DNA of 64,000 nt from an uncultured bacterium (GTDB lineage: Bacteria; Verrucomicrobiota; Kiritimatiellia; RFP12; UBA1067), in NCBI GenBank assembly GCA_902800055.1, contig CADCCW010000004.1:1-64000 (forward strand), written 5' to 3'. Shown here in pieces: positions 1-64,000 of the stretch; position 1 is the stretch's first letter, and every line of letters starts with the position of its first letter. The notes beneath the pieces are model-generated. The model did no database searches. It saw nothing but the letters and a program-made list of their open reading frames with translations, and was not told where the DNA came from. The translations under genes and the position numbers were made by a program.

Positions 1-2214
1 GACGGCTTCAAACTTGACTTTATTGATTCGTTCGCGATCTGGGGAGAGGATCCTGCCGCAAAGGAGAATTACGCAGGGCGCGACATCAAGTCGCTTCCGC
101 TCGCGGTAGACGCCCTGATGACCGAGGTCAAGAACGCGCTTACGGCGATAAAGCCCGACATTCTCGTCGAGTTCCGCCAGAGCTACGTCGGCCCCGCGAT
201 CAGGAAGTACGGCAACATGCTGCGCGTGGGCGACTGCCCCGGCAACCTCCGCCGCAACCGCTTCGCGATCGCGAACCTGCGCCTCGCGTCGGGCGGGACG
301 GCGGTCCATTCCGACATGCTGGAGTGGAACTTCGCGGACAGCCCCGAGCACGCCGCGCTCTACGTCATCAACTCCATGTTCGGCGTCGTGCAGTATTCGG
401 TCATGCTCCGCGACGCGCCGAAGGAGCACCTCGCGATGGTGGAGAAGTGGATCAAGTTCTCGCAGGACCACCGCGACACGCTGCTCAACGGCAAGTTCAC
501 GCCGCGCCATCCCGAGCTCCAGTATCCCGTCATCGAGGCCGAGGGCGACGACGAGGTCGTCATCGGGCTCTACGACGACGGCCGCGTAGTGGACGTTCCC
601 GAGGGGAAGAGGACGTTCGTGATGAACGCGTCGGGCAAGGACTCCTTCGTCGTCCGCCGCGGCGGAAAGCTCTCCGAAGTCGCCTGCAAGTCGGGCGACT
701 GGATCGAGTTCCGCGCGCCGCCGCCGCCCGAGACCGACTGGATGGCCGGCAAGATCGGCGCGTTTGTCCACTACTGGCCGGGACTCGCCGGGCACGAGGC
801 GAAGAAGTTCGACGTCGAGCAGCTGAAGCGCGACCTCGTCGCCGCAGGGGTGGACTACTTCTTCCTCACGCTCGGCCAGAACGCGGGGACGTACATCGCG
901 CCCAACGAAACCTACGATCGCCTCACGGGCCACAAGCGCGGCGAGGCGACGGCGGCCTGCAACGGCCGCGACATTCCGCGCGAAGTCATCGAGGCGCTCA
1001 AGGGCACCGGCATCAAGTTCTGCCTCTACCTTCCCTGCCGCGGCCCCGGGCGCGCGCCGGAGGACTGCGAGAAGCTGGGCTACATCCCTTCGCGCGACGA
1101 CCACTCGGACTGCACCGACACGCCCGAGGGCCTCGAGAACTGGTGCAAGGTCATCGCGGAGTGGAGCGAGCGCTACGGCCGCGACGTCCACGCCTGGTGG
1201 TTCGACGGCGCGGGCGGCCCCGGCTTCGGCGGCGACCGCGAGACGCTGGCGATCCGCGCCGCCGCGAGGCGCGGCAATCCCGCCGCGGTCTGCGCCTTTG
1301 CGAAGAAGATCGTCGACTACGACCACGGCTTCCGCTGGGTGCTGGGCATGGACCGCAAGGAGGGCCGCGAGCTCGACACGCTCTTCACCGACTACAACTG
1401 CCGCGGCGAGGCGAGGCACGACGTGTGGGCGGGATGCGACTTCACCGCCGGCGAGGCGACGAACCCGATGCGGCTTCCCTGCGACGGGCGCGAGGTGCTT
1501 GGCCGCCAGTGGTTCACGCTCACCTACCTGGGCGGCATGTGGGGCTGGTCGGATGTCCGCCACACCGACAACGTCTGGTCCGACTGGATGAAGCGCGTCC
1601 TGCCGCTTGGCGCCAGCGTCTGCTTTGACGTCGGTTTCGTCCACGAGGACGGCAGGATGTCGCCGGCGCAGGTCGCGCAGCTCAGGCGCATCGTCGCGCT
1701 CGCGCGCGGCAAGGCCGACGCGGAGACCGCCGCGCGACACGAGCGCGAGATGAAGGTCATAGACGCGCTCAGGGACGTCGAGCTTGCGTATGGCCGCGGC
1801 TGCGAGCATCCGCTCTGTCTTGAAGACAGGGACACGGGCGACGCCGAGATCCGCGCCGCGCTCGACAAGGACGGCGCGGTGTTCGTGAACGAGCGCGCGA
1901 AGGCGACGGTGATCGAAAGCGATCTCATGCTGAAGCAGGGTCAGGTGTTCATCGGCGACAAGAATTCGAAGTTCGCCGCGCCGGAAGGGAAGCGCGTCAC
2001 GGTGAAGCTTGCCGACGGCGTGATGTTCGAGGGCGGCACCTGGAAGGGCGTCGACTTCGACCTCAGGGGCTGCAGGCACTTCATCTTCCGCCGCGTGTGG
2101 ACGGAGGACTGCCGTGTGCTCACGGACGGCGCGGAGGAATGCGTGATAGAGTACCTCGAAACTGCCGCGCCAACACCGAAGCAGGTGTTCGTGGTTAAGG
2201 GGTTGAAAGGTTGA
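1..2214 (+). CDS. 5'-truncated double glycosidase: GH36-like (alpha-galactosidase type) plus GH29-like (alpha-L-fucosidase type)
   Basis: The frame is open from base 1, so the start lies upstream; 737 residues are visible. The first ~230 residues resemble the end of a GH36 catalytic barrel: GFKLDFIDSF carries the Asp expected as nucleophile, and NMLRVGDCPGN carries the Asp expected as acid/base. From about nt 730 a second barrel resembles GH29: KIGAFVHYWPG at its start and HAWWFDGAGG, where the Asp would be the nucleophile. From about nt 1740 there is a C-terminal part without a recognised domain. Two glycosidase-like domains in one chain suggest release of galactose and fucose from host or plant glycans. 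The export signal, if any, is outside the window. The last codons lie inside an 8-bp tandem repeat that runs past the stop. Family assignment comes from motifs only; substrate is unproven. Confidence 0.75.
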   Translation, partial: DGFKLDFIDSFAIWGEDPAAKENYAGRDIKSLPLAVDALMTEVKNALTAIKPDILVEFRQSYVGPAIRKYGNMLRVGDCPGNLRRNRFAIANLRLASGGTAVHSDMLEWNFADSPEHAALYVINSMFGVVQYSVMLRDAPKEHLAMVEKWIKFSQDHRDTLLNGKFTPRHPELQYPVIEAEGDDEVVIGLYDDGRVVDVPEGKRTFVMNASGKDSFVVRRGGKLSEVACKSGDWIEFRAPPPPETDWMAGKIGAFVHYWPGLAGHEAKKFDVEQLKRDLVAAGVDYFFLTLGQNAGTYIAPNETYDRLTGHKRGEATAACNGRDIPREVIEALKGTGIKFCLYLPCRGPGRAPEDCEKLGYIPSRDDHSDCTDTPEGLENWCKVIAEWSERYGRDVHAWWFDGAGGPGFGGDRETLAIRAAARRGNPAAVCAFAKKIVDYDHGFRWVLGMDRKEGRELDTLFTDYNCRGEARHDVWAGCDFTAGEATNPMRLPCDGREVLGRQWFTLTYLGGMWGWSDVRHTDNVWSDWMKRVLPLGASVCFDVGFVHEDGRMSPAQVAQLRRIVALARGKADAETAARHEREMKVIDALRDVELAYGRGCEHPLCLEDRDTGDAEIRAALDKDGAVFVNERAKATVIESDLMLKQGQVFIGDKNSKFAAPEGKRVTVKLADGVMFEGGTWKGVDFDLRGCRHFIFRRVWTEDCRVLTDGAEECVIEYLETAAPTPKQVFVVKGLKG

Positions 2215-2256
2215 AAAGTTGAAAGGTTGAAAAGTTGAAAGGTTGAAGGGTTGGAA
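2201..2256 (+). repeat. 8-bp tandem array (ggttgaaa-type), seven copies
   Basis: Seven 8-bp units follow one another: ggttgaaa twice, agttgaaa, ggttgaaa, agttgaaa, then the variants ggttgaag and ggttggaa. The array begins before the stop codon of the glycosidase gene (tga at 2212-2214) and fills most of the gap to the next gene. It supplies the last residues of that protein. It is followed by an A-rich stretch and a strong ribosome binding site. Confidence 0.9.
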
Positions 2257-2280
2257 GGTAAAGGATTTAACAACAACAAA

Positions 2281-2289
2281 AAAGGAGGA
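2281..2289 (+). promoter_or_regulatory. strong Shine-Dalgarno deciding the oxidoreductase start
   Basis: The sequence aaaggagga lies five bases ahead of the ATG at 2294. The frame is open further upstream (an ATG at 2243 lies just past the main repeat units), but only the 2294 start gives both this site and an N-terminal export signal. Confidence 0.8.
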
Positions 2290-2293
2290 AATC

Positions 2294-3514
2294 ATGATTA
2301 ACAGAAGGTCATTCATCGGCGCGGGTTCCGCGCTTCTCGCAGTCAGCGGCTGCGCGACTGCCGGCAATGGCGAAAAGAAGGAAGTGATGCAGGGCTTCGA
2401 CGAGAACTTCGCCGGCAAGCTCTCCGGCGCCCCGTGGAAGCCGTTCTCCGACAAGAAGGTCCGCGTCGGCATCGCCGGCGAGGGCGTGTGCAACTTCGGC
2501 TCCGCCTTCGCCTACCAGACCCACCCGAACGTCGAGGTGGTGGCGGTCACCGACCTCAATCCCGAAAAGTGCAAGCAGCTCCAGGAGCGCACGAAGGCGC
2601 AGAAGACCTATCCGAGCTGCGAGGAGCTGATCAAGAACGCCGCGGCGGACAAGATCGAGGCGCTCTACATCGCGACCGACGCGCCAAGCCATGCGCGGCT
2701 TGCGATCATGGCGCTCGAACACGGGCTCAACGTCGCGAGCGCCGTCCCCGCGTTCTTCGGCAAGGACCAGCTCGAGCTCGTCCCGAAGATCGTCGAGGCG
2801 GCGAAGAAGAGCGGCAAGCTCTACATGATGAACGAGACGACGGCGTTCCGCCCCGAGTGCTTTGCGATGCGCGCGCTCTTCGAGGGCGGTGCGATTGGCA
2901 AGCACGTCTACACCGAGGGCGAATACTTCCACTACTGGGGGCAGAACGGGATCGCGTCGTACAACGGCTGGCGCCACGGCCTGCCGCCGCAGTACTATCC
3001 GACGCACTCGAACGGCTTCTACACCTGCACGACGCACGGCTCCTTTACCGAAGTCTCATGCATTGGCATCACGAGCGACCTCCCCGACTTCAAGGACGGG
3101 AAGAATCCCCACAAGAACCCGTTCGGCTCGGAAGTCGCGCTCTTCAAGACATCCGACGGCGGCGCGGCGCGCATGGGGGTCATGTGGGACGCGCCCGGCT
3201 ACCACGGCGAGACGGGACGCATCAACGGCTCCAAGGGGAGCTACGGCACCTACACGTCCAACTACGAAGGACAGGAGAAGGCGCTCGCGGCGAAGATCGA
3301 CATCCTGAAGAAACCGCTGCCGCCCGGCGTCAATGCCGGCTGGCACGGCGGATCGCACGCGTATCTCACCGACGACTTCATCCGCGGCATCCTCGTTCCC
3401 GGGCACAAGGTGTGCTGCGACCTCAAGACGGCGCTCGACACGACGATCGGCGGCGTGTATGCGCACATGTCGGCGCTCAAGGGCGGCGAGACGCTGAAGA
3501 TCCCCCAGATCTAA
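2294..3514 (+). CDS. Gfo/Idh/MocA-family oxidoreductase with Tat-lipoprotein signal
   Basis: The 406-residue product starts MINRRSFIGAGSALLAVSGC, a twin-arginine-type signal (RRSFIG) ending in a lipobox (VSGC). It is therefore predicted to be exported folded and lipid-anchored. A Rossmann dinucleotide-binding region follows near residue 57 (VGIAGEGVCNFG). Most Gfo/Idh enzymes have an EKP motif; here the equivalent position reads VASAVPAF, so the usual lysine is absent. From memory, a subgroup of PVC oxidoreductases has a similar SAVPA motif, and GH109 enzymes have a related EVPA motif. NAD-dependent glycosidase chemistry or sugar oxidation/epimerisation are both possible. It lies between a glycosidase and an esterase-like gene, with 12 nt to the next start, which fits an exported glycan-processing operon. 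Family is clear; substrate is unknown. Confidence 0.85.
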   Translation: MINRRSFIGAGSALLAVSGCATAGNGEKKEVMQGFDENFAGKLSGAPWKPFSDKKVRVGIAGEGVCNFGSAFAYQTHPNVEVVAVTDLNPEKCKQLQERTKAQKTYPSCEELIKNAAADKIEALYIATDAPSHARLAIMALEHGLNVASAVPAFFGKDQLELVPKIVEAAKKSGKLYMMNETTAFRPECFAMRALFEGGAIGKHVYTEGEYFHYWGQNGIASYNGWRHGLPPQYYPTHSNGFYTCTTHGSFTEVSCIGITSDLPDFKDGKNPHKNPFGSEVALFKTSDGGAARMGVMWDAPGYHGETGRINGSKGSYGTYTSNYEGQEKALAAKIDILKKPLPPGVNAGWHGGSHAYLTDDFIRGILVPGHKVCCDLKTALDTTIGGVYAHMSALKGGETLKIPQI

Positions 3515-3526
3515 GCGGCAAGCACA

Positions 3527-4834
3527 ATGAGAAAACTCTGCGGAACAATTCTCGCCGCAGCGATGCTCGCGGCCGGGTTCGGCTGCGGGCGTCGCGGCGA
3601 CGAGGCCAGCTTCGCGACGTTCGACGCCAGGGCGAGGGCGGGCGAGAGCCTTACCGTCGCCTACTTCGGCTGCTCGCTCATGTGGAGCGCAAACGCCTCC
3701 GAGCCGAACGAGACCGGGTTCCGCGGGCTCATGTCGCGCTATCTGGAAAAGCGGTATCCCAAGGCGCACTTCCGCTTTGTGGATGCCTCGGTCGGGGGCA
3801 CGGGCGCGATGCTCGGCGTGTTTCGCCTCGAAAGGGACGTCCTGTCCAAGCAGCCGGACCTCGTGCTCCTCGACTTCGCCTGCAACGACGGCTGGGACGG
3901 CAAGGCGCTGGCGACGACCTGCTGCTACGAGTCGATCGTCCGGCGGCTGGTCGGCGACGGCATTCCCGTGATGCAGATGTTCTTCACCTTCAGGTTCTGG
4001 ATCGAGGGGGCGTTCGAGCCGGGGGCAGAAATCGCCGTCCACCAGCGGCTGGTGCCGTACCGCCGCCTCGCCGAGGCGTATGCGACCGGCGTCGGCGACG
4101 TGTACCGGGATTCGCCGCTCGTCGCCGACCTGAAAAGCGGCAAGACCACGCTCGACGACGTGTGGCCGATTGACGGCGGGCATCCCGCCGACCTCGGCTA
4201 CCGCTACTTCGCGGAAGCCGGCATTGCCGGCTTCGAGCGGGCGGTCAGGGAGGGAACAGTCTGCCGCGTTCCGGAAAAGCCCGTGTTCGGAACAGTTGCG
4301 GATGTGCAAAGACTTGATCTTAGCCGCAAAGAACGCAAAGGGATTTGCGGCAATGGATTTGTGGCTGACGCAAACCCAAATTCGTGGCGCAGGGCGCTTA
4401 CGTACCGCACTTCGCTTTGGTACGACGGGCTTTCCTCGCGCTGGATGGACGACGTCCTGGTCTTCTCCGGAACGAACCGTGCGCCGGTGGTCGTGGCGGC
4501 GGCGGGCAACGCGCTGGGCGTGTTCGGCGAGGCGGACGAGAACGCGCTGACCGCGGCGATCCTCTGCGACGGGGAGAAGATCGCGGACTTCAACGCCTAC
4601 CACAACGCTGGCAAGGGGCGGCTCTTCTTCTGGCGGGACGTGCTGCTGAAGGACTACGCAAAAGGGGAGTCCGCGGCGCATCAGTGGACCATCGACCCCG
4701 TTCCCGACGGCAAGGGAGAGTTCCGGATCGGCGCCATCTGCACGGCGACTATCAAGCCGGAGGCCGAGTTCGCCGGCGACGCCGGCTCCGATTTCGACAT
4801 TTCCGCCATCGACCATGCCCGCGGCGTGAAGTAA
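3527..4834 (+). CDS. SGNH/GDSL-type hydrolase lipoprotein
   Basis: The 435-residue protein has a signal peptide with a lipobox-like end (AAGFGC, Cys20). SGNH blocks are visible: AYFGCSL with likely nucleophile Ser50 (block I normally GDS or GGS), GGTG, FACND supplying the Asn, and the DGGH pair Asp216/His219. The likely activity is removal of acyl groups from carbohydrates. A C-terminal domain of about 190 residues follows and is not recognised. Between about 4300 and 4375 the DNA is less GC-rich and contains two copies of cgcaaag at 9-bp spacing, translated SRKERKG; it looks like an in-frame insertion between the two domains. The gene starts 12 nt after the oxidoreductase stop, so the two are probably co-transcribed. 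Confidence 0.8.
   Translation: MRKLCGTILAAAMLAAGFGCGRRGDEASFATFDARARAGESLTVAYFGCSLMWSANASEPNETGFRGLMSRYLEKRYPKAHFRFVDASVGGTGAMLGVFRLERDVLSKQPDLVLLDFACNDGWDGKALATTCCYESIVRRLVGDGIPVMQMFFTFRFWIEGAFEPGAEIAVHQRLVPYRRLAEAYATGVGDVYRDSPLVADLKSGKTTLDDVWPIDGGHPADLGYRYFAEAGIAGFERAVREGTVCRVPEKPVFGTVADVQRLDLSRKERKGICGNGFVADANPNSWRRALTYRTSLWYDGLSSRWMDDVLVFSGTNRAPVVVAAAGNALGVFGEADENALTAAILCDGEKIADFNAYHNAGKGRLFFWRDVLLKDYAKGESAAHQWTIDPVPDGKGEFRIGAICTATIKPEAEFAGDAGSDFDISAIDHARGVK
4325..4340 (+). repeat. two-copy 9-bp repeat (cgcaaag) inside the SGNH gene
   Basis: cgcaaag occurs at 4325-4331 and 4334-4340, nine bases apart, so any change in copy number would keep the reading frame. The reverse complement of the same unit at the same spacing ends the window (63985-64000). 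Confidence 0.6.
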
Positions 4835-4890
4835 GGCACGAAGCGCTGGCGAAAAGTTGTCTACAGACGAATTTGTCAAGCGGTAGATTA

Positions 4891-4940
4891 TTGTAGATAG
4901 CCCCTTGATTTTTTGGGGGTGTTTTTGGTATTATCTACAA
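4891..4940. promoter_or_regulatory. inverted repeat bracketing the promoter (possible operator)
   Basis: ttgtagata at 4891-4899 is the exact inverted complement of tatctacaa at 4932-4940. One arm lies just upstream of the -35 box and the other overlaps the -10 box. This arrangement would suit a dimeric regulator or a hairpin in an upstream-initiated transcript. Function is inferred from position only. Confidence 0.45.
4905..4934 (+). promoter_or_regulatory. sigma70-like promoter for the giant-protein transcription unit
   Basis: TTGATT at 4905-4910 and TATTAT at 4929-4934 are separated by 18 bases. Transcription would start about 45 bases ahead of the small coiled-coil gene, whose stop is 42 nt before the giant gene's preferred start. 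The match is by eye. Confidence 0.55.
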
Positions 4941-4987
4941 TGTTTGATGGGGGCATAGTGTCTTCATCAGGCGAGACATGTAGATAA

Positions 4988-5416
4988 ATGATGAAAAACA
5001 CGAGTAGATATCTCGTGCCAATTGTGCTTGGCGCAGTTGGCGTAGGGATGGTTTGTCTCCTTTGTTTTCGCGGCTGCGGCAAGGGTGGCGAGCCTGACAA
5101 TGCGGCGGCGCAGGCGGCGCGCAAGACGGAGCTGGACGCGAAGATGCGCGAGTCGTACGAACGCCGCATGGAGATTGCGCGCACCCGCCACGAGCTCGCC
5201 GAGCAGATGAAGGCGATGGTCGACGCAATGCGGGCGAAGATGCCGGGCGCGGACGACGACGCGGTGCTCGCGGCGCTCGAGAAGGAGGCGGAGTGGGCGT
5301 CGCTCCGCCGTCGGATAGTTGATTTGGAAACGGCGAATGCCGACAACCGGCGCAGGACCGGCGAGGTGCTGCGGGAGTACAAGGACGTCGCTGCGCCGAC
5401 GCCGGAGGAGAAGTAA
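4988..5416 (+). CDS. small membrane-anchored coiled-coil protein, function unknown
   Basis: The 142-residue product has one hydrophobic segment at residues 8-27 (LVPIVLGAVGVGMVCLLCF), followed by a charged, Ala/Glu/Arg-rich region that should form a helical coiled coil, and a Pro/Glu-rich tail. The hydrophobic segment is followed by GCGKGG and could instead be a signal peptide. No clear Shine-Dalgarno precedes the start; ATG at 4991 is an equally possible start. The stop is 42 nt before the preferred start of the giant gene, so the two are probably co-transcribed. A chaperone, anchor or periplasmic spacer for the giant protein is conceivable but unsupported. No family recognised. Confidence 0.6.
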   Translation: MMKNTSRYLVPIVLGAVGVGMVCLLCFRGCGKGGEPDNAAAQAARKTELDAKMRESYERRMEIARTRHELAEQMKAMVDAMRAKMPGADDDAVLAALEKEAEWASLRRRIVDLETANADNRRRTGEVLREYKDVAAPTPEEK

Positions 5417-5444
5417 AAAGCCATGCAGATTTCGACGATGAAGA

Positions 5445-5452
5445 AGAGGAGG
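5445..5452 (+). promoter_or_regulatory. Shine-Dalgarno deciding the giant gene start
   Basis: agaggagg lies six bases ahead of the ATG at 5459. An upstream in-frame ATG at 5423 has no comparable site and would put 12 extra residues in front of a complete signal peptide. The 5459 start is therefore preferred. Confidence 0.75.
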
Positions 5453-5458
5453 ACAGAC

Positions 5459-8400
5459 ATGAAGAAGCGTCTTGCGTTTCTTGCGTTCGCGGCACTCGCC
5501 GCATTCGGCGCCAGGGCGGTCGGCACGGAGGGCGACATCCGCTCGATTGAGGCGGTTGACGTAATCTACGACGAGTCGCACGGCTACTACTATCCCAACA
5601 ACCGGACCCCGCACACGGTGGGCGAGTCGTTCTACATCCTGGTGCGGCTCCTCAACCAGGACTTCGCCGACACCACCGCCGTCCACCCCTGGCAGCTTGG
5701 CCTCAGCGCCGCCGGCATCGCCGCGGGCGAGACGGTGGCGGACGTGCTCTACCATCCTGGCCTCAGGATCGCGATCGGCTCCGAGATGGTGACGGCTTCG
5801 TACGTAACCGAGGGCCCGAACGGCGAGGCGTCGGGCCCCAATCCGCAGTTCCCGAGGTATTACACCGACCTCTACTTCAAGTACACGGTGAAGGAGGGGC
5901 AGCTCGGCCTGCCGGTGAGGCTGGTCAACACGAAGAACGAGATCATCAGCACGTCGACGACCGGCTCCTACAGCCTCCAGTTCGTGAACGTCAACACGGC
6001 CGGCGGCTTCGTCGACAAGTACTGGGAGCTGAGCAACAACGAGGGGACCCTGGCCAATTTCTGGTTCGGGCCGCTCATCCCCGATCCCGAGCCGTCGCAT
6101 TATCCCGGCGAGCCGGAGAAGACGCAGCACCTCTTCATGGAGTACGTCTACCCCGGCATCTACGTGCAGACGATCGACTTCGAGCCCACCTACGCCGACG
6201 AGACGGACCCCTCGGCCAAGGTCTGGCGCGAGGTCTACCAGGGGCTTGACGACAGCGTCGGCAAGGCCCCCGCGATCGTCGGCACCGCCAACAGCTCCGG
6301 GACGCCCACCACCGTCTACATCTGGAGCGAGGACGAGAGCGTTTTCACCATCAGCGGCATCCAGGGCCACGAGGTCTCGTACTATGTCAAGGGCGTGGAG
6401 GTGACCCACAACGTCTATCCGGTGCAGCTCACGGCGGACGGCATCACCACGTTCAAGCTTAAGGGGGTGGCCGATCCGGGCGCCTGGACGAACATCGTCC
6501 TCTGCGCCACCGAGAAGCCGGCTATCAACGCTGCCGGGGACATCGTGGAGGGCAGCATGGTGACCCGCCGCGTGGAGGTGGTGGACGCCCCGGCGCCGTT
6601 CATCACCATCTCCGATGCGGACGGCAACCGCTCCGTCTCCCTGGAGGCGACGAGCGCCTACACGGTCGGCTCGCGGATGAAGATGACCTTCTCCAAGGCG
6701 TTCGCCGACTCCGACGTGAAGGTGAAGCTGATGATGAGCGTCGGCTCGACCACGATCGACCCGGTGGCGGAGAAGTACATCCTCGTCTCCGACTCCGACG
6801 GCGCCGACCCGGCGAGCACCGCGTCGCTCGCCGAGATCACGATGCCCAAGGGCGAGACCGAGACCTACTTCTACATCTACCCGCTCGGCACCTGCAAGGA
6901 TCTGAAGACGACTGGCGTCACCATCTCCAACAGCATCGACCAGGCGACGCAGCCCGCCGCCTACGAACAGTTCAAGGACGGCAAACACCGCAACCTCACT
7001 GTGAAGGTGACCGACCAGAAGCCGGTGGTGTCGGCCTCGATCCCGTCCTCGGGCTTCAAGAACGACACGGTGAACGTGGACGTGACGGTGAGCGACAACT
7101 GGCGCGACCTCTCGGAGAAGAACACCAACGGCTACCGGGTGGTGATCTACCTCGGCGGCACCAAGGTGTGCGAGTCGAACGAGGTCCACTTCGCCGAGAA
7201 CGAGCAGAAGTCCTTCCCGGTCGTCATCCCCGCCGAGGGCGATCCGCTCAAGGGCACGGTGCAGGTGTGGGACCAGATGAACAACGCGAGCGACACCACC
7301 CTGGAGGGGTCGATCCTCGCCATCGAGGCGAAGGCGCCGCTCACGGTGATGGCCGCCACGTTCTCCTCCACCTCCTCGAGCGCCGAGCCCGACCACGACC
7401 CGACCTACGCCGAGGGCCAGCAGGTCTACGTGCGGGCGGTCCTCTCCTCCTCGTCCGCGACCGAGATGTACGCCTTCATCGTGCCGCAGGACACGGCGAG
7501 CTCCAACCTCGTCTACACCTCGGCGTTCACCAATGGCCTCAAGATCACCACTTCGGGCGACTACGCGCGCTACTCCGACTACGCCGCCCTGAAGCTCCTC
7601 GACGGCAACCTCGAGGGCCGCAAGGTCAACCTCGGCGTGGTGCTGCGCGACAAGCAGAACTGGTACGATCCCGAGGCGAAGACGCTCACCACCTACTCCC
7701 TGGGCGGCACCTGGACGCTTACCGTGACGAACGTCCCCCCGACCTACGCGTCCGACGGCGTCTGGGGCGGCGAGGAGACGAACCGCCAGGAGGTTGCCAA
7801 CGGCACGCGCTATCCCGGCCGCGTCTCCGCGATGACCCCGGTGCAGTTCAGCGTCAAGGTGGCCGACGCCGGCGTCATTGACGCGACGAGCGGCACCACC
7901 CGCGTCAAGTGGATCTGGACCGACGGCCCCGCCGACGACCGCTATACGCAGAGCCAGATCACCACGGTCGACGCCAGCGGCATCGCCACCGCCACCTTTA
8001 TCTTCGAGGAGGAGAAGCAGGTCCAGAACATCACCCTGCAGCTGCAGGACCGCGACATGCGCGCCTCCGACCCGAACGCCTTCGGCACCGACAAGTATGT
8101 CTTCACCGTGGCCGTCGGCGACGTGCCGACCGTGATCATCGACTTTGCCAAGAGCGGCGGCCCGAACTATGTGGAAACCGCCAACAAGAACTACAACTTC
8201 TTCACCGTCAAGGTCTCCGAATGGCCCACGGGCGGCGGTGTGTCCGGCCGCGAGCGCCTCGGCAGCAACAACCCGCTCTATGTGAAGGTGTCGCTGCCGA
8301 CCGACTACAAGGACGACTCGCGGGCGGTTCTCCACCTCGTCGACACCAACGACGTAGTGCAGACTGACGACGACGAGGGCGTCGTGATTGCCTTCAAGAA

Positions 8401-11400
8401 CTCGACCGAGGGGTACAAGAACGGCAAAAAGGTCTACTTCGACCTCGACAGCCAGAACGGCGGCTCCGGACCGTTGATGGACCCCTCCGCGTTCGTCGTC
8501 AAGGCCGAGGTGATTACCGAAACCAAGGCGAGCGACGAGCAGACCTGGGCGGAGTACTTCGCCTCGATTGAGGAGCAGATCACGCTCATGAACGAAAACC
8601 CGTCGAAGTTCACGCTTGACATGGCCAGCACCCAGGACTGGGCCGGCTACGCGGGCGCCACCAACGAATGGACGGCGGGCGAGACAATCAAACTCACGTG
8701 GAACTATACCGACATCGCGCCCGACGTCACCAACAAGGACGCCACCATCTCCTGGACGGTCGCCGACGTCAACCACAAGCGCTCGGTGAAGGTCAACGAT
8801 CCCGGAACCTCGATTACCTACTCCACGAAGTCCCCGAAGACCGCCACCGCCACCGGCACCTACGAGTTCAAGGTGCCGAGCGCCAAGTACACCAAGGTCA
8901 CCGTTACCGCGCGCGACGGCGACGGCGGCGAGGTGGTGTACGAGTTCTGGATCCACGTCATCCCCACGAAGAATGTGATCATCAACCCCTACGGCCCGAG
9001 CCCGACCACCAGCACCAAGTACGGCACCGCCTCCGGCCTCGGCCTCGGCCACATCTACGTCGAGGGCTCCACCAAGCAGTACACGATGCGCCAGTTCCAG
9101 CAGACCTGGCTGTACTCCGAGAACGACCCCCAGGCGTTCCTCTACGCGGCCGGCTATCCGGCCACCAATACCGTCGCCTACGACGACGGCAAGCTCGGCA
9201 TCGCCGCCGGCTTCGAGCTCGCGGCGGAGCCGAACACGCAGGGCGGCAAGTGGGAGTCTTCGCAGGGCGAGTCCACCCGCTACAGCTACGGTCCGAGCGA
9301 GTACGACAACTTCTTCTACTGCTGGCTGATGAAGAACAAGGACAGCGGCGGCTGGGAGCTCCAGGTCGTCAATCCGCTGACCAGCCCCGCGACGGCCCAG
9401 CCCTTCAACCCGATGCTGCCGGCCACCGACGCCAACAACAACGGCGCTTATCCGTCCATCGAGGTGGAGGCGGTCTTTGCGCGCGAGTACTACCCCTCCG
9501 ACAACCTCGGCGACCTCAACCTCGACGCCATCCCCGACGTCTACGCCCGTCGCTACGCCGGCTTCGGCGTCTTCGACGACGGCGGCGCGCTCACCGGCAA
9601 CGACCTCAGCCGGCTTGACAACTTCAATGTCGACGAGGACTACCTGCCCGCGGCGGAGTCGGTGGAGTACGCGAAGTTCATCCCCGGCAACGCGGCCGAC
9701 TGGGTGACGCGCGGCGTGCCGTTCAACGCGCGGCGCGAGATCCGCGGCTGGGACTACCACCTCAACAACGGCCCCGCCATCTCCGGCGTGCTCAACTCCG
9801 CGCCCGAGCGCCGTTACACCAATCCGAAGGAAGACGCCGACTCCACCCTCTCCGCGCTCGAGTACATGGGCTTCCTCACTTGGTGTGCGAAGAACGGGCA
9901 TGACGCGGCGGACGAGGCTTCGTGGCTGCTCTGGTCGCCCGAGAACCCGACTGACCCGACGCTGGCCGACACCGACGACGACAAGATTCCCGACGGCTAC
10001 GAGTACTACATCTGGTACCGCGCCCATGTCGGCTACATCGACTACGACGGCCAGTACCGCCGCCTGATCGGCCGCCGCTACAACACCGAGAACCCAGCCG
10101 AGCCGACGGTGATTCCGTCCGAGGAAGTCGAAAGCATCTACAACCCCAACGTGCCAAACGACCTGCTCGCCTACGTTGACACCGACGGCGACGGCCTCAA
10201 CGACCTCATCGAGTTCGAGTACGGCACCAATCCGGTCGACTTCGACTCCGACGGCGACGGCCTGCCCGACGGCTACGAGGTGTTCGTCTCCGAAACCGAC
10301 CCGCTTATCGCCGACCTCATGACCTCCAACCCCGACGGCGACGCCAAGGCCGAGCTGGTGGTCGAGAAACTCTCCGTAATCGGCATCCTCAATAGAGACG
10401 GCAAGGTGGAAAGGTACACGATCCTCAACCCCGACCTCGGCGAGAGCTTCGACGTCAGCGATGAGACGGTCGACGGCGACTGGACGTACATCCTGAACCT
10501 CTCCGACGGCGGCCGCGTCACCAACGCCTACGTGACGGCGACGGCGAACGTCGTGACCAACGGCTACTTCGGCTCCATGACCGTTGCTGGCACCTACCTC
10601 GTCAGCTACCTGCCGTCCGAGTCGACCTGGAAGTGCGTCGACGTGGGCGACGGAGCCTACTACCTCGGCGAGCCGGTCGAGGTGAACCCCGGGCTCAGGA
10701 TCAACTTCATCAAGGCCGGCGTCACCGCCAAGCGGACGACCCTCGCCGCGGCCCCGAAGATGGCCTACAGCGTCTGGAAGTACGACTACAGCGGGCGGCT
10801 GGTGCTCGGCCAGGAGCTGCACGAGAAGTGGACGCCCATCTTCCTGCCCGCCGGATCGACGGTCGTGGAGCGCCCAGCCGCGAAGAACGTCACGCTCCTC
10901 CACCACCATGTCTACCAGTACCGCGGGCTCGCCAAGGACAAGCTTGACCGCTCCCGCAAGGTCTGGGTGCCCGTCAAGGCGTTCGATCCGCGCACCGCGT
11001 GGCGCGTCGCCGGCGGAGCCAACACCTCGGCGTTCTCCACCTACGACGAGTTCATGTACCCGCACTTCCTGCTGCAGGACTCCTACCGCTACTCCGCCGG
11101 GGCGGGGCTCTATACCGGCGGCTGGTCGGTGTCGCTCTCCGAGCTCACCCCGAACAACGACCACGGCACCCGCGTGAGCATCTGGGAGCGCTACTGTCCC
11201 GACCCGCTGAACGCCGACACCGACGGCGACGGCTGCCCCGACGGCTGGGAGGCGTACCTCTTCGACGGCCCGCCCGTGTATCTGCCGGACAATGACGCAA
11301 ACTTCCCGGGCGAGCGCGTCTATTCCGTGGTGCTCACGCCCTCCATCTACAACATCGGCTGCAAGGTCGCGGCGGGCTCGCCGGTCTCCTCCTCGGTCGC

Positions 11401-14400
11401 CGAGGACGGCTCCTCCAGCTGGGCCGACGAATACGCCGGCTACGACTCCACCGGTGCCTACGCCGACACCCCGACGATTGTCAACGGCAACCGCTTCCCG
11501 GAGTGGACCAACAAGAACTGGCCGACCGACCCGTGGCAGGACGACACCGACGGCGACGGCATCTCCGACATGGCCGAGCGCAGCTACTTCCTCTATGGCG
11601 ACGCCACCGCGCCCGGCGCCGGCGGCGGCCTCAACCCGCTCTCGTGGGACACCGACCAGGACGGCCTGCCCGACGAGTGGGAAATCGCCTTCGCCGGAAC
11701 CTACACCCCAGGAGACGAGAAGACGACCGCCACCACCGTCGCCGTGGACGAGAACGGCAACACCAACACCACCGTCTCGGTCACCCGTGCCGGCGGCACC
11801 TGGTCCGGCGGCATGGACGGCACCGTCAACGACGCGGCGCTCGACTACGACCACGACGGTCTCCAGAACTGGCAGGAGTACCTCGTCGGCGCGATGCGCT
11901 GCTGGCGCTACGACGACACCATCTCCGAGTGGGACAACAACGTATTCAACGAGATGGCTCTGCAAGCCGCGATAGACAATCTGTCAGGCGTTGCCGATGT
12001 TGCCGACGCCGATGTCTGGAACGCGTTCTGGACCGACCGTCTGGTGAGCGACGCCCAGCAGGGCGCCAACCCCGACGGCCAGTATCCGGTCGGCAAGGGC
12101 TACAGCCCGGACCACGCCGGCTACAACCCGCGTATCACGGTTGACGGCTTTTTCGACTGCAGCGCCAGCTACTTCTCGCTCTGCGAGAACGAGTGGGACC
12201 CCGTCGCCGGCAACTGGTACATGTTCCACGACGGCATCAACCACGACCTCTCCAACCCCGGCGAGGAGTGGACGTTCCTGGAGGGTTCGACGCTCGTCCA
12301 GTGCAACCGCTTCACCTGGCGCCCGTACTACGAGGCGCTATCCGGCAGCTCGCCAAAGAGCCTCGGCGACGACTCGATGTCCGGCGGCTACGACTTCGGC
12401 ACGTTCCCGAGCTACGTCATCGCGCCAGACAGGTACATCTGCTGCGACCCGACCCTCGCCGACACCGACGGCGACGGCATGGACGACTACTACGAGCTCT
12501 ACCACGGCATGAACCCGCTGCTCGGCATCGCTGGCGCGAGCGAACGCAGCAACGGCGGCTACGACCTCGTCTTCGCCGCGTACGGCGGCGGACAGGGCAC
12601 CCCCGGTTCCGAGGAGCCTCCGCCCGCCTCCGCCGATGTCAACTACTGGAAAAAGCGGCCGACGGACGGCACCCAGAGCCCCAACCCCTGCTGGCGCATC
12701 AACCAGACCCGGCGCATTGGCACGGGCCTGAGCGACTACGACTTCGAGGCCTATCCCTGGCTCAACGGCCTCGCCTACGCCGACCCCGACGGCGACGACC
12801 TGCGCAACCAGACCGAGTCGATCATGTCTGACATGCAGGCCCAGTCGACCTGGCTCCACTCCGACCCGACGCCGCTGTGGATGACCGACCTCGACTACGA
12901 GGGGTCGATTACCCACCGCTACTACATCCCCACGGAGGTCCGCGGCCTCATCATCCTCGGCGCGCCCGACGGCTTCTTCGACCCCGAGACCCTGAAGGAG
13001 TACAAGTTCAACGACTTCATGGGCTACACCTGGGTTGACGGCGAGCCGCCGACACTCTCCATCGCCGGCGTCGACCTCAACCTCGGCAATGTCTTTGACG
13101 TCGCGTACGACTTCGAGGAGAACGAGGGCTACGACACCGACCACGACTACATTTCCGACCACGACGAGGCCGCCGGCAAGACCAAGAGCGCCTCCGACCC
13201 GCAGGACTCCGACTCGCCGCTGCGCCGCCAGGCGATGTACTTCCCCGGCGAGGACTCGCTTCTCGAGACCACCCTCGAGGACCCCGAGTACTCGGCCGTT
13301 GGCGCGATCATCGGCAACGACCTGCCGTTCCTCTACTACACCGTCGAGTGCTGGGCCAAGCCCGAGGGCGACCTCACCCGCGACCAGACGGTGGTTGAGC
13401 GCGCGGTCTACACCGGCAAGTCGAACCTCGGCGACGAGCAGTTCCTCCGCAAGAACTTCCTCATCGGCATCAAGAACGGCCGCTGGTACACGATGTACGA
13501 CTCGGCCGGCACCTCCGTCAACGATCCGCAGCAGATTCTCGACGGCCCGTTCGCGACCACCAACTGGACGCACGTCGCGGCGACCTTCGACGGCGAATAC
13601 CTGAGCCTCTACATCAACGGCGTCAAGTACAAGCAGATCAAGACCAGCCTCCGGCCCGAAAACGGCGTCGCCGCGGTCGGCACCGACGTCGGCGGACGGC
13701 TCGAAGGCCGGTCCGACTGGGGCAACTACGCCGCCATCCTCGTGGGCGCGTCGGCGACGACCTTCGAGGGCGTCGTGATGGACAGCCTCTACCGCCAGCT
13801 TTCGATGGTCGGCACCAAGTTCAGCGACTACGACCGCTACTTCCGGGGCTACGTCGACGAAGTCAGGGTATGGGACGGCGCGCGCGCCGAGAGCGAGATC
13901 CGCGCCGACTACAAGAAGCGCTACACCCGCGCCGACGCGCTCGCCAACCGCGAGGCCGTCTGGGAGGTCTGGAGCCAGGGCATCGTCAACCGCTCGCCGT
14001 CCACCGAGAACCTGCTCCCGGCCGAGCTCAAGCGCCACTGGACGTTCGACCACATGCCCGGCGGCGTCAGCACCGACGTGGTGATGCACAGCCCCGCCGG
14101 CTTCACCACCGCCGAGGGCGTCGTCGACGCCAAGGCCATCTGGTCGCGACCCGAGGACTGGGAGAACCCGTGGTGGACCTCGGTTGAAGTCCGCTCGACC
14201 GTCTACAAGGAGCATTACGAGGCCTGGATTCCGTGGATTTCCGACACCGTCGGCCATCTGCCGCGGTTCGACAAGACCACCGCCGACTCCAAGTACTGGA
14301 GCGAGGACATGATTGGCGGCGAGTTCGCCTCCACCTTCGGCTATTCGCAGGTCTCCTTCCCGCGCTCGGCCGAGCCCTGGAGCCGCTGGCGCCAGGCGCT

Positions 14401-17400
14401 GCACCGCACGGTCCCCGCGACCGCCATCGACGAGCGCTACAACTGGATCTCCGAGGATCCAGCCCTCCTGCTCACCTACCACTTCACCATGCGCTATCGC
14501 CTGAAGGAGGGCTTCGACCTGCTGCCGCTCGGCGGCGCCTACGCCAAGCGCATATCCGCCGCCGAGGGCGGCATGTGGGACGACGGAACCGCCGCCGACG
14601 CCTGGGCCGAGACCGGCGCCGACGCCGACTTCGACCGCCTGCCCGACTGGTGGGCCGACTACGCGCGCAACAACTACTGCGACCCGCTCGACCCGCCGGA
14701 GCGCATCGGCTGGGACACCGCCGTCAACTACGACGGCATCGTCATGGCCGCCTGGGCCGCCTACCTGCGCGACCTCGCCCGCGGCATGCTCTCCGACGGC
14801 AAGTACCACCCCGAGTTCGCCGACAACCGCGACCTCGACCACGACGGCATCCCCGACTGGTGGGAGGACATGTACAAGATCGACACCGGCTCGAAGGACG
14901 ACGCCGTCGCCGACCCCGACCACGACGGCCTCTCCAACTACCAGGAGTACCTCGTGGCCGAGCGCGACCGCCTCTTCGCCCTCGACCCGACCCTCGCCCA
15001 CTCCATCACCGAGGACGTGGTCGACTACTACGTCCAGACCACCAACTCGCTCGGCGAGACCGTCTACCTCGGCGAGCTCTACGCCGACCACGACTTCATG
15101 GAGGACCTCGAGGAGGACGCGAACGGCCTCGACCGCACCCGCTACGACGCCAACACCGACGCCGACGAGGACGGCTGGTCGGCCTGGAGCGAGCTGCGCT
15201 ACTCCGACTACAAGCTGACGACCGCCCAGAAGTTCGTCTCGCACCTCGCCGGCGTCGAGGAGGTCGAGGACTACCCGGTCCCGGTCGTCCACGCCACCCT
15301 GCGCTACAACGGCTCCAAGGTGCCAGTCGGCTCCACCGCGCCGGTCATCGTCTACGCCTACTCCGGCAACAACCTCCAGAACGAGCCCAACGCCGTCTAC
15401 ACCGTCACCCCGGGCGCCAGCGAGACCCGCTACCTCTACCTCGGCTTCTTCGAGGACCGCGTCTTCCACGGCACCCTCACCCCGGGCTGGGTGGTCAACA
15501 ACCTCGGCTCGTTCTCGCTCCAGGTGGCGCATGCCCAGCCCGACGACATCTTCAGCTGGGAGATCTTCGACGACGAAGGCAACAGCCTCGGCCTCTACTC
15601 CGGCACCTACGATGAGATGCGGGCGGCGGTCACCACCTACGGCAGCCGTTGCAAGGTGAAGACGAAGGAGTTTGTCTGGTCCGACACCCTCGCCTCCGGC
15701 AACGGCGGCACCAGCGACGACGAGTTCGCCCTCAAGATCGCCTCCGTCGACAGCACGATGAAGGGCCATATCCTGCTCTTCAACAAGCGCGTGGGCGACA
15801 TCGACCTCATCACCGGCGACTTCGACCTCGACGTCAGCGTGCTCAAGTCGTATTTCATGACCTATGGCATCGCGCTGCCGCAGCACTTCCTGCGTCTCAT
15901 GTACCAGTCCCAGCTGCCGACGCTGCAGACCAAGGACCTCCAGGTCTCGCTCGCTCGGCCCGACCGCGGCAAGCTCACCGAGGGCGTCACCGCCTTCGTC
16001 GCGTTCATCGATGCTGACGGCGACGGCGCCTTCACCCCCGGCACCGACCCGATCGGCTTCATGAAGGACGTCGAGGTCGGCTGGGACCAGGTGCCCTCGC
16101 TCGTCATCGAGATGACCGACTCCTCGCAGGCCGCCGGCGAGCGCTTCGCCTACGGCGGCGGCTCCAACACCGTCGACACCCTGCGCATCATCCGCACCTC
16201 GGTTAACGGCTCCGAGGAGGGCGTCAAGCGCCGCATCGTCTACAGCCGCGAGACCGGCGACGTCAAGCGCAACACCGTCTACGAGGGCGACCTCGTCACC
16301 TCCGGCAAGTTCGGCCTCGACTGGTCCAGCCTGCGCGCCGACCTCAAGGCGATGGAGACGGTCGCGTTCGACGACGTCACCGAAGTCGGCTACACCGTCA
16401 CCCTCGGCGGCGGCTCGGTGCAGAACATCAACCCGGCGAATGTGGCCCGCACGTTCACGGTGGAGTACACCACCAAGCCGGTCAAGCCCACCCTCTACTC
16501 GCCGAGCGCCCTCGCCGACCCGAAGGTCGAGACCGCGCGGCCCGAGTTCAAGTGGTCCGGCGCCGACGGCTACACCTCCTTCATCCTCCAGATCTGGAAC
16601 GCCGAGACGAACGTCTACGCCTCGCCGCTCACCGCGCTGCCGCCGACCGACTCCTTCGGCCGCTACTTCTGGACGCCGCCGGTCTACATCGGCAACGACA
16701 TAAGCGACGACGCCTGGGCGCTCAACAACAACACCAACTACCGCTGGCGCGTGGCGATGTTCAACGCCAAGTTCTCCGACACCAACGCCGCGGACGTGGC
16801 GTGGAGCGACTTCGCCGCCTTCGAGACCCGGCTCGCCCCGGCGAACGACTTCTCGACCCGCCTCGGCCGCGCCGACGTCAAGGTGCGCTACTACGGCCCG
16901 GCCACCAACGAGCTCGGCACGGTGATCGTGCAGCTCTTCCGCAACGCCGACTTCGCCGGTGTCCCCGCCGCGCAGACCCGCCTCTACGCCGCCGACCTCG
17001 CCGCCGAGGCGAACTCGCTCACCAACGCCGCGGCCGTCTCCTTCCTCGGCCTCGACGCCGACGAGTACTTCGCGGTCGCCTTCATCGACCGCAACGGCAA
17101 CGCCAAGCGCGAGCCCTACGAGACCTGGGGCTACTCCGCCCAGGTCGGCCATTCGCTGCCGGCCATCTGGCGTCCGCTCGGCGCCAAGGTCGACCCGACC
17201 AGCTCCGAGGTTTCGACGGTCGAGGTGTTCATGGAGGACACCGACGTCAACCGCGACGACATCCTCGACTGGAACCAGGACGAGTCGCTGCTCGCCACCG
17301 CCGCGTCCGGCACCGCCTCCGGCGCCGACACGAGCGACGTCGACCTCGACGGCCTCACCGGCGACGAGGAGACCGGCGACACCTACACCAATAAGCAGCG

Positions 17401-20400
17401 GTGGGACACCGATGGCGACGGCATGCCCGACGGCTGGGAGGCCCGCTTCGCCGACACCGACCCGCTCATGGCCGACGCCGAGCTCGCCGCGGACGGCGAC
17501 CTGATGGCATTCGCCGTCACCAACGGCATCTACCGCCTCGTCACCGACGCCGCCGGCGCGCGCTACCTCGTGCGCGACACCAACTCCGCCTACCGCGTGG
17601 GCGACGTGATCTCGACCACCAACCTCGTCACCACCTACGACTACATGACGGTAGTCGCCGACGAGACCGGCACCAACTTCGTCACCGTCACCTACGCCGG
17701 CCTCGGCACCAATGTCCTCGCGACCGGCACCTTCAAGATCGACACCATCTCGCCGGTGTCGGTGGCGCTCGTCCACGCCCAGGTCTACGACGAGTTCGGC
17801 TACTGGCAGTCCACCGCGGTCGACCCCGCCGACCCGCTCACCAAGCCGTTCACCGCGCTCGACAAGTACATGCTCGCGCGCTACTTCGAGGCGATCGGCT
17901 TCACCGGCGTCCGTGAGGAGGCGATGAACGTCTCGAAGACGTGGAAGGACTTCACCCTCAAGCCGCTCGACGCCGACTGCGACCGCGACGGCGTGGCCGA
18001 CGGCTGGGAGCTCTACCTCATGTTCGGCACCAACGGCGTCGCCACCGCCCAGACCCTCGCGAAGCCCGTCGACGCAGAGATCAGCCCGTGGAAGTACGCC
18101 GACCGCGACGCCGACATCGACGGCGACGAACTCTCGCTCGTCGACGAATACGCCCAGGGCCGCACCCCGTCCGACCCGTGGAACATGTACTCGGTCTACG
18201 AGGAGCTGCTCGCCGCCGGCGTCGTGCCGGAGGACGCCGACAAGTTCACCGACGCCAAGGCCCGCCGCTTCGCGATTGCCGCGGCCGACTACGACGAGGA
18301 CTGGGACCTCGACCAGATATCCAACGTCCAGGAGATGTGGGCGTACTACCGCGACATGGAGCGGCTCGCCGACATCGACCCCGAGAACCCGCGGTCCGAC
18401 GGCTTCACGCCCGACTACTTCCGCATGATCGGCACCAACAGCTACCTCGGTGCCTACTACAACGGCGCCGAGTTCGTTGAGCGCGCCGCCCGCGGCATCC
18501 TCGACATCACCGACCTCGAAATGGCCGGCACCCGCGACCTCTACCACTCCGGCTGGGACCTCTGGTCGATCGTCCGCCACTCCTACGCCAAGCAGGAGGA
18601 TAGCGGCGAGGAATTTTCCGAGGAGCTGAATGTCGCCAACAAGTTCACCTCTGTGGTGTACGAGGGCTACGAAGGCGTCACCGAGGACGCACTCGTCGAG
18701 TTCCACACGAAGACCCTGCACTGCATAACCTGTGGTTCGCTCGAAGGGGTGATCTCCTCCCACGGCGGCCTCGAAAAGATGAAGGAGGAAATCCGCAAGC
18801 GTTCGGTGAGCGCGCTCGACATTGCGGGCTTCGAGGAGCCCGAGCCGACGGTGAAGTTCACCTTCAGGTATACCGGCTTCGGCAAGCGTGACGTGATTGT
18901 CGACGTCTGGCAGACCTCGTCGATCTACCCCGAGCGCGGCGAGCAGGTGACTACCTCCTACGCGCTCCAGCCCGCCTTCGACGCCGGCGTCGCCTACGCG
19001 CGGGCGAAGATCCCCGCGCGCGGCACCCTCAAGCAGGGCCCGGCGAAGTTCATCGCCTACCTCGACGCGAACGGCGACGGCGCTCTTTCGCCCGGCGAGA
19101 CCTTCGGCGTCGCCGAGGCTAACGTGGGCTACTCCAACCTCGACCTCACCATCCGGCTCGGCGACGGCAACCCGGCCCTGCCGACCATCAACCTCGTCGC
19201 CAACAGCACCAACGACACCGAGCGCCCGATCCAGACGGTGGCGATCGTCCGCACCAAGGTGAACGGCGAGTACGTCTCGCCGCGCGGCGTGATGCTCAAG
19301 CGCTACGACAACAACGTCGGCCGCACCGCGATCTACCCGAGCGACTGGATCAACGAGACCGACGGCTTCATCGGCGTCGACAAGTACCTCGCCTTCGACG
19401 CGCAGGACGACGTCGACCCGTCCGACGAGTCGCTGCCGGCGGTCGAGGAGGTCACCTACGAGGTCGTCAAGCTCCGCCGCTCGGCCCTGATCGACAGCGA
19501 CGACGGCTATAAGATCAGCAACGCCAACCTCAACCACTACGTCTACATCGAGGTGGTCGAGGACGAGGAGACCGGTGAAAGCTCCAACGTCTACCACACT
19601 GTCGACCAGCAGGTGAACGAGGAGTTCACCCTCCGCTACTCGGTCACCCGCGACGTCCCGCTCGAGGTCACCGGCGACGCGGCATCCAAGGTGAGCGACA
19701 CGCTCGTCTCGTTCCTCGTCCCGGCCGACCGCGCGGTCACCAAGTTCTGGCTAGACATCGACGGCACCGTCTACGCCGGCGACACCGGCGGCGGCTTCCT
19801 GCTGAAGAACCTCGTCTCCGGCGACGTCCTCAACGCCGGCGACAACCTGGTCGGCGAGTACTCGAGCCGCCGCGTCGTCCTCGACGGCGACTGGTTCAGC
19901 GAGAACGGAATTTCGTTCACCGCTGGCGAGCACAAGGTGCTCGTCGCGCTCGGCAACGACAAGTTCCCGGACGCGCCGACCGACGCGGCGGAATGGTCCG
20001 CCGAGGCGACGTTCAGCGTCGCCGCTGACGCCGCCTTCGACGGCAAGGTCGCCGTCAGGGTTGTCCACCCGGTCGTGACCAACGAGAGCGCCTTCACCAC
20101 GATTACCGTCGCCGCCTACGAGCGGCCTGACCTCGCCAACCCGGTTGCGACCGCGACCAGCGTCACCAACGGCGAGGCGGTGGTTTTGGGCGGCCTCAGG
20201 ACCGGCCGCAAGTACTACCTCGCCGCCTGGTACGTGAAGGACGACGGCGACGGCCGCGGCAGCGCCAAGGTGCGCATGCCCTACGACACCTGGGGCTACC
20301 TGACGATGCTCGGCGAGGCCACCAACGGCTTCAACGCCGCGTCGGTCGCGGCGACCGAGAAGTCGGTGCCGACGAACACCATCTGGATGCAGGACACCGA

Positions 20401-23400
20401 CTGGAACGACAACGGCGTCGCCGACCGGCTCGAGAACCTCAAGTCGATCTCCGGCCTCACGCCTTCCGAGGCGCCGGACTGGGAGGACGTCGACTGCGAC
20501 GGCATCCCGGACCAGGACGACGAGGACCCGGTCTTCGACAACTCGACGAAGTCGATCGAGGGCGACGTGATGGCCAAGGCGACGCTGAAGATGCTCACGG
20601 TGAGGATCGGCACGGTGGAGCTCGAGACCAACTGGGTCACCTACGTCGTCTACGACCCCGATCAGGAGACCGCGACCAGGCTCGACGGCGACACCATCGT
20701 CATCCCGCGCGGCACCCCGGCGAGCGCGCTCACGAGCCTCTACACCACCTACCTCTACGGCCGCAAGAAGAGCGCGCCGCTCGGCATCGGCGTGGCGACC
20801 AACCTCGCCGAGGGCGTCGTCTACGAGCACGAGTGGAAGGACGTCGCGCTCGTCCACCACCAGGTCTATGAGCGCTTCGGCTTCAACCCGAACACCGCGA
20901 ACGCGCTTGCCTCGCCCTCGAACTGGGTGAACACCGCCAAGTTCACCGCGCTCGACAAGTACATCGTCACCAACTACCTCTACGCGATCGGCGCGGTCGT
21001 CGACCCCGCCTCGTTCACCAACTGGACGCTGAACGCCCGCCGCGTCGACTTCGACTACGACGGCCTCACCGACGGCTGGGAGCTCTACACGATGTTCGGC
21101 ACCAACGCCGTCTCCGTGCTCGACAAGACCGCCAAGGCCTCGGTCATCAACGCCTGGGTGGCGGGCGACCGCGAGCTCGACCCCGATGGCGACGGTCTCT
21201 CCAACCTCCATGAGTACGACGGCGGCTTCGAGCCGACCGATCCGTGGAACGCGTACTCGGTGTACGAGAACTTCTTCGAGTACGGGCTGCTGCTCCCGGG
21301 CACGCCGAAGTTCAACGACAAGGAGGCGAAGAGGTTCGGCATCAGCGAAGCCGACATCAACAACGACGACGACAACGACCTCCTCACCAACCTGCAGGAG
21401 CTCCAGGCGTACTACTACGACAAGACGGCGCTCGCCGATCTCGACCCGGAGAAGGCGTGGTCTGACGGCGCGACCCCGGACTACTTCCGCGCGGTCGGCT
21501 CCACCTACCTCGGCCTCCTCTTCAATGGCGGCGAGTGGATCGAGCCGGATATGCGGTCGATGTTGGGGATAAGCCGGCTTACGAGAGCGGGGACCCGCGA
21601 TCTATACAACGAAGGCTGGGATCTTTGGAGCTTGTCTCGTTATGGTCAGACAGCTGGTGGTGATGACGAGGAGACAATTCAGAAGAACCTCGTAATCAAA
21701 TACATGACGGCCGTATACGGAGAAGCCGTTCACCCGTTCGAGGGTGGCGACCTTGCGTCCGTTCAGGATTATTTGTACCAGCGTTACCGGTCGGACTTCT
21801 TTGGCTTTGATGGGCAGTATAGGTATCTTGAGACCGTGGAAGACTTTGTTGAATATTTAGGTGGAGAAGATAAAATCAAGGAGGCGATTGCTGCTAAAGG
21901 TGGATCGTACAGCAAACCAACACCGAAAATCAATGTGACGGTGAAATATGCCGCCAATGTGCTTAAGCAGATATTTGTTGAAGCGTATCAGGTTTCTTCC
22001 GCCTATCCCGAGGCCGGCGAGCAGATGACGGCGAGGTGGAGCGCTTCGGCCGCTTTTGATAGCGGCATCGCAAATGTCCTGCTGGATACTCCGTCCGAGG
22101 GCACTCTCAAGCAGGGTCCTGCGAAGTTCGTCGCCTACATCGACGCGGACGGCGACGGCAAGTTCTCGGCCGGCGACACGTTCGGCACCGCAGAGGCGGA
22201 GATCGGCTACCTTGGCTGCGACCTCGCGATCCGCCTCGGCGACGGCAACGCCGCGCTGCCGACGATCGCTCTCGGCGCCGGCACCAACGCCGCCGACGCG
22301 GTCCAGACGCTGGCGATCGTCCGCACCAAGGTGAACGGCCGGTACGTCTCGCCGCGCGGCGTGATGCTCAAGCGCTACGACAACAATGTCAACCGCACCG
22401 CGATCTACCCGAGCGATTACATCGACGATGTCCGCGGCTTCGTCGGCGTGGACAGGTACCTCGCGTTCGACGCACAGGACGAGATCGACCCGTCCGACGA
22501 GGCGCTGCCGGCGGTCGAGGAAGTGACCTACGAGATCGTGAAGCTGCGCCGCTCGTTCATCATCGAGAGCGACGACGGCCCGAAGATCAGCAACACCAAT
22601 CTCAACCACTACGTCTACACCGAGGTGGTCGAGGACGCCGACACCGGCGAGACCTCCAACATCTACCACACCGTCGACCAGCAGGTGAACGAGGAGTTCA
22701 CGCTCCGGTACTCGGTCGCGCGCGACGTCCCGCTCGAGGTGAAGGGCGAGGCGGCCTCGAAGGAGAGCGACGCGGTCGTCTCGTTCTTCGTCCCGGCCGA
22801 CCGCGCGGTGACGAAGTTCTGGCTCAAGATCAACGGCCAGGTCAAGGGCGGCGATGCCGACCGCGGCTTCATGCTCGCGAACCTCAGCTCCGGCGACGTC
22901 CTCAACACCGCCCCCGGCCTGACCGGCGAGTACACGAGCCGCCGCGTGGTGCTCGACGGCGACTGGTTCCGCGAGAACGGAATCACGTTCACCAACGATG
23001 AATACACCGTGAGCGTCGCGCTCGGCAACGACAAGTTCCCCGCGGTGCCGACCGACAGCGCCGAGTGGTCGGCGGAGGCGACGTTCGGCGTCGCCAAGGA
23101 CATGGTCTGCAACGGCATGGTGGCGGTGAAGGTTGCGCATCCCGTCGCGCCCGGCTCGACATTCGCCGGCAAGATCACGGTCGCCGCGTACGACAGCGCC
23201 GACCTCGTGAACCCGGTCGCCGTCACCAACGGCGTCAACGCGGGCGAGGAGGTGAAGCTCCTCGGCCTCAGGGCCGGAGCGGACTACTACATCGCCGCGT
23301 GGTGCGTCGTGAACACGAACGACGGCCGCAGCGCCTCCCTGAGGCGGCGCATGCCCTACGACACCTGGGGCTACTACTGCAACCTCAACGCGACGAACGC

Positions 23401-26400
23401 GCAGCAGGTCGCGGCGTCGATGGCGTTCGACCCCGTGGCGGTCGCCGCGGCGACGAACCCGGTCGAAGTCGCGGTCTACCTGCAGGACACCGACTGGAAC
23501 GACAACGGCGTCGCCGACCGGACCGAGAACATCAAGTCCGTGCCGGGCCTCACGCCGTCCGAGGCGCCGGAGTGGGAGGACGTCGACTGCGACGGCATCC
23601 CGGACCCGGACGACGAGGACCCCGTCTTCGACAGCTCGAAGAAGTCCGTCGAGGGCGACGTGATGGCCAAGGCGACGATCAAGATGCTGACGGTGAGGAT
23701 CGGCACGGTGGACCTGGAGACCAACTGGGTGACCTACGTCGTCTACGACCCCGAGGGCGAGCCGACCGCCGACCGCCTCGACGGCGACACGATCGTCATT
23801 CCGCGCGGCACGCAGGCGAGCGAGCTCAAGAGCCTCTACACGACGTACAGCTACGCGCGCAGGCAGACGAAGTCCTCGCCGCTCGGCATCGGCAGGGCGA
23901 CGGATCTCGCCGAGGGCGTCGTCTACGAGCACGAGTGGAGGGACGTCACGCTCGTCCACCACCAGGTCTACGGGCGCTTCGGCTTCGATCCGGACACGGC
24001 GAACGCGCTGACGCCGCAGACGAACTGGGTGAACACGGCGAGGTTCACCGCGCTCGACAAGTACATCGTCACCAACTACCTCTACGCGATCGGCGCAATC
24101 ACTGACCCCGCGTCTTTCGCCAGCTGGACTCTGAGCGCCGGCCGCGTCGACTTCGACTACGACGGCCTCACCGACGGCTGGGAGCTCTACACGATGTTCG
24201 GCACCAACGCCGTCCAGGCGCTCGACAAGACCGCCAAGGCCTCGGTCATCAACGCCTGGGTGGCGGGCGACCGCGACCTCGACGCCGACGACGACGGGCT
24301 TTCCAACCTCCACGAGTACAATGGTGGGGCCTCGCCTTCCGACCCGTGGAACAAGTACACGTTCGACTTCGGCACCCCGTTGCCGGGTGGAGCGTTGCCG
24401 CTTACTGACTATGAAGCCCGCCGCTTCGACATTGGCTCGGCGGAAAAGCAGCTTGCCGACGATGACAACGACGGCCTCTCGAACTGGGCGGAACTGCTCG
24501 CGACGCGCAACGGAGCGTTCGGCGAGTTCGACGTCAAGAAGGACTTCACCGTCACCAACCAGTTCGACTATTTCCGTACGAACGGGCTCGAAGGCGTCGC
24601 GCGCCGCTATGCCGGCTTCGTCGTGACCGACCACGACTTTGTCGGTGACACTTGGGAAGACGCGCGGGATCTCACGGTGGCAAACCGCTACGTCTACGAC
24701 GCGCACACCGACTACGACGACAACGGCTGGTCGCTCTGGAGCGAGGCGCAGGCCGCCGCCATGTGGAAGATAGAGGTGGTGACGAACTCCTACGACATGG
24801 GCGACGAGGTCTACACTTGGGTCTACACCAACGGCACCGAGTACGCTGGCACGCCGATTCCGAAGGTGAACCTCGTGGCCATCGGCGACGTCGGTGACAA
24901 GAACTATTCGTACCAGCAGGTCGAAAACGAGGGCACGACCAACGCGGTGACCAACACCGTCTGGGCGACGTATCCCGTCACGCTCAAGGCGTACCGCGGC
25001 AATGACCTTGGTAGCGCCTACAGAACGTTCTACGTGGACGGCACGGTGAAGGACGGCGTTCTCGTCGCCTCCTTCGACGGTGAGGGATTGGTGGAGGGCC
25101 TCAACACCTTCGTTCTTGAGAACGGCGATGCGTCCGGATTCTGCAAGGCGATGGTTGGCTTCGACCGCGTCGATCTCGAGATCTCCATTGATTCCGGCGA
25201 AAGCGTCATTCCACCGCGCACCGTCTACGGCTGGGGCGACGCGGTCTCCATCCGCCGCACGGAAATCAACGGCCGCACGTGCCCGATGCGTTATGTCTGG
25301 TCCGGCTCGGTCGACGGCTATGTCACGGCGGCGGACGTTCTCAAGTCCGGCGCCATCGACCTCGATGCGCGCTATCTGGTAGAGGACGCGGCGGCGATGG
25401 GCATCGCCAACACCAACATCGCGAGCGTGACTTATGAAGTCTCCGGCTGGTCCGGCCAGACGTTCGCCAAGACTTTCGCCGCGAAACGGCCGGTGGCGAT
25501 CCCGGTTTCGCCCGCCGTCGGCAAGGCGTACACGGTAAGGACGCGCAAGCCGGTCTTCGCGTTCGCGGGCCTTGACGGCGCCACCGCGTTTGCGCTGCAG
25601 ATCTCCACTTCCGAGGACGCGGCGGACGTCTTCCTCGCCACGACCAATCTCCTGCCTGCCGCCAACTCCGCTGGGAGCCGCATCTTCAAGAGCGATTGGC
25701 AGATTGGCGAGGGACTCGACCTCAACGACAGCTCCAACTACTTCTGGCGCGTCGTCGGTCTCAGCGCGAAGTGGCCTGAAGTCGAGGAGAGCGGAGCATC
25801 CGCGTGGGCCGAGTTCAAGACGTCCGTCGACTCTACGAAGGCGAACACCGGCTACGGCAAGATTGCGGCCGAGGTTCGCTACTACGGGGCGGCGACGAAC
25901 GACACCGCCAGCGTAATCGTGGGCGTCTGGCGCGACGCCGCCTTCGCGGGAACACCGGTGGCTATGAAGCACCTCGCGGCCGGCGACTTCGCCGCACTCG
26001 CGGTACAGAAGGAAGAGAGCGAATTCTTCAAGCCGACTGCGAGCGTGGAGTTCGACGGCATCGAGCCCGGCAACTACTACGTGATGGCCTACAACGATCT
26101 GAACGGCAACGGGAAGCGCGACGCTTGGGAGAGCTGGGGCTACCGGAACAAGGTGGGCTCCGACGATCCCGACCTCTATACGCCGGTCGCGCTCACCGTC
26201 GTCTCCACCAAGGCGGCGACCCCGACGGCGCTCGTCTTCATGGAGGATACCGACATCAACGACAACGGCATTCCCGACTGCGTAGAGGAGATTGACGATC
26301 CCGATCCCGAGTCCGAAGCCGGGGACTGGGATGGCGATGGTCTTGACGAGTCCGACGAAATCTGGAACGAGCATCTCTACGGCACCGATCCGCTCGTCTG

Positions 26401-29400
26401 GGACACGGACGGCGACGGTCTCCCCGACGGTTACGAGGTCTGGGCCGGACTCGACCCGGTCAGCGAGTACGACATCAGACTGACGCGCACCTATACCGAC
26501 ACCAACGATGTCGAGCAGACGTACACTTATCTGGCGTCTGCGGCGAAGGATGCGGTCGAGGGCGATGTGATGGCATACGCGATGATCAAGCGCAGGGCGC
26601 TTGTCGTCGCCGACGCAGTCGGCGGGGAGACCGTCACGCTCGTCGTCGATCCTGCCGACACGACGGACTACCGCGTCGGCGGCAAGCTGAAGGCCGGTGG
26701 CGTTACGAGCTTCGCGACCGCCGTGCCCTATGCGACGCTGCCTTCCGCCGACTGGAACGAATACACTGAGAAGGAGTACTACGTGCTCTCCACGAACGTC
26801 TACGAGGCGACGGACAACGACTTCGTGGCTGACGTCATCGACGAATTCGAGATCATGCTTGTACACTGGCAGGTGTACGGCGCGTTCGGCTTCGAGTCGG
26901 GCGTCGCGACGCCTGGCGATACGGAAGAGCGCGCGGACGGACAGGTCCATACGCGTCCGATGTACGGCATCGACAAGTACCTCGTCTCGAAGCTTCTCGG
27001 CGTCGAGGATGAGATGAACCTGAACCGCCGCTGGGGCAAGAGCTTGACCTGCCTCAAGCCCGGCGTCAGCGACTACGATGGCGACGCCATCCCGGACGGC
27101 TGGGAGCTTTATATGATGTTCCCGGGCGCTAAGTCCGGACATTTCGAGCCGGCGATGAATCCGTGGAAGGCATTCGACGGCTATGCGCTCGACGCCGGCA
27201 CGATGGTCTGGGACGGGCTTGAATACTACGACGGGGACGGCAATGCCCATGTGCTGGACGACGCCGACTGGACGCCGGCCGACTGGTACAACGGCGGCGC
27301 GAACGCGGCCTCGCCCTACACGGCGAACGACGGCAACACGTTCTACGCGGACATCGACGACAAGACGGCGCGCCAGTGGAACATCGAGTCGGTGACGAAC
27401 CAGCTTGCGGACGTTGATAACGACGGCCTCTCCAACATGGACGAGTACCTCGCCGCGCGCGACACGCTCGTGCCCGGAGCCGACGATCTAGACGTCAGGA
27501 ACAACTTCTCCAACGGCACGACCCTCGACTACTTCCGCACCAACGGAGTCTCCGGCGCCGAGCGCCGCTACCTCGGCGAGATCGCGACCGACCACGACTT
27601 CATCGAGGACTGGTACGAAGACTTCTACAACACCGACTCCGCCAGCCGCAACCGCTACGATGCGTACAACGACCGCGAGGAGGACGGATGGTCGAACTGG
27701 AGCGAGGCCCGCGCCGGCACCAACCCCGAGCTCTTCGGCACGCTCTCCCTCGTCCGCTACGACCTTACCGAGGACAATGTGGTCGCCGAGTATCCGATCC
27801 CCACCATCGGCGTGACGCTCACCTACCAGACGATGGATACGTTCGATAGCTCCATCGTCTTGAAGGCGTGGCACGGCGACACGGCGGCGGGGACGCCCGA
27901 CGCGGTTTGGACCGTGTCTGGTGCGGCGAACGGATCGACGATCAGCAAGCGCTTCCTCGGCCTCAACCCGAACCGCAGGGTCGACTTCAACATTGGCCCG
28001 GGCGACATCGCCGAGCACCATGTCAAGATCCGCTGGTACGACCCAGACTACTACATCGAAACTATCAACTATGAAACGAACGGCACGATAAAGTCGATCG
28101 TCTACACCATCCATGACATCGACTCCTCGCGCTGGTCGACACCGCCATACTTCGGCGATGACGTGCTGGATCAGTCCAACGGCAAGTACACTGCAGCGAT
28201 TCCCGGCGGTTGGGTGAACTACAAGACCGGAGACATCTCAATCGACTTCTCCGATCCCGCCTACCGGGACACCGACTACACCTACCACGAGAGGGTCGAC
28301 GACAACCAGAAGATCATTCACCACTGGAACCTCACGCGCTCGTTCTTCAACGTCGAGTACATGAGCCGCATCGTCTCGAGCGGCAACCGCAAGACGTTCT
28401 CGCTCTCCAAGCCGATGGAGGCCGACGCGAACTCCAAGGGCCGCCTCGTCGAGGGCAGGACGATCTTCATCGCCTTCGCTGATGTGAACGGCAACGGCGT
28501 GCTGGATCCCGGCGAGCCCTTCGGCTACCAGAAGGGCGTCGAGGTCGGCTGGGACAAGGTCGCCGATTTGAGGATTGAACTCACCGACGAGGCGCCGGCG
28601 CTGCCGCGCGTCGCTCTCGGAGGCATTTCCTCCAACGCCTGGCTGAGCATTCGTCGCCAGGTGGTGAATGATTCCGTCCGCAGAGGTATAGAGAAGGTCG
28701 TCTGGACCGGCCGTGCGCCGTCGTCCGGCAGCCTGACCGAGGCCGACATCCTGCTGGAAGCGGGTGGTTACGTGTTCGACGGCAGTCTTACGAACGATGC
28801 CGTCAAGGCCGGCCTCGGACAGGTCTACAGCTCCTGCTACGGCCTCTATGCCGACGGCGACCTGATTGCAGCCTTTACCAACGTCTTCGACCTGGCGCGC
28901 GATGTGCCGGTGCCGGTCTCGCCGAGCGATAAAAACGGCTATCTTGTCCGCACGGCAAGGCCGACATTCGTCTTCAACGGCGACCGTTCGAAGTACACGG
29001 CGTTCGCAATCCAGATTGCCGACGCGGCAGGCGACGTCGTCTGGACGTCGACAACCAACGTGTTCCCGGCCGCTACCGCCTCTGGCAGCGAATATGTCGC
29101 CCCCGTCTACATCGGCCAGGGCCAGTTGCTCGCCGACGGCACGAACTACCTCTGGCGCGTCGCGCAGTTCAACAGCAAGTTCCCGACGGCCGAGGACGAC
29201 GCCGACTGGAGCGATTGGACTCCGTTCAAGACCGCCGTCGATTCGACGGACGGCGATACGGGCTACGGCAAGCTCTCCGCTGAGATCCGCTACTACGGCG
29301 CCGCGACCTCCGCGCTGACGAACGTGATCGTGGGTGTCTATGATACGGCCGACTTCACGGGCGAGCCGATTGCGAAGGCGACGCTTCTCGGCGACGGCAC

Positions 29401-32400
29401 CGTGCAGGATCTCGCGAGGATTCCCGACGCTGGCAAGGGCTTCATGAACATCGAGACAAATGTCGTCTTCGACGGCGTCTCGGCCGGTCCCCGCTATGTC
29501 ATGGCGTACATCGACGTGAACGGCAACGGCCGCCGCGACCGCTACGAGCCGTGGGGCTACTACAACAACGTCGGCACCGATACCAAGGCGCTCTACACGC
29601 CGATGTCGCTGGCCGTCAGCGCGGCCAAGGCGGATGCACCGAGCTGCATCGTCTTCATCGAGGACACCGATGTCAACGACAACGGCATCCCGGACAGCGC
29701 CGAAGACACGTCGTCCTGGACGGATCCGCTTCCCGCCAGCGCCGATCTCACCGACGCCGATGGCGACGGGCTGACTGCATTTGACGAAATCAACCTCTAC
29801 GGCACCAATCCGTACTGCGCGGACACCGACGGCGACGGCATGGACGACGGCTGGGAAGTCGCGAACGGGCTGAACCCGCGCGTGGACGACTCGGATGTTG
29901 TCGGTGCCGACGATGTCATGGCCTATGCCGAGGTTGAGGCGCAGATTGCGGTTTCGAACGACACGGTCTATGTGGTGATGACGGTTGTTGATGGATACGG
30001 CAAGGTCGTCGCGACGAACCTCTACGACACGTTCACGCTGGGCGACGGCAGGATCGCGGTCGGCAAGAAGTCCGACGCGGTGGTGGTGCCTGGACAGTTC
30101 TATGCGACGATTTCCACGAACGTGGTGCTGATCCACTCCGCCGTCTACGACTGGTTCGGCTTCGATCCGACCACGGCGAATCCGCGCGCCACCGAGGCGG
30201 ATGACGAAGGCGGCGAGGGCGGCGACGGCCTCGGCCGGAACACGGTTCCGTTCACCGCGTATTGGAAATTCGTCACTGAAAAGCACTACCTCAAGGGACT
30301 CTTCGGGGTCGACTGGTCGCTCAAGACCGCAGCGATTGATTCCAACGCCAACGGTCTGCCAGACGGCTGGGAGCTCTATGTCGCGTTCGCCACCAAGACG
30401 GTCGATCCGAACACCAACACCGGCTTCCCGCTCGCCGGCGACATACTGGTCGACGCCATCGCCAACTTCAACGAAGGCGTCGACGAGTCCGATCCGTGGA
30501 ACCGGTACTACTTCTACGAGCAGCTTGGCAGCACGAATGGCGTAGTCCGCTACACCAATGCGGAGGCGCGCAAGTACGATCTCGCCAACGGCGACCTCAC
30601 CAATGACGAGGACTTCGACGGGCTCTCCAACTACTCCGAGTTCCTCGCCTCGAAGTTGACGCCTGCCATTGAACTGGATGTCACCAATCCCGTCACCGAC
30701 GGCGTGACCCCGGACTACTTCCGCAAGGCCGGCGACGACTATATGGGCCTCCTCTTCAACGGCGGCGAGTTCATCGAACCGGAACTGCGGAGGGTGATGG
30801 GCATCGCCACGCAGACTGGTGCCGGTACGCAAGACTACAAGGACACCGGCTGGGATGCTTGGGCGACGGCGCGCTACTCCATCTACAACATGGATCAGAC
30901 CGTCGACATCTCCGGCGTCGTGAGCGACGAGTTGATGCTCCTTATTCGCTACTGGAATGTGATCAGGCCCGGCGAGTTCACGGGCACGACCGTGAAAGAA
31001 GCTCTGGACTTCTTCCATGAGGTCTGGGAAGGCGTCATCCGCCTGATCGACAGCGAGGGCAACATCCTAATCGACGGCAAGGACGCGAGCGTGAGCGGTC
31101 CCGGCACCATTCATCAGGCAGACGCCGCGCAGACGACCACGCAGGTCGTGGCCTTCTTCGGCGGCCAGGCGAAGATGGAGGAGGTCATCGCCCGGAACAA
31201 GAAGGACATCGCGGCGGACCAGATCGTCAAGCCGGAGCCGGAAGTCAAGCTCTTGCTCAAGTACGCCGGCAACGGATCGCACAATGTCGTCATCGAGGCA
31301 TACCAGCTCAACCCGGCGTATCCAGAATACGGCGAGCAGATGACGGCGCAGTGGACGACGCCGGTGACGTTCTCCGCAGGCATCGCGCAGACTGTTCTCG
31401 CCACGACCCCGGCGTCCGGCGCGCTCCTGCAGGGTCCGGCGCGGTTCGTCGCGTACATCGACCGGGACGGCAGCAACTCGCTCTCCGCCGGCGACACGTA
31501 CGGCTCGACGACGCGCGAAGTCGGCTACCTCGGCTGCGACCTCGAGATAGCGCTCGGCGCGGCGAATCCGGCGCTCCCGGCGCTGCGCCTCGCCGACGGC
31601 ACGAATGCTGTCAACACGATTGCACTCGTCCGCACGGCGATCAACGGCAAGCCGCTCTACAATAACGCCAAGGGCGTGTTCATCGTCCAGTTCCCGAACA
31701 ACGCCGCGCGCGAGTCGCTCTATCCCGACGAATACGACTCGGGCAGCTACATCGGCATCGACCAGGGGCTCGCGGTGATCGAGAACATCAAGGACGAAAA
31801 CGGCGTCGTCACGAACGGCATCGAGAGCGTGACCTACGAGGTGCTGCGGCTTACCCCCTACGAAATCGCGGGGCTCTCGGTCTCCAACCTCAACCACTAC
31901 ATCCTGGTCGAGACGAACGGCGAGACGTCCGTCGTCTCCAACATCGTGGACCAGTCGGTGAACGAGGAGGTGACGATCAAGTACTCGCTCGAGCGCGACG
32001 TCGCGAAATCCATTGCGTGCGCGGGCTCGACGGCGGACAACTTCACGTTCACCTTCACGGTGCCGACCGACACCGCGAACACGAAGTTCTGGCTGAAGGT
32101 GGCTTCCGGCGGCGAGACGAACGTCCTCGGCGGGACGAAGGGCTTCATCCTGAACGACATCCGCGACGGCGTGGTCGTCCTCGACAAGGCATGGTTCGGG
32201 AAGAACAACGTCGCGGTTCCGACGGGGCTCGTCAAGTTCGGCGTGGTCTTGGGCAACGACAGGTATGGCAGGCCCAAGGACGGCTCCTCCGACTGGGACT
32301 GCGCGATGGCCGAGACGATCGTCAACGAGGGCGCGTCCTTCGACGGCAGGCTCGCGGTCGTGGTCAAGCACCCGACGGCGACGCTTGGCTCGAAGTTGAC

Positions 32401-35400
32401 GATTGCGGCGTACGAGAGCGCAGACCTCGCGAACGCGGTCGCGGCCACGAACAGTGTTGCCGCCGGCACGGCGGTGGAGCTTACGGGTCTTCGTCCCGGA
32501 GTGAGCTACTACGTCGCCGCGTGGTACGTCAACGACGAGAACGACGGTCGCGGCAGCGACAGGAACGGCAACAAGTACCGCATGCCCTACGATACCTGGG
32601 GCTACTATTGCAGGCTCGACGTCACGAACGCGCTTGGAGTCGCGTCGTCGATGGCGTTCGATCCGGTGGCGGTCATCGCGGCGACGAATGCGGCCGAGGT
32701 CACAATCTATCTGCAAGACACCGATTGGAACGCCAACAACATCGTCGACCGCACGGAGGACTTCCGCGCCATCAACGGCGATTACGACCGCTCGGTCGAG
32801 CCTAAGTACGGCTTCGACATCGCAGGCATCGACGAGGTGGAGCTCTTCAGCGACGCGGGCGAGAACGATGTCTTTGCCTACGCGGAGGTTCCGTTCTATT
32901 GCGTGATGGCGAATGTCGGCGGCGTCGAGACCTGGTTCGCGGTGACCAACCTCGAGGAGGAGACGGTCTCCGACAAGATCGTCCCGGGCATTCCGGTCGG
33001 CGCGTCGCTCAAGGATCTCGTCACGCTCAAGGCGACATATTTCTACGACTTCGGCAAGGCGAAGCCCACCCGCCTCGCACTTGGCACGAATGTCGTCTGG
33101 ACCGGAGAGGAGAAGGTGGTGAAGGCGGTGGAGCAGAAGTCGCTCATCCTCGTCCACGGACAGGTGTACGACTGCTTCAAGTTCAACCCGAACACGGCCA
33201 ATGGACGCATCGCAAAGTCGGATTGGGCGAACACCCGCTCGTTCACGAGCGCGGACAAGAACTACGTCACCAACTATCTCGCGAACGTCCTCGGCGAGAC
33301 CGACGTCTCCGGCAAGGCGCTTCCGATCGACTATCCTGACGCGGACGTGGTCGCGAACGGCCGCGGCGACGGCATCCTCGATGGCTGGGAGCTCTACGTG
33401 AAGCACAGTCCGTGGGACTTCAACGACCGCACGAGCGATGTCGACGGCGACGGTCTCGACCTCCTCCACGAGTACGACGGCGGCTTCGAGCCGACGGATC
33501 CGTGGGATGCGTACTCGGTGTACAACAACTTCTTCGAGAACGGACTGCTCCTGCCGGGCACGCCCAAGTTCAACGACTCCGGGGCGCGCAGGTTCGGCAT
33601 TGCCCAGACCGACATCAACAACGATGACGACAACGACCTCCTCACCAACCTCCAGGAGATCCAGGCGTACTACTACGACCGGACGGCTCTTGACGACATT
33701 GATCCGGAGAAGGCGTGGTCGGACGGCGCGACCCCGGACTACTTCCGTGCGGCCGGCGACACCTACCTCGGCCTCCTCTTCAACGGCGGCGAGTTTATCG
33801 AGCCGGAACTGCGCAAGGCAATGGGCGTTGAAGCGCTCGTCAGGAACGGCACGCGCGACTACAAGCTGAAGGGATGGGACGCCTGGTCGACGGCAAGGTA
33901 CTCTATCCTGAACAAGGAGCAAACAGTCAACATCGAAGGCGTGGTCAGCGACGAGCTGATGCTCCTTATCCGCTACTGGAACGTGGTCCGCCCAGGCGAG
34001 TTCACCGGAACGACCGTAAAGGAAGCGATGGACTTCTTCCACGAGACCTGGGAAGGAGTGGTTCGCCTCATCGACAGCGAAGGCAACGTCCTCATCGAAG
34101 CTAAGAACGCGGGTGTGCAAGGCCCCGGCACCATCCATGTCGCCGACGCCGCGCAGACGACCACGCAGGTTGTGGCCTTCTTTGGCGGGCAGAGGAAGAT
34201 GGAAGAGACGATAGCGAAGAACAAGAAGAGCATTACCGCCGACGAAATCGTCACGCCGGAGCCAGAGGTCGAGTTGGCGCTCAAGTACGCGGGCAATGAA
34301 TCTTACAATGTCGTCATCGAGGCGTGGCAGACCAGTCTGGCGTATCCAGAATACGGCGAGCAGCTGACGGCGAGGTGGACGACGCCGGTGACGTTCTCCG
34401 CGGGCATTGCGCAGACTGTTCTCGCCACGACTCCGGCGGCAGGCGCACTCCTGCAGGGCCCGGCGAAGTTCGTCGCCTACATCGACCAGGACGGCAGCGA
34501 TTCGCTCACCGCTGGGGACATCTTCGGCGAGACGGAGACGATTGTCGGGTACCTCGGCGCGAAGGTCGCAATCAGGATGGGCGGCTACAGCGACTACTCC
34601 TATCCGCTTGCCCGGGTTCAGTCCACGAACGACCATTCCGTCGTCGCACTGGTCTGCTCCAAGATCAACGGCATTCCGTTGTATCGCGATGCGTATGGCG
34701 CAGCGTACTTCTATCTGCCGAACAACGCCGCGCGCGAGGTGCTTTATCCTAGCGAATTCTGCACGGACGATTACACCGGTCTCGACAAGTTCCTCCAGAA
34801 GAAGAGCGAACTTGTTGGAGGAGTCGAGAAGGTCGAGGAGGTGACATATGAGATTCTCCGTCTCAACGTTGTCGACCTTGCCAACCTCAGCGTGACGAAC
34901 CTCAACAACTACATGATCATCTCGAACGACATCGCGGTTGCCTACGGACCGTTCAACGTCAACGAGGAACTGACGATTCGCTACTCCAATACCCGCGACA
35001 AGGCGGATGTCTGGGGTGTCGCCGACGCGGTGGACGGCAACGCTACGGTCTCGTTCACGATTCCGACGGACGGCTACGCCAATATGAGATTCTGGCTAAA
35101 GGTCAACGGAACAGACTATGACGGCAAGAACGGCTGTGGGTTCTTGATTCCGCCGGCCGCAGACGGCGTCGTAATCCTCGATCAGGACTGGTTCGATGAA
35201 AACAACATCAGCTTCAATGCCGGCGAGAACAGCGTCAAGGTGCTGCTCGGCAACGACAAGTACGACTATTCCAACGCCAATGACGGTGACTGGTCCAACG
35301 AAGCTAGGTTTAAAGTAAATGCCGCGGCTGAACGCACGGGCAAGCTCGCGGTCGTGGTGAAGCATCCGACGGCAGCCAACCTTGACGCGAAGCTGACGGT

Positions 35401-38400
35401 TGCGGCGTACGAGAGCGCGGATCTCGCGAAACCAGTCTCGATCACGCAAAATGCCGCTGCCAATACCGCAGTGCAGCTTGGTGGCCTGAGGCCCGGAGCG
35501 AAGTACTACATAGCCGCGTGGTATGTGAAGGATCCGGCGGACGGGCGTCCCGCCTCCGGCGAGGTTCGCATGCCCTACGACAGCTGGGGCTACTACTGCA
35601 ACCTGACGCATACCAACGCGCTCCAGATCGCCAGCACCTACGGCTTTGACCCGGTGGCGGTGACTGCGGCCGCGAACCCGGTCGAGGTAGTGGTCTGGCT
35701 GCAGGACACCGACTACAACGACAACGACATTGCCGACCGCGAAGAGGACTTCCTCGATGTGTTCACGCCGTATGAGCGCGAGCTGATTGTGGAATATGGC
35801 TTCCACATCGAGGGCGCGGCGGATGTCAATACGTCGTCTGGCACCTCTGGCGAAACGGTCGAGGCCATGGCCTTTGCGAAGGTGCCTTACGAACTTATCG
35901 CCGTCACCAACATGGTTGGCAAGAAGGTGGAGGTCGTCTGGTATGCGATTGTGCCCGATCCGTCGTCGCCGTCCGCTGACGGCTCCGGAGTCAAGGTGGG
36001 CGATTCGCTTGCCGATCTCTCCCAGCGCTCCGATCTCAAGCTCGCCTCCGTTTACTTCTACGGCGACGAGCTGGCGCTCGGCTCCAACGTGACCTTCTCG
36101 GCCGATTCGCCGCTAAAGGTGACGGAGACGAAGGTCGAGGATCTCGTCCTCGTCCATGCGCAGGTGCTGGACCGCTTTGGCTTCGATCCGGCGACCGCCA
36201 ACGGCTCGCTTGCCGCTGCCGACCGCGTCAATTCGAAGGAGGTTACCGCGTATGACAAGGGCAAGTATCTTGAGGCATACCTCATCAACGTGCTCGGCGT
36301 CACCAACTATACGGACTACGTGCTTAGCAAGACATCCGATGACGGCGATCCCGTCGAGGGCGGCATGGGCGATGGCCTGGTCGATGTCTGGGAGCTCTAC
36401 GCAATGTTCAAGCCGGACGGCGTGCAGGATGGCCTGATCGGCACCGTGGACGACCTCTCCGATCCCAGCGTGGTGCTCTCGCCGTGGAACTATGACGACC
36501 GCAACGCCGACGCCGACGGCGACGGCCTCGCCAACATCGACGAGTATGACGGCGGCAATTCGCCGACCAACCCCTACGACGCCGACACCGACGGCGACGG
36601 AATCACCGACCTCTACGCATGGCAGTACGTGCTCAAGGGCGGCGAGGCCGACGGCGACACCGACGGCGACCGGCTCTCCAACTACGCCGAGTACCTCATC
36701 AGCGAGGTCTTCCAGTTCTGCGACCTCGATCCGCGCAACCCGAAGACGGACGGCGCGTGCGTCGACTACTTCCGCAAGGTTGGCAACCTCTACCTCGGCG
36801 AGCTCTTCACCGACCACGACCAGGTCTCCGACCGCTGGGAGGCGCAGTATGCGACCGAGAAGTCCAATACCGGCGACATCTGGGCGAACCGCTACGTCTA
36901 CGATCCCGAGAAGGACCTCGACGGCGACGGCTGGTCGAACTACGCCGAGTCCAGGGCTGGCACGCGCCCCGACAAGGTTACCGTCCCCGGCATCGACGAG
37001 GAGACGCTGGCCGAGCACCCGATCCCGGTCATCGAGGCGACGGTCGTCTACAACGGCAACACCCACGACGGTCTCGCCCCGATCACCGGCCCGATCGTCT
37101 TCCGCGCCTGGAACCAGAAGACCGACGAGGCGATGATGCATGCCCCCGACGCCATCTGGACGACGCCCGGGAGCATCTCGACCACCTCGGGCGGGTCCGA
37201 AGACTCCTCGTCGCTCCTGTCTGCCAAGAAGTACCTTGGCCGCAAGCCGTCGGGCCGCATGGTCTACAGCCTCGGCCCGGGCGCGGTGACGCCCGGCTCG
37301 GTGAAGATCTACTTCCGCGATCCCGAGTTCCGCCGCGCGGTGGTGCGCGGCGGCGAGGAGATCTCCGTCTCCGACGCCGGCGTCGCGCAGGCGAGCTGGT
37401 ACCCGCTCGTGCAGGACAAGAACGGTGTGCTCGTTACCTCCATCACCAACCAGACTGCGGTTGCGGTGGGCTCGGTCGACTACACCACCGGCATGATTGA
37501 GATCGACTTCGGCTCCGCTGTGCTCTGCGGCAGCGTCTACGCCCAGATGATCAACGCGACGGCCGGCAACGAAAAGCTCGACTCCGACATCACCCACGCG
37601 CTCCAGTACTACAACTGCGAGAAGCTCGATCTCGACGCGAGCTACGTGAAGATCGGCTACGCGCGTACTCGCGTCGGAACCAACATCGGCGGCGTCTACT
37701 ACCTTGGCGATCCCGACGACCCGGCCAGCAGCGACACGAATGGCGGCACCGGCGGCGGTGATGAATCCACCGCCAACCTCAGCGCCTCGAGCCACGGCTA
37801 CGTGCGCGAGGGCCTGAACAGCTTCGTCGTGTTCGCCGACCAGGACGGCGATGGCGACTACACGCCCGGCGAGCCGTTCGGGTTTGTGCGCGACGTCGAC
37901 GTCGGCTGGCAGGGCGCTAAGTTCACGGTCGAGCTCACCGAGACCTCGCCGGTCTTCGCCCGCGTCAACGTGAAGACCGAGGATAACGACCGCGTCAGAC
38001 TCTACGGCGTCTACAGCGACACGATGTACATCACCAACGTCAACGACCTCGCCGTCGCCCAGAGCGCCGACGACGCGGCCCTGACCTCCGGCGGTCGCTA
38101 CGTCCACGTCCGGGTCGACCGCTACTCCGTCAACGGCGTGCCGCTCGGCATCGGCAAGGGCAAGGTCAACCTCGACGACCGCATCCTGGTCGACAAGTAC
38201 ATCGACGGCGACGTCCGCAGCCTCCTCCACGAGGGCGACTTCCTCCGCGAAGGCGAGTACGACATCGACTGGTCGCACTTCGCCGATGAGGTATACTTCA
38301 GCGAGCTGAGCGACCTCTACGGCGGCGACCCGATCGAGATGGCCTACCGCATTGTGGTCGACAACTCGCTCCACATCAGCCCGCTCACCAACAACCTCTC

Positions 38401-39790
38401 GCTTGCTTGCGTGTTCACCCGCCGCTTCGACGCCTACAACCACCGCCAGGTGCCTTACGACCTCGCTGACGTCGTCTGCTACGGCGCGCGGCCGACCTTC
38501 AGCTGGACGATGGGCAACAAGAACACCTACACCGCCTTCCGGCTGCAGATCTTGAGCAACGCCACCATCATCTACGACAGCAACATCCAGCGCGCACCGG
38601 CGAAGGACGAGAACGACCGCTACGTCTGGACCGCCCCGATTTCGGTCGGCGACCAGACGCCGTGTCACGTCCGCGGTACGACGCCCAGAGGACGGATCCT
38701 CTCCGCAACCAGCAACTACACCTGGAAAGTCTCAATGTACAACGCGAAGTTCAAGACCGACAAGTGGTCTGCCGTCGCCACGCTTCGTACCGACGTCAAC
38801 GCCGTGCGCGACGTGGATGACAACGGCTTCAACGCCATCAATGTCTGCGTGAAGTACACCGGTCCGAAGTCGGTGCTTTCGCGCTGCGATGTCTCGTCCT
38901 CCGTCAGCGGCAAGGTGCGCCTCCAGGCGTTTACCACCGCCGACTTCAGCGGCGTGCCGTCCTCGCAGATGTTCGTCACCAACGCGAACGAGATCGCCGA
39001 CGCCTCGCACACCATGGCGAACGCGCGGCTGATCGGCCTCCCCGCTGGCACCTACTACATTCGCGCCTACATCGACACCAACGGCAACTTCGAAAAGGAC
39101 GACTGGGAGTCCTGGGGCCAGGCCACGGTGCCGGTCGCCGTAGGCGCCGGACTTCCCGCGCCTACCGTCGGCCTCTATATCGAGGACGCCGACACCAACC
39201 AGGACTGGGTGCCAGATGCGCTTGAGTTCGACAACGACGGTCAGCTGAAGGACGAGTACAAGGGCAAGACGACCATCTCCGGCGAGTTCCTGATGTCGAA
39301 GAACCTCGCGGCGGCAATGTCCGGCAACACGCTTGAGGCCGGCATCTCCACCGGCATCTCCGGCGCCACCATCACGGCGTTCCAGTATGTCAACGCGATG
39401 GGTACGCTGCTCGGCGCCAACTCGAGCGGCAAGACGACGACGATCGACGCCATCCGCGAGGCGGTGGAGAAGAAGGTCAAGGACGGCACGGTGATGATCT
39501 CCTCGATCGCCTTCGACCCGGTCGACAAGAAGGTGGTGCTGGCGGTCGACGCCGAGGTGGCGGACTCGGTGGCGGGCGAGCTCTTCTCGAAGATCTACGA
39601 GTTCCCGTCCGACGACGAGGCGAAGGTGACGGTCAAGGTCTACCGCAAGGATTCGCTGGTGCAGGCCGACTGGGTGCTCGTCCACACCGAGGCTAACGTC
39701 GCGGTCGGCAAGCACAGCCAGTACGTGGAGGTGGACCTCCCCGACGGCGACTACACCAGCGGCTTCTACCGCGTCGAGATCGAGCAGTAA
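5459..39790 (+). CDS. giant secreted modular calcium-motif protein (~11,443 aa), putative adhesin
   Basis: The product starts with a signal peptide (MKKRLAFLAFAALAAFGARA, likely cut after ARA). Residues ~25-1350 look like Ig/cadherin-type beta domains. From nt ~9500 there are many DxDxDG-type calcium motifs like thrombospondin type 3 repeats (DTDGDGLND, DSDGDGLPDGYE). A LamG-like jelly-roll lies at nt ~13220-13930. From nt ~14620 to ~39185 the chain consists of about eight repeating modules of ~900-1150 residues in two classes. A C-terminal domain of about 200 residues ends in GFYRVEIEQ. No LPXTG motif, transmembrane anchor or enzymatic active site was seen. A very large extracellular adhesin or surface-layer fibre is the best guess. 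It is preceded by a small coiled-coil gene and followed 16 nt later by ackA with no visible terminator. Reading frame is intact throughout; function is inferred. Confidence 0.85.
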   Translation: MKKRLAFLAFAALAAFGARAVGTEGDIRSIEAVDVIYDESHGYYYPNNRTPHTVGESFYILVRLLNQDFADTTAVHPWQLGLSAAGIAAGETVADVLYHPGLRIAIGSEMVTASYVTEGPNGEASGPNPQFPRYYTDLYFKYTVKEGQLGLPVRLVNTKNEIISTSTTGSYSLQFVNVNTAGGFVDKYWELSNNEGTLANFWFGPLIPDPEPSHYPGEPEKTQHLFMEYVYPGIYVQTIDFEPTYADETDPSAKVWREVYQGLDDSVGKAPAIVGTANSSGTPTTVYIWSEDESVFTISGIQGHEVSYYVKGVEVTHNVYPVQLTADGITTFKLKGVADPGAWTNIVLCATEKPAINAAGDIVEGSMVTRRVEVVDAPAPFITISDADGNRSVSLEATSAYTVGSRMKMTFSKAFADSDVKVKLMMSVGSTTIDPVAEKYILVSDSDGADPASTASLAEITMPKGETETYFYIYPLGTCKDLKTTGVTISNSIDQATQPAAYEQFKDGKHRNLTVKVTDQKPVVSASIPSSGFKNDTVNVDVTVSDNWRDLSEKNTNGYRVVIYLGGTKVCESNEVHFAENEQKSFPVVIPAEGDPLKGTVQVWDQMNNASDTTLEGSILAIEAKAPLTVMAATFSSTSSSAEPDHDPTYAEGQQVYVRAVLSSSSATEMYAFIVPQDTASSNLVYTSAFTNGLKITTSGDYARYSDYAALKLLDGNLEGRKVNLGVVLRDKQNWYDPEAKTLTTYSLGGTWTLTVTNVPPTYASDGVWGGEETNRQEVANGTRYPGRVSAMTPVQFSVKVADAGVIDATSGTTRVKWIWTDGPADDRYTQSQITTVDASGIATATFIFEEEKQVQNITLQLQDRDMRASDPNAFGTDKYVFTVAVGDVPTVIIDFAKSGGPNYVETANKNYNFFTVKVSEWPTGGGVSGRERLGSNNPLYVKVSLPTDYKDDSRAVLHLVDTNDVVQTDDDEGVVIAFKNSTEGYKNGKKVYFDLDSQNGGSGPLMDPSAFVVKAEVITETKASDEQTWAEYFASIEEQITLMNENPSKFTLDMASTQDWAGYAGATNEWTAGETIKLTWNYTDIAPDVTNKDATISWTVADVNHKRSVKVNDPGTSITYSTKSPKTATATGTYEFKVPSAKYTKVTVTARDGDGGEVVYEFWIHVIPTKNVIINPYGPSPTTSTKYGTASGLGLGHIYVEGSTKQYTMRQFQQTWLYSENDPQAFLYAAGYPATNTVAYDDGKLGIAAGFELAAEPNTQGGKWESSQGESTRYSYGPSEYDNFFYCWLMKNKDSGGWELQVVNPLTSPATAQPFNPMLPATDANNNGAYPSIEVEAVFAREYYPSDNLGDLNLDAIPDVYARRYAGFGVFDDGGALTGNDLSRLDNFNVDEDYLPAAESVEYAKFIPGNAADWVTRGVPFNARREIRGWDYHLNNGPAISGVLNSAPERRYTNPKEDADSTLSALEYMGFLTWCAKNGHDAADEASWLLWSPENPTDPTLADTDDDKIPDGYEYYIWYRAHVGYIDYDGQYRRLIGRRYNTENPAEPTVIPSEEVESIYNPNVPNDLLAYVDTDGDGLNDLIEFEYGTNPVDFDSDGDGLPDGYEVFVSETDPLIADLMTSNPDGDAKAELVVEKLSVIGILNRDGKVERYTILNPDLGESFDVSDETVDGDWTYILNLSDGGRVTNAYVTATANVVTNGYFGSMTVAGTYLVSYLPSESTWKCVDVGDGAYYLGEPVEVNPGLRINFIKAGVTAKRTTLAAAPKMAYSVWKYDYSGRLVLGQELHEKWTPIFLPAGSTVVERPAAKNVTLLHHHVYQYRGLAKDKLDRSRKVWVPVKAFDPRTAWRVAGGANTSAFSTYDEFMYPHFLLQDSYRYSAGAGLYTGGWSVSLSELTPNNDHGTRVSIWERYCPDPLNADTDGDGCPDGWEAYLFDGPPVYLPDNDANFPGERVYSVVLTPSIYNIGCKVAAGSPVSSSVAEDGSSSWADEYAGYDSTGAYADTPTIVNGNRFPEWTNKNWPTDPWQDDTDGDGISDMAERSYFLYGDATAPGAGGGLNPLSWDTDQDGLPDEWEIAFAGTYTPGDEKTTATTVAVDENGNTNTTVSVTRAGGTWSGGMDGTVNDAALDYDHDGLQNWQEYLVGAMRCWRYDDTISEWDNNVFNEMALQAAIDNLSGVADVADADVWNAFWTDRLVSDAQQGANPDGQYPVGKGYSPDHAGYNPRITVDGFFDCSASYFSLCENEWDPVAGNWYMFHDGINHDLSNPGEEWTFLEGSTLVQCNRFTWRPYYEALSGSSPKSLGDDSMSGGYDFGTFPSYVIAPDRYICCDPTLADTDGDGMDDYYELYHGMNPLLGIAGASERSNGGYDLVFAAYGGGQGTPGSEEPPPASADVNYWKKRPTDGTQSPNPCWRINQTRRIGTGLSDYDFEAYPWLNGLAYADPDGDDLRNQTESIMSDMQAQSTWLHSDPTPLWMTDLDYEGSITHRYYIPTEVRGLIILGAPDGFFDPETLKEYKFNDFMGYTWVDGEPPTLSIAGVDLNLGNVFDVAYDFEENEGYDTDHDYISDHDEAAGKTKSASDPQDSDSPLRRQAMYFPGEDSLLETTLEDPEYSAVGAIIGNDLPFLYYTVECWAKPEGDLTRDQTVVERAVYTGKSNLGDEQFLRKNFLIGIKNGRWYTMYDSAGTSVNDPQQILDGPFATTNWTHVAATFDGEYLSLYINGVKYKQIKTSLRPENGVAAVGTDVGGRLEGRSDWGNYAAILVGASATTFEGVVMDSLYRQLSMVGTKFSDYDRYFRGYVDEVRVWDGARAESEIRADYKKRYTRADALANREAVWEVWSQGIVNRSPSTENLLPAELKRHWTFDHMPGGVSTDVVMHSPAGFTTAEGVVDAKAIWSRPEDWENPWWTSVEVRSTVYKEHYEAWIPWISDTVGHLPRFDKTTADSKYWSEDMIGGEFASTFGYSQVSFPRSAEPWSRWRQALHRTVPATAIDERYNWISEDPALLLTYHFTMRYRLKEGFDLLPLGGAYAKRISAAEGGMWDDGTAADAWAETGADADFDRLPDWWADYARNNYCDPLDPPERIGWDTAVNYDGIVMAAWAAYLRDLARGMLSDGKYHPEFADNRDLDHDGIPDWWEDMYKIDTGSKDDAVADPDHDGLSNYQEYLVAERDRLFALDPTLAHSITEDVVDYYVQTTNSLGETVYLGELYADHDFMEDLEEDANGLDRTRYDANTDADEDGWSAWSELRYSDYKLTTAQKFVSHLAGVEEVEDYPVPVVHATLRYNGSKVPVGSTAPVIVYAYSGNNLQNEPNAVYTVTPGASETRYLYLGFFEDRVFHGTLTPGWVVNNLGSFSLQVAHAQPDDIFSWEIFDDEGNSLGLYSGTYDEMRAAVTTYGSRCKVKTKEFVWSDTLASGNGGTSDDEFALKIASVDSTMKGHILLFNKRVGDIDLITGDFDLDVSVLKSYFMTYGIALPQHFLRLMYQSQLPTLQTKDLQVSLARPDRGKLTEGVTAFVAFIDADGDGAFTPGTDPIGFMKDVEVGWDQVPSLVIEMTDSSQAAGERFAYGGGSNTVDTLRIIRTSVNGSEEGVKRRIVYSRETGDVKRNTVYEGDLVTSGKFGLDWSSLRADLKAMETVAFDDVTEVGYTVTLGGGSVQNINPANVARTFTVEYTTKPVKPTLYSPSALADPKVETARPEFKWSGADGYTSFILQIWNAETNVYASPLTALPPTDSFGRYFWTPPVYIGNDISDDAWALNNNTNYRWRVAMFNAKFSDTNAADVAWSDFAAFETRLAPANDFSTRLGRADVKVRYYGPATNELGTVIVQLFRNADFAGVPAAQTRLYAADLAAEANSLTNAAAVSFLGLDADEYFAVAFIDRNGNAKREPYETWGYSAQVGHSLPAIWRPLGAKVDPTSSEVSTVEVFMEDTDVNRDDILDWNQDESLLATAASGTASGADTSDVDLDGLTGDEETGDTYTNKQRWDTDGDGMPDGWEARFADTDPLMADAELAADGDLMAFAVTNGIYRLVTDAAGARYLVRDTNSAYRVGDVISTTNLVTTYDYMTVVADETGTNFVTVTYAGLGTNVLATGTFKIDTISPVSVALVHAQVYDEFGYWQSTAVDPADPLTKPFTALDKYMLARYFEAIGFTGVREEAMNVSKTWKDFTLKPLDADCDRDGVADGWELYLMFGTNGVATAQTLAKPVDAEISPWKYADRDADIDGDELSLVDEYAQGRTPSDPWNMYSVYEELLAAGVVPEDADKFTDAKARRFAIAAADYDEDWDLDQISNVQEMWAYYRDMERLADIDPENPRSDGFTPDYFRMIGTNSYLGAYYNGAEFVERAARGILDITDLEMAGTRDLYHSGWDLWSIVRHSYAKQEDSGEEFSEELNVANKFTSVVYEGYEGVTEDALVEFHTKTLHCITCGSLEGVISSHGGLEKMKEEIRKRSVSALDIAGFEEPEPTVKFTFRYTGFGKRDVIVDVWQTSSIYPERGEQVTTSYALQPAFDAGVAYARAKIPARGTLKQGPAKFIAYLDANGDGALSPGETFGVAEANVGYSNLDLTIRLGDGNPALPTINLVANSTNDTERPIQTVAIVRTKVNGEYVSPRGVMLKRYDNNVGRTAIYPSDWINETDGFIGVDKYLAFDAQDDVDPSDESLPAVEEVTYEVVKLRRSALIDSDDGYKISNANLNHYVYIEVVEDEETGESSNVYHTVDQQVNEEFTLRYSVTRDVPLEVTGDAASKVSDTLVSFLVPADRAVTKFWLDIDGTVYAGDTGGGFLLKNLVSGDVLNAGDNLVGEYSSRRVVLDGDWFSENGISFTAGEHKVLVALGNDKFPDAPTDAAEWSAEATFSVAADAAFDGKVAVRVVHPVVTNESAFTTITVAAYERPDLANPVATATSVTNGEAVVLGGLRTGRKYYLAAWYVKDDGDGRGSAKVRMPYDTWGYLTMLGEATNGFNAASVAATEKSVPTNTIWMQDTDWNDNGVADRLENLKSISGLTPSEAPDWEDVDCDGIPDQDDEDPVFDNSTKSIEGDVMAKATLKMLTVRIGTVELETNWVTYVVYDPDQETATRLDGDTIVIPRGTPASALTSLYTTYLYGRKKSAPLGIGVATNLAEGVVYEHEWKDVALVHHQVYERFGFNPNTANALASPSNWVNTAKFTALDKYIVTNYLYAIGAVVDPASFTNWTLNARRVDFDYDGLTDGWELYTMFGTNAVSVLDKTAKASVINAWVAGDRELDPDGDGLSNLHEYDGGFEPTDPWNAYSVYENFFEYGLLLPGTPKFNDKEAKRFGISEADINNDDDNDLLTNLQELQAYYYDKTALADLDPEKAWSDGATPDYFRAVGSTYLGLLFNGGEWIEPDMRSMLGISRLTRAGTRDLYNEGWDLWSLSRYGQTAGGDDEETIQKNLVIKYMTAVYGEAVHPFEGGDLASVQDYLYQRYRSDFFGFDGQYRYLETVEDFVEYLGGEDKIKEAIAAKGGSYSKPTPKINVTVKYAANVLKQIFVEAYQVSSAYPEAGEQMTARWSASAAFDSGIANVLLDTPSEGTLKQGPAKFVAYIDADGDGKFSAGDTFGTAEAEIGYLGCDLAIRLGDGNAALPTIALGAGTNAADAVQTLAIVRTKVNGRYVSPRGVMLKRYDNNVNRTAIYPSDYIDDVRGFVGVDRYLAFDAQDEIDPSDEALPAVEEVTYEIVKLRRSFIIESDDGPKISNTNLNHYVYTEVVEDADTGETSNIYHTVDQQVNEEFTLRYSVARDVPLEVKGEAASKESDAVVSFFVPADRAVTKFWLKINGQVKGGDADRGFMLANLSSGDVLNTAPGLTGEYTSRRVVLDGDWFRENGITFTNDEYTVSVALGNDKFPAVPTDSAEWSAEATFGVAKDMVCNGMVAVKVAHPVAPGSTFAGKITVAAYDSADLVNPVAVTNGVNAGEEVKLLGLRAGADYYIAAWCVVNTNDGRSASLRRRMPYDTWGYYCNLNATNAQQVAASMAFDPVAVAAATNPVEVAVYLQDTDWNDNGVADRTENIKSVPGLTPSEAPEWEDVDCDGIPDPDDEDPVFDSSKKSVEGDVMAKATIKMLTVRIGTVDLETNWVTYVVYDPEGEPTADRLDGDTIVIPRGTQASELKSLYTTYSYARRQTKSSPLGIGRATDLAEGVVYEHEWRDVTLVHHQVYGRFGFDPDTANALTPQTNWVNTARFTALDKYIVTNYLYAIGAITDPASFASWTLSAGRVDFDYDGLTDGWELYTMFGTNAVQALDKTAKASVINAWVAGDRDLDADDDGLSNLHEYNGGASPSDPWNKYTFDFGTPLPGGALPLTDYEARRFDIGSAEKQLADDDNDGLSNWAELLATRNGAFGEFDVKKDFTVTNQFDYFRTNGLEGVARRYAGFVVTDHDFVGDTWEDARDLTVANRYVYDAHTDYDDNGWSLWSEAQAAAMWKIEVVTNSYDMGDEVYTWVYTNGTEYAGTPIPKVNLVAIGDVGDKNYSYQQVENEGTTNAVTNTVWATYPVTLKAYRGNDLGSAYRTFYVDGTVKDGVLVASFDGEGLVEGLNTFVLENGDASGFCKAMVGFDRVDLEISIDSGESVIPPRTVYGWGDAVSIRRTEINGRTCPMRYVWSGSVDGYVTAADVLKSGAIDLDARYLVEDAAAMGIANTNIASVTYEVSGWSGQTFAKTFAAKRPVAIPVSPAVGKAYTVRTRKPVFAFAGLDGATAFALQISTSEDAADVFLATTNLLPAANSAGSRIFKSDWQIGEGLDLNDSSNYFWRVVGLSAKWPEVEESGASAWAEFKTSVDSTKANTGYGKIAAEVRYYGAATNDTASVIVGVWRDAAFAGTPVAMKHLAAGDFAALAVQKEESEFFKPTASVEFDGIEPGNYYVMAYNDLNGNGKRDAWESWGYRNKVGSDDPDLYTPVALTVVSTKAATPTALVFMEDTDINDNGIPDCVEEIDDPDPESEAGDWDGDGLDESDEIWNEHLYGTDPLVWDTDGDGLPDGYEVWAGLDPVSEYDIRLTRTYTDTNDVEQTYTYLASAAKDAVEGDVMAYAMIKRRALVVADAVGGETVTLVVDPADTTDYRVGGKLKAGGVTSFATAVPYATLPSADWNEYTEKEYYVLSTNVYEATDNDFVADVIDEFEIMLVHWQVYGAFGFESGVATPGDTEERADGQVHTRPMYGIDKYLVSKLLGVEDEMNLNRRWGKSLTCLKPGVSDYDGDAIPDGWELYMMFPGAKSGHFEPAMNPWKAFDGYALDAGTMVWDGLEYYDGDGNAHVLDDADWTPADWYNGGANAASPYTANDGNTFYADIDDKTARQWNIESVTNQLADVDNDGLSNMDEYLAARDTLVPGADDLDVRNNFSNGTTLDYFRTNGVSGAERRYLGEIATDHDFIEDWYEDFYNTDSASRNRYDAYNDREEDGWSNWSEARAGTNPELFGTLSLVRYDLTEDNVVAEYPIPTIGVTLTYQTMDTFDSSIVLKAWHGDTAAGTPDAVWTVSGAANGSTISKRFLGLNPNRRVDFNIGPGDIAEHHVKIRWYDPDYYIETINYETNGTIKSIVYTIHDIDSSRWSTPPYFGDDVLDQSNGKYTAAIPGGWVNYKTGDISIDFSDPAYRDTDYTYHERVDDNQKIIHHWNLTRSFFNVEYMSRIVSSGNRKTFSLSKPMEADANSKGRLVEGRTIFIAFADVNGNGVLDPGEPFGYQKGVEVGWDKVADLRIELTDEAPALPRVALGGISSNAWLSIRRQVVNDSVRRGIEKVVWTGRAPSSGSLTEADILLEAGGYVFDGSLTNDAVKAGLGQVYSSCYGLYADGDLIAAFTNVFDLARDVPVPVSPSDKNGYLVRTARPTFVFNGDRSKYTAFAIQIADAAGDVVWTSTTNVFPAATASGSEYVAPVYIGQGQLLADGTNYLWRVAQFNSKFPTAEDDADWSDWTPFKTAVDSTDGDTGYGKLSAEIRYYGAATSALTNVIVGVYDTADFTGEPIAKATLLGDGTVQDLARIPDAGKGFMNIETNVVFDGVSAGPRYVMAYIDVNGNGRRDRYEPWGYYNNVGTDTKALYTPMSLAVSAAKADAPSCIVFIEDTDVNDNGIPDSAEDTSSWTDPLPASADLTDADGDGLTAFDEINLYGTNPYCADTDGDGMDDGWEVANGLNPRVDDSDVVGADDVMAYAEVEAQIAVSNDTVYVVMTVVDGYGKVVATNLYDTFTLGDGRIAVGKKSDAVVVPGQFYATISTNVVLIHSAVYDWFGFDPTTANPRATEADDEGGEGGDGLGRNTVPFTAYWKFVTEKHYLKGLFGVDWSLKTAAIDSNANGLPDGWELYVAFATKTVDPNTNTGFPLAGDILVDAIANFNEGVDESDPWNRYYFYEQLGSTNGVVRYTNAEARKYDLANGDLTNDEDFDGLSNYSEFLASKLTPAIELDVTNPVTDGVTPDYFRKAGDDYMGLLFNGGEFIEPELRRVMGIATQTGAGTQDYKDTGWDAWATARYSIYNMDQTVDISGVVSDELMLLIRYWNVIRPGEFTGTTVKEALDFFHEVWEGVIRLIDSEGNILIDGKDASVSGPGTIHQADAAQTTTQVVAFFGGQAKMEEVIARNKKDIAADQIVKPEPEVKLLLKYAGNGSHNVVIEAYQLNPAYPEYGEQMTAQWTTPVTFSAGIAQTVLATTPASGALLQGPARFVAYIDRDGSNSLSAGDTYGSTTREVGYLGCDLEIALGAANPALPALRLADGTNAVNTIALVRTAINGKPLYNNAKGVFIVQFPNNAARESLYPDEYDSGSYIGIDQGLAVIENIKDENGVVTNGIESVTYEVLRLTPYEIAGLSVSNLNHYILVETNGETSVVSNIVDQSVNEEVTIKYSLERDVAKSIACAGSTADNFTFTFTVPTDTANTKFWLKVASGGETNVLGGTKGFILNDIRDGVVVLDKAWFGKNNVAVPTGLVKFGVVLGNDRYGRPKDGSSDWDCAMAETIVNEGASFDGRLAVVVKHPTATLGSKLTIAAYESADLANAVAATNSVAAGTAVELTGLRPGVSYYVAAWYVNDENDGRGSDRNGNKYRMPYDTWGYYCRLDVTNALGVASSMAFDPVAVIAATNAAEVTIYLQDTDWNANNIVDRTEDFRAINGDYDRSVEPKYGFDIAGIDEVELFSDAGENDVFAYAEVPFYCVMANVGGVETWFAVTNLEEETVSDKIVPGIPVGASLKDLVTLKATYFYDFGKAKPTRLALGTNVVWTGEEKVVKAVEQKSLILVHGQVYDCFKFNPNTANGRIAKSDWANTRSFTSADKNYVTNYLANVLGETDVSGKALPIDYPDADVVANGRGDGILDGWELYVKHSPWDFNDRTSDVDGDGLDLLHEYDGGFEPTDPWDAYSVYNNFFENGLLLPGTPKFNDSGARRFGIAQTDINNDDDNDLLTNLQEIQAYYYDRTALDDIDPEKAWSDGATPDYFRAAGDTYLGLLFNGGEFIEPELRKAMGVEALVRNGTRDYKLKGWDAWSTARYSILNKEQTVNIEGVVSDELMLLIRYWNVVRPGEFTGTTVKEAMDFFHETWEGVVRLIDSEGNVLIEAKNAGVQGPGTIHVADAAQTTTQVVAFFGGQRKMEETIAKNKKSITADEIVTPEPEVELALKYAGNESYNVVIEAWQTSLAYPEYGEQLTARWTTPVTFSAGIAQTVLATTPAAGALLQGPAKFVAYIDQDGSDSLTAGDIFGETETIVGYLGAKVAIRMGGYSDYSYPLARVQSTNDHSVVALVCSKINGIPLYRDAYGAAYFYLPNNAAREVLYPSEFCTDDYTGLDKFLQKKSELVGGVEKVEEVTYEILRLNVVDLANLSVTNLNNYMIISNDIAVAYGPFNVNEELTIRYSNTRDKADVWGVADAVDGNATVSFTIPTDGYANMRFWLKVNGTDYDGKNGCGFLIPPAADGVVILDQDWFDENNISFNAGENSVKVLLGNDKYDYSNANDGDWSNEARFKVNAAAERTGKLAVVVKHPTAANLDAKLTVAAYESADLAKPVSITQNAAANTAVQLGGLRPGAKYYIAAWYVKDPADGRPASGEVRMPYDSWGYYCNLTHTNALQIASTYGFDPVAVTAAANPVEVVVWLQDTDYNDNDIADREEDFLDVFTPYERELIVEYGFHIEGAADVNTSSGTSGETVEAMAFAKVPYELIAVTNMVGKKVEVVWYAIVPDPSSPSADGSGVKVGDSLADLSQRSDLKLASVYFYGDELALGSNVTFSADSPLKVTETKVEDLVLVHAQVLDRFGFDPATANGSLAAADRVNSKEVTAYDKGKYLEAYLINVLGVTNYTDYVLSKTSDDGDPVEGGMGDGLVDVWELYAMFKPDGVQDGLIGTVDDLSDPSVVLSPWNYDDRNADADGDGLANIDEYDGGNSPTNPYDADTDGDGITDLYAWQYVLKGGEADGDTDGDRLSNYAEYLISEVFQFCDLDPRNPKTDGACVDYFRKVGNLYLGELFTDHDQVSDRWEAQYATEKSNTGDIWANRYVYDPEKDLDGDGWSNYAESRAGTRPDKVTVPGIDEETLAEHPIPVIEATVVYNGNTHDGLAPITGPIVFRAWNQKTDEAMMHAPDAIWTTPGSISTTSGGSEDSSSLLSAKKYLGRKPSGRMVYSLGPGAVTPGSVKIYFRDPEFRRAVVRGGEEISVSDAGVAQASWYPLVQDKNGVLVTSITNQTAVAVGSVDYTTGMIEIDFGSAVLCGSVYAQMINATAGNEKLDSDITHALQYYNCEKLDLDASYVKIGYARTRVGTNIGGVYYLGDPDDPASSDTNGGTGGGDESTANLSASSHGYVREGLNSFVVFADQDGDGDYTPGEPFGFVRDVDVGWQGAKFTVELTETSPVFARVNVKTEDNDRVRLYGVYSDTMYITNVNDLAVAQSADDAALTSGGRYVHVRVDRYSVNGVPLGIGKGKVNLDDRILVDKYIDGDVRSLLHEGDFLREGEYDIDWSHFADEVYFSELSDLYGGDPIEMAYRIVVDNSLHISPLTNNLSLACVFTRRFDAYNHRQVPYDLADVVCYGARPTFSWTMGNKNTYTAFRLQILSNATIIYDSNIQRAPAKDENDRYVWTAPISVGDQTPCHVRGTTPRGRILSATSNYTWKVSMYNAKFKTDKWSAVATLRTDVNAVRDVDDNGFNAINVCVKYTGPKSVLSRCDVSSSVSGKVRLQAFTTADFSGVPSSQMFVTNANEIADASHTMANARLIGLPAGTYYIRAYIDTNGNFEKDDWESWGQATVPVAVGAGLPAPTVGLYIEDADTNQDWVPDALEFDNDGQLKDEYKGKTTISGEFLMSKNLAAAMSGNTLEAGISTGISGATITAFQYVNAMGTLLGANSSGKTTTIDAIREAVEKKVKDGTVMISSIAFDPVDKKVVLAVDAEVADSVAGELFSKIYEFPSDDEAKVTVKVYRKDSLVQADWVLVHTEANVAVGKHSQYVEVDLPDGDYTSGFYRVEIEQ
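10895..10990 (+). repeat. first, divergent copy of the LxHxxVY module head in the giant protein
   Basis: The translation LLHHHVYQYRGLAKDK matches the head motif found in seven later modules (LVHxQVYxxFGF), though it diverges after the motif. It lies about 6.9 kb ahead of the next copy instead of the usual ~3 kb. The extra length holds further calcium motifs and the LamG domain, which suggests an insertion into an ancestral first module. Confidence 0.6.
13220..13930 (+). other. LamG/concanavalin-like jelly-roll domain within the giant protein
   Basis: The segment shows the typical LamG_3 pattern: YTVECWAKPEG, a central NWTHVAATFDGEYLSLYING, and a closing FRGYVDEVRVWDGARAESEI. Residues are about 2588-2824. 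It is the only such domain in the protein and may bind carbohydrate. Confidence 0.8.
14621..17236 (+). repeat. giant-protein module 0 (class B)
   Basis: Starts at DADFDRLPDWW and contains YLGELYADHDF, an EGVTAFVAFIDADGDG segment and the class-B Fn3-like part (RPEFKWSGADGYTSFILQ; NYRWRVAMFNAKF), closing with EPYETWGYSAQVG. It lacks the LVHxQVY head, which appears instead at 10895. Confidence 0.7.
17237..20392 (+). repeat. giant-protein module 1 (class A)
   Basis: Opens with DTDVNRDDILDWNQDE. The head LVHAQVYDEFGY is at 17768, then DGWELYLMFGTNGV, SDGFTPDYFR, and the class-A part (VSPRGVMLKRYDNN; VNEEFTLRYSV; DRAVTKFWL). It closes with MPYDTWGYL. Very similar to module 2. Confidence 0.8.
20393..23485 (+). 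repeat. giant-protein module 2 (class A)
   Basis: Opens with DTDWNDNGVADRLEN; head LVHHQVYERFGF at 20849. Its class-A part nearly repeats module 1. Its middle (YDGGFEPTDPWN to the YLGLLFNGGEWIEP motif, ~21220-21560) instead matches module 6 about 12.25 kb downstream. Contains a lower-GC patch at ~21570-22060. Confidence 0.8.
21570..22060 (+). other. lower-GC patch inside giant-protein module 2
   Basis: About 490 bases use many A/T-ending codons (for example gaatatttaggtggagaag), unlike the flanking sequence, while the frame stays open. The product here (residues ~5370-5535) occupies the position of the VSDELMLLIRYWNV segment in modules 5 and 6 but differs in sequence. Confidence 0.7.
23486..26245 (+). 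repeat. giant-protein module 3 (class B)
   Basis: Opens with DTDWNDNGVADRTEN; the head LVHHQVYGRFGF (23951) and DGWELYTMFGTNAV closely match module 2. After about 24350 it switches to class B (RKPVFAFAGLDGATAFALQ; NYFWRVVGLSAKW; WESWGYRNKVG). It is a chimera of an A-type head and a B-type tail. Confidence 0.75.
26246..29662 (+). repeat. giant-protein module 4 (class B)
   Basis: Opens with DTDINDNGIPDCVEE; head LVHWQVYGAFGF at 26858; then DGWELYMMFPGA, YLGEIATDHDF, EGRTIFIAFADVNGNG, and the Fn3-like RPTFVFNGDRSKYTAFAIQ. Shares the KGVEVGWDKV-type segment with module 0 (KDVEVGWDQV). Confidence 0.75.
29663..32716 (+). repeat. giant-protein module 5 (class A)
   Basis: Opens with DTDVNDNGIPDSAED; head LIHSAVYDWFGF at 30128; then DGWELYVAFATKTV, DGVTPDYFRKAGDDYMG, and the class-A tail (VNEEVTIKYSLERD; NTKFWLKVASGG). 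Pairs with module 6 and shares its VSDELMLLIRYWNV segment. Confidence 0.75.
32717..35704 (+). repeat. giant-protein module 6 (class A)
   Basis: Opens with DTDWNANNIVDRTED; head LVHGQVYDCFKF at 33149. The stretch DGGFEPTDPWDAYSVYNNF to YLGLLFNGGEFIEP (~33475-33830) is close to module 2. Class-A tail with VNEELTIRYSNTRD. Confidence 0.75.
35705..39184 (+). repeat. giant-protein module 7 (class B)
   Basis: Opens with DTDYNDNDIADREED; head LVHAQVLDRFGF at 36149. Rich in calcium motifs at 36510-36680 (DADGDGLANIDEYDGG, DTDGDGITD). Class-B part: EGLNSFVVFADQDGDGDY, ARPTFSWTMGNKNTYTAF. Closes with WESWGQATV ahead of the C-terminal domain. Confidence 0.75.
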
Positions 39791-39806
39791 AGGAAAAAAG
39801 GAGAAA

Positions 39807-40946
39807 ATGAAGCAGAAGGAAATCAGAAAGGTGCTGGTGGTGAACTCCGGTTCGAGTTCGCTCAAGTACCAGCTCTTCGACATGAAGTCCGAGACGCGCC
39901 TCGCCAAGGGGCTCGTCGAGCGCATCGGCTGCGGCGGCCCGAAGGACCACGCCGCGGCCCTGGCGCAGGTCGTCGCCGATCTCGGCGACGCCGCGAAGGG
40001 GATCGACGCCATCGGCCACCGCATCCTCCACGGCGGCGAGGTCTTCACCGACTCCGCGCTGATGACCAAGGCGAACATGGCGAAGGCGAAGAAGCTCGTG
40101 AAGTTCGGCCCCCTGCACATGCCGGCCAACCTCGGCGGCATCGAGGCGTGCGAGAAGATCTTCAAGGGCGTCCCCAACGTCGGCGTCTTCGACACCGCCT
40201 TCCACATCGCGACGATGCCCGACTGCGCCGGCATGTACGCGATCGACCCGAAGTACTACAAGAAGATGGGGATCCGCAAGTACGGCTTCCACGGAACCTC
40301 GCACAAGTTCATCACCCAGGCGGCGGCGAAGTTCCTCAAGAAGCCGGTATCCAAGGTCAACCTCGTCACCTGCCACCTCGGCAACGGCTCCTCGCTCGCG
40401 GCGATCAAGAACGGCGGCGTGGTCGACACCTCGATGGGCCTCACCCCGCTCGCCGGCATGGTGATGGGCACGCGCTGCGGCGACATCGACGCGGCGGCGG
40501 TGCTCGCGATCATGGAGGCGGAGAAGCGCACCCCCGCCGAGATGGACACCATCCTCAACAAGAAGTCGGGCCTCCTCGCGCTCGCCGGCTCCAGCGACTG
40601 CCGCGACATCTGCGCCAAGGCGGAGAAGGGCGACAAGGCGGCCGAGCTCGCGCTCGAGATGCTCGCCTACCGCGTGGCGCTCTACATCGGCGCCTACAAC
40701 ACCGTCATCGGCGGTGCCGACGCGATCGTGATGACCGGCGGCATCGGCGAGAACTCCAAGGAGGTGCGCGAGCGGATCATCCGCCGTCTCGGCGCGCTCG
40801 GGATCAAGCTCGACCCCAAGGCCAACCAGGTCCGCGGCGAGGTCAAGGTCATCTCCGCCAGAGGCTCCAAGATCCCGGTGGTCATCATACCCACCAACGA
40901 GGAGCTCATGATCGCCCGCGACACCGTGAAAGTGCTCGGGAAGTAA
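39807..40946 (+). CDS. ackA: acetate kinase
   Basis: The 379-residue protein matches acetate kinase through its length: VVNSGSSSLKYQ at the start, GHRILHGG, FDTAFH, KYGFHGTSHKF, CHLGNGSSLAAI, GTRCGDIDAA and FTGGIGENS-like TGGIGENS near the end. It forms acetate and ATP from acetyl phosphate in the cytoplasm. It is slightly shorter than the usual ~400 residues. A purine-rich site (aaggag) lies just ahead of ATG 39807, 16 nt after the giant gene's stop. With pta next door it forms the standard acetate-producing energy pathway. Why it follows a giant surface-protein gene is unclear; no terminator separates them. Confidence 0.97.
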   Translation: MKQKEIRKVLVVNSGSSSLKYQLFDMKSETRLAKGLVERIGCGGPKDHAAALAQVVADLGDAAKGIDAIGHRILHGGEVFTDSALMTKANMAKAKKLVKFGPLHMPANLGGIEACEKIFKGVPNVGVFDTAFHIATMPDCAGMYAIDPKYYKKMGIRKYGFHGTSHKFITQAAAKFLKKPVSKVNLVTCHLGNGSSLAAIKNGGVVDTSMGLTPLAGMVMGTRCGDIDAAAVLAIMEAEKRTPAEMDTILNKKSGLLALAGSSDCRDICAKAEKGDKAAELALEMLAYRVALYIGAYNTVIGGADAIVMTGGIGENSKEVRERIIRRLGALGIKLDPKANQVRGEVKVISARGSKIPVVIIPTNEELMIARDTVKVLGK

Positions 40947-40979
40947 AACGACAGCAAGCGTACTACAGCAAGAAAAATC

Positions 40980-42017
40980 ATGAACGCAATCAAGGAAATC
41001 ATCGAAAAGGCCTCGAAGCTGAACGGCACCGTCGTTCTGCCCGAGGGCATGGACCCCCGTGTCGTCACCGCCGCCTGCGCCTGCGTCGACCGCAAGATCT
41101 GCACCCCGGTCGTCCTCGGAACTGCCGCGGAAATTGCCGCGGCCGAGGAGAAGGCGGGCCTCAAGCTCGCCGACCGCGGCATCAAGACCATCGACTACAC
41201 TTTAGGCGACGCCGAGCTCGAGAACGCCTACCTCGAGGCGTGGAACGCCAAGGAGTCGAAGAAGCCCGCCGAGAAGCAGAAAATCATCGACCTCGCCGGC
41301 GCCCAGAAGACGCTCAGGACCAAGCGCATCTACTTCGGCGGCATGATGGTGAAGCTCGGCCGCGTCGACGGCCTCGTCGCCGGCTCGATCGCCTCCACCG
41401 GCGACATGCTCCGCGCCGCCTTCCACACCCTCGGCACCCAGAAGGGCGTCAAGACCGCCTCGAGCTGCTTCATCCTCGACCTCAAGACGCCGACGGCCTC
41501 CGGCGACGGCGTGCTCGCCTTCGGCGACTGCGCGGTCATCCCCGACCCCACCGCCGAGCAGCTAGTGGACATCGGCCTCGCCACCGCGCAGACCTACCGC
41601 GACCTCACCGGCAAGGAGCCGCGCGTCGCCTACCTCTCCTTCTCCACCAAGGGCTCCGCGGCGGGTCCGCTGGTCGAGAAGGTGCAGAAGGCGGTCGAGC
41701 TCGCGAAGCCCCGCTTCGCCGAGGCCGGCATCAAGATGGACGGCGAACTCCAGTTCGACGCGGCGGTCGTCCCAGCGACCGGCAAGCAGAAGAACCCGAA
41801 CGGCGCCGTCCAGGGCGACGCCAACGTCTTCATCTTCCCCGACCTCAACGCCGGCAACATCGGCTACAAGATCGCCCAGCGCCTCGGCGGCGCGGACGCG
41901 ATCGGCCCCAACCTCCAGGGCCTCGCCAAGGCGATGAACGACCTCTCCCGCGGCTGCTCCGCCGAGGACATCGTGGGAACGATCTGCGTGACGTTGCTGC
42001 AAAGCACCACCAAGTAG
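40980..42017 (+). CDS. pta: phosphate acetyltransferase
   Basis: The 345-residue protein has the short single-domain Pta form. Recognisable parts are VVLPEGMDPRVVTAA near the N-terminus, KLGRVDGLVAGSIASTGD, GDCAVIPDPTAEQL, VAYLSFSTKGSA, GELQFDAAVVP, and the closing IGPNLQGLAKAMNDLSRG. It converts acetyl-CoA and phosphate to acetyl phosphate, the substrate of the upstream acetate kinase. The gene starts 33 nt after ackA. The Shine-Dalgarno is weak (agcaaga). Directly after its stop codon comes an 8-bp tandem array running to the next start. Confidence 0.95.
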   Translation: MNAIKEIIEKASKLNGTVVLPEGMDPRVVTAACACVDRKICTPVVLGTAAEIAAAEEKAGLKLADRGIKTIDYTLGDAELENAYLEAWNAKESKKPAEKQKIIDLAGAQKTLRTKRIYFGGMMVKLGRVDGLVAGSIASTGDMLRAAFHTLGTQKGVKTASSCFILDLKTPTASGDGVLAFGDCAVIPDPTAEQLVDIGLATAQTYRDLTGKEPRVAYLSFSTKGSAAGPLVEKVQKAVELAKPRFAEAGIKMDGELQFDAAVVPATGKQKNPNGAVQGDANVFIFPDLNAGNIGYKIAQRLGGADAIGPNLQGLAKAMNDLSRGCSAEDIVGTICVTLLQSTTK

Positions 42018-42057
42018 CCTAGAAACCTAGAATACTAGAATCCTAGAAACCTAGAAA
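42018..42057 (+). repeat. 8-bp tandem array (cctagaaa-type), five copies, filling the pta-kdsD gap
   Basis: Five units (cctagaaa, cctagaat, actagaat, cctagaaa, cctagaaa) start at the first base after the pta stop and end three bases before the kdsD ATG. No Shine-Dalgarno is visible in the gap. Confidence 0.9.
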
Positions 42058-42060
42058 ACC

Positions 42061-43065
42061 ATGACCCCAGAACAGATGATCAATCGCGCGAAGCAGGTCT
42101 TCGACATTGAGATCGCCGGGCTCGAAAAGACCCGCGACTCGGTCGGCGATTCCTTCGTCCAGGCCGTCGAGATGATCCTCGACTGCGCTTCGCGCGGCGG
42201 CATCCTGGTGGTCTCCGGCGTCGGCAAGAACCTGCACATCGCCGAGAAGATGAGCGCCATCTTCTCCTCCACCGGGACGCGCTCGATCGTCCTCAACCCG
42301 GTGCAGGCGATGCACGGCGACCTCGGCATGGTGTCGGCGAAGGACATCCTCCTCGCGCTCTCCTTCTCGGGCGAGTCCGCCGAGGTGAACAACCTCATCC
42401 CGGCGATCCGTCGCCACGGGCTCAAGGTGATTTCGATGACCGGCCGCCCCGACTCGACCCTCGCGACATTGAGCGACGTCCACGTCGAGATCCCCTGCGG
42501 CAAGGAGGCGTGCCCGTTCGGGATGGCGCCGACCAACTCCACCACCGCCACGATGGCGATGGGCGACGCGCTCGCGATGGTGCTCATCGACGCGCAGAAG
42601 TTCGCGATCGAGGACTACGCGATGAACCACCCGGCCGGGGCGATCGGCCGCGCGCTGGTGATGAAGGTGACGGACGTGATGCGCACCGGAGAGCGCCTCG
42701 CCAGTGTCGGCGACGGCGCGACGGTCATGGACGCGATCATGGCGATGACGAAGGCGAAGTCCGGTGCCGCCGTCGTCGCGGACGCCGAGGGCAAGCTCCT
42801 CGGCATCTTCACCGACGGCGACTTCCGCCGCCTGGTGAGCAATGCCGGAATGTCCGGAGAGTCCGGATCTGGCGCTTTGCTCGCCGACCCCATAACCAAC
42901 TACATGACCAGCTCCCCGCTCTTCGTGCGCGACGACGCCTACGCCGCCGAGCTCCTCAAGATCTTCGAGAAGAAGCGCATCGACGACCTGCCGGTGTGCG
43001 ACGCGTCCGGCCGGGTGGTCGGCCTCGTGGACATCCAGGACCTCCCCAAGATGAAAGTGCTGTAG
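42061..43065 (+). CDS. kdsD: arabinose-5-phosphate isomerase, KpsF/GutQ family (SIS plus two CBS domains)
   Basis: The 334-residue protein has an N-terminal SIS sugar-isomerase domain (SGVGKNLHIAEKMSAIF; NPVQAMHGDLGMV; ALSFSGESAEV) and two CBS domains from about residue 205 (VTDVMRTGERL and the IFTDGDFRRL end; then ITNYMTSSPLFV). It makes arabinose 5-phosphate from ribulose 5-phosphate, the first step toward KDO for lipopolysaccharide, so an LPS-type outer membrane is implied. Between the CBS domains a 9-bp, three-copy repeat encodes MSGESGS. The start has no clear ribosome binding site because the upstream gap is an 8-bp tandem array. The envelope-complex genes follow 23 nt later. Confidence 0.9.
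   Translation: MTPEQMINRAKQVFDIEIAGLEKTRDSVGDSFVQAVEMILDCASRGGILVVSGVGKNLHIAEKMSAIFSSTGTRSIVLNPVQAMHGDLGMVSAKDILLALSFSGESAEVNNLIPAIRRHGLKVISMTGRPDSTLATLSDVHVEIPCGKEACPFGMAPTNSTTATMAMGDALAMVLIDAQKFAIEDYAMNHPAGAIGRALVMKVTDVMRTGERLASVGDGATVMDAIMAMTKAKSGAAVVADAEGKLLGIFTDGDFRRLVSNAGMSGESGSGALLADPITNYMTSSPLFVRDDAYAAELLKIFEKKRIDDLPVCDASGRVVGLVDIQDLPKMKVL
42844..42870 (+). repeat. three-copy 9-bp in-frame repeat (tccgga core) inside kdsD
   Basis: gccgga at 42844, then tccgga at 42853 and 42862, each nine bases apart. It lies in the linker between the two CBS domains and encodes Gly/Ser/Met/Glu. The same core at the same spacing forms the long array in the secretin gene. Confidence 0.75.
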
Positions 43066-43088
43066 AACCAAGAGAAAGGAACACCAAG

Positions 43089-43796
43089 ATGAAAGAGAAG
43101 ACATTTGCATTCGCCGTCGTCGCGCTTGCCGCGACCGTCGCGCTTGCCGCGCCGAAAGCCCGCCGCGCCGCCGGCGGCGACGACATGGTCACCCAGGGCC
43201 GCGGCGCCAAGGTCCTGATCGTACAGGAGCCGCGGCTCGGGCAGGCCGCCTGCCTCACCGCGCCGTCGGTGCAGGGCGGGTCGACCGTCGGCCAGTGCTA
43301 CAAGAAGCCGCGCAAGTGGATCGTGCTCGAGACCAAGTACGACACCTTCGGCACCGAGACCTCGAAGTTCCTCGACCAGCTTACCTTCACCTGGCACGTC
43401 CTCCTGGACACCAAGAACGCCACCGAGAACAAGGGCAACAAGGAGGGGCTCGCCCCCTACAGCTACTTCACCACCGCCACGACCTATGTTAACATCCCCG
43501 CCGGCTCCCACGCCGCGAGCGTGGTGCTGCCGCCGAGCTGTCTTGAGCGCTTTGGCGATCCGCGCGCGGTAGGGCTCGAGATCTCAAACCAGAACGGCGA
43601 GATGCTCGCCGGCGACTGCTGGAGCGAGGTGAAGGGCATCGCGCCCCACACCAAGTTCTGGGAGGACCAGAAGATCATGAGCGCCGTCACCAAGGAGGGC
43701 ACGCCGATGATCGAGCGCCGCCAGGGGCTCCTCGACCGCTCCAAGACCATTTGGGCCATCGTCTTCCCCAACGACTACGAACAGGTGGCGCAGTAA
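43089..43796 (+). CDS. Amuc_1102-like secreted pilus-cluster protein
   Basis: The chosen start at 43089 is preceded by aaagga and gives a clean signal peptide (MKEKTFAFAVVALAATVALA); the same frame is open upstream only as a shadow of kdsD. The mature protein is about 215 residues, with KWIVLETKYDTFGTET near its start and IWAIVFPNDYEQVAQ at its end, probably all-beta. It is the first of five consecutive genes that match, in order, the Akkermansia Amuc_1102-1101-1100-1099-1098 cluster, which is the main reason for the assignment. Role in the complex is unknown; structural or minor subunit is likely. Identification rests mostly on context. Confidence 0.65.
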   Translation: MKEKTFAFAVVALAATVALAAPKARRAAGGDDMVTQGRGAKVLIVQEPRLGQAACLTAPSVQGGSTVGQCYKKPRKWIVLETKYDTFGTETSKFLDQLTFTWHVLLDTKNATENKGNKEGLAPYSYFTTATTYVNIPAGSHAASVVLPPSCLERFGDPRAVGLEISNQNGEMLAGDCWSEVKGIAPHTKFWEDQKIMSAVTKEGTPMIERRQGLLDRSKTIWAIVFPNDYEQVAQ

Positions 43797-43818
43797 CAAC
43801 CATTCCAACGCTTTTCCC

Positions 43819-45441
43819 ATGGCAAACAAGTTTCTAACCCTCAACATCGGCGCGACCAATGTCGTGCTCGCGGAGTACGAGAGCAGTGCGCGCGGCGCGC
43901 TCACCCTGCTTCGCTACGGCGTCGCCCAGCTGGCCGCGCCGCTTGACGGCGGCAACGCCGAGACCATCCTCGCCCCGGCGCTGATGGAGATCGTGCGTTC
44001 GACGGGGATTCGCCCCGGCAAGGTGAACGTGGCGCTTTCCGGCCAGATGGTGTTCCCGAAGTTTGCGGCGGTACCGATGGCCGGCGGCTCGGAGAAGTTC
44101 GAGCAGATGGTCCGCAACGAAATCGAGCAGACCATCCCGTTCCCGATCGACGAAATGGTGTGCGACCGCCAGGTGCTGGGGGAGACCGAGGGCGGCGACA
44201 CGTCGGTGATGATCGTGGCGGCGAAGGTCGACCAGGTAGAGGCGATCTGCGCCGCGATTGCGTCGGTCGGCTTCGTGCCCGAGCTTGTCGACGTCGCGCC
44301 GATTGCGCTCAGCAACGCCGTGTGCGCCGCGCGTCCGGAGGAGGCGGGCGGCTGCCTTGTCATCCTCGACATCGGCGCGCGGACGACCTCGCTGGTGATC
44401 GTCGAGGGCGAAAAGCTCTACAACCGCTCCATTCCCGTCGCCGGCAACGCGATCACCAAGGAGATATCCGCCGCGCTCGGCTGCTCGCTGGAGGAGGCCG
44501 AGCAGGTCAAGTTCGACAAGGGATATGTCTCCGTCGGAGGCGTCACCGAGGACGAGGACGAGGTGGCCGACCGCGTCTCCAAGGTCTGCCGCGCGGTAAT
44601 GACGCGGCTTAACGCGGAGATCTCGCGTTCGATCAACTTCTACCGCAGCCAGCAGCAGGGCGGCACCCCGACGAAGCTCTACCTCACCGGCGGCACTTCG
44701 CTTTTGCCGCAGGCAGACCAGTTCTTCGCCGAGTCGCTCGGCATCGAGGTGGAGCTCTTCAATCCGTTTGCGACGATTGCCGCCGGCCCCGCCGTCGACG
44801 CCGAGGCCCTTGGCTACGACGCCGCGCTGCTCGGCGTCACCGCCGGCCTCGCGTGCCGCGAGAACGGGTCGGCGCGCTTCGCCATCAACCTGCTGCCGCC
44901 TTCGCTGGTCGCCGCGCGCGCTGAGAAGGCGCGGATCCCGGTGCTGGCCGCCGGCGGCGTGGCGCTGGTCGCCGCGCTCGTCCTGGTGATGCTCGCGTTC
45001 AACCGCGAAGCGGGCGAAATCTCCGCCCGGCGCGACGCCGTGGCCTCGCGCATCGCCACGCTTTCCGAATACGACCGCAAGGTGACCGAGGCCGCGAAGT
45101 CGGTGTCCGAGGCCGAGGCCGAGGCGAGGCGCCTGCGCGGGACGCTCCTGGAGCGCTCGCGAGCGGTGAACCGGATCAACGTGGTGAAGGAATCGCTGCT
45201 GCCCGGAATGTGGATCGAGAACTGGAAGGACGGCAAGATCGTCGTCCGCGCCTGGATCGACCGCGTCAAGGACAAGGTTCCCGCCGGCAAGACCATCGGC
45301 GAGTACGTGGTTGACCGGCTCAAGATGAAGGGCGCGCTGGTCGAGGCGGTGAAGATCCTCGACATCTCCAAGCTCGGCGCGCAGGGGCGCGGCAACGAGG
45401 CGCAAATCGAGCAGTTCACGCTGGAGGTCAAGTTCAAATGA
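43819..45441 (+). CDS. PilM-PilN fusion, Amuc_1101-like pilus complex protein
   Basis: The 540-residue protein joins two pilus-assembly parts. Residues 1-345 are a PilM-like actin-fold ATPase (LNIGATNVVLAEYE; RNEIEQTIPFPIDEM; VILDIGARTTSLVIVEG; LYLTGGTSLLPQ). A single transmembrane segment lies at about residues 375-393 (VLAAGGVALVAALVLVMLA). A coiled coil and PilN-like periplasmic domain follow. PilM and PilN are separate proteins that bind each other in classical type IV pilus systems; fusion fixes their ratio and position on the inner membrane. The stop overlaps the next start by 4 bases (ATGA), so translation is probably coupled. Confidence 0.85.
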   Translation: MANKFLTLNIGATNVVLAEYESSARGALTLLRYGVAQLAAPLDGGNAETILAPALMEIVRSTGIRPGKVNVALSGQMVFPKFAAVPMAGGSEKFEQMVRNEIEQTIPFPIDEMVCDRQVLGETEGGDTSVMIVAAKVDQVEAICAAIASVGFVPELVDVAPIALSNAVCAARPEEAGGCLVILDIGARTTSLVIVEGEKLYNRSIPVAGNAITKEISAALGCSLEEAEQVKFDKGYVSVGGVTEDEDEVADRVSKVCRAVMTRLNAEISRSINFYRSQQQGGTPTKLYLTGGTSLLPQADQFFAESLGIEVELFNPFATIAAGPAVDAEALGYDAALLGVTAGLACRENGSARFAINLLPPSLVAARAEKARIPVLAAGGVALVAALVLVMLAFNREAGEISARRDAVASRIATLSEYDRKVTEAAKSVSEAEAEARRLRGTLLERSRAVNRINVVKESLLPGMWIENWKDGKIVVRAWIDRVKDKVPAGKTIGEYVVDRLKMKGALVEAVKILDISKLGAQGRGNEAQIEQFTLEVKFK

Positions 45442-46475
45442 ACAAGTCGAAGATTATTTTGTTCGCCACGAGTGGCGTAATCGGCATTGCGACGCTGGTA
45501 GCGGCGTTTCTCGCCTGGCAGTCGTGGTCGGCCGTTTCCGAGGCGCGCGACGGCGGCGACTCCGGCGAGGGGCTCGACAGCGTGCTCTCCCGGGCCTCGT
45601 CACTCTCGCGCAAGGACGTCTACCCCTGCGCCGAGAGCGTCAAGGCGCTTAACGCCAACCGCGAGAAGTTCGAGGAGTGGAAGGACGAGGCGGGCAGGCT
45701 CGCCGCGGGAGGCGACCGCTCCTTCGACACCAACGTCACCGCCGCGGCGTTCAAGGAGCAGCTGCTTTTCGACGCGAAGCGGATTTCCGCGCTGCCAGGC
45801 ACCGCCGAGGGCGCGATTGTCAAGCCGGGCTTCGCCTTCGGCTCCTTCCGCGAGTACATCCTCGACGGCAAGCTGCCGCCGGAGGCGCAGCTTCAGAAGC
45901 TGCAGCGGCAGTGGGACGACATCGTGTTCATCTTCGAGACGCTCGCCAATGCCGGCGTAGGCGAAGTGACCGGACTCGAGATTGCCGCCGCCGCGCCCGC
46001 ACCGGAGCAGTCGGAACCGCGCAAGGGACAGAAGAAGCCCAAGCGCAACGGCAAGCCGGCGAAGGACGCCAAGGGGCCGGTGAAGGAAATCGTCGAGAAC
46101 TACACGGTGCAGTTCACCGCCAGCCCCGATGCGTTTGTCCGGGTGGTAAACGACTTCGCGGTCACCAACCGGTTTGTCGTAGTCGACGACTTCTCGCTTG
46201 CCCGCGCCAAGGACGACGTCAAGGAGGCGTTCGACGCCCAGCCGGAGAAGAAGGACGCGCCGGCCGCTTCGTCGTCGCGCCGCTCTCGCCGCTCGCGGCG
46301 CGGCGAATCTGAGGAGGAGAAGGACAAGGTCGAGTCGGCCCGCGACGCCGCCATCCGCAGGGGCGTCGTCTTCGACCAGGCGATCGCCACCCCGCTTTCG
46401 GTAGTGCTCAAGCTGTCCGTAAAGGACTTCGGCACGCTCCTGGGCGGCGACAACGAAGAGGAGGAGAAGCAATGA
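45438..46475 (+). CDS. PilO-like inner-membrane protein, Amuc_1100-like
   Basis: The 345-residue protein has one N-terminal transmembrane segment (residues ~6-26) and a periplasmic region. A conserved-looking part, GFAFGSFREYILDG followed by LQKLQRQWDDIVFIFETL, resembles the Akkermansia Amuc_1100 family. Two basic/acidic low-complexity inserts (GQKKPKRNGKPAKDAKG and SSSRRSRRSRRGESEEE) interrupt the fold. It overlaps both neighbours by 4 bases, so three genes are translated as a coupled block. In Akkermansia the homologue is known as an abundant outer-surface protein that signals to host cells. Here a PilO-like scaffolding role is inferred; host signalling is not implied by sequence. Confidence 0.75.
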   Translation: MNKSKIILFATSGVIGIATLVAAFLAWQSWSAVSEARDGGDSGEGLDSVLSRASSLSRKDVYPCAESVKALNANREKFEEWKDEAGRLAAGGDRSFDTNVTAAAFKEQLLFDAKRISALPGTAEGAIVKPGFAFGSFREYILDGKLPPEAQLQKLQRQWDDIVFIFETLANAGVGEVTGLEIAAAAPAPEQSEPRKGQKKPKRNGKPAKDAKGPVKEIVENYTVQFTASPDAFVRVVNDFAVTNRFVVVDDFSLARAKDDVKEAFDAQPEKKDAPAASSSRRSRRSRRGESEEEKDKVESARDAAIRRGVVFDQAIATPLSVVLKLSVKDFGTLLGGDNEEEEKQ

Positions 46476-47581
46476 TTTCCCGTTCCGGCAAGGATAATTT
46501 CGTCATCGCCCACTACGACTGGATTGTCGCCGCCGTTGGCGCGCTCGCGCTCGTCGGCGCCGCCGTGTTCTTCGTGACCAAGCTCGGGCTTGATCCGGAG
46601 TCCTCCGCCGCGCAGGCCGCCGCGGACGTCGACCGGCTCAAGCCCGCCGAGACCGGCGTCAAGGAGCCGGACTTCACCGAGTTCGCCGTCATCATGCGCA
46701 TTGCCAAGAAGCCGCCGACGGTGGACGAGATCCCCGCCGACAAGGAGAACTTCCTCGCCAGCGAGCGGCGCGTCAAGTGCATCAACCCCGACTGCGCGAA
46801 GGCAATCCCCGGCGCTTCCGAGGAGTGCCCGTTCTGCCAAAAGAAACAGGAGACCGAGAAGAAGGTTGTCCTTGATGCCGACGGCGACGGACTCCCCGAC
46901 GCATGGGAGAAGACACATGGCCTCAACCCGGGCGACGCCGGAGACGCCAACGCCGACAGCGACGGCGATGGCTTCACCAACCTCGAGGAGTACCAGGCGA
47001 AGACCGATCCCAAGGACCGCAACTCCCACCCGGACTACCTCGACTCGCTCAAGGTCGTCCTGCCGCTCAACGAGACCTATCTGCCGTTTGCCTTCCGCAA
47101 GGCGAACAAGATCCCCAATGGCTGGAGGCTCGAGTTCTTCGACCCGAAGCGCAAGGACGAATTCGGCCGCGTCGGCGCCGCCGTCACCGCACTCGAGGGC
47201 GAGGAGATTGGCGCCTACGGCTACAAGCTCGTCAAGTACGAGCCCAAGACCGAGATGCGCGAGATCAAAGGCAGCAACCAAAAGAAGCCCGTCGACGTCT
47301 CCGAGGCCGTCGTGGAGCGCCTGAGCGACCACAAGCAGGTTGTGCTCGTCATTCAGAGCGGCAGCCCCAAGGGATTCAAGTACTCGCCGATCGACGTGCA
47401 GGCGACGCTCTCCTACGAGCGCGGCGGAACGACCTCGTTCAAGGTGGTGCCCGGCGAGACGATCGACCTCAGCGGCACCAAGTACAAGGTCGTGGAGATC
47501 AAGCCTGTCGGCAAAGGCGCGAAAGTGACGCTGGAGGATGTCGCCAGGGGACGCAAAAGAACCCTTGATGCCCTTGAATGA
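46472..47581 (+). CDS. Amuc_1099-like pilus-system protein with zinc-ribbon and calcium motifs
   Basis: The 369-residue protein has an N-terminal transmembrane segment (residues ~15-37), then a small cysteine cluster, CINPDC and CPFC (residues ~103-121), that fits a zinc ribbon, then two calcium-type motifs (DADGDGLPDAWE and DSDGDGFTNLEEY) of the kind that fill the giant protein. The C-terminal half is a beta-rich domain. PilP-like bridging between inner-membrane complex and secretin is the likely role, from position. The ORF overlaps the preceding gene by 4 bases. The promoter of the secretin gene lies over its stop codon. Confidence 0.7.
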   Translation: MISRSGKDNFVIAHYDWIVAAVGALALVGAAVFFVTKLGLDPESSAAQAAADVDRLKPAETGVKEPDFTEFAVIMRIAKKPPTVDEIPADKENFLASERRVKCINPDCAKAIPGASEECPFCQKKQETEKKVVLDADGDGLPDAWEKTHGLNPGDAGDANADSDGDGFTNLEEYQAKTDPKDRNSHPDYLDSLKVVLPLNETYLPFAFRKANKIPNGWRLEFFDPKRKDEFGRVGAAVTALEGEEIGAYGYKLVKYEPKTEMREIKGSNQKKPVDVSEAVVERLSDHKQVVLVIQSGSPKGFKYSPIDVQATLSYERGGTTSFKVVPGETIDLSGTKYKVVEIKPVGKGAKVTLEDVARGRKRTLDALE

Positions 47582-47602
47582 TTTTCCGAAATAGTGTATA
47601 AT
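47574..47602 (+). promoter_or_regulatory. strong sigma70-type promoter ahead of the secretin gene
   Basis: TTGAAT at 47574-47579 and a perfect TATAAT at 47597-47602 are separated by 17 bases. The -35 box overlaps the stop of the preceding gene and the start codon is 32 bases beyond the -10 box. The secretin and the second giant protein can therefore be transcribed separately from the upstream pilus genes. Confidence 0.75.
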
Positions 47603-47634
47603 TCTTCAACATACCCAAGGAATAGGCAGAAGCA

Positions 47635-50600
47635 ATGACGAATACGAAAAAAATTCTCGCCCTGGGCGCGGCCGTCGCCCTTGTCTCGTGCGCCAGTTTT
47701 GTCTCGGCGCAGGACGATCTCGACGCGCTGCTGAAAGACCTGGAGTCGGAGACTCCGGCCGCCGAAGCAGAGGCTGCGAAGCCAGCCGAAGCGGAGCCAG
47801 CGCCAGCAGAGGAAGCGGCGCCAGCCGCGGAGGAGGCGCCGGCCCCGGAATCTCCGGAAGCTCCGGAAGCTGAAGAGGCGCCAGCCCCGGAAACTCCGGA
47901 AACTCCGGAAGCTCCGGAGGAAGAGGAGGCTCCTGCCGAGGAGGCGCCGGCCCCGGAATCTCCGGAATCTCCGGAGGCCGCCGAAGAGGCGCCAGCCGCG
48001 GAAACTCCGGAATCTCCGGAAACTCCGGAGGAAGAGGAGGCTCCTGCCGAGGAGGCGCCAGCCGCGGAAACTCCGGAATCTCCGGAAGCTGAAGAGGCCG
48101 CCCCGGAATCTCCGGAAACCCCGGACATCCCGGCCGCTCCTGCCCAGGCCGCCGACGCCACCAAGGAGAAGGACGAGCTGCTGGAAAACATCATCACCGC
48201 CGAGACCAACCGTCGCCTGCAGCGCGATGTCCAGGCTCGCAAGGAGATGAACGAAGCGCGCCTCTGCATGAAGACGGAGGAGTATCTCGAAGCTGAAAAG
48301 CACTATTCCACCGCCGAGAAGCTGCTGGGCGACATTCCCGCCAACAAGGCGCTGCGCAAGGAGTGCGTCCAGGGTTCGGGCGAGGCGTTCCTCCGCGCGG
48401 CCAAGCAGGAACTTGCGCTGGGGCAGGACGAATTGGCGCTGGAGCATTTGCAGAAGGCGATTGACCGCGGCCATCCCAAGGCCCGCCGCCTGATGGAGAG
48501 CTGGAAGGCTGAGGGCGTTGGCTTCAAGGGCACGCCCGGCGACAAGATCTCCAAGATGGTCCGCCACCGCCGCAACGACCCCGACTACAAGTACGAGCGC
48601 GAGCACATCCGCCGCCTGCTGCTCCGCGGCACCCACCACCTCGGCGTCGGCGACCTGGACAAGGCGCTAGAGGACGTCGAAACCGTGCTCGTCAACGACA
48701 AGTACAACGTCGAGGCGATTCGTCTGCGGAAGGCGATCATCGCCCGCCGCGCGGCGGTGCTGCAGCAGGAGCGCGTGCCCGCGCGCGCCGGGATGATCGC
48801 CGACGTCGACGAGGCGTGGCGCCCGGTCTACGCGGTCAATGCGGCCTCCCTCAGCGAGGGCGCGGCCGAGACGGTCAAGTCCTCGGCCGGCGACGACCCC
48901 GAGCGCACCACCGAGCAGGAGATCATCGAGCGCATGAAGGCGATCCGTTTGCCGGAGATCAAGTTCAATCCGCCGGCGACGATCATGGACGCGGTGCAGT
49001 TCTTCATCCAGGCGTCGAAGGACTACGACAACCCAGAGCTCCCGCCGGACCAGCGCGGCTTCAACTTCTACCTCCGCCCGCGGGAACAGCTGACGGCGGC
49101 CACCGAGCAGCCCGAGGAGGCCAACGACTTCTCCTCCACCGGCGAGGAGGACGAGAACGCGCAGGACACCCACGGCCTCGCCCCCATCCCCACCATCTCC
49201 GCCAACAACATCTCCTTCTACGAGGCGCTGAAGCTGGTCTGCGACTCGGTGGACTACAAGTTCATCGTGCGCGGCTCGATCGTGATGGTGATGCACAAGG
49301 ACATGTCCACGTCCGAGATCCTCGCGCGCAAGTACAACGTGCCCGAGTCGTTCATCGAGCGCGTCTCCTCCGCCTCCGACGAGATCAAGACGATGGGCGG
49401 CGGCTTTGGCGCCAGCGGCTCGAACAACTCGAGGAAGCGCGACGACGCGGAGGAATCCCCCGACCAGGACTGGAAGGCGTTCTTCTCCGAGATGGGCGTG
49501 CAGTGGCCCGAGGGCTCGTCGATCAAGCACATCAAGTCGCTCGGCAAGCTCTACGTGCGCAACACCCGCGAGAACCTCGCCGAGTTCGAGAAGGTGCTCG
49601 ACGAGCTCGGCGGCCAGCCGCAGCTCATCGAAATCGAGACGCGGTTCGTGGAAGTCTCGCAGGAGGATCTCAACTCGCTTGGCTTCGAGTGGATCCTCAA
49701 CGACAACTACACCTTTGGCCTTGGCCGCCACGTCGGCAAGTGGATCGGACTGCATGACGCCGACTTCATCTCCAATACAACCGACGGCGACATAACCCAG
49801 AGCTACACCTACAACGCCGACGGCACCGTCAACACCATCACCACCCACACCGAGCCCGGCTCCGTCTCCAAGAGCTGGCAGCGGCTTGACACGTCTGCCA
49901 TGCGCGACTCGGTGATGGCAGGCAAGACCCCGGTACCCCGCTGGGGCAAGAAGCAGATTGGCGTCAACGCCTTTGGCGGCACTTCCGAATACGGCAACGG
50001 CAGCCGCTACCTCTCCACCGAGGGCAACCACATCTCCGGCGAGGGCAAGAGCACCAATGACCAGTTTATGCGCTTCAACGCGTTCCTCGGCGATGCGGAC
50101 CTCTCGATGATCCTCCACATGCTCTCGCAGCGCAGCGACACCGACCTCCTCTCCGCCCCCAAGGTCGTCACCCAGTCCGGCCAGCAGGCCGTCATCAAGG
50201 TCGTCACCGAGTTCATCTATCCGCAGGACTACGACGTGCAGCTCCAGTCGTCGAGCTCGAGCTCCGGCCATTCGTCCGGCGGCTCCCAGTCGGCCATTCT
50301 CGCCGTCGTCGAGCCCCAGAACTTCACCATGCGCGAGGTGGGCGTCATCCTCGACGTCACCCCGACCTACTCCGAGGCCAACGGCGGGTCGATCGACCTT
50401 GAGCTCAAGCCGCAGGTCGTGGACGACCCGATCTGGAAGAACTACGGCATGAAGATTCCGTTTACCGGCAACAGCTCGCTCCAGAACTTCGAGGGCCTGG
50501 GCGAGATCTTCACCGGCCTGAGCGAGATCTTCAACTCGCTCGGCACCGCGATTCCGACCGCCACCAAGGCGGCGCTCGCCCAGACGGCGATGGACTCCGC

Positions 50601-50964
50601 CGACGACGCGCTCCAGAAGCTTGCGACCTCCGGCGACAACATCACCTACTACGACGCCCCGATGGAGCAGCCGTTCTTCCACGTCCGCTCGATCGAGTCC
50701 AAGGTCTCGATCACCCCGGGTGCGACGGTGGTCATGGGCGGGCTCATCACCGAGAACCGCAAGGCGATGGACGACAAGGTGCCGTTCCTCGGCGACCTGC
50801 CGTTCATCGGCCGGCTCTTCCGCTCGCATGCCGAGAAGACGGTCAAGCGCAACCTGCTGGTGTTCGTCACTGGGCGCCTGATTACGCCAGCCGGCCGCGA
50901 GCTGAAGGTCAACGAGCTTAGCGCCGAAGAGACAGAAGTCAAGGCGGCCCCCAAGGCGGAGTAA
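47635..50964 (+). CDS. secretin, Amuc_1098-like outer-membrane channel protein
   Basis: The 1,109-residue protein has a signal peptide (cut after FVSA, or a lipobox at LVSC), then an acidic Pro/Glu/Ala region (residues ~36-172) encoded by 9-bp repeats, then a helical TPR-like region (~190-370). Secretin N-type domains follow: one near 429 (IIERMKAIRLPEIKF), one near 519 (PTISANNISFYEALK), one near 640 (LYVRNTRENLAEFEKVLDEL). The C-terminal secretin barrel runs from ~836 (LLSAPKVVTQSGQQAVIKV) to VPFLGDLPFIGRLFRS near 1049. It should form a multimeric outer-membrane pore. It has its own promoter and is followed 34 nt later by a giant secreted protein. The long acidic region is unusual for a secretin. 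Confidence 0.92.
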   Translation: MTNTKKILALGAAVALVSCASFVSAQDDLDALLKDLESETPAAEAEAAKPAEAEPAPAEEAAPAAEEAPAPESPEAPEAEEAPAPETPETPEAPEEEEAPAEEAPAPESPESPEAAEEAPAAETPESPETPEEEEAPAEEAPAAETPESPEAEEAAPESPETPDIPAAPAQAADATKEKDELLENIITAETNRRLQRDVQARKEMNEARLCMKTEEYLEAEKHYSTAEKLLGDIPANKALRKECVQGSGEAFLRAAKQELALGQDELALEHLQKAIDRGHPKARRLMESWKAEGVGFKGTPGDKISKMVRHRRNDPDYKYEREHIRRLLLRGTHHLGVGDLDKALEDVETVLVNDKYNVEAIRLRKAIIARRAAVLQQERVPARAGMIADVDEAWRPVYAVNAASLSEGAAETVKSSAGDDPERTTEQEIIERMKAIRLPEIKFNPPATIMDAVQFFIQASKDYDNPELPPDQRGFNFYLRPREQLTAATEQPEEANDFSSTGEEDENAQDTHGLAPIPTISANNISFYEALKLVCDSVDYKFIVRGSIVMVMHKDMSTSEILARKYNVPESFIERVSSASDEIKTMGGGFGASGSNNSRKRDDAEESPDQDWKAFFSEMGVQWPEGSSIKHIKSLGKLYVRNTRENLAEFEKVLDELGGQPQLIEIETRFVEVSQEDLNSLGFEWILNDNYTFGLGRHVGKWIGLHDADFISNTTDGDITQSYTYNADGTVNTITTHTEPGSVSKSWQRLDTSAMRDSVMAGKTPVPRWGKKQIGVNAFGGTSEYGNGSRYLSTEGNHISGEGKSTNDQFMRFNAFLGDADLSMILHMLSQRSDTDLLSAPKVVTQSGQQAVIKVVTEFIYPQDYDVQLQSSSSSSGHSSGGSQSAILAVVEPQNFTMREVGVILDVTPTYSEANGGSIDLELKPQVVDDPIWKNYGMKIPFTGNSSLQNFEGLGEIFTGLSEIFNSLGTAIPTATKAALAQTAMDSADDALQKLATSGDNITYYDAPMEQPFFHVRSIESKVSITPGATVVMGGLITENRKAMDDKVPFLGDLPFIGRLFRSHAEKTVKRNLLVFVTGRLITPAGRELKVNELSAEETEVKAAPKAE
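47843..48126 (+). repeat. 9-bp minisatellite (tccggaatc/tccggaaac) in the secretin gene
   Basis: The core ccgga recurs at exact 9-base steps in runs of two to four (for example 47845, 47854, 47863; 47887, 47896, 47905, 47914; 48007, 48016, 48025), separated by GAGGAGGCTCCTGCC-type spacers. It encodes repeated PES/PET/PEA triplets. Nested repetition suggests repeated slippage or recombination with the frame preserved. Confidence 0.9.
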
Positions 50965-50998
50965 ATCCGACTCCCGGGCCGTCGGGAAGGAGGCGGCG

Positions 50999-53900
50999 AT
51001 GACTGGAAAATTTTTCGGATCCGCGAGAGGCGGGCTGGTCGCAGTCCTGTGCGCAGCGTTTGCGCAGGTCGGCGTGGCTGGCTACACTGTCCAAGTCACG
51101 GCGGGGTACGACAAGGACAAGGGCACCGTCTCGGCGGTCAAGCTGCCGTCCACCGGAGGCAAGGTCGAGTCTACCGTCAGCGTGTACCTCTCCTCGGATG
51201 CGGATTCCGCCGTAATCAAGGCCGTTCCCGCCAACGGCTACCGGTTTGACGAGTGGATGCTGACCGCAATCTACGGCAACGCCTGCACCACTTCCTTCGT
51301 AAGCGCCGCGGAGCATACGATAAAATACTCCGACTACTCCCAGCTGGCGGGGTTGACCATCGTCCAGTGCCTCGCGGCGTTTTCCGGAAAAGACGTTGCG
51401 GTCAACCTCGACGCCAACATCGCCTCGGGCCACGTCTCGCCCGGCCGCGTCTCCTGCGTCTTCGGCGAGGAGTATCCCGTCCTGCCCACGCCGACCGCGA
51501 CGGGGATGAAGTTCCTCGCCTGGTACGATTCGCCAATGGGCGGCAACCTGGTGGAGCCCGGCAAGACCGTCGTTGCGGATTCGCGCGAGCACACCCTCTA
51601 CGCCTACTGGGAGCCGATGAAGTACACGGTCACGCTTGACCCCGGCGAAGGGGAGATCGAGTCCGGCTCGGCGGCGTTGACCGTCACCTACGGCGACAAG
51701 TACCCGACCCTGCCGGTGCCAGTCCGGGACCGCTACGACTTCGTCGGCTGGTTCACCGCGCCCGTCAACGGCAAGGAGGTGTCGGCCGGCGACGTGGTGG
51801 CGATAACCAAGGACGCCACCCTCTACGCCCGCTGGCAGATCAAGGAGTCGGAGATCGAATACACGATTGCGCTCGACGGCTGCGGCGCGACGAAGCCGGG
51901 GACGAGGAGTGTGCTCCTGAAGAAGGGCACCCAGATCGAGGGCATCGTCCTCCCGGAGCGGACCGGCTACACCTTTGCCGGCTACTGGTCGGCGCCGGAG
52001 GGGTCCGGCGTCCAGTACGTGAAGCCGGACGGCTCGCCCGACCAGGCTTGGGAAGGTTCCGCCGACGCGACCGTCTACGCCGCGTGGACGCCGAACACCT
52101 ACTCTGTCCACTACTTCCCGAACGGCGGCGTGGGGTCGGTCGTCACCACCAATGTGCAGTACGACGCCACGTTCAGGCTCGCCGGGGAACTCTTCTCGCG
52201 TCTCGATGGCGCCACTTTCGTTGGTTGGTATTTCAGCGACGGCTCCGGCGAGTTTTCGTCTGGTGCGTCGGTGGTCAACCTTGCTACCTCCGGGTCGGTA
52301 AGTCTGCTGGCCAAGTGGGAGCCGCTTGCCGACGCGCTTAACGCGAGCGGAATCTGCAGCGATCTCGTGGTGGACACTTCCGCCGGCGAGCAGGCGTGGC
52401 GCGTAGTGGACATCGGCGTCCCCTGCCTGATGAGCGGCACGCTCAAGGAGGGGAAGCCCTCCTCCGAGCTGAAGGCGGAGGTCTCCGGCCAGGGCACGAT
52501 TTCCTTCTCGTGGTGTGCAGTCGGCACCGCATCCAATGCGTATTTCCAAGTCGGCGACGGCGCCGAGGGGTACTCCCGCATCGACTTCCCAGGGCCGCTC
52601 GGGCTCGGAAACTGGCAGCAGGCGACAAAGACCCTTGACCGGGCGGCATACGCCGCTTCCGGCGGCGTGCTGGTCTGGCGGACCTTGCTGTACCATGAAG
52701 AACCGTCGCACGTCATTGTCGACCACACGCTGTACGTCAAGGACGTCGTCTGGAAGCCGGACGGCTGCAGCAAGGTCGTCTTCAACCTGAACGCCGGTGC
52801 CGCCGACGTGGTGTTCGGCGGCGGCGACTCCATGACGGTGCCGCACGGATCGAGGTATGGTGACATTCCCGATCCCGTGCGCAGTGACCGGCAGTTCGTG
52901 GGGTGGACGACGAACGGCGTCGCGTCTGGGGTGATCGATCCCGCGACGACCGTCGTCTTGCCGGCCGACCATGCGCTGACCGCGCTCTGGGACGTTGAGC
53001 ACATGGGGGCGCTGGTGCCCGATGCGGAGTTTTCGGGCGCGGACGGCATCTACGACTACGACGGTAGCGGCCATACGATAAATGTGGCGGCGCTCAAGGC
53101 GGCGTTCAAGGGCTATGACGGCGTCACCTTCGCGTATGCCACCTCCAGCATCGGCCCGTGGTCCGCGACGCCTCCCCAGCAGACTCGTCCCGGAAGCTTG
53201 GTCACGCATTACCAGGCTTCCGCCGAGGGATACGACAGCTACTCCGGGTCGGCCACGGCAAGCGTAGTCTACCAGCAAAAGGTCGTGGTCAAGGTCATGG
53301 GCCGTTCAAAGTCCGTTCTCTACGACGGCACCGAAAAGGCGATTTCGGGATACGACCTTGAAATTCAGAATGACAGCGGACTTTATTCTGCGGTGGATTT
53401 TTCCTTCACCGGCGTCTCAAGCCTCGCGGAGACCGGCGTCGGAGTCTATCGCTACGGACTTTCCCCGCGGCAGTTCGTCAACAAGAACCGCCATTTTACG
53501 GACATCGTTTTCGAGATCGTAGCCGACGGTTGTCTCGAGATCGAGCCCGTGGCGGAACTGACGGTTAATGAGCATATAGTCAAGCTCAACCGCGGGGCTG
53601 CGGTGGACGACAAGTACGGCGCGTACTTTTCCCTTCTCTCCGATCGGCTGGTAAAGTCGGCGACGGCGTCCGGCCTGCCAGCCGGCGTCAGCCTCGAGAA
53701 GGTCTCCGAAGGGTTCGTCTTGGTCGGCAAGCCGACCGAGACTGGAGCATTCGACACCGCGCTGGCGTTTACACTCGCTGACGGCACAGTCCTTGACGAT
53801 GAAATCCGCTTCCTCGTCGACGACGGCGCGGGCAAGTATGCCCTCGCGCCCGCCGCCGGGTTCGCCGGCGCCGATGTGACGGCGGTGTACGACGGCGCCG

Positions 53901-56900
53901 CGCACACAATCGACGCTGACGCCATCGTCGCTGCCTACGCGGTGTACGGCGGTGCAGCGGTCAAGTATTCCAACTCGAGCTCTGGTCCTTGGTCGTTGAC
54001 GCCGCCCGCCCAGACTGCGCCGGGCAGTCTCAAGACGTTTTACCGCGTCTCCGCGGAAGGGTATTCCGACGTCACCAACTCGGCCACGGTCACGGTGACG
54101 CGCAAGTACATGGTCACGCTGGATCCCGGCGAGGGCAAGTTCAAGGGCGACAACATCATCGTGGTGGACCACGGCGCGAAGTACCCGGCGCTCCCCGAGC
54201 CGACCCGCGACCGCTACGACTTCCTGGGCTGGTTCACTTCTGCGTCCGGCGGCACGCAGGTCTCCGCCGGCGACGTCGTGGAGCTTGCCGGCGATACGAC
54301 GCTCTACGCGCATTGGCAGCTCATGGCTCCCGAGGTCGAGTACGACGTCACGCTCGACGGCTGCGGCGCTACGAAGCCGGGAACGGAGAGCGTGCGGCTG
54401 AAGCAGGACACGAAGATCGAGGGGATTGCGCTTCCCGAGAAGACCGGCTACGCCTTTGACGGCTACTGGTCGGAGCAGGGCGGAACTGGAAAGCGCTATG
54501 TCAAGCCAGACGGATCGCCAGACCGCGAGTGGGATGGTGCCGCGGGAACGACGGTCTACGCCGCGTGGAAGCCAAACACCTACAAGGTCCACTACTTTGC
54601 GAATGGCGGGCTGGGGCCGGTCGAAACCCAATCCGTGCAGTATGATACCGCGTTCAGTCTCCTTCGCAACCCGTTCACCAATTCCAACAACGTCTATTTT
54701 GTGTGCTGGAGCCTTGCGGACGGCTCGGCAAGGTACAATCAGGGAACGAGCGTCAGCAACCTCGTTGCCGCCGGCGATGTCTGCTTTTGGGCGGAATGGG
54801 GTCAGCCGCTGGACCCGTCCGGGCCGATTCCGGCGGGCTACAGCCGGGTGGCGTTTGGCCTCAACGACGGCGGTGCCGGGGCGCAGTTCGACGGCTGTTC
54901 GCTGATTGTGCCGCACGGGGTGTGCTACGGGGACATCCCCGATCCCGAGTGGGACGGACACGACTTCCTGGGCTGGACGACGAACGGCGTCATGTCTGGC
55001 ATTGTCGACCCCGAGAACACCGCGGTGCTGAGCGTCGACCATTCCCTGATTGCGCTCTGGACGGCGACAGGCGTCGACGTGCTTGCGCCCGCCGCGGGAT
55101 TTGTGGGGGCGGACGTAGAGTACAGCTACGACCGGGTTGGGCATTCCATCGACGTCGACTACCTTGCAAGTGCGTTCTCCGCCTACAAGGGCGTGACAAT
55201 CGCCTATGCCCGTTCCCTCGCTGGGCCGTGGGACGCCAATCCGCCGCTGCAGACGAACGCTGGTAGCCTGGCCACCTACTATCGGGTTCAGGCCAATGGA
55301 TACGCCGACTACACCGGCTGCTCCACCGTCAAGGTCTCGGCTCCTTCGAAGGTCACGGTCAAGATAACGGGTCCCTCGGCGACCTTCCGCCACGACGGCA
55401 CCGAAAAGACGCTTGCCGGATTCAATCTGGAAATCGAGAACGGCTTTGGCGTATATTCCGTATCCGACCTTGAGTTTTCCGGGGTCTCCAACCTGACCCA
55501 AAGTGCTGCGGGAGTCTACCGCTACGGACTTTCTGCCGACCAGTTCGCCAACAAGAACGGCAGCTTCAAGGATGTTGTCTTTGAAATCGTCGCCGACGGC
55601 ACGCTTACGATTCTGCCTGATGATGAATTGCGAGTGTCCGGTCAGATCGAGAAACTACCCCGCAACCAGGCGGTGAAGTCCGACGTTGGCACGTACTTCT
55701 CCGTCGTTTCCGGCAAGCTGGTGAAGTCGGCGACCGCGTCTGGTCTCCCGGCCGGCGTCCGCCTTGAGCAGGGTGCCGACGGATTCTTCCTTGCTGGCGC
55801 TCCGACCCAGACCGGCGCGTTTGACGCGACGCTCGTCTTTACTCTGGAGGATGGAACGGTTGTCTCCGGCGGAATCCGCTTCCTCGTCTCCGATGGCAAT
55901 GGTCAATATACCCTCGCGCCAGTCGCTGGGTTTGCCGGCGCCGACGTGACGGCGGAGTACGACGGCGCCGCGCACACGATCGACACCGATGCCATCGTCA
56001 CCGCGTATTCGGCGTATGGCGGTGCAACGATCAAGTATTCCAACGCGAGCACCGGTCCGTGGTCGCTGACGCCGCCTGCCCAAGCCGGGCCAGGCAGTCT
56101 TAAGACGTATTACCGCATCTCTGCGGAAGGGTATTCCGATATCACCGCCTCGGCCACGGTCACGGTAACGCGCCACTACAAGGTTACGCTCAACCCGGGT
56201 GAGGGGCGGCTTCTCGGTGATGATGTAGTTGTCGTGGAGCATGGCGGGAAATACCCGGAACTACCACAGCCGGCGCGCGACCGTTATGACTTCAATGGAT
56301 GGTGGACAACTGCTACCGGCGGCACGCAGGTCAAGAAAGATGATGGAGTTAACCTGTCCGGCGATACAATGCTCTACGCGCATTGGACGCTTAATCGAGT
56401 TGACTATACCGTTACGCTTGACAATCGCGGTGCAACGAGGCCTGGCACTCAGAGCCTGATTGCGCAGACTGATTCGGAGCTTGGCGGAATTGAACTGCCC
56501 AAGCGAACCGGCTACACCTTCGGTGGCTACTGGTCGGAGCCTAACGGAACTGGGAAGTGCTATATCTCGTCGAATGGACTTGCCGTCGCCAAGTGGGGCA
56601 GCACCTCCAACGAGACCATCTACGCCCATTGGACTCCGAATATCTACAAGGTTTACTATCTCCCCAATGGCGGAATTGGCGCGCCTTGTTCAGACGAGTT
56701 TACCTATGGCGTCCAGGCCGGCCTTGCTTCAGGAAATATTTTTGGCGAGCCGCCGGGTAGGCATTTCTTGGGGTGGCAGTTCCCCGATGGATCAGCGTCG
56801 AATGTAGCTGTCGTTGTCAGCAATCTTTATCTGCTGGCCAAGTGGAGTGAGGTCGACGAGCTCAACCAGAGTGGAGTCTGCCGCAATTTGTCGGTAACAA

Positions 56901-59900
56901 CAACATCCGATTTTGAAGGGAATGCGTGGAGCGTGACCAATGTCATGGTTAATGGTTCTAACATTACATGTCTGGTTAGTGGTGCAACTCGATCTGATAA
57001 ATACTCTGATTTAACGGCGACGGTTATTGGATCTGGGAGAATTGAATTTTCATGGTGTGCTACTGGGGTTTCCATTAGTAACAAACGCTTTTTCACAGAC
57101 GCCCAGAATTATATTTATTATAATGGTGGTTTGGGTTTTGACGGAGGGACCAATGTAACTCGTCAGATATTAGATGGTGCCACCTTTACCTGGCGAAAAG
57201 CATTCATCCCTTATCTTGGCGATCCAGATGGAGATAATCACGCCCTTTATCTTACCAGGGTTAATTGGATTCCTGATGGGAAATATGAGATCACCTTTGA
57301 CCTTGGAGTTGCCGGCGCTGGTGCGGCATTTGCCCGTGGCATGAGGAGCATGACAGTTGGGTTGGGAGAAACATACGGCGACATCCCCGATCCTGAATGG
57401 GCAGGACACAAATTCGTTGGTTGGACAACTAACGGCGTTGAATCGGGGATATTGATCAATCCTGCGACTACGGCTGTCCTCGCGGCTGATCATACGCTGA
57501 CTGCGCTCTGGGAGGATGCTGAGGTGGTTGCGCTCGAGCCTGCCGCCGGATATCCCAGCGCCGATGTCGAATATGCCTATGATGCCAACGTGCCAAACCG
57601 CACAATCAACACGAACGCACTTGCCGCCGCGTTTTCGAAATACGATGATGTGACGTTCATGTATTCTGACTCGCCGAATGGTCCCTGGTCTGCTTCGCCG
57701 CCAGCAGTGAATAGTCTTGGCAGCCTTACCACCTACATCAAGGCGTCCGCCGCCGGCTACGAGGACTACGTTGGTTCCGCCAGCGTCAAGGTTATTTGGG
57801 ACAAGAAAGTGGTGGTGACGATTACTGGACCTTCGGCGGCGTATGACTTTGACGGCAGCGAGAAGATGCTGGCCGGCTTCGAGGTGGCGATTTCCGGCGG
57901 CGGCGGGCTTTATACTGAGACCGACTTCTCGTTCAACGGCATTTCCAATTGCGTTGGGACCGCAGCCGGCGAGTACGCCTATATCCTTGAGCCTGGGCAG
58001 TTCTTGAACCTGAATCCGTATTTCTCCGATGTCGTCTTCAGAATTGCCTCAAGCGGGCGGCTTTCCATCCTGCCCGTGTCGCTTGTCCCCGGCGCTGGAT
58101 TTGCCGGTGCCGACGCCGAGTACAGCTACGATGGCAGCGGCCGCGTGATTAACACCAATGCGCTTGCCGCGGCGTTTGCCGGGCGTGGCGGGGTGGCGAT
58201 TTCGTATGCCGCTTCGCCGGACGGCCCCTGGACCGTGGCGGCGCCGGAGTTGTTCGGGGTCGGCAGCGCCGTTACCTACGTCAAGGCGTCGGCCGATGGA
58301 TGCGAGGATTTTGTCACTTCCGCCGTCGTCAGGGTAGTCTGCGACTCGCCGGTGGTCGTTAAGATAACCGGTCCGTCGAAGTCCTGCTACTATGACGGCA
58401 ACGTTAAGACCGTTTCCGGGTTCGGCATTGAGATGCCCGGCTGGGAAGACCTCTACCCGGTGTCAGCCATCCAGTTCTCGGGCATCTCCAACTTGACCGA
58501 GTCCGCCGTCGGCGAATATGCGTATGGACTCGATGCCAGTCAGTTCGCCAACCTCGACCCCGACTTCACCGATGTTTCGTTTGAAATCGTCTCGGACGGA
58601 GCGCTGGAGATTCTGCCGCAGCCGCATCTGGCCATGACGGCGGCCGCCTTTGATTTGGAGCAGGGAAAGAACGTTGACTCTTCGCTCGGCGCGTATTTTT
58701 CCTTCTCCACCCCCTCTAACCGCCCGGTAAGTTCCTACGCCGTCGCGGGACTCCCGCCCGGAGTCGCCGTCTATGAGCAGTCAGGCGGCTACGTCCTTGC
58801 CGGCGCGCCGTCGCGGGCCGGCGCCTTCGACGCAACCTTCCGCTTCGTCCTTTCCGACGGCGTGGTGCTCTCCGGCGTCGCGAAGTTCCGCGTCCACGGT
58901 CCCGAAGCCGGCCCCAAGCAGTTTGTCCCCGGCGACAGCCTCGCCGACGTCGGCGGCGTATATGCCTACGATGGCACTGGCTGCACAATCGACACCAACG
59001 CGCTTGCCGCGGCGTTTGCCGTGGACGACGTGGCGTTCGAGTATTCCGCCTCTACTAACGGTCCTTGGTCCGCCACCCCGCCGGTGCTTGACGGGATAGG
59101 CGGACTTACCACCTACATCAAGGTGTCGGCCGACGGCTACGAGGACTTCGTCACTTCCGCCGACATCGCGGTGTTCCACGACGCCAAGGTGCTGGTGAAG
59201 ATTACCGGGCCTTTGGCGGAACACACCTACGACGGAAACGGCAAGTCGCTCTCCGGCTTCGAGGTGGAGATCGAAGACGAGTATGGGCTTTACTCCGCGG
59301 CAGATTTCTCCTTCGACGGATGCTCCAACCTTACCGCGTCCGCCGTCGGCGAGTACTCCTATGGGCTCAAGCCGGAGCAGTTCGCCAACCTCAATCCGGA
59401 CTTCTCCGACGTCGTCTTCAGGATTGTCTCGGACGGCCGCCTCTCCATCCTGACGCCTGCGGTCACGCCGCTCGCCCCCGCGGCGGGATTCGCCGGCGCC
59501 GACGCCGAGTTTAGCTACGACGGCACCAGCCGCACGATCGACACTAACGCGCTTGCCGCGGCGTTCCCCGGGGCGGCGCTCGCGTATGCGGCCTCGCCGG
59601 ACGGCCCCTGGACTGCGGCGGCGCCGGAGCTCTTCGGGGTTGGCAGCCTCGTTACCTACGTCAAGGCATCTGCCGAAGGGCGCTCCGACTTCGTCACCTC
59701 CGCCGTCGTCAGGGTCGTCTGCGATTCGCCGGTGGTTGTCCGGGTGTACGGCCCCTCGAAGACGTGCTACTTCGACGGCGACGAGAAGACGCTCTCCGGG
59801 TTCGAGGTTGAGATTTCCGGAGGCTATGGACTTTATTCGGCGCACGCATTCAGGTTTGAAGGCGTTTCCAATTTGACGGAGACCGCCGTTGGCGAATACA

Positions 59901-62254
59901 CGTATGGACTGAAGCCCGGTGATTTCGCCAACCACGACTCCGACTTCACCGACGTCTCGTTTGAGATCAAGTCCGATGGGCGGCTGGAGATCCTCGCCGG
60001 TCCGGAAGTCAAGTTCGTGAAGTCTGAGTTTGACCTTGAGCTGAAGCAGCCGGTCGACTCCAAGTACGGCGCGTTCTTCACCGTCGACTCCGACCGGCCG
60101 GTTGCGTCCGGCGTGGCGCGTGGCCTTCCCGCCGGAGTTTCTCTGACCAAGCGTTCGGATGGCAAGTTCGTTCTTTCCGGGGCGCCTTCGGAGACCGGCA
60201 ACTTCGAGGCGACGCTTGAGTTCTCGCTTGCCGACGGCACCGCCTTCTCCGGCTCCGCGACCTTCCGGGTCGAGAACCGCGAGGTCGAGCCGAAGCACCT
60301 TGTCCCTGCGGCGGGGTTCGCCGGCGCCGATGTGACGGCGGAATACGACGGCGCCGCGCATACGATCGACACCAACGCGCTGGCAGCGGCGTTCGCGGAA
60401 TACGGCGGCGTGAAGCTCGAGTACGCCGCCTCGCCGAACGGACCATGGTCGGTTGCCGCGCCTGCGTTCGCGGGGCCGGGGAGCGTCGTTGTCTACTGCC
60501 GCGCCTCCGGCGACGGCTACGACGTGTTCACCACCTCTGCCGTCGTCAGGGTGGTTTGTTCCGCTCCCGTGACCGTGAAGGTGACGGGACCGTCGAAGAC
60601 CTACGTTTTTGACGGGACGGCGAAGCGGCTCTCCGGGTTCGCGGTGGAGATCTTGGACGGCAGCGGACTCTACACCGTGGGCGACTTCTCCTTCTCCGGC
60701 AAGTCCAACCTCGTCGCCACTGCGGCAGGGGTCTACGTCTATGGACTCAAGCCCGGGCAGTTCGCCAACCGGAACGCCTACTTCTCCAACGTCGCCTTTA
60801 AGATTGTTTCCGACGGGCGGCTGGAGATTGAGGAACGCGAAGAGCCCGAGCCTGCCTTGGGGCCGCTTTGGTCCGACGACGGCGACTACGACGGTTCCGC
60901 CGTGCGCACCTACGACGGCTGGGCGATGGCCGCCGACGGTTCGCTGGCTGCCGTCATCCAGGTCAAGGCGTCCAAGTTGAGGGCCAAGACCGTCACCGAC
61001 CGGGCGACCAAGGTGAAGACGAAGGTCACCAGCTCTTCCGTCACTGCGACGGTCAACAACGGCGGCACCAAGAAGCTGAAGTACACCAAGGGCGTGGGTG
61101 ACGAGACGGGCGAAGTAACCGGGCTTGTCTGCACCGCCAAGGGTGCCGCGGTCGAGTCGTTTGGCGTCACGCTGGGCGCGGACAACCTCTATGGCGAATG
61201 GGGAGGATATGAGATCTTCGGCGCCCGCAACGGCATGGGCGTCAAGGGGGACAAGATGGCGGCGGCGCTCGAGTCCTACCGCGGCGACTGGACGATCGTG
61301 CTTACGAATGCTGCCGGCACGACAAGTCTCCAGCTCACCGTTGGCGCACGCGGATCCACCAAGATTTCCGGCGTCGCCGCAGGCGGTCTCAAGGTCAATG
61401 CCAAGGTCCAGGCCGTGATGGGCGAGGACGGTCTCTACATTCCCTATCTTGCCGCTCTCAAGCGAGGGTCAACTTCGTATGTCGCCAGCCTGCTGGTCAG
61501 GCTTGCCCCCGATGGGTCGATTGACGTTGTCGCCTCCAGCCTTGGGGCGCTTGCAGACAGCCATGGCGGCACCGAGCCCATTGTGATCAGCCCTGTCATC
61601 GAGACCGGCGACGGGGCCGGCGTCTCGCTGGAGCAGGGGGCGACGCTCAAGCTCTCGGTCGGCATTGCGCAGCGGATTTCGCTGGGCGTGGAGGGGCAGG
61701 CAGGCGTCGCGACCACGCTCAAGGCCAAGGGACTGCCTAGCGGGCTTAGGCTGGTGAAGTCGAAGACTGCCGACGCAAGCGGCGCTTCTGTGACGGCGTA
61801 TGCGATCGAGGGAGTGCCCAAGAAGGCGCAGGCCGCGAAGCAGGTCGTCCTTACGGCGAGCAACAAGTCGAAGTGGAAGGGAGAGTTCGCGTTCAACATC
61901 GAGGTGGTGGCGCTTCCCGCCGCGGCGGTCGGCGCCTACAGCGGGTTTGTCGCGGCCGCAGACGATGCGGAGACCGCCGGCGCGTTCACGCTGAAGCTTA
62001 CCGCCGCCGGCAAGATCACGGGCAACTTCACCCTCGCCGGCAAGCGGGTTGCGTTCAAGGCCGCCTCGCTCGACCGGATCGAGGAGGCGACCGGCGGATT
62101 CGTCGCGAAGATCTCGTACAAGCTGAACGGGGTGCAGTATGCCGACGACGAGATCCTGATTGCGCTGGATCCGGACGAAGGTGTGTATTGCGCGGCGCTG
62201 TTGTCCGCTCCCTCCGGAGTGCTGGCGGAGGCGGTCGCGTACAGGGGGCGTTGA
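50999..62254 (+). CDS. giant secreted repeat protein (3,751 aa): Listeria-Bacteroides repeats, MBG-like and Ig-like domains
   Basis: A ribosome site (aaggagg) precedes ATG 50999; the signal peptide ends near GVAG. Listeria-Bacteroides (Flg_new/InlB-B-like) repeats follow, recognisable by RDRYDFVGWFTAP, DATLYARW, RTGYTFAGYWS and TVYAAW. MBG-like domains (YDYDGSGHTI; LYDGTEKAISGYDLEI; GVYRYGLSPRQFVNKN) and Ig-type domains (ATASGLPAGVSLE) alternate with them. Two lectin-like inserts lie at ~52330-52760 and ~56860-57270. The last ~470 residues (from ~60850) form a different, Lys/Thr/Gly-rich beta domain ending LAEAVAYRGR. No anchor motif was seen. Adhesion or surface coating is likely. It follows the secretin gene by 34 nt with no terminator, so the two are probably co-transcribed, and its stop overlaps coaE. 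Confidence 0.85.
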   Translation: MTGKFFGSARGGLVAVLCAAFAQVGVAGYTVQVTAGYDKDKGTVSAVKLPSTGGKVESTVSVYLSSDADSAVIKAVPANGYRFDEWMLTAIYGNACTTSFVSAAEHTIKYSDYSQLAGLTIVQCLAAFSGKDVAVNLDANIASGHVSPGRVSCVFGEEYPVLPTPTATGMKFLAWYDSPMGGNLVEPGKTVVADSREHTLYAYWEPMKYTVTLDPGEGEIESGSAALTVTYGDKYPTLPVPVRDRYDFVGWFTAPVNGKEVSAGDVVAITKDATLYARWQIKESEIEYTIALDGCGATKPGTRSVLLKKGTQIEGIVLPERTGYTFAGYWSAPEGSGVQYVKPDGSPDQAWEGSADATVYAAWTPNTYSVHYFPNGGVGSVVTTNVQYDATFRLAGELFSRLDGATFVGWYFSDGSGEFSSGASVVNLATSGSVSLLAKWEPLADALNASGICSDLVVDTSAGEQAWRVVDIGVPCLMSGTLKEGKPSSELKAEVSGQGTISFSWCAVGTASNAYFQVGDGAEGYSRIDFPGPLGLGNWQQATKTLDRAAYAASGGVLVWRTLLYHEEPSHVIVDHTLYVKDVVWKPDGCSKVVFNLNAGAADVVFGGGDSMTVPHGSRYGDIPDPVRSDRQFVGWTTNGVASGVIDPATTVVLPADHALTALWDVEHMGALVPDAEFSGADGIYDYDGSGHTINVAALKAAFKGYDGVTFAYATSSIGPWSATPPQQTRPGSLVTHYQASAEGYDSYSGSATASVVYQQKVVVKVMGRSKSVLYDGTEKAISGYDLEIQNDSGLYSAVDFSFTGVSSLAETGVGVYRYGLSPRQFVNKNRHFTDIVFEIVADGCLEIEPVAELTVNEHIVKLNRGAAVDDKYGAYFSLLSDRLVKSATASGLPAGVSLEKVSEGFVLVGKPTETGAFDTALAFTLADGTVLDDEIRFLVDDGAGKYALAPAAGFAGADVTAVYDGAAHTIDADAIVAAYAVYGGAAVKYSNSSSGPWSLTPPAQTAPGSLKTFYRVSAEGYSDVTNSATVTVTRKYMVTLDPGEGKFKGDNIIVVDHGAKYPALPEPTRDRYDFLGWFTSASGGTQVSAGDVVELAGDTTLYAHWQLMAPEVEYDVTLDGCGATKPGTESVRLKQDTKIEGIALPEKTGYAFDGYWSEQGGTGKRYVKPDGSPDREWDGAAGTTVYAAWKPNTYKVHYFANGGLGPVETQSVQYDTAFSLLRNPFTNSNNVYFVCWSLADGSARYNQGTSVSNLVAAGDVCFWAEWGQPLDPSGPIPAGYSRVAFGLNDGGAGAQFDGCSLIVPHGVCYGDIPDPEWDGHDFLGWTTNGVMSGIVDPENTAVLSVDHSLIALWTATGVDVLAPAAGFVGADVEYSYDRVGHSIDVDYLASAFSAYKGVTIAYARSLAGPWDANPPLQTNAGSLATYYRVQANGYADYTGCSTVKVSAPSKVTVKITGPSATFRHDGTEKTLAGFNLEIENGFGVYSVSDLEFSGVSNLTQSAAGVYRYGLSADQFANKNGSFKDVVFEIVADGTLTILPDDELRVSGQIEKLPRNQAVKSDVGTYFSVVSGKLVKSATASGLPAGVRLEQGADGFFLAGAPTQTGAFDATLVFTLEDGTVVSGGIRFLVSDGNGQYTLAPVAGFAGADVTAEYDGAAHTIDTDAIVTAYSAYGGATIKYSNASTGPWSLTPPAQAGPGSLKTYYRISAEGYSDITASATVTVTRHYKVTLNPGEGRLLGDDVVVVEHGGKYPELPQPARDRYDFNGWWTTATGGTQVKKDDGVNLSGDTMLYAHWTLNRVDYTVTLDNRGATRPGTQSLIAQTDSELGGIELPKRTGYTFGGYWSEPNGTGKCYISSNGLAVAKWGSTSNETIYAHWTPNIYKVYYLPNGGIGAPCSDEFTYGVQAGLASGNIFGEPPGRHFLGWQFPDGSASNVAVVVSNLYLLAKWSEVDELNQSGVCRNLSVTTTSDFEGNAWSVTNVMVNGSNITCLVSGATRSDKYSDLTATVIGSGRIEFSWCATGVSISNKRFFTDAQNYIYYNGGLGFDGGTNVTRQILDGATFTWRKAFIPYLGDPDGDNHALYLTRVNWIPDGKYEITFDLGVAGAGAAFARGMRSMTVGLGETYGDIPDPEWAGHKFVGWTTNGVESGILINPATTAVLAADHTLTALWEDAEVVALEPAAGYPSADVEYAYDANVPNRTINTNALAAAFSKYDDVTFMYSDSPNGPWSASPPAVNSLGSLTTYIKASAAGYEDYVGSASVKVIWDKKVVVTITGPSAAYDFDGSEKMLAGFEVAISGGGGLYTETDFSFNGISNCVGTAAGEYAYILEPGQFLNLNPYFSDVVFRIASSGRLSILPVSLVPGAGFAGADAEYSYDGSGRVINTNALAAAFAGRGGVAISYAASPDGPWTVAAPELFGVGSAVTYVKASADGCEDFVTSAVVRVVCDSPVVVKITGPSKSCYYDGNVKTVSGFGIEMPGWEDLYPVSAIQFSGISNLTESAVGEYAYGLDASQFANLDPDFTDVSFEIVSDGALEILPQPHLAMTAAAFDLEQGKNVDSSLGAYFSFSTPSNRPVSSYAVAGLPPGVAVYEQSGGYVLAGAPSRAGAFDATFRFVLSDGVVLSGVAKFRVHGPEAGPKQFVPGDSLADVGGVYAYDGTGCTIDTNALAAAFAVDDVAFEYSASTNGPWSATPPVLDGIGGLTTYIKVSADGYEDFVTSADIAVFHDAKVLVKITGPLAEHTYDGNGKSLSGFEVEIEDEYGLYSAADFSFDGCSNLTASAVGEYSYGLKPEQFANLNPDFSDVVFRIVSDGRLSILTPAVTPLAPAAGFAGADAEFSYDGTSRTIDTNALAAAFPGAALAYAASPDGPWTAAAPELFGVGSLVTYVKASAEGRSDFVTSAVVRVVCDSPVVVRVYGPSKTCYFDGDEKTLSGFEVEISGGYGLYSAHAFRFEGVSNLTETAVGEYTYGLKPGDFANHDSDFTDVSFEIKSDGRLEILAGPEVKFVKSEFDLELKQPVDSKYGAFFTVDSDRPVASGVARGLPAGVSLTKRSDGKFVLSGAPSETGNFEATLEFSLADGTAFSGSATFRVENREVEPKHLVPAAGFAGADVTAEYDGAAHTIDTNALAAAFAEYGGVKLEYAASPNGPWSVAAPAFAGPGSVVVYCRASGDGYDVFTTSAVVRVVCSAPVTVKVTGPSKTYVFDGTAKRLSGFAVEILDGSGLYTVGDFSFSGKSNLVATAAGVYVYGLKPGQFANRNAYFSNVAFKIVSDGRLEIEEREEPEPALGPLWSDDGDYDGSAVRTYDGWAMAADGSLAAVIQVKASKLRAKTVTDRATKVKTKVTSSSVTATVNNGGTKKLKYTKGVGDETGEVTGLVCTAKGAAVESFGVTLGADNLYGEWGGYEIFGARNGMGVKGDKMAAALESYRGDWTIVLTNAAGTTSLQLTVGARGSTKISGVAAGGLKVNAKVQAVMGEDGLYIPYLAALKRGSTSYVASLLVRLAPDGSIDVVASSLGALADSHGGTEPIVISPVIETGDGAGVSLEQGATLKLSVGIAQRISLGVEGQAGVATTLKAKGLPSGLRLVKSKTADASGASVTAYAIEGVPKKAQAAKQVVLTASNKSKWKGEFAFNIEVVALPAAAVGAYSGFVAAADDAETAGAFTLKLTAAGKITGNFTLAGKRVAFKAASLDRIEEATGGFVAKISYKLNGVQYADDEILIALDPDEGVYCAALLSAPSGVLAEAVAYRGR
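51440..53000 (+). repeat. Listeria-Bacteroides repeat block 1 with lectin-like insert
   Basis: Repeats end in YAYW (~51605), YARW (~51830), YAAW (~52085), LAKW (~52315) and TALW (~52985). A domain of about 140 residues starting ALNASGICSDLVVDT sits before the last one. Two corresponding repeat blocks follow at about 54105 and 56180. Confidence 0.8.
54105..55065 (+). repeat. Listeria-Bacteroides repeat block 2
   Basis: Four repeats closely follow block 1: VTLDPGEGKFKGDN, RDRYDFLGWFTSASGG, DGCGATKPGTESV, VHYFANGGLGPVET and the WTTNGVMSGIVDPENT end. The lectin-like insert of block 1 is missing here. Confidence 0.8.
56180..57510 (+). repeat. Listeria-Bacteroides repeat block 3 with lectin-like insert
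   Basis: VTLNPGEGRLLGDD, RDRYDFNGWWTTATGG, RTGYTFGGYWSEPNG and VYYLPNGGIGAP are followed by an insert similar to that in block 1 (LNQSGVCRNLSVTTTSD) and a closing WTTNGVESGILINPAT. The insert is strikingly AT-rich compared with the rest of the gene. Confidence 0.8.
56860..57300 (+). other. low-GC patch inside the second giant gene
   Basis: About 440 bases contain runs such as aattatatttattataatgg while the flanking gene is GC-rich. The reading frame is unbroken and the protein domain here has a GC-rich counterpart at ~52330-52760. Confidence 0.8.
57520..60835 (+). repeat. MBG-like and Ig-like tandem domains
   Basis: Five MBG-like domains of ~180 residues start near 57520, 58080, 58920, 59465 and 60300. 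Each has a GAxFAGADxxYxYDGxxxxI-type start, SPDGPWTV-type SxNGPWS segment, and a YDG-G-FEVEI half. Ig-type domains with GLPPGVAVYEQSGG (58740) and GLPAGVSLTKRSDG (60120) sit between pairs. Confidence 0.75.
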
Positions 62255-62838
62255 TGCGTTTTGCGTTGACCGGCGGAATAGCGTGTGGCAAGTCGCTCGC
62301 GGCGAAGATGCTCAACGACCTTGGCGTCGAGACCATTGACGCCGACGATCTCGTCCACGAACTTCTGCCCGACCCCGCCGAGCGGCGCCGCATCGCCGCG
62401 GAGGTCTTTGCCGACCCCGAGAAGCGCCGCGCGCTCGAGCGCGAGCTCCATCCCCAGGTGCGCTCTCGCCTCTTCGCGTGGCTGGACGAACCCCGCGCCG
62501 CCTCCGCGCCTCCGCGCGTCGCAGTCGTCCCGCTTCTCTACGAAGCCGGCTGGGAAGGGGACTTTTCCCTCGTCGGCTGCGTCGCCTCCACGCGCGAGAC
62601 GCAGCTCAAGCGCATGACCGCCCGGCGCGGCTATTCGCGCGAAGAGGCGCTTGCCCGCCTCGCGGCGCAGCTGCCGGTGGAGGACAAGGCCGCGCGCGCC
62701 GACTTCGTCATCCGCAACGACGGCTCCGTCGAGGACCTCTGCGCCGGCGTCCGCGCCTTCGCAGAAACTATCCGGGAATTCAACACACGCGGCGAAAAAA
62801 ATGGTATAATTCGCGATATGCTGAAAGGAGCAGAGTGA
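62254..62838 (+). CDS. coaE: dephospho-CoA kinase
   Basis: The 194-residue protein begins MRFALTGGIACGKSLAAKML with the P-loop GGIACGKS, followed by DLGVETIDADDLVHELL, ELHPQVRSRLFAW, VAVVPLLYEAGWE and RRGYSREEALARL. It adds the final phosphate in coenzyme A synthesis. Compared with the usual family pattern the segment between DADDLVHELL and EVFADPEKRRALE is about 25 residues shorter. The start overlaps the giant gene's stop (TGATG), so translation is probably coupled. The C-terminal tail (GEKNGIIRDMLKGAE) overlies a promoter and the ribosome site for the next gene. Confidence 0.9.
   Translation: MRFALTGGIACGKSLAAKMLNDLGVETIDADDLVHELLPDPAERRRIAAEVFADPEKRRALERELHPQVRSRLFAWLDEPRAASAPPRVAVVPLLYEAGWEGDFSLVGCVASTRETQLKRMTARRGYSREEALARLAAQLPVEDKAARADFVIRNDGSVEDLCAGVRAFAETIREFNTRGEKNGIIRDMLKGAE
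62802..62810 (+). promoter_or_regulatory. extended -10 promoter inside the 3' end of coaE
   Basis: TGGTATAAT provides an extended -10 element with a perfect TATAAT at 62805-62810. No good -35 box is visible at the right distance. It would drive the leucine-rich-repeat gene starting 30 bases later. Confidence 0.55.
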
Positions 62839-62840
62839 AG

Positions 62841-63977
62841 ATGCGCGGCGCGAAGTACATTCTCGCCCTTACGCTGGCCATGGCCGGCGCGTCTGCGCTC
62901 GCCTACAACGGCGGCTACGAGAACCACTATGTCGACGAGATTGCCGGCTACACCGGCTACGGCAACGACGACATCATGTATGCCGAGCCGTTCCCCAATG
63001 CGGCGAAAAATCAGGTGTTTGCGCAGTGCAGGGCGGCCACCTCCCTCAACCTTTCCGGCCAGAGCGTCTCCGAGATTGGCAACGCGTCGTTTGCCTACAT
63101 GCGCATTCCGACGCTCACGATCCCCTCCTGTGTGCATTCCGTCGGCTACATTTCCTTCGGCGGCTGCTCCAACTTGACCGAGGTCTCGTGCGATTCCTGG
63201 AACTGGGCGGACGGTACCGAGAACATCGAGGACAAGGAGCCGTTCCGCGACTGCTTCAAGCTCAAGACCCTCCGCGTCTCCGCCGCCGCCGAGAAACCGC
63301 CGACGTCGTTCGACGTCACCGAGATCTTCCCCGAGCTCACCACCGTCTACTGCCCTACGTCGACGGTATCATTTTGGGAAGAGGCATATCCTACGCTAAC
63401 AATCACTGGCGACCCGGAACTTGCCCCGGCCGCCACCTCGTTCGGGCTTCAGAACGGGAAATTCGCAGCCTTCTCCGCTGCCAGCCCTGAGGAGGCTGCT
63501 GAAATTGCTTCGGCGATGGGGGTGGCGCTTACGGATGACGACGTGGCGGCGGGTCTTGACGTTCAGTATCTTCGCGTCGTCGCAGCGCCTGTGGGCGGTC
63601 TCGTGCTGCCCAGCCAGGGGAATCCAGATAGCTTTTCATCCGCGCCAATGTCGGGCGACGTCAGCTACTATGCATACGTTGACGTCAACCCCGACACCGT
63701 CCCGGCGCCGGTCATCGGCGCTAGCACCGGCACCGGCTCGCCAATGTCGGTGGTCCAGGGTCCGGACGGTGTCGAGGTTGGCATCGTCGTTAACAACGCA
63801 ATCCAGGGCCTTTGGTACGGCTGCGAAGTGAAGTACTCGCTTTCTGATCCGTTCGTCTATGACGTGGACTCTTTTGACCGCGCGCCTGCGGATGGCGTGG
63901 TGGTGATTCCCTGCACCACGCGCACCTCCGAGGCGGCGTTCTTCCGCGTCCGTGTCACGGCAACCAAGCCAGAATAA
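62841..63977 (+). CDS. secreted BspA-like leucine-rich-repeat protein
   Basis: The start at ATG 62841 has aaggag ten bases upstream; a GTG at 62835 is possible but too close to that site. A signal peptide (MRGAKYILALTLAMAGASALA) precedes BspA/LRR_5-type repeats over residues ~60-175, for example IGNASFAYMRIPTLTIPSCV and VGYISFGGCSNLTEV. The remaining ~200 residues are a beta-rich region without recognised family (SGDVSYYAYVDVNPDT, EAAFFRVRVTATKPE). BspA-type proteins are often surface-associated and bind host proteins. It overlaps none of coaE but shares its 3' region for expression signals. The product is 378 residues. Confidence 0.75.
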   Translation: MRGAKYILALTLAMAGASALAYNGGYENHYVDEIAGYTGYGNDDIMYAEPFPNAAKNQVFAQCRAATSLNLSGQSVSEIGNASFAYMRIPTLTIPSCVHSVGYISFGGCSNLTEVSCDSWNWADGTENIEDKEPFRDCFKLKTLRVSAAAEKPPTSFDVTEIFPELTTVYCPTSTVSFWEEAYPTLTITGDPELAPAATSFGLQNGKFAAFSAASPEEAAEIASAMGVALTDDDVAAGLDVQYLRVVAAPVGGLVLPSQGNPDSFSSAPMSGDVSYYAYVDVNPDTVPAPVIGASTGTGSPMSVVQGPDGVEVGIVVNNAIQGLWYGCEVKYSLSDPFVYDVDSFDRAPADGVVVIPCTTRTSEAAFFRVRVTATKPE

Positions 63978-63984
63978 AATATCC

Positions 63985-64000
63985 CTTTGCGACCTTTGCG
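63985..64000 (+). repeat. two-copy 9-bp repeat (ctttgcg) at the window end, probably a longer array cut off
   Basis: ctttgcg at 63985-63991 and 63994-64000 are nine bases apart and continue to the window edge. They are the reverse complement of the cgcaaag unit found within the SGNH gene. The array starts eight bases after the last stop codon. Confidence 0.65.

Follow-up and report, generated by a model that had tools for sequence, protein, structure and literature searches.

The window analysed here is the whole stretch of 64,000 nucleotides, and the feature under study is its second giant gene (gene 2), located between a secretin gene and a gene which we take to be coaE, for dephospho-CoA kinase, named from its sequence. 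The gene 2 protein matches PF09479 in 12 stretches with 286 bits against a curated cut-off of 27. Its N-terminus, judged by eye, looks like a signal peptide and the product is probably an exported, adhesin-like protein; a Pfam scan of its C-terminal region returned no match. The relevant features are as follows.

43819..45441, + strand: pilM (PF11104), opening a stretch with greater divergence and lower GC3 here than in the close relatives G012 and G075
47635..50964, + strand: secretin gene (PF00263), across which G012 and G075 remain similar as far as 51001, at the gene 2 start codon
50999..62254, + strand: gene 2, 3,751 aa; Listeria-Bacteroides (InlB-type) repeats arranged in three related super-units, with two JR domains and an array at the C-terminus
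51623..52318, + strand: unit 1 repeats (a 51623-51835, b 51860-52087, c 52100-52318)
52319..52765, + strand: JR1, GC-rich beta-sandwich domain copy of unit 1
52772..52990, + strand: WTTNGV module of unit 1, GC3 0.86
54107..54799, + strand: unit 2 repeats a, b, c
54800..54844, + strand: JR-less site of unit 2, a short linker similar, by eye, to both JR ends
54845..55060, + strand: WTTNGV module of unit 2, GC3 0.86
56177..56845, + strand: unit 3 repeats a, b, c, GC3 0.60, 0.67 and 0.57
56846..57280, + strand: JR3, AT-rich beta-sandwich domain copy of unit 3
57287..57511, + strand: WTTNGV module of unit 3, GC3 0.53
60824..62251, + strand: C-terminal region of gene 2, 51% identical to the G012 gene over 342 columns
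62254..62838, + strand: next gene (coaE), whose ATG overlaps the gene 2 stop by one base

JR1 and JR3 are in register within the repeated super-unit; unit 2 is devoid of JR but carries the third WTTNGV module. Each copy stands after a Listeria-Bacteroides repeat and before a WTTNGV module, as described in the original prediction.

Extent of the AT-shifted tract

The compositional contrast between the two domain copies, on which that prediction was built, was confirmed: GC is 0.44 in JR3 (0.46/0.48/0.38 at the three codon positions) and 0.66 in JR1 (0.64/0.48/0.85). The 450-base segment starting at 56851 has the lowest GC of 424 such segments in the 64 kb and is the sole one at or below 0.44. 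In 12 other 20-kb genome stretches, this value is reached by 24 of 1572 segments, all within two of these stretches (L084 and L091). The tract was delimited as follows.

56174..57728, + strand: whole AT-shifted tract of unit 3, with shoulders of GC3 0.60 and 0.55 on either side of the core
56930..57287, + strand: AT-rich core, GC3 0.33 (56948-57286 with GC3 0.30 by change-point analysis)

With a lighter penalty, change-point analysis yields GC3 values of 0.66 (55403-56947), 0.30 (56948-57286), 0.55 (57287-57727) and 0.81 beyond; a heavier penalty leaves 0.66 (55403-56893) and 0.44 (56894-57718). The unit 3 modules around JR3 are AT-shifted at third positions relative to units 1 and 2, over about 1.55 kb and most strongly in JR3. 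At codons of identical residues in modules a, b, c, W and f, 62 changes from GC to AT and 15 from AT to GC are counted going from unit 2 to unit 3, against 23 and 18 going from unit 1 to unit 2. The residues of the shoulders are host-like and the shift there is limited to third positions. Among the fitted models, strict steps at module edges (AIC 1365-1369) perform no better than a smooth V centred at about 57116 with a scale of 381 bp (AIC 1365). The only steps to beat the V (AIC 1352) lie at edges picked after the change-point result, and a step restricted to JR is the poorest of the non-flat models (AIC 1385). The first 85 bases or so of JR3 are less AT-rich than the remainder. The right compositional edge coincides with that of JR; since the shoulders are shifted as well and the JR-only step fits worse, the anomaly is not confined to the domain. 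The term 'insert', applied to it originally, is not supported, as JR3 and JR1 hold matching positions in a repeated unit and the paralogous modules flanking JR3 are AT-shifted as well.

The JR domain and its relatives

Two predicted models of JR have pLDDT values of 76 and 78. Z scores to several jelly-roll families are 9-13, the Foldseek hit of best E-value having a TM score of 0.48. The predicted fold of JR1, built from 4 sequences only (mean pLDDT 78), resembles the MAM, cleaved-adhesin and CBM35 jelly rolls: it aligns with the C-terminal domain of VesC (Z 12.7, rmsd 3.2, 127 aligned), the MAM domain of meprin beta (Z 10.5, rmsd 3.4, 126 aligned), CBM35 (Z 10.0, rmsd 3.1, 116 aligned) and the gingipain Kgp K1 adhesin domain (Z 10.0, rmsd 3.1, 124 aligned). 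It differs from them in being 10-16% identical in the fold matches and in having no notable Pfam match; weak hits scattered over unrelated families were all that a Pfam scan of nine JR copies gave, the best of them in a single copy (E 0.0018). To judge from the predicted fold, JR is a candidate jelly-roll-type domain, probably binding a glycan or protein partner.

The genome itself (61 contigs totalling 2.29 Mb, completeness 90%) was searched with JR1, and only JR1 and JR3 match at E<=0.001; a nine-sequence JR profile gives 4 matches. The two copies are 39% identical (53 of 135 aligned residues), in agreement with the earlier view that they are not recent duplicates and excluding 'recent' duplication followed by drift. 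The best copy per genome was also taken from 29 of the 45 other genomes that have a profile match (one copy contains an in-frame TGA). Domain minus flank GC3 in this control averages -0.017 (SD 0.070, minimum -0.18), while JR3, at 0.39, lies between flanks of 0.67 upstream and 0.70 downstream. JR3 is therefore an outlier against 29 flank-following copies, and an inherent AT-richness of the domain can be discarded as an explanation. The FYMINK/GARP ratio is 1.09 for JR3, 0.53 for JR1, 1.44 and 1.35 for the copies of the AT-rich genomes G016 and G025, and 0.95 and 0.85 for those of the GC-rich G012 and G075; the high values of the latter two render the residue argument soft.

A single clade unites JR1 and JR3 with the copies of G016 and G025 (support 95/94 and 92/95 in two trees); its longest branch is that of JR3 (1.96). 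The pairing of JR1 with JR3 is the best arrangement in a 31-row tree, with a support of only 35/45; this tree comprises 28 control copies, JR1, JR3 and one further copy from the same genome, the copy with the in-frame TGA (L036) being excluded. A 12-row tree rejects neither JR1+JR3 (p 0.24) nor JR3+G025 (p 0.41). In the 31-row tree, the grouping of JR1 and JR3 with G012 and G075 is not rejected either (p 0.39), and the JR tree alone is without conflict with the species order.

A divergent gene between conserved flanks

Identity to G012 by blastn amounts upstream to 93.2% (4325-20970), 87.6% (24073-39955) and 95.8% (39955-42021), then to 85.8% at both 42059-47843 and 48166-51001, and downstream to 91.3% from 62269. 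Inside gene 2, a single G012 match is found (69% at 60863-61503) and none with G075, whose similarity ends at 51001 and restarts at 62263. The following gene, coaE, is 89-91% identical at the protein level to its G012 and G075 counterparts, and these two genomes have the first 2.3 kb or so of their own gene in common at 83% DNA identity. Among close relatives, the locus carries a divergent gene placed between conserved flanks.

Lower GC3 is not limited to gene 2. The value for pilM is 0.909 here against 0.980 and 0.989 in G012 and G075, and the remaining genes as far as the secretin gene are lower here too. The divergent 3' end of gene 1 behaves likewise (0.912 against 0.957 and 0.970), whereas ackA (0.968 against 0.951 and 0.974) and pta (0.948 against 0.945 and 0.951) are not lowered. 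The genus does include low-GC members: the secretin gene has a GC3 of 0.36-0.56 in 5 of the 45 genomes. For each genome, the longest ORF lying no more than 1500 bases from the secretin end was taken; 2 of 45 genomes have none, and several are cut by contig ends. Where an InlB-type gene directly follows the secretin gene, its GC3 is below that of the secretin gene in 10 of 10 genomes, AT-rich ones included. This points to a general trait of a fast-evolving gene, not to import. Within gene 1, GC3 correlates weakly with the identity to G012 (rho 0.19, p 0.015 for 172 few-gap blocks; rho 0.09, p 0.23 for all 190), and blocks of 45-77% identity still average a GC3 of 0.87. The gene 1 trough at 21443-22043 was considered as an insertion and dropped, as the unit around it is missing from G012 and G075 is gapped at this position.

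The two ends of gene 2 have different affinities. The N-terminal 130 aa match G016 (58 bits) and G025 (55 bits) and none of 7 other genomes compared, and in the corresponding tree this genome (G000) joins these distant AT-rich genomes with a support of 98/96. The species grouping of G000 with G012 and G075 is rejected (p-AU 0.009), in a test on few taxa that was picked after the scores had been seen and in which G000 and G032 are long branches. A concatenated N-terminus and JR1 tree of five rows separates G000, G016 and G025 from G012 and G075 (100/100); having no outgroup, it also holds G000, G012 and G075 against G016 and G025 (75/73) and is little informative. The C-terminus matches G012 (289 bits), G075 (47 bits) and none of 7 others compared. 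Since the N-end goes with G016/G025 and the C-end with G012, gene 2 is, to judge from sequence affinities, a chimera. Its history departs from that of its neighbours, gene 2 having for the most part no DNA similarity to its positional counterparts and an N-end related to distant AT-rich genomes. The original prediction of separate origins or recent acquisition is thereby partly supported; for the domain copies themselves, the JR tree, in which their pairing is not rejected, gives no support to separate origins.

Origin of the AT-rich unit

The reading we favour, about evenly poised between right and wrong, is that gene 2 is a modular, hypervariable gene of adhesin-like type which recombination has remade, its AT-rich unit coming from a lower-GC relative. 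Recombination with related bacteria would swap the gene or blocks of modules, aided by the internal repeats. Unit 3, with JR3, would have been supplied by a member of the group with lower GC (GC3 is 0.41 and 0.35 in the G016 and G025 counterparts). The shoulders would have become intermediate because the repeated modules were converted by GC-rich paralogues, JR itself being hardly convertible because unit 2 lacks it and JR3 and JR1 are only 39% identical.

Local drift in place, a serious rival, is possible but doubtful. JR3 would then be an old in-gene duplicate in a weakly constrained, fast-evolving part of the gene, where the pressure maintaining a GC3 of about 0.9 (codon selection or GC-biased gene conversion) has lapsed and mutational AT bias prevails, in the core more than in the shoulders. 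GC-biased gene conversion requires alignable partners. The register of JR3 with JR1, the host-like residues of the shoulders, the smooth V equalling module-edge steps in fit, the long JR3 branch, the 10 of 10 lower post-secretin genes and the weak gene 1 correlation all fit such drift. It is opposed by JR1, equally diverged yet of GC3 0.85, by the high GC3 of divergent gene 1 blocks and by the other JR copies tracking their flanks; the differing affinities of the gene 2 ends require recombination regardless. The earlier reading, an insertion of JR3 alone from an AT-rich organism, is improbable: the core stops at the domain end, its composition is similar to that of the G016 and G025 copies and one score places the G025 copy (58.9 bits) slightly closer than JR1 (55 bits), but the AT-shifted shoulders, the poor JR-only step, the less AT-rich start of JR3 and its register with JR1 are against it. 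A chimeric contig is very improbable, for although repeats favour misjoins in a metagenome-assembled genome of 61 contigs at 90% completeness, a single open frame of 3,751 aa crosses the tract and both conserved flanks belong to one locus, syntenic in G012 and G075.

No donor of JR3 was found, its nearest relative outside gene 2 being only 42% identical. A donor outside the genus was looked for in 387 genomes drawn from the phylum, a set covering some genera only and including neither G016 nor G025; no relative was detected at E<=1e-4 besides those of the genome itself. A phage source was rejected (11 pattern matches and no relative in viral_contigs, no match in phages). The reverse transcriptase profile PF00078 has no match in the 90% complete genome (the control was positive in 3 of 14 genomes), and a search of this genome for a template of 56100-57900 retrieved only the segment itself and in-gene repeats at 69-88%. 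A diversity-generating retroelement target was consequently rejected, for want of a reverse transcriptase match and of a near-identical template repeat.

Comparable systems are known. SZO08560 of Streptococcus zooepidemicus is reported to be a large surface protein bearing PF09479 repeats, which one lineage has and of which another retains a fragment; it has an LPXTG anchor, four repeats and an invertible promoter (PMC2654543). Gene 2 likewise encodes a large protein with PF09479 repeats; it differs from SZO08560 by its 12 repeats, a C-terminus devoid of Pfam match and a 34-nt gap behind the secretin gene. Like vaa of Mycoplasma hominis (PMC524362), one of the modular variable surface-antigen loci, it would be a variable gene for a surface protein that occupies a fixed position; unlike vaa, it encodes a far larger protein, its variation is seen between species and its module assortment is inferred from 5 genomes. 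Among the literature matches listed for Kiritimatiellae with InlB-type, largest/giant or recombining surface proteins, nothing bears on the locus.

The end types invite a bolder, rather unlikely proposal. In this genome, an N-end like that of G016/G025 is combined with a C-end like that of G012; G012 has the N-end it shares in kind with G075 and its own kind of C-end; G075 has that N-end with another C-half; G016 and G025 share a third C-end. The secretin-coaE interval could conceivably be an allele-exchange locus of Kiritimatiellae, N-classes and C-types assorting independently between species and GC3 troughs marking the newest imports. If so, recombination history would be readable from one genome through such troughs.

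Taken alone, the AT-rich domain is ordinary. If the recombination reading is right, a fixed locus has been located in a little-studied, mostly uncultured group, at which close relatives differ in a giant adhesin-like gene. Compositional anomalies within repeat-rich proteins could then reflect module exchange among relatives of differing GC content, and gene 2 would offer a concrete target for strain-level study of recombination and of phage or host recognition.

Architecture and base composition of gene 2

Gene 2, the giant adhesin-like gene situated between the secretin gene and coaE, encodes 12 Listeria-Bacteroides repeats (PF09479) and consists of three mutually related super-units. The module order is a-b-c-JR-W-f-g in units 1 and 3 and a-b-c-W-f-g in unit 2, where a, b and c are Listeria-Bacteroides repeats, W is the WTTNGV-bearing module and JR is a beta-sandwich domain.

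Features of gene 2
50999-62254: gene 2, 3,751 aa product
52319-52765: JR1, GC-rich copy of JR, unit 1
54800-54844: short linker at the JR position of unit 2, no JR there
56846-57280: JR3, AT-rich copy of JR, unit 3

Because the linker resembles the JR ends by eye, loss of JR from unit 2 would be the simpler reading.

GC at third codon positions (GC3) of each module in units 1, 2 and 3
a: 0.94, 0.91, 0.60
b: 0.92, 0.80, 0.67
c: 0.78, 0.74, 0.57
JR: 0.85, absent, 0.38
W: 0.86, 0.86, 0.53
f: 0.80, 0.76, 0.64
g: 0.69, 0.70, 0.72

The original prediction of an AT-rich and a GC-rich copy of one domain in this gene was confirmed by the GC3 of JR3 (0.38) and JR1 (0.85). The AT-rich copy had been regarded as an insert, which is not supported: the unit 3 modules beside JR3 are AT-shifted as well, so the shift extends over some 1.55 kb rather than being confined to JR3. 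Third positions were counted at codons with an identical residue in both units (modules a, b, c, W and f). GC-to-AT differences outnumbered AT-to-GC ones by 62 to 15 on going from unit 2 to unit 3 and by 74 to 17 on going from unit 1 to unit 3; from unit 1 to unit 2 the counts were 23 and 18. Composition models fitted over 55349-58618 were compared by AIC: 1428 for a flat model, 1385 for a JR-only step, 1365-1369 for module-edge steps and 1365 for a smooth V. Three tied levels (edges 56174, 56930, 57287 and 57728) gave 1352, an advantage over the smooth V that is not clean because the edges were picked after change-point analysis.

The AT-rich trough and the JR domain

Among 78 long ORFs from the window and 12 stretches of 20 kb of the same genome, a 420-base window with GC3 at least 0.44 under the ORF median was found in 7. 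In six of these the low window falls within 360 bases of the called ORF start, a region where we judge wrong start calls to be likely; the seventh is gene 2. The next-deepest trough (-0.40) is an inner one in gene 1, the other giant gene. At 21443-22043, GC3 there falls to 0.47 (240-base windows) against about 0.95; the sequence is unrelated to JR, its unit is absent from the alignment to the close relative G012, and no match of a second close relative, G075, covers 21629-21994. AT-rich islands (450-base windows at GC <=0.44) were also seen in two stretches of the genome, L084 (G000:C6:20001-40000; 21 of 131 windows) and L091 (G000:C16:10001-30000; 3 of 131).

JR domains from 29 other genomes track the composition of their flanks, with a lean in the same direction in G061 (-0.18), G012 (-0.16) and G014 (-0.13). 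In another genome, GC3 drops to 0.25 at about 3100-3850 of stretch L050 (G019:C143), the rest of the gene being mostly at 0.6-0.8; by eye, this part resembles a LamG-type lectin domain and may be a second AT-rich lectin-like module within a giant gene.

AlphaFold, given four sequences, models JR3 and JR1 as beta-sandwiches (mean pLDDT 76 and 78, respectively). The top solved-structure matches are jelly rolls, namely, for the JR1 model, the VesC C-terminal domain (Z 12.7), the meprin MAM domain, CBM35 and gingipain adhesin domains; a Foldseek comparison of JR3 gave a TM of 0.48 at its best E. No Pfam family fits JR. The term 'lectin-like' used originally is a fair description of the predicted fold, binding being putative. 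JR profile matches occur in 46 of the 61 genomes of the genus, this one counted; three copies carry one in-frame TGA each (G067:C10:49399-49767, G081:C46:18355-18699 and G076:C18:11459-11803), which may stem from decay, assembly error or another cause.

The secretin-coaE locus and the ancestry of gene 2

The secretin region was readable in 45 genomes, 10 of which carry an InlB-type gene, with Listeria-Bacteroides repeats, at most 34 nt after the secretin. JR is present in nine of these genes, the tenth (G006) running off its contig, and in all ten, gene 2 included, GC3 is lower than in the secretin, whether the genome is GC-rich or AT-rich. Protein identities among our genome, G012 and G075 are 98-99% for ackA and pta and 89-91% for coaE, the three names being putative assignments from sequence. 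Our genome shares 84-85% (pilM) and 85-87% (secretin) with the two relatives, against 95% between them for both proteins. For gene 2, identity is 45% over 1254 aligned columns with G012, 35% over 1517 with G075 and 52% between these two, the products measuring 3751, 1487 (G012) and 1583 (G075) residues. DNA similarity to both relatives stops at 51001, 2 bases after the A of the ATG (50999), and returns 15 (G012) or 9 (G075) bases past the first base of coaE; conservation includes the gene 2 leader and the Shine-Dalgarno-like sequence in it. All three genomes thus have secretin, InlB/JR gene and coaE in this order, the middle gene having been replaced or having diverged past recognition. The names pilN (45438-46472, no Pfam match) and pilO (46472-47578, TSP3 repeats only in Pfam) are given by position only.

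The first 130 residues of gene 2 are matched only in G016 and G025, two distant AT-rich relatives, among 9 genomes compared, and the first 207 have matches at or near full length only in the same two among 161 genomes of the order. Forcing our genome with G012 and G075 in the N-terminus tree costs 14 log units (p-AU 0.009), in a test of six rows with long branches that was chosen once scores were seen. The C-terminal 476 residues match G012 (51% over 342 columns, 289 bits) and, weakly, G075 (47 bits), with no match in G016 or G025. The genes of G012 and G075 are similar at the DNA level in their first half and not in their second. Judged from these alignments and the tree, gene 2 is a chimera; the separate origins originally proposed are shown for its two ends but not for the JR domain.

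From pilM through the secretin, our genome is more divergent from G012 and G075 and lower in GC3, ackA and pta being equal in all three. For pilM, GC3 is 0.909 here, 0.980 in G012 and 0.989 in G075; for the N-part of the secretin it is 0.812, 0.941 and 0.916, respectively. This pattern is consistent with an imported tract surrounding gene 2, but the 3' end of gene 1 behaves similarly (0.912 against 0.957 and 0.970), and faster evolution at the locus itself would have an equal effect.

Possible exchange among relatives

Gene 1 (5423-39790, 11,455 aa) and its counterpart in G012 differ by a tandem unit of roughly 3.1 kb (20971 against 24073); G075 lacks more. Between about 9 and 17 kb, 1-kb blocks reach 96-100% identity to G012, with other blocks at 70-87%, which suggests recent interspecies exchange at gene 1. 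For gene 2, drift in place within a fast-evolving gene is the less likely but serious rival. We give an even chance to exchange, in which recombination among relatives would swap gene 2 and its modules and the AT-rich unit would come from a lineage of lower GC.
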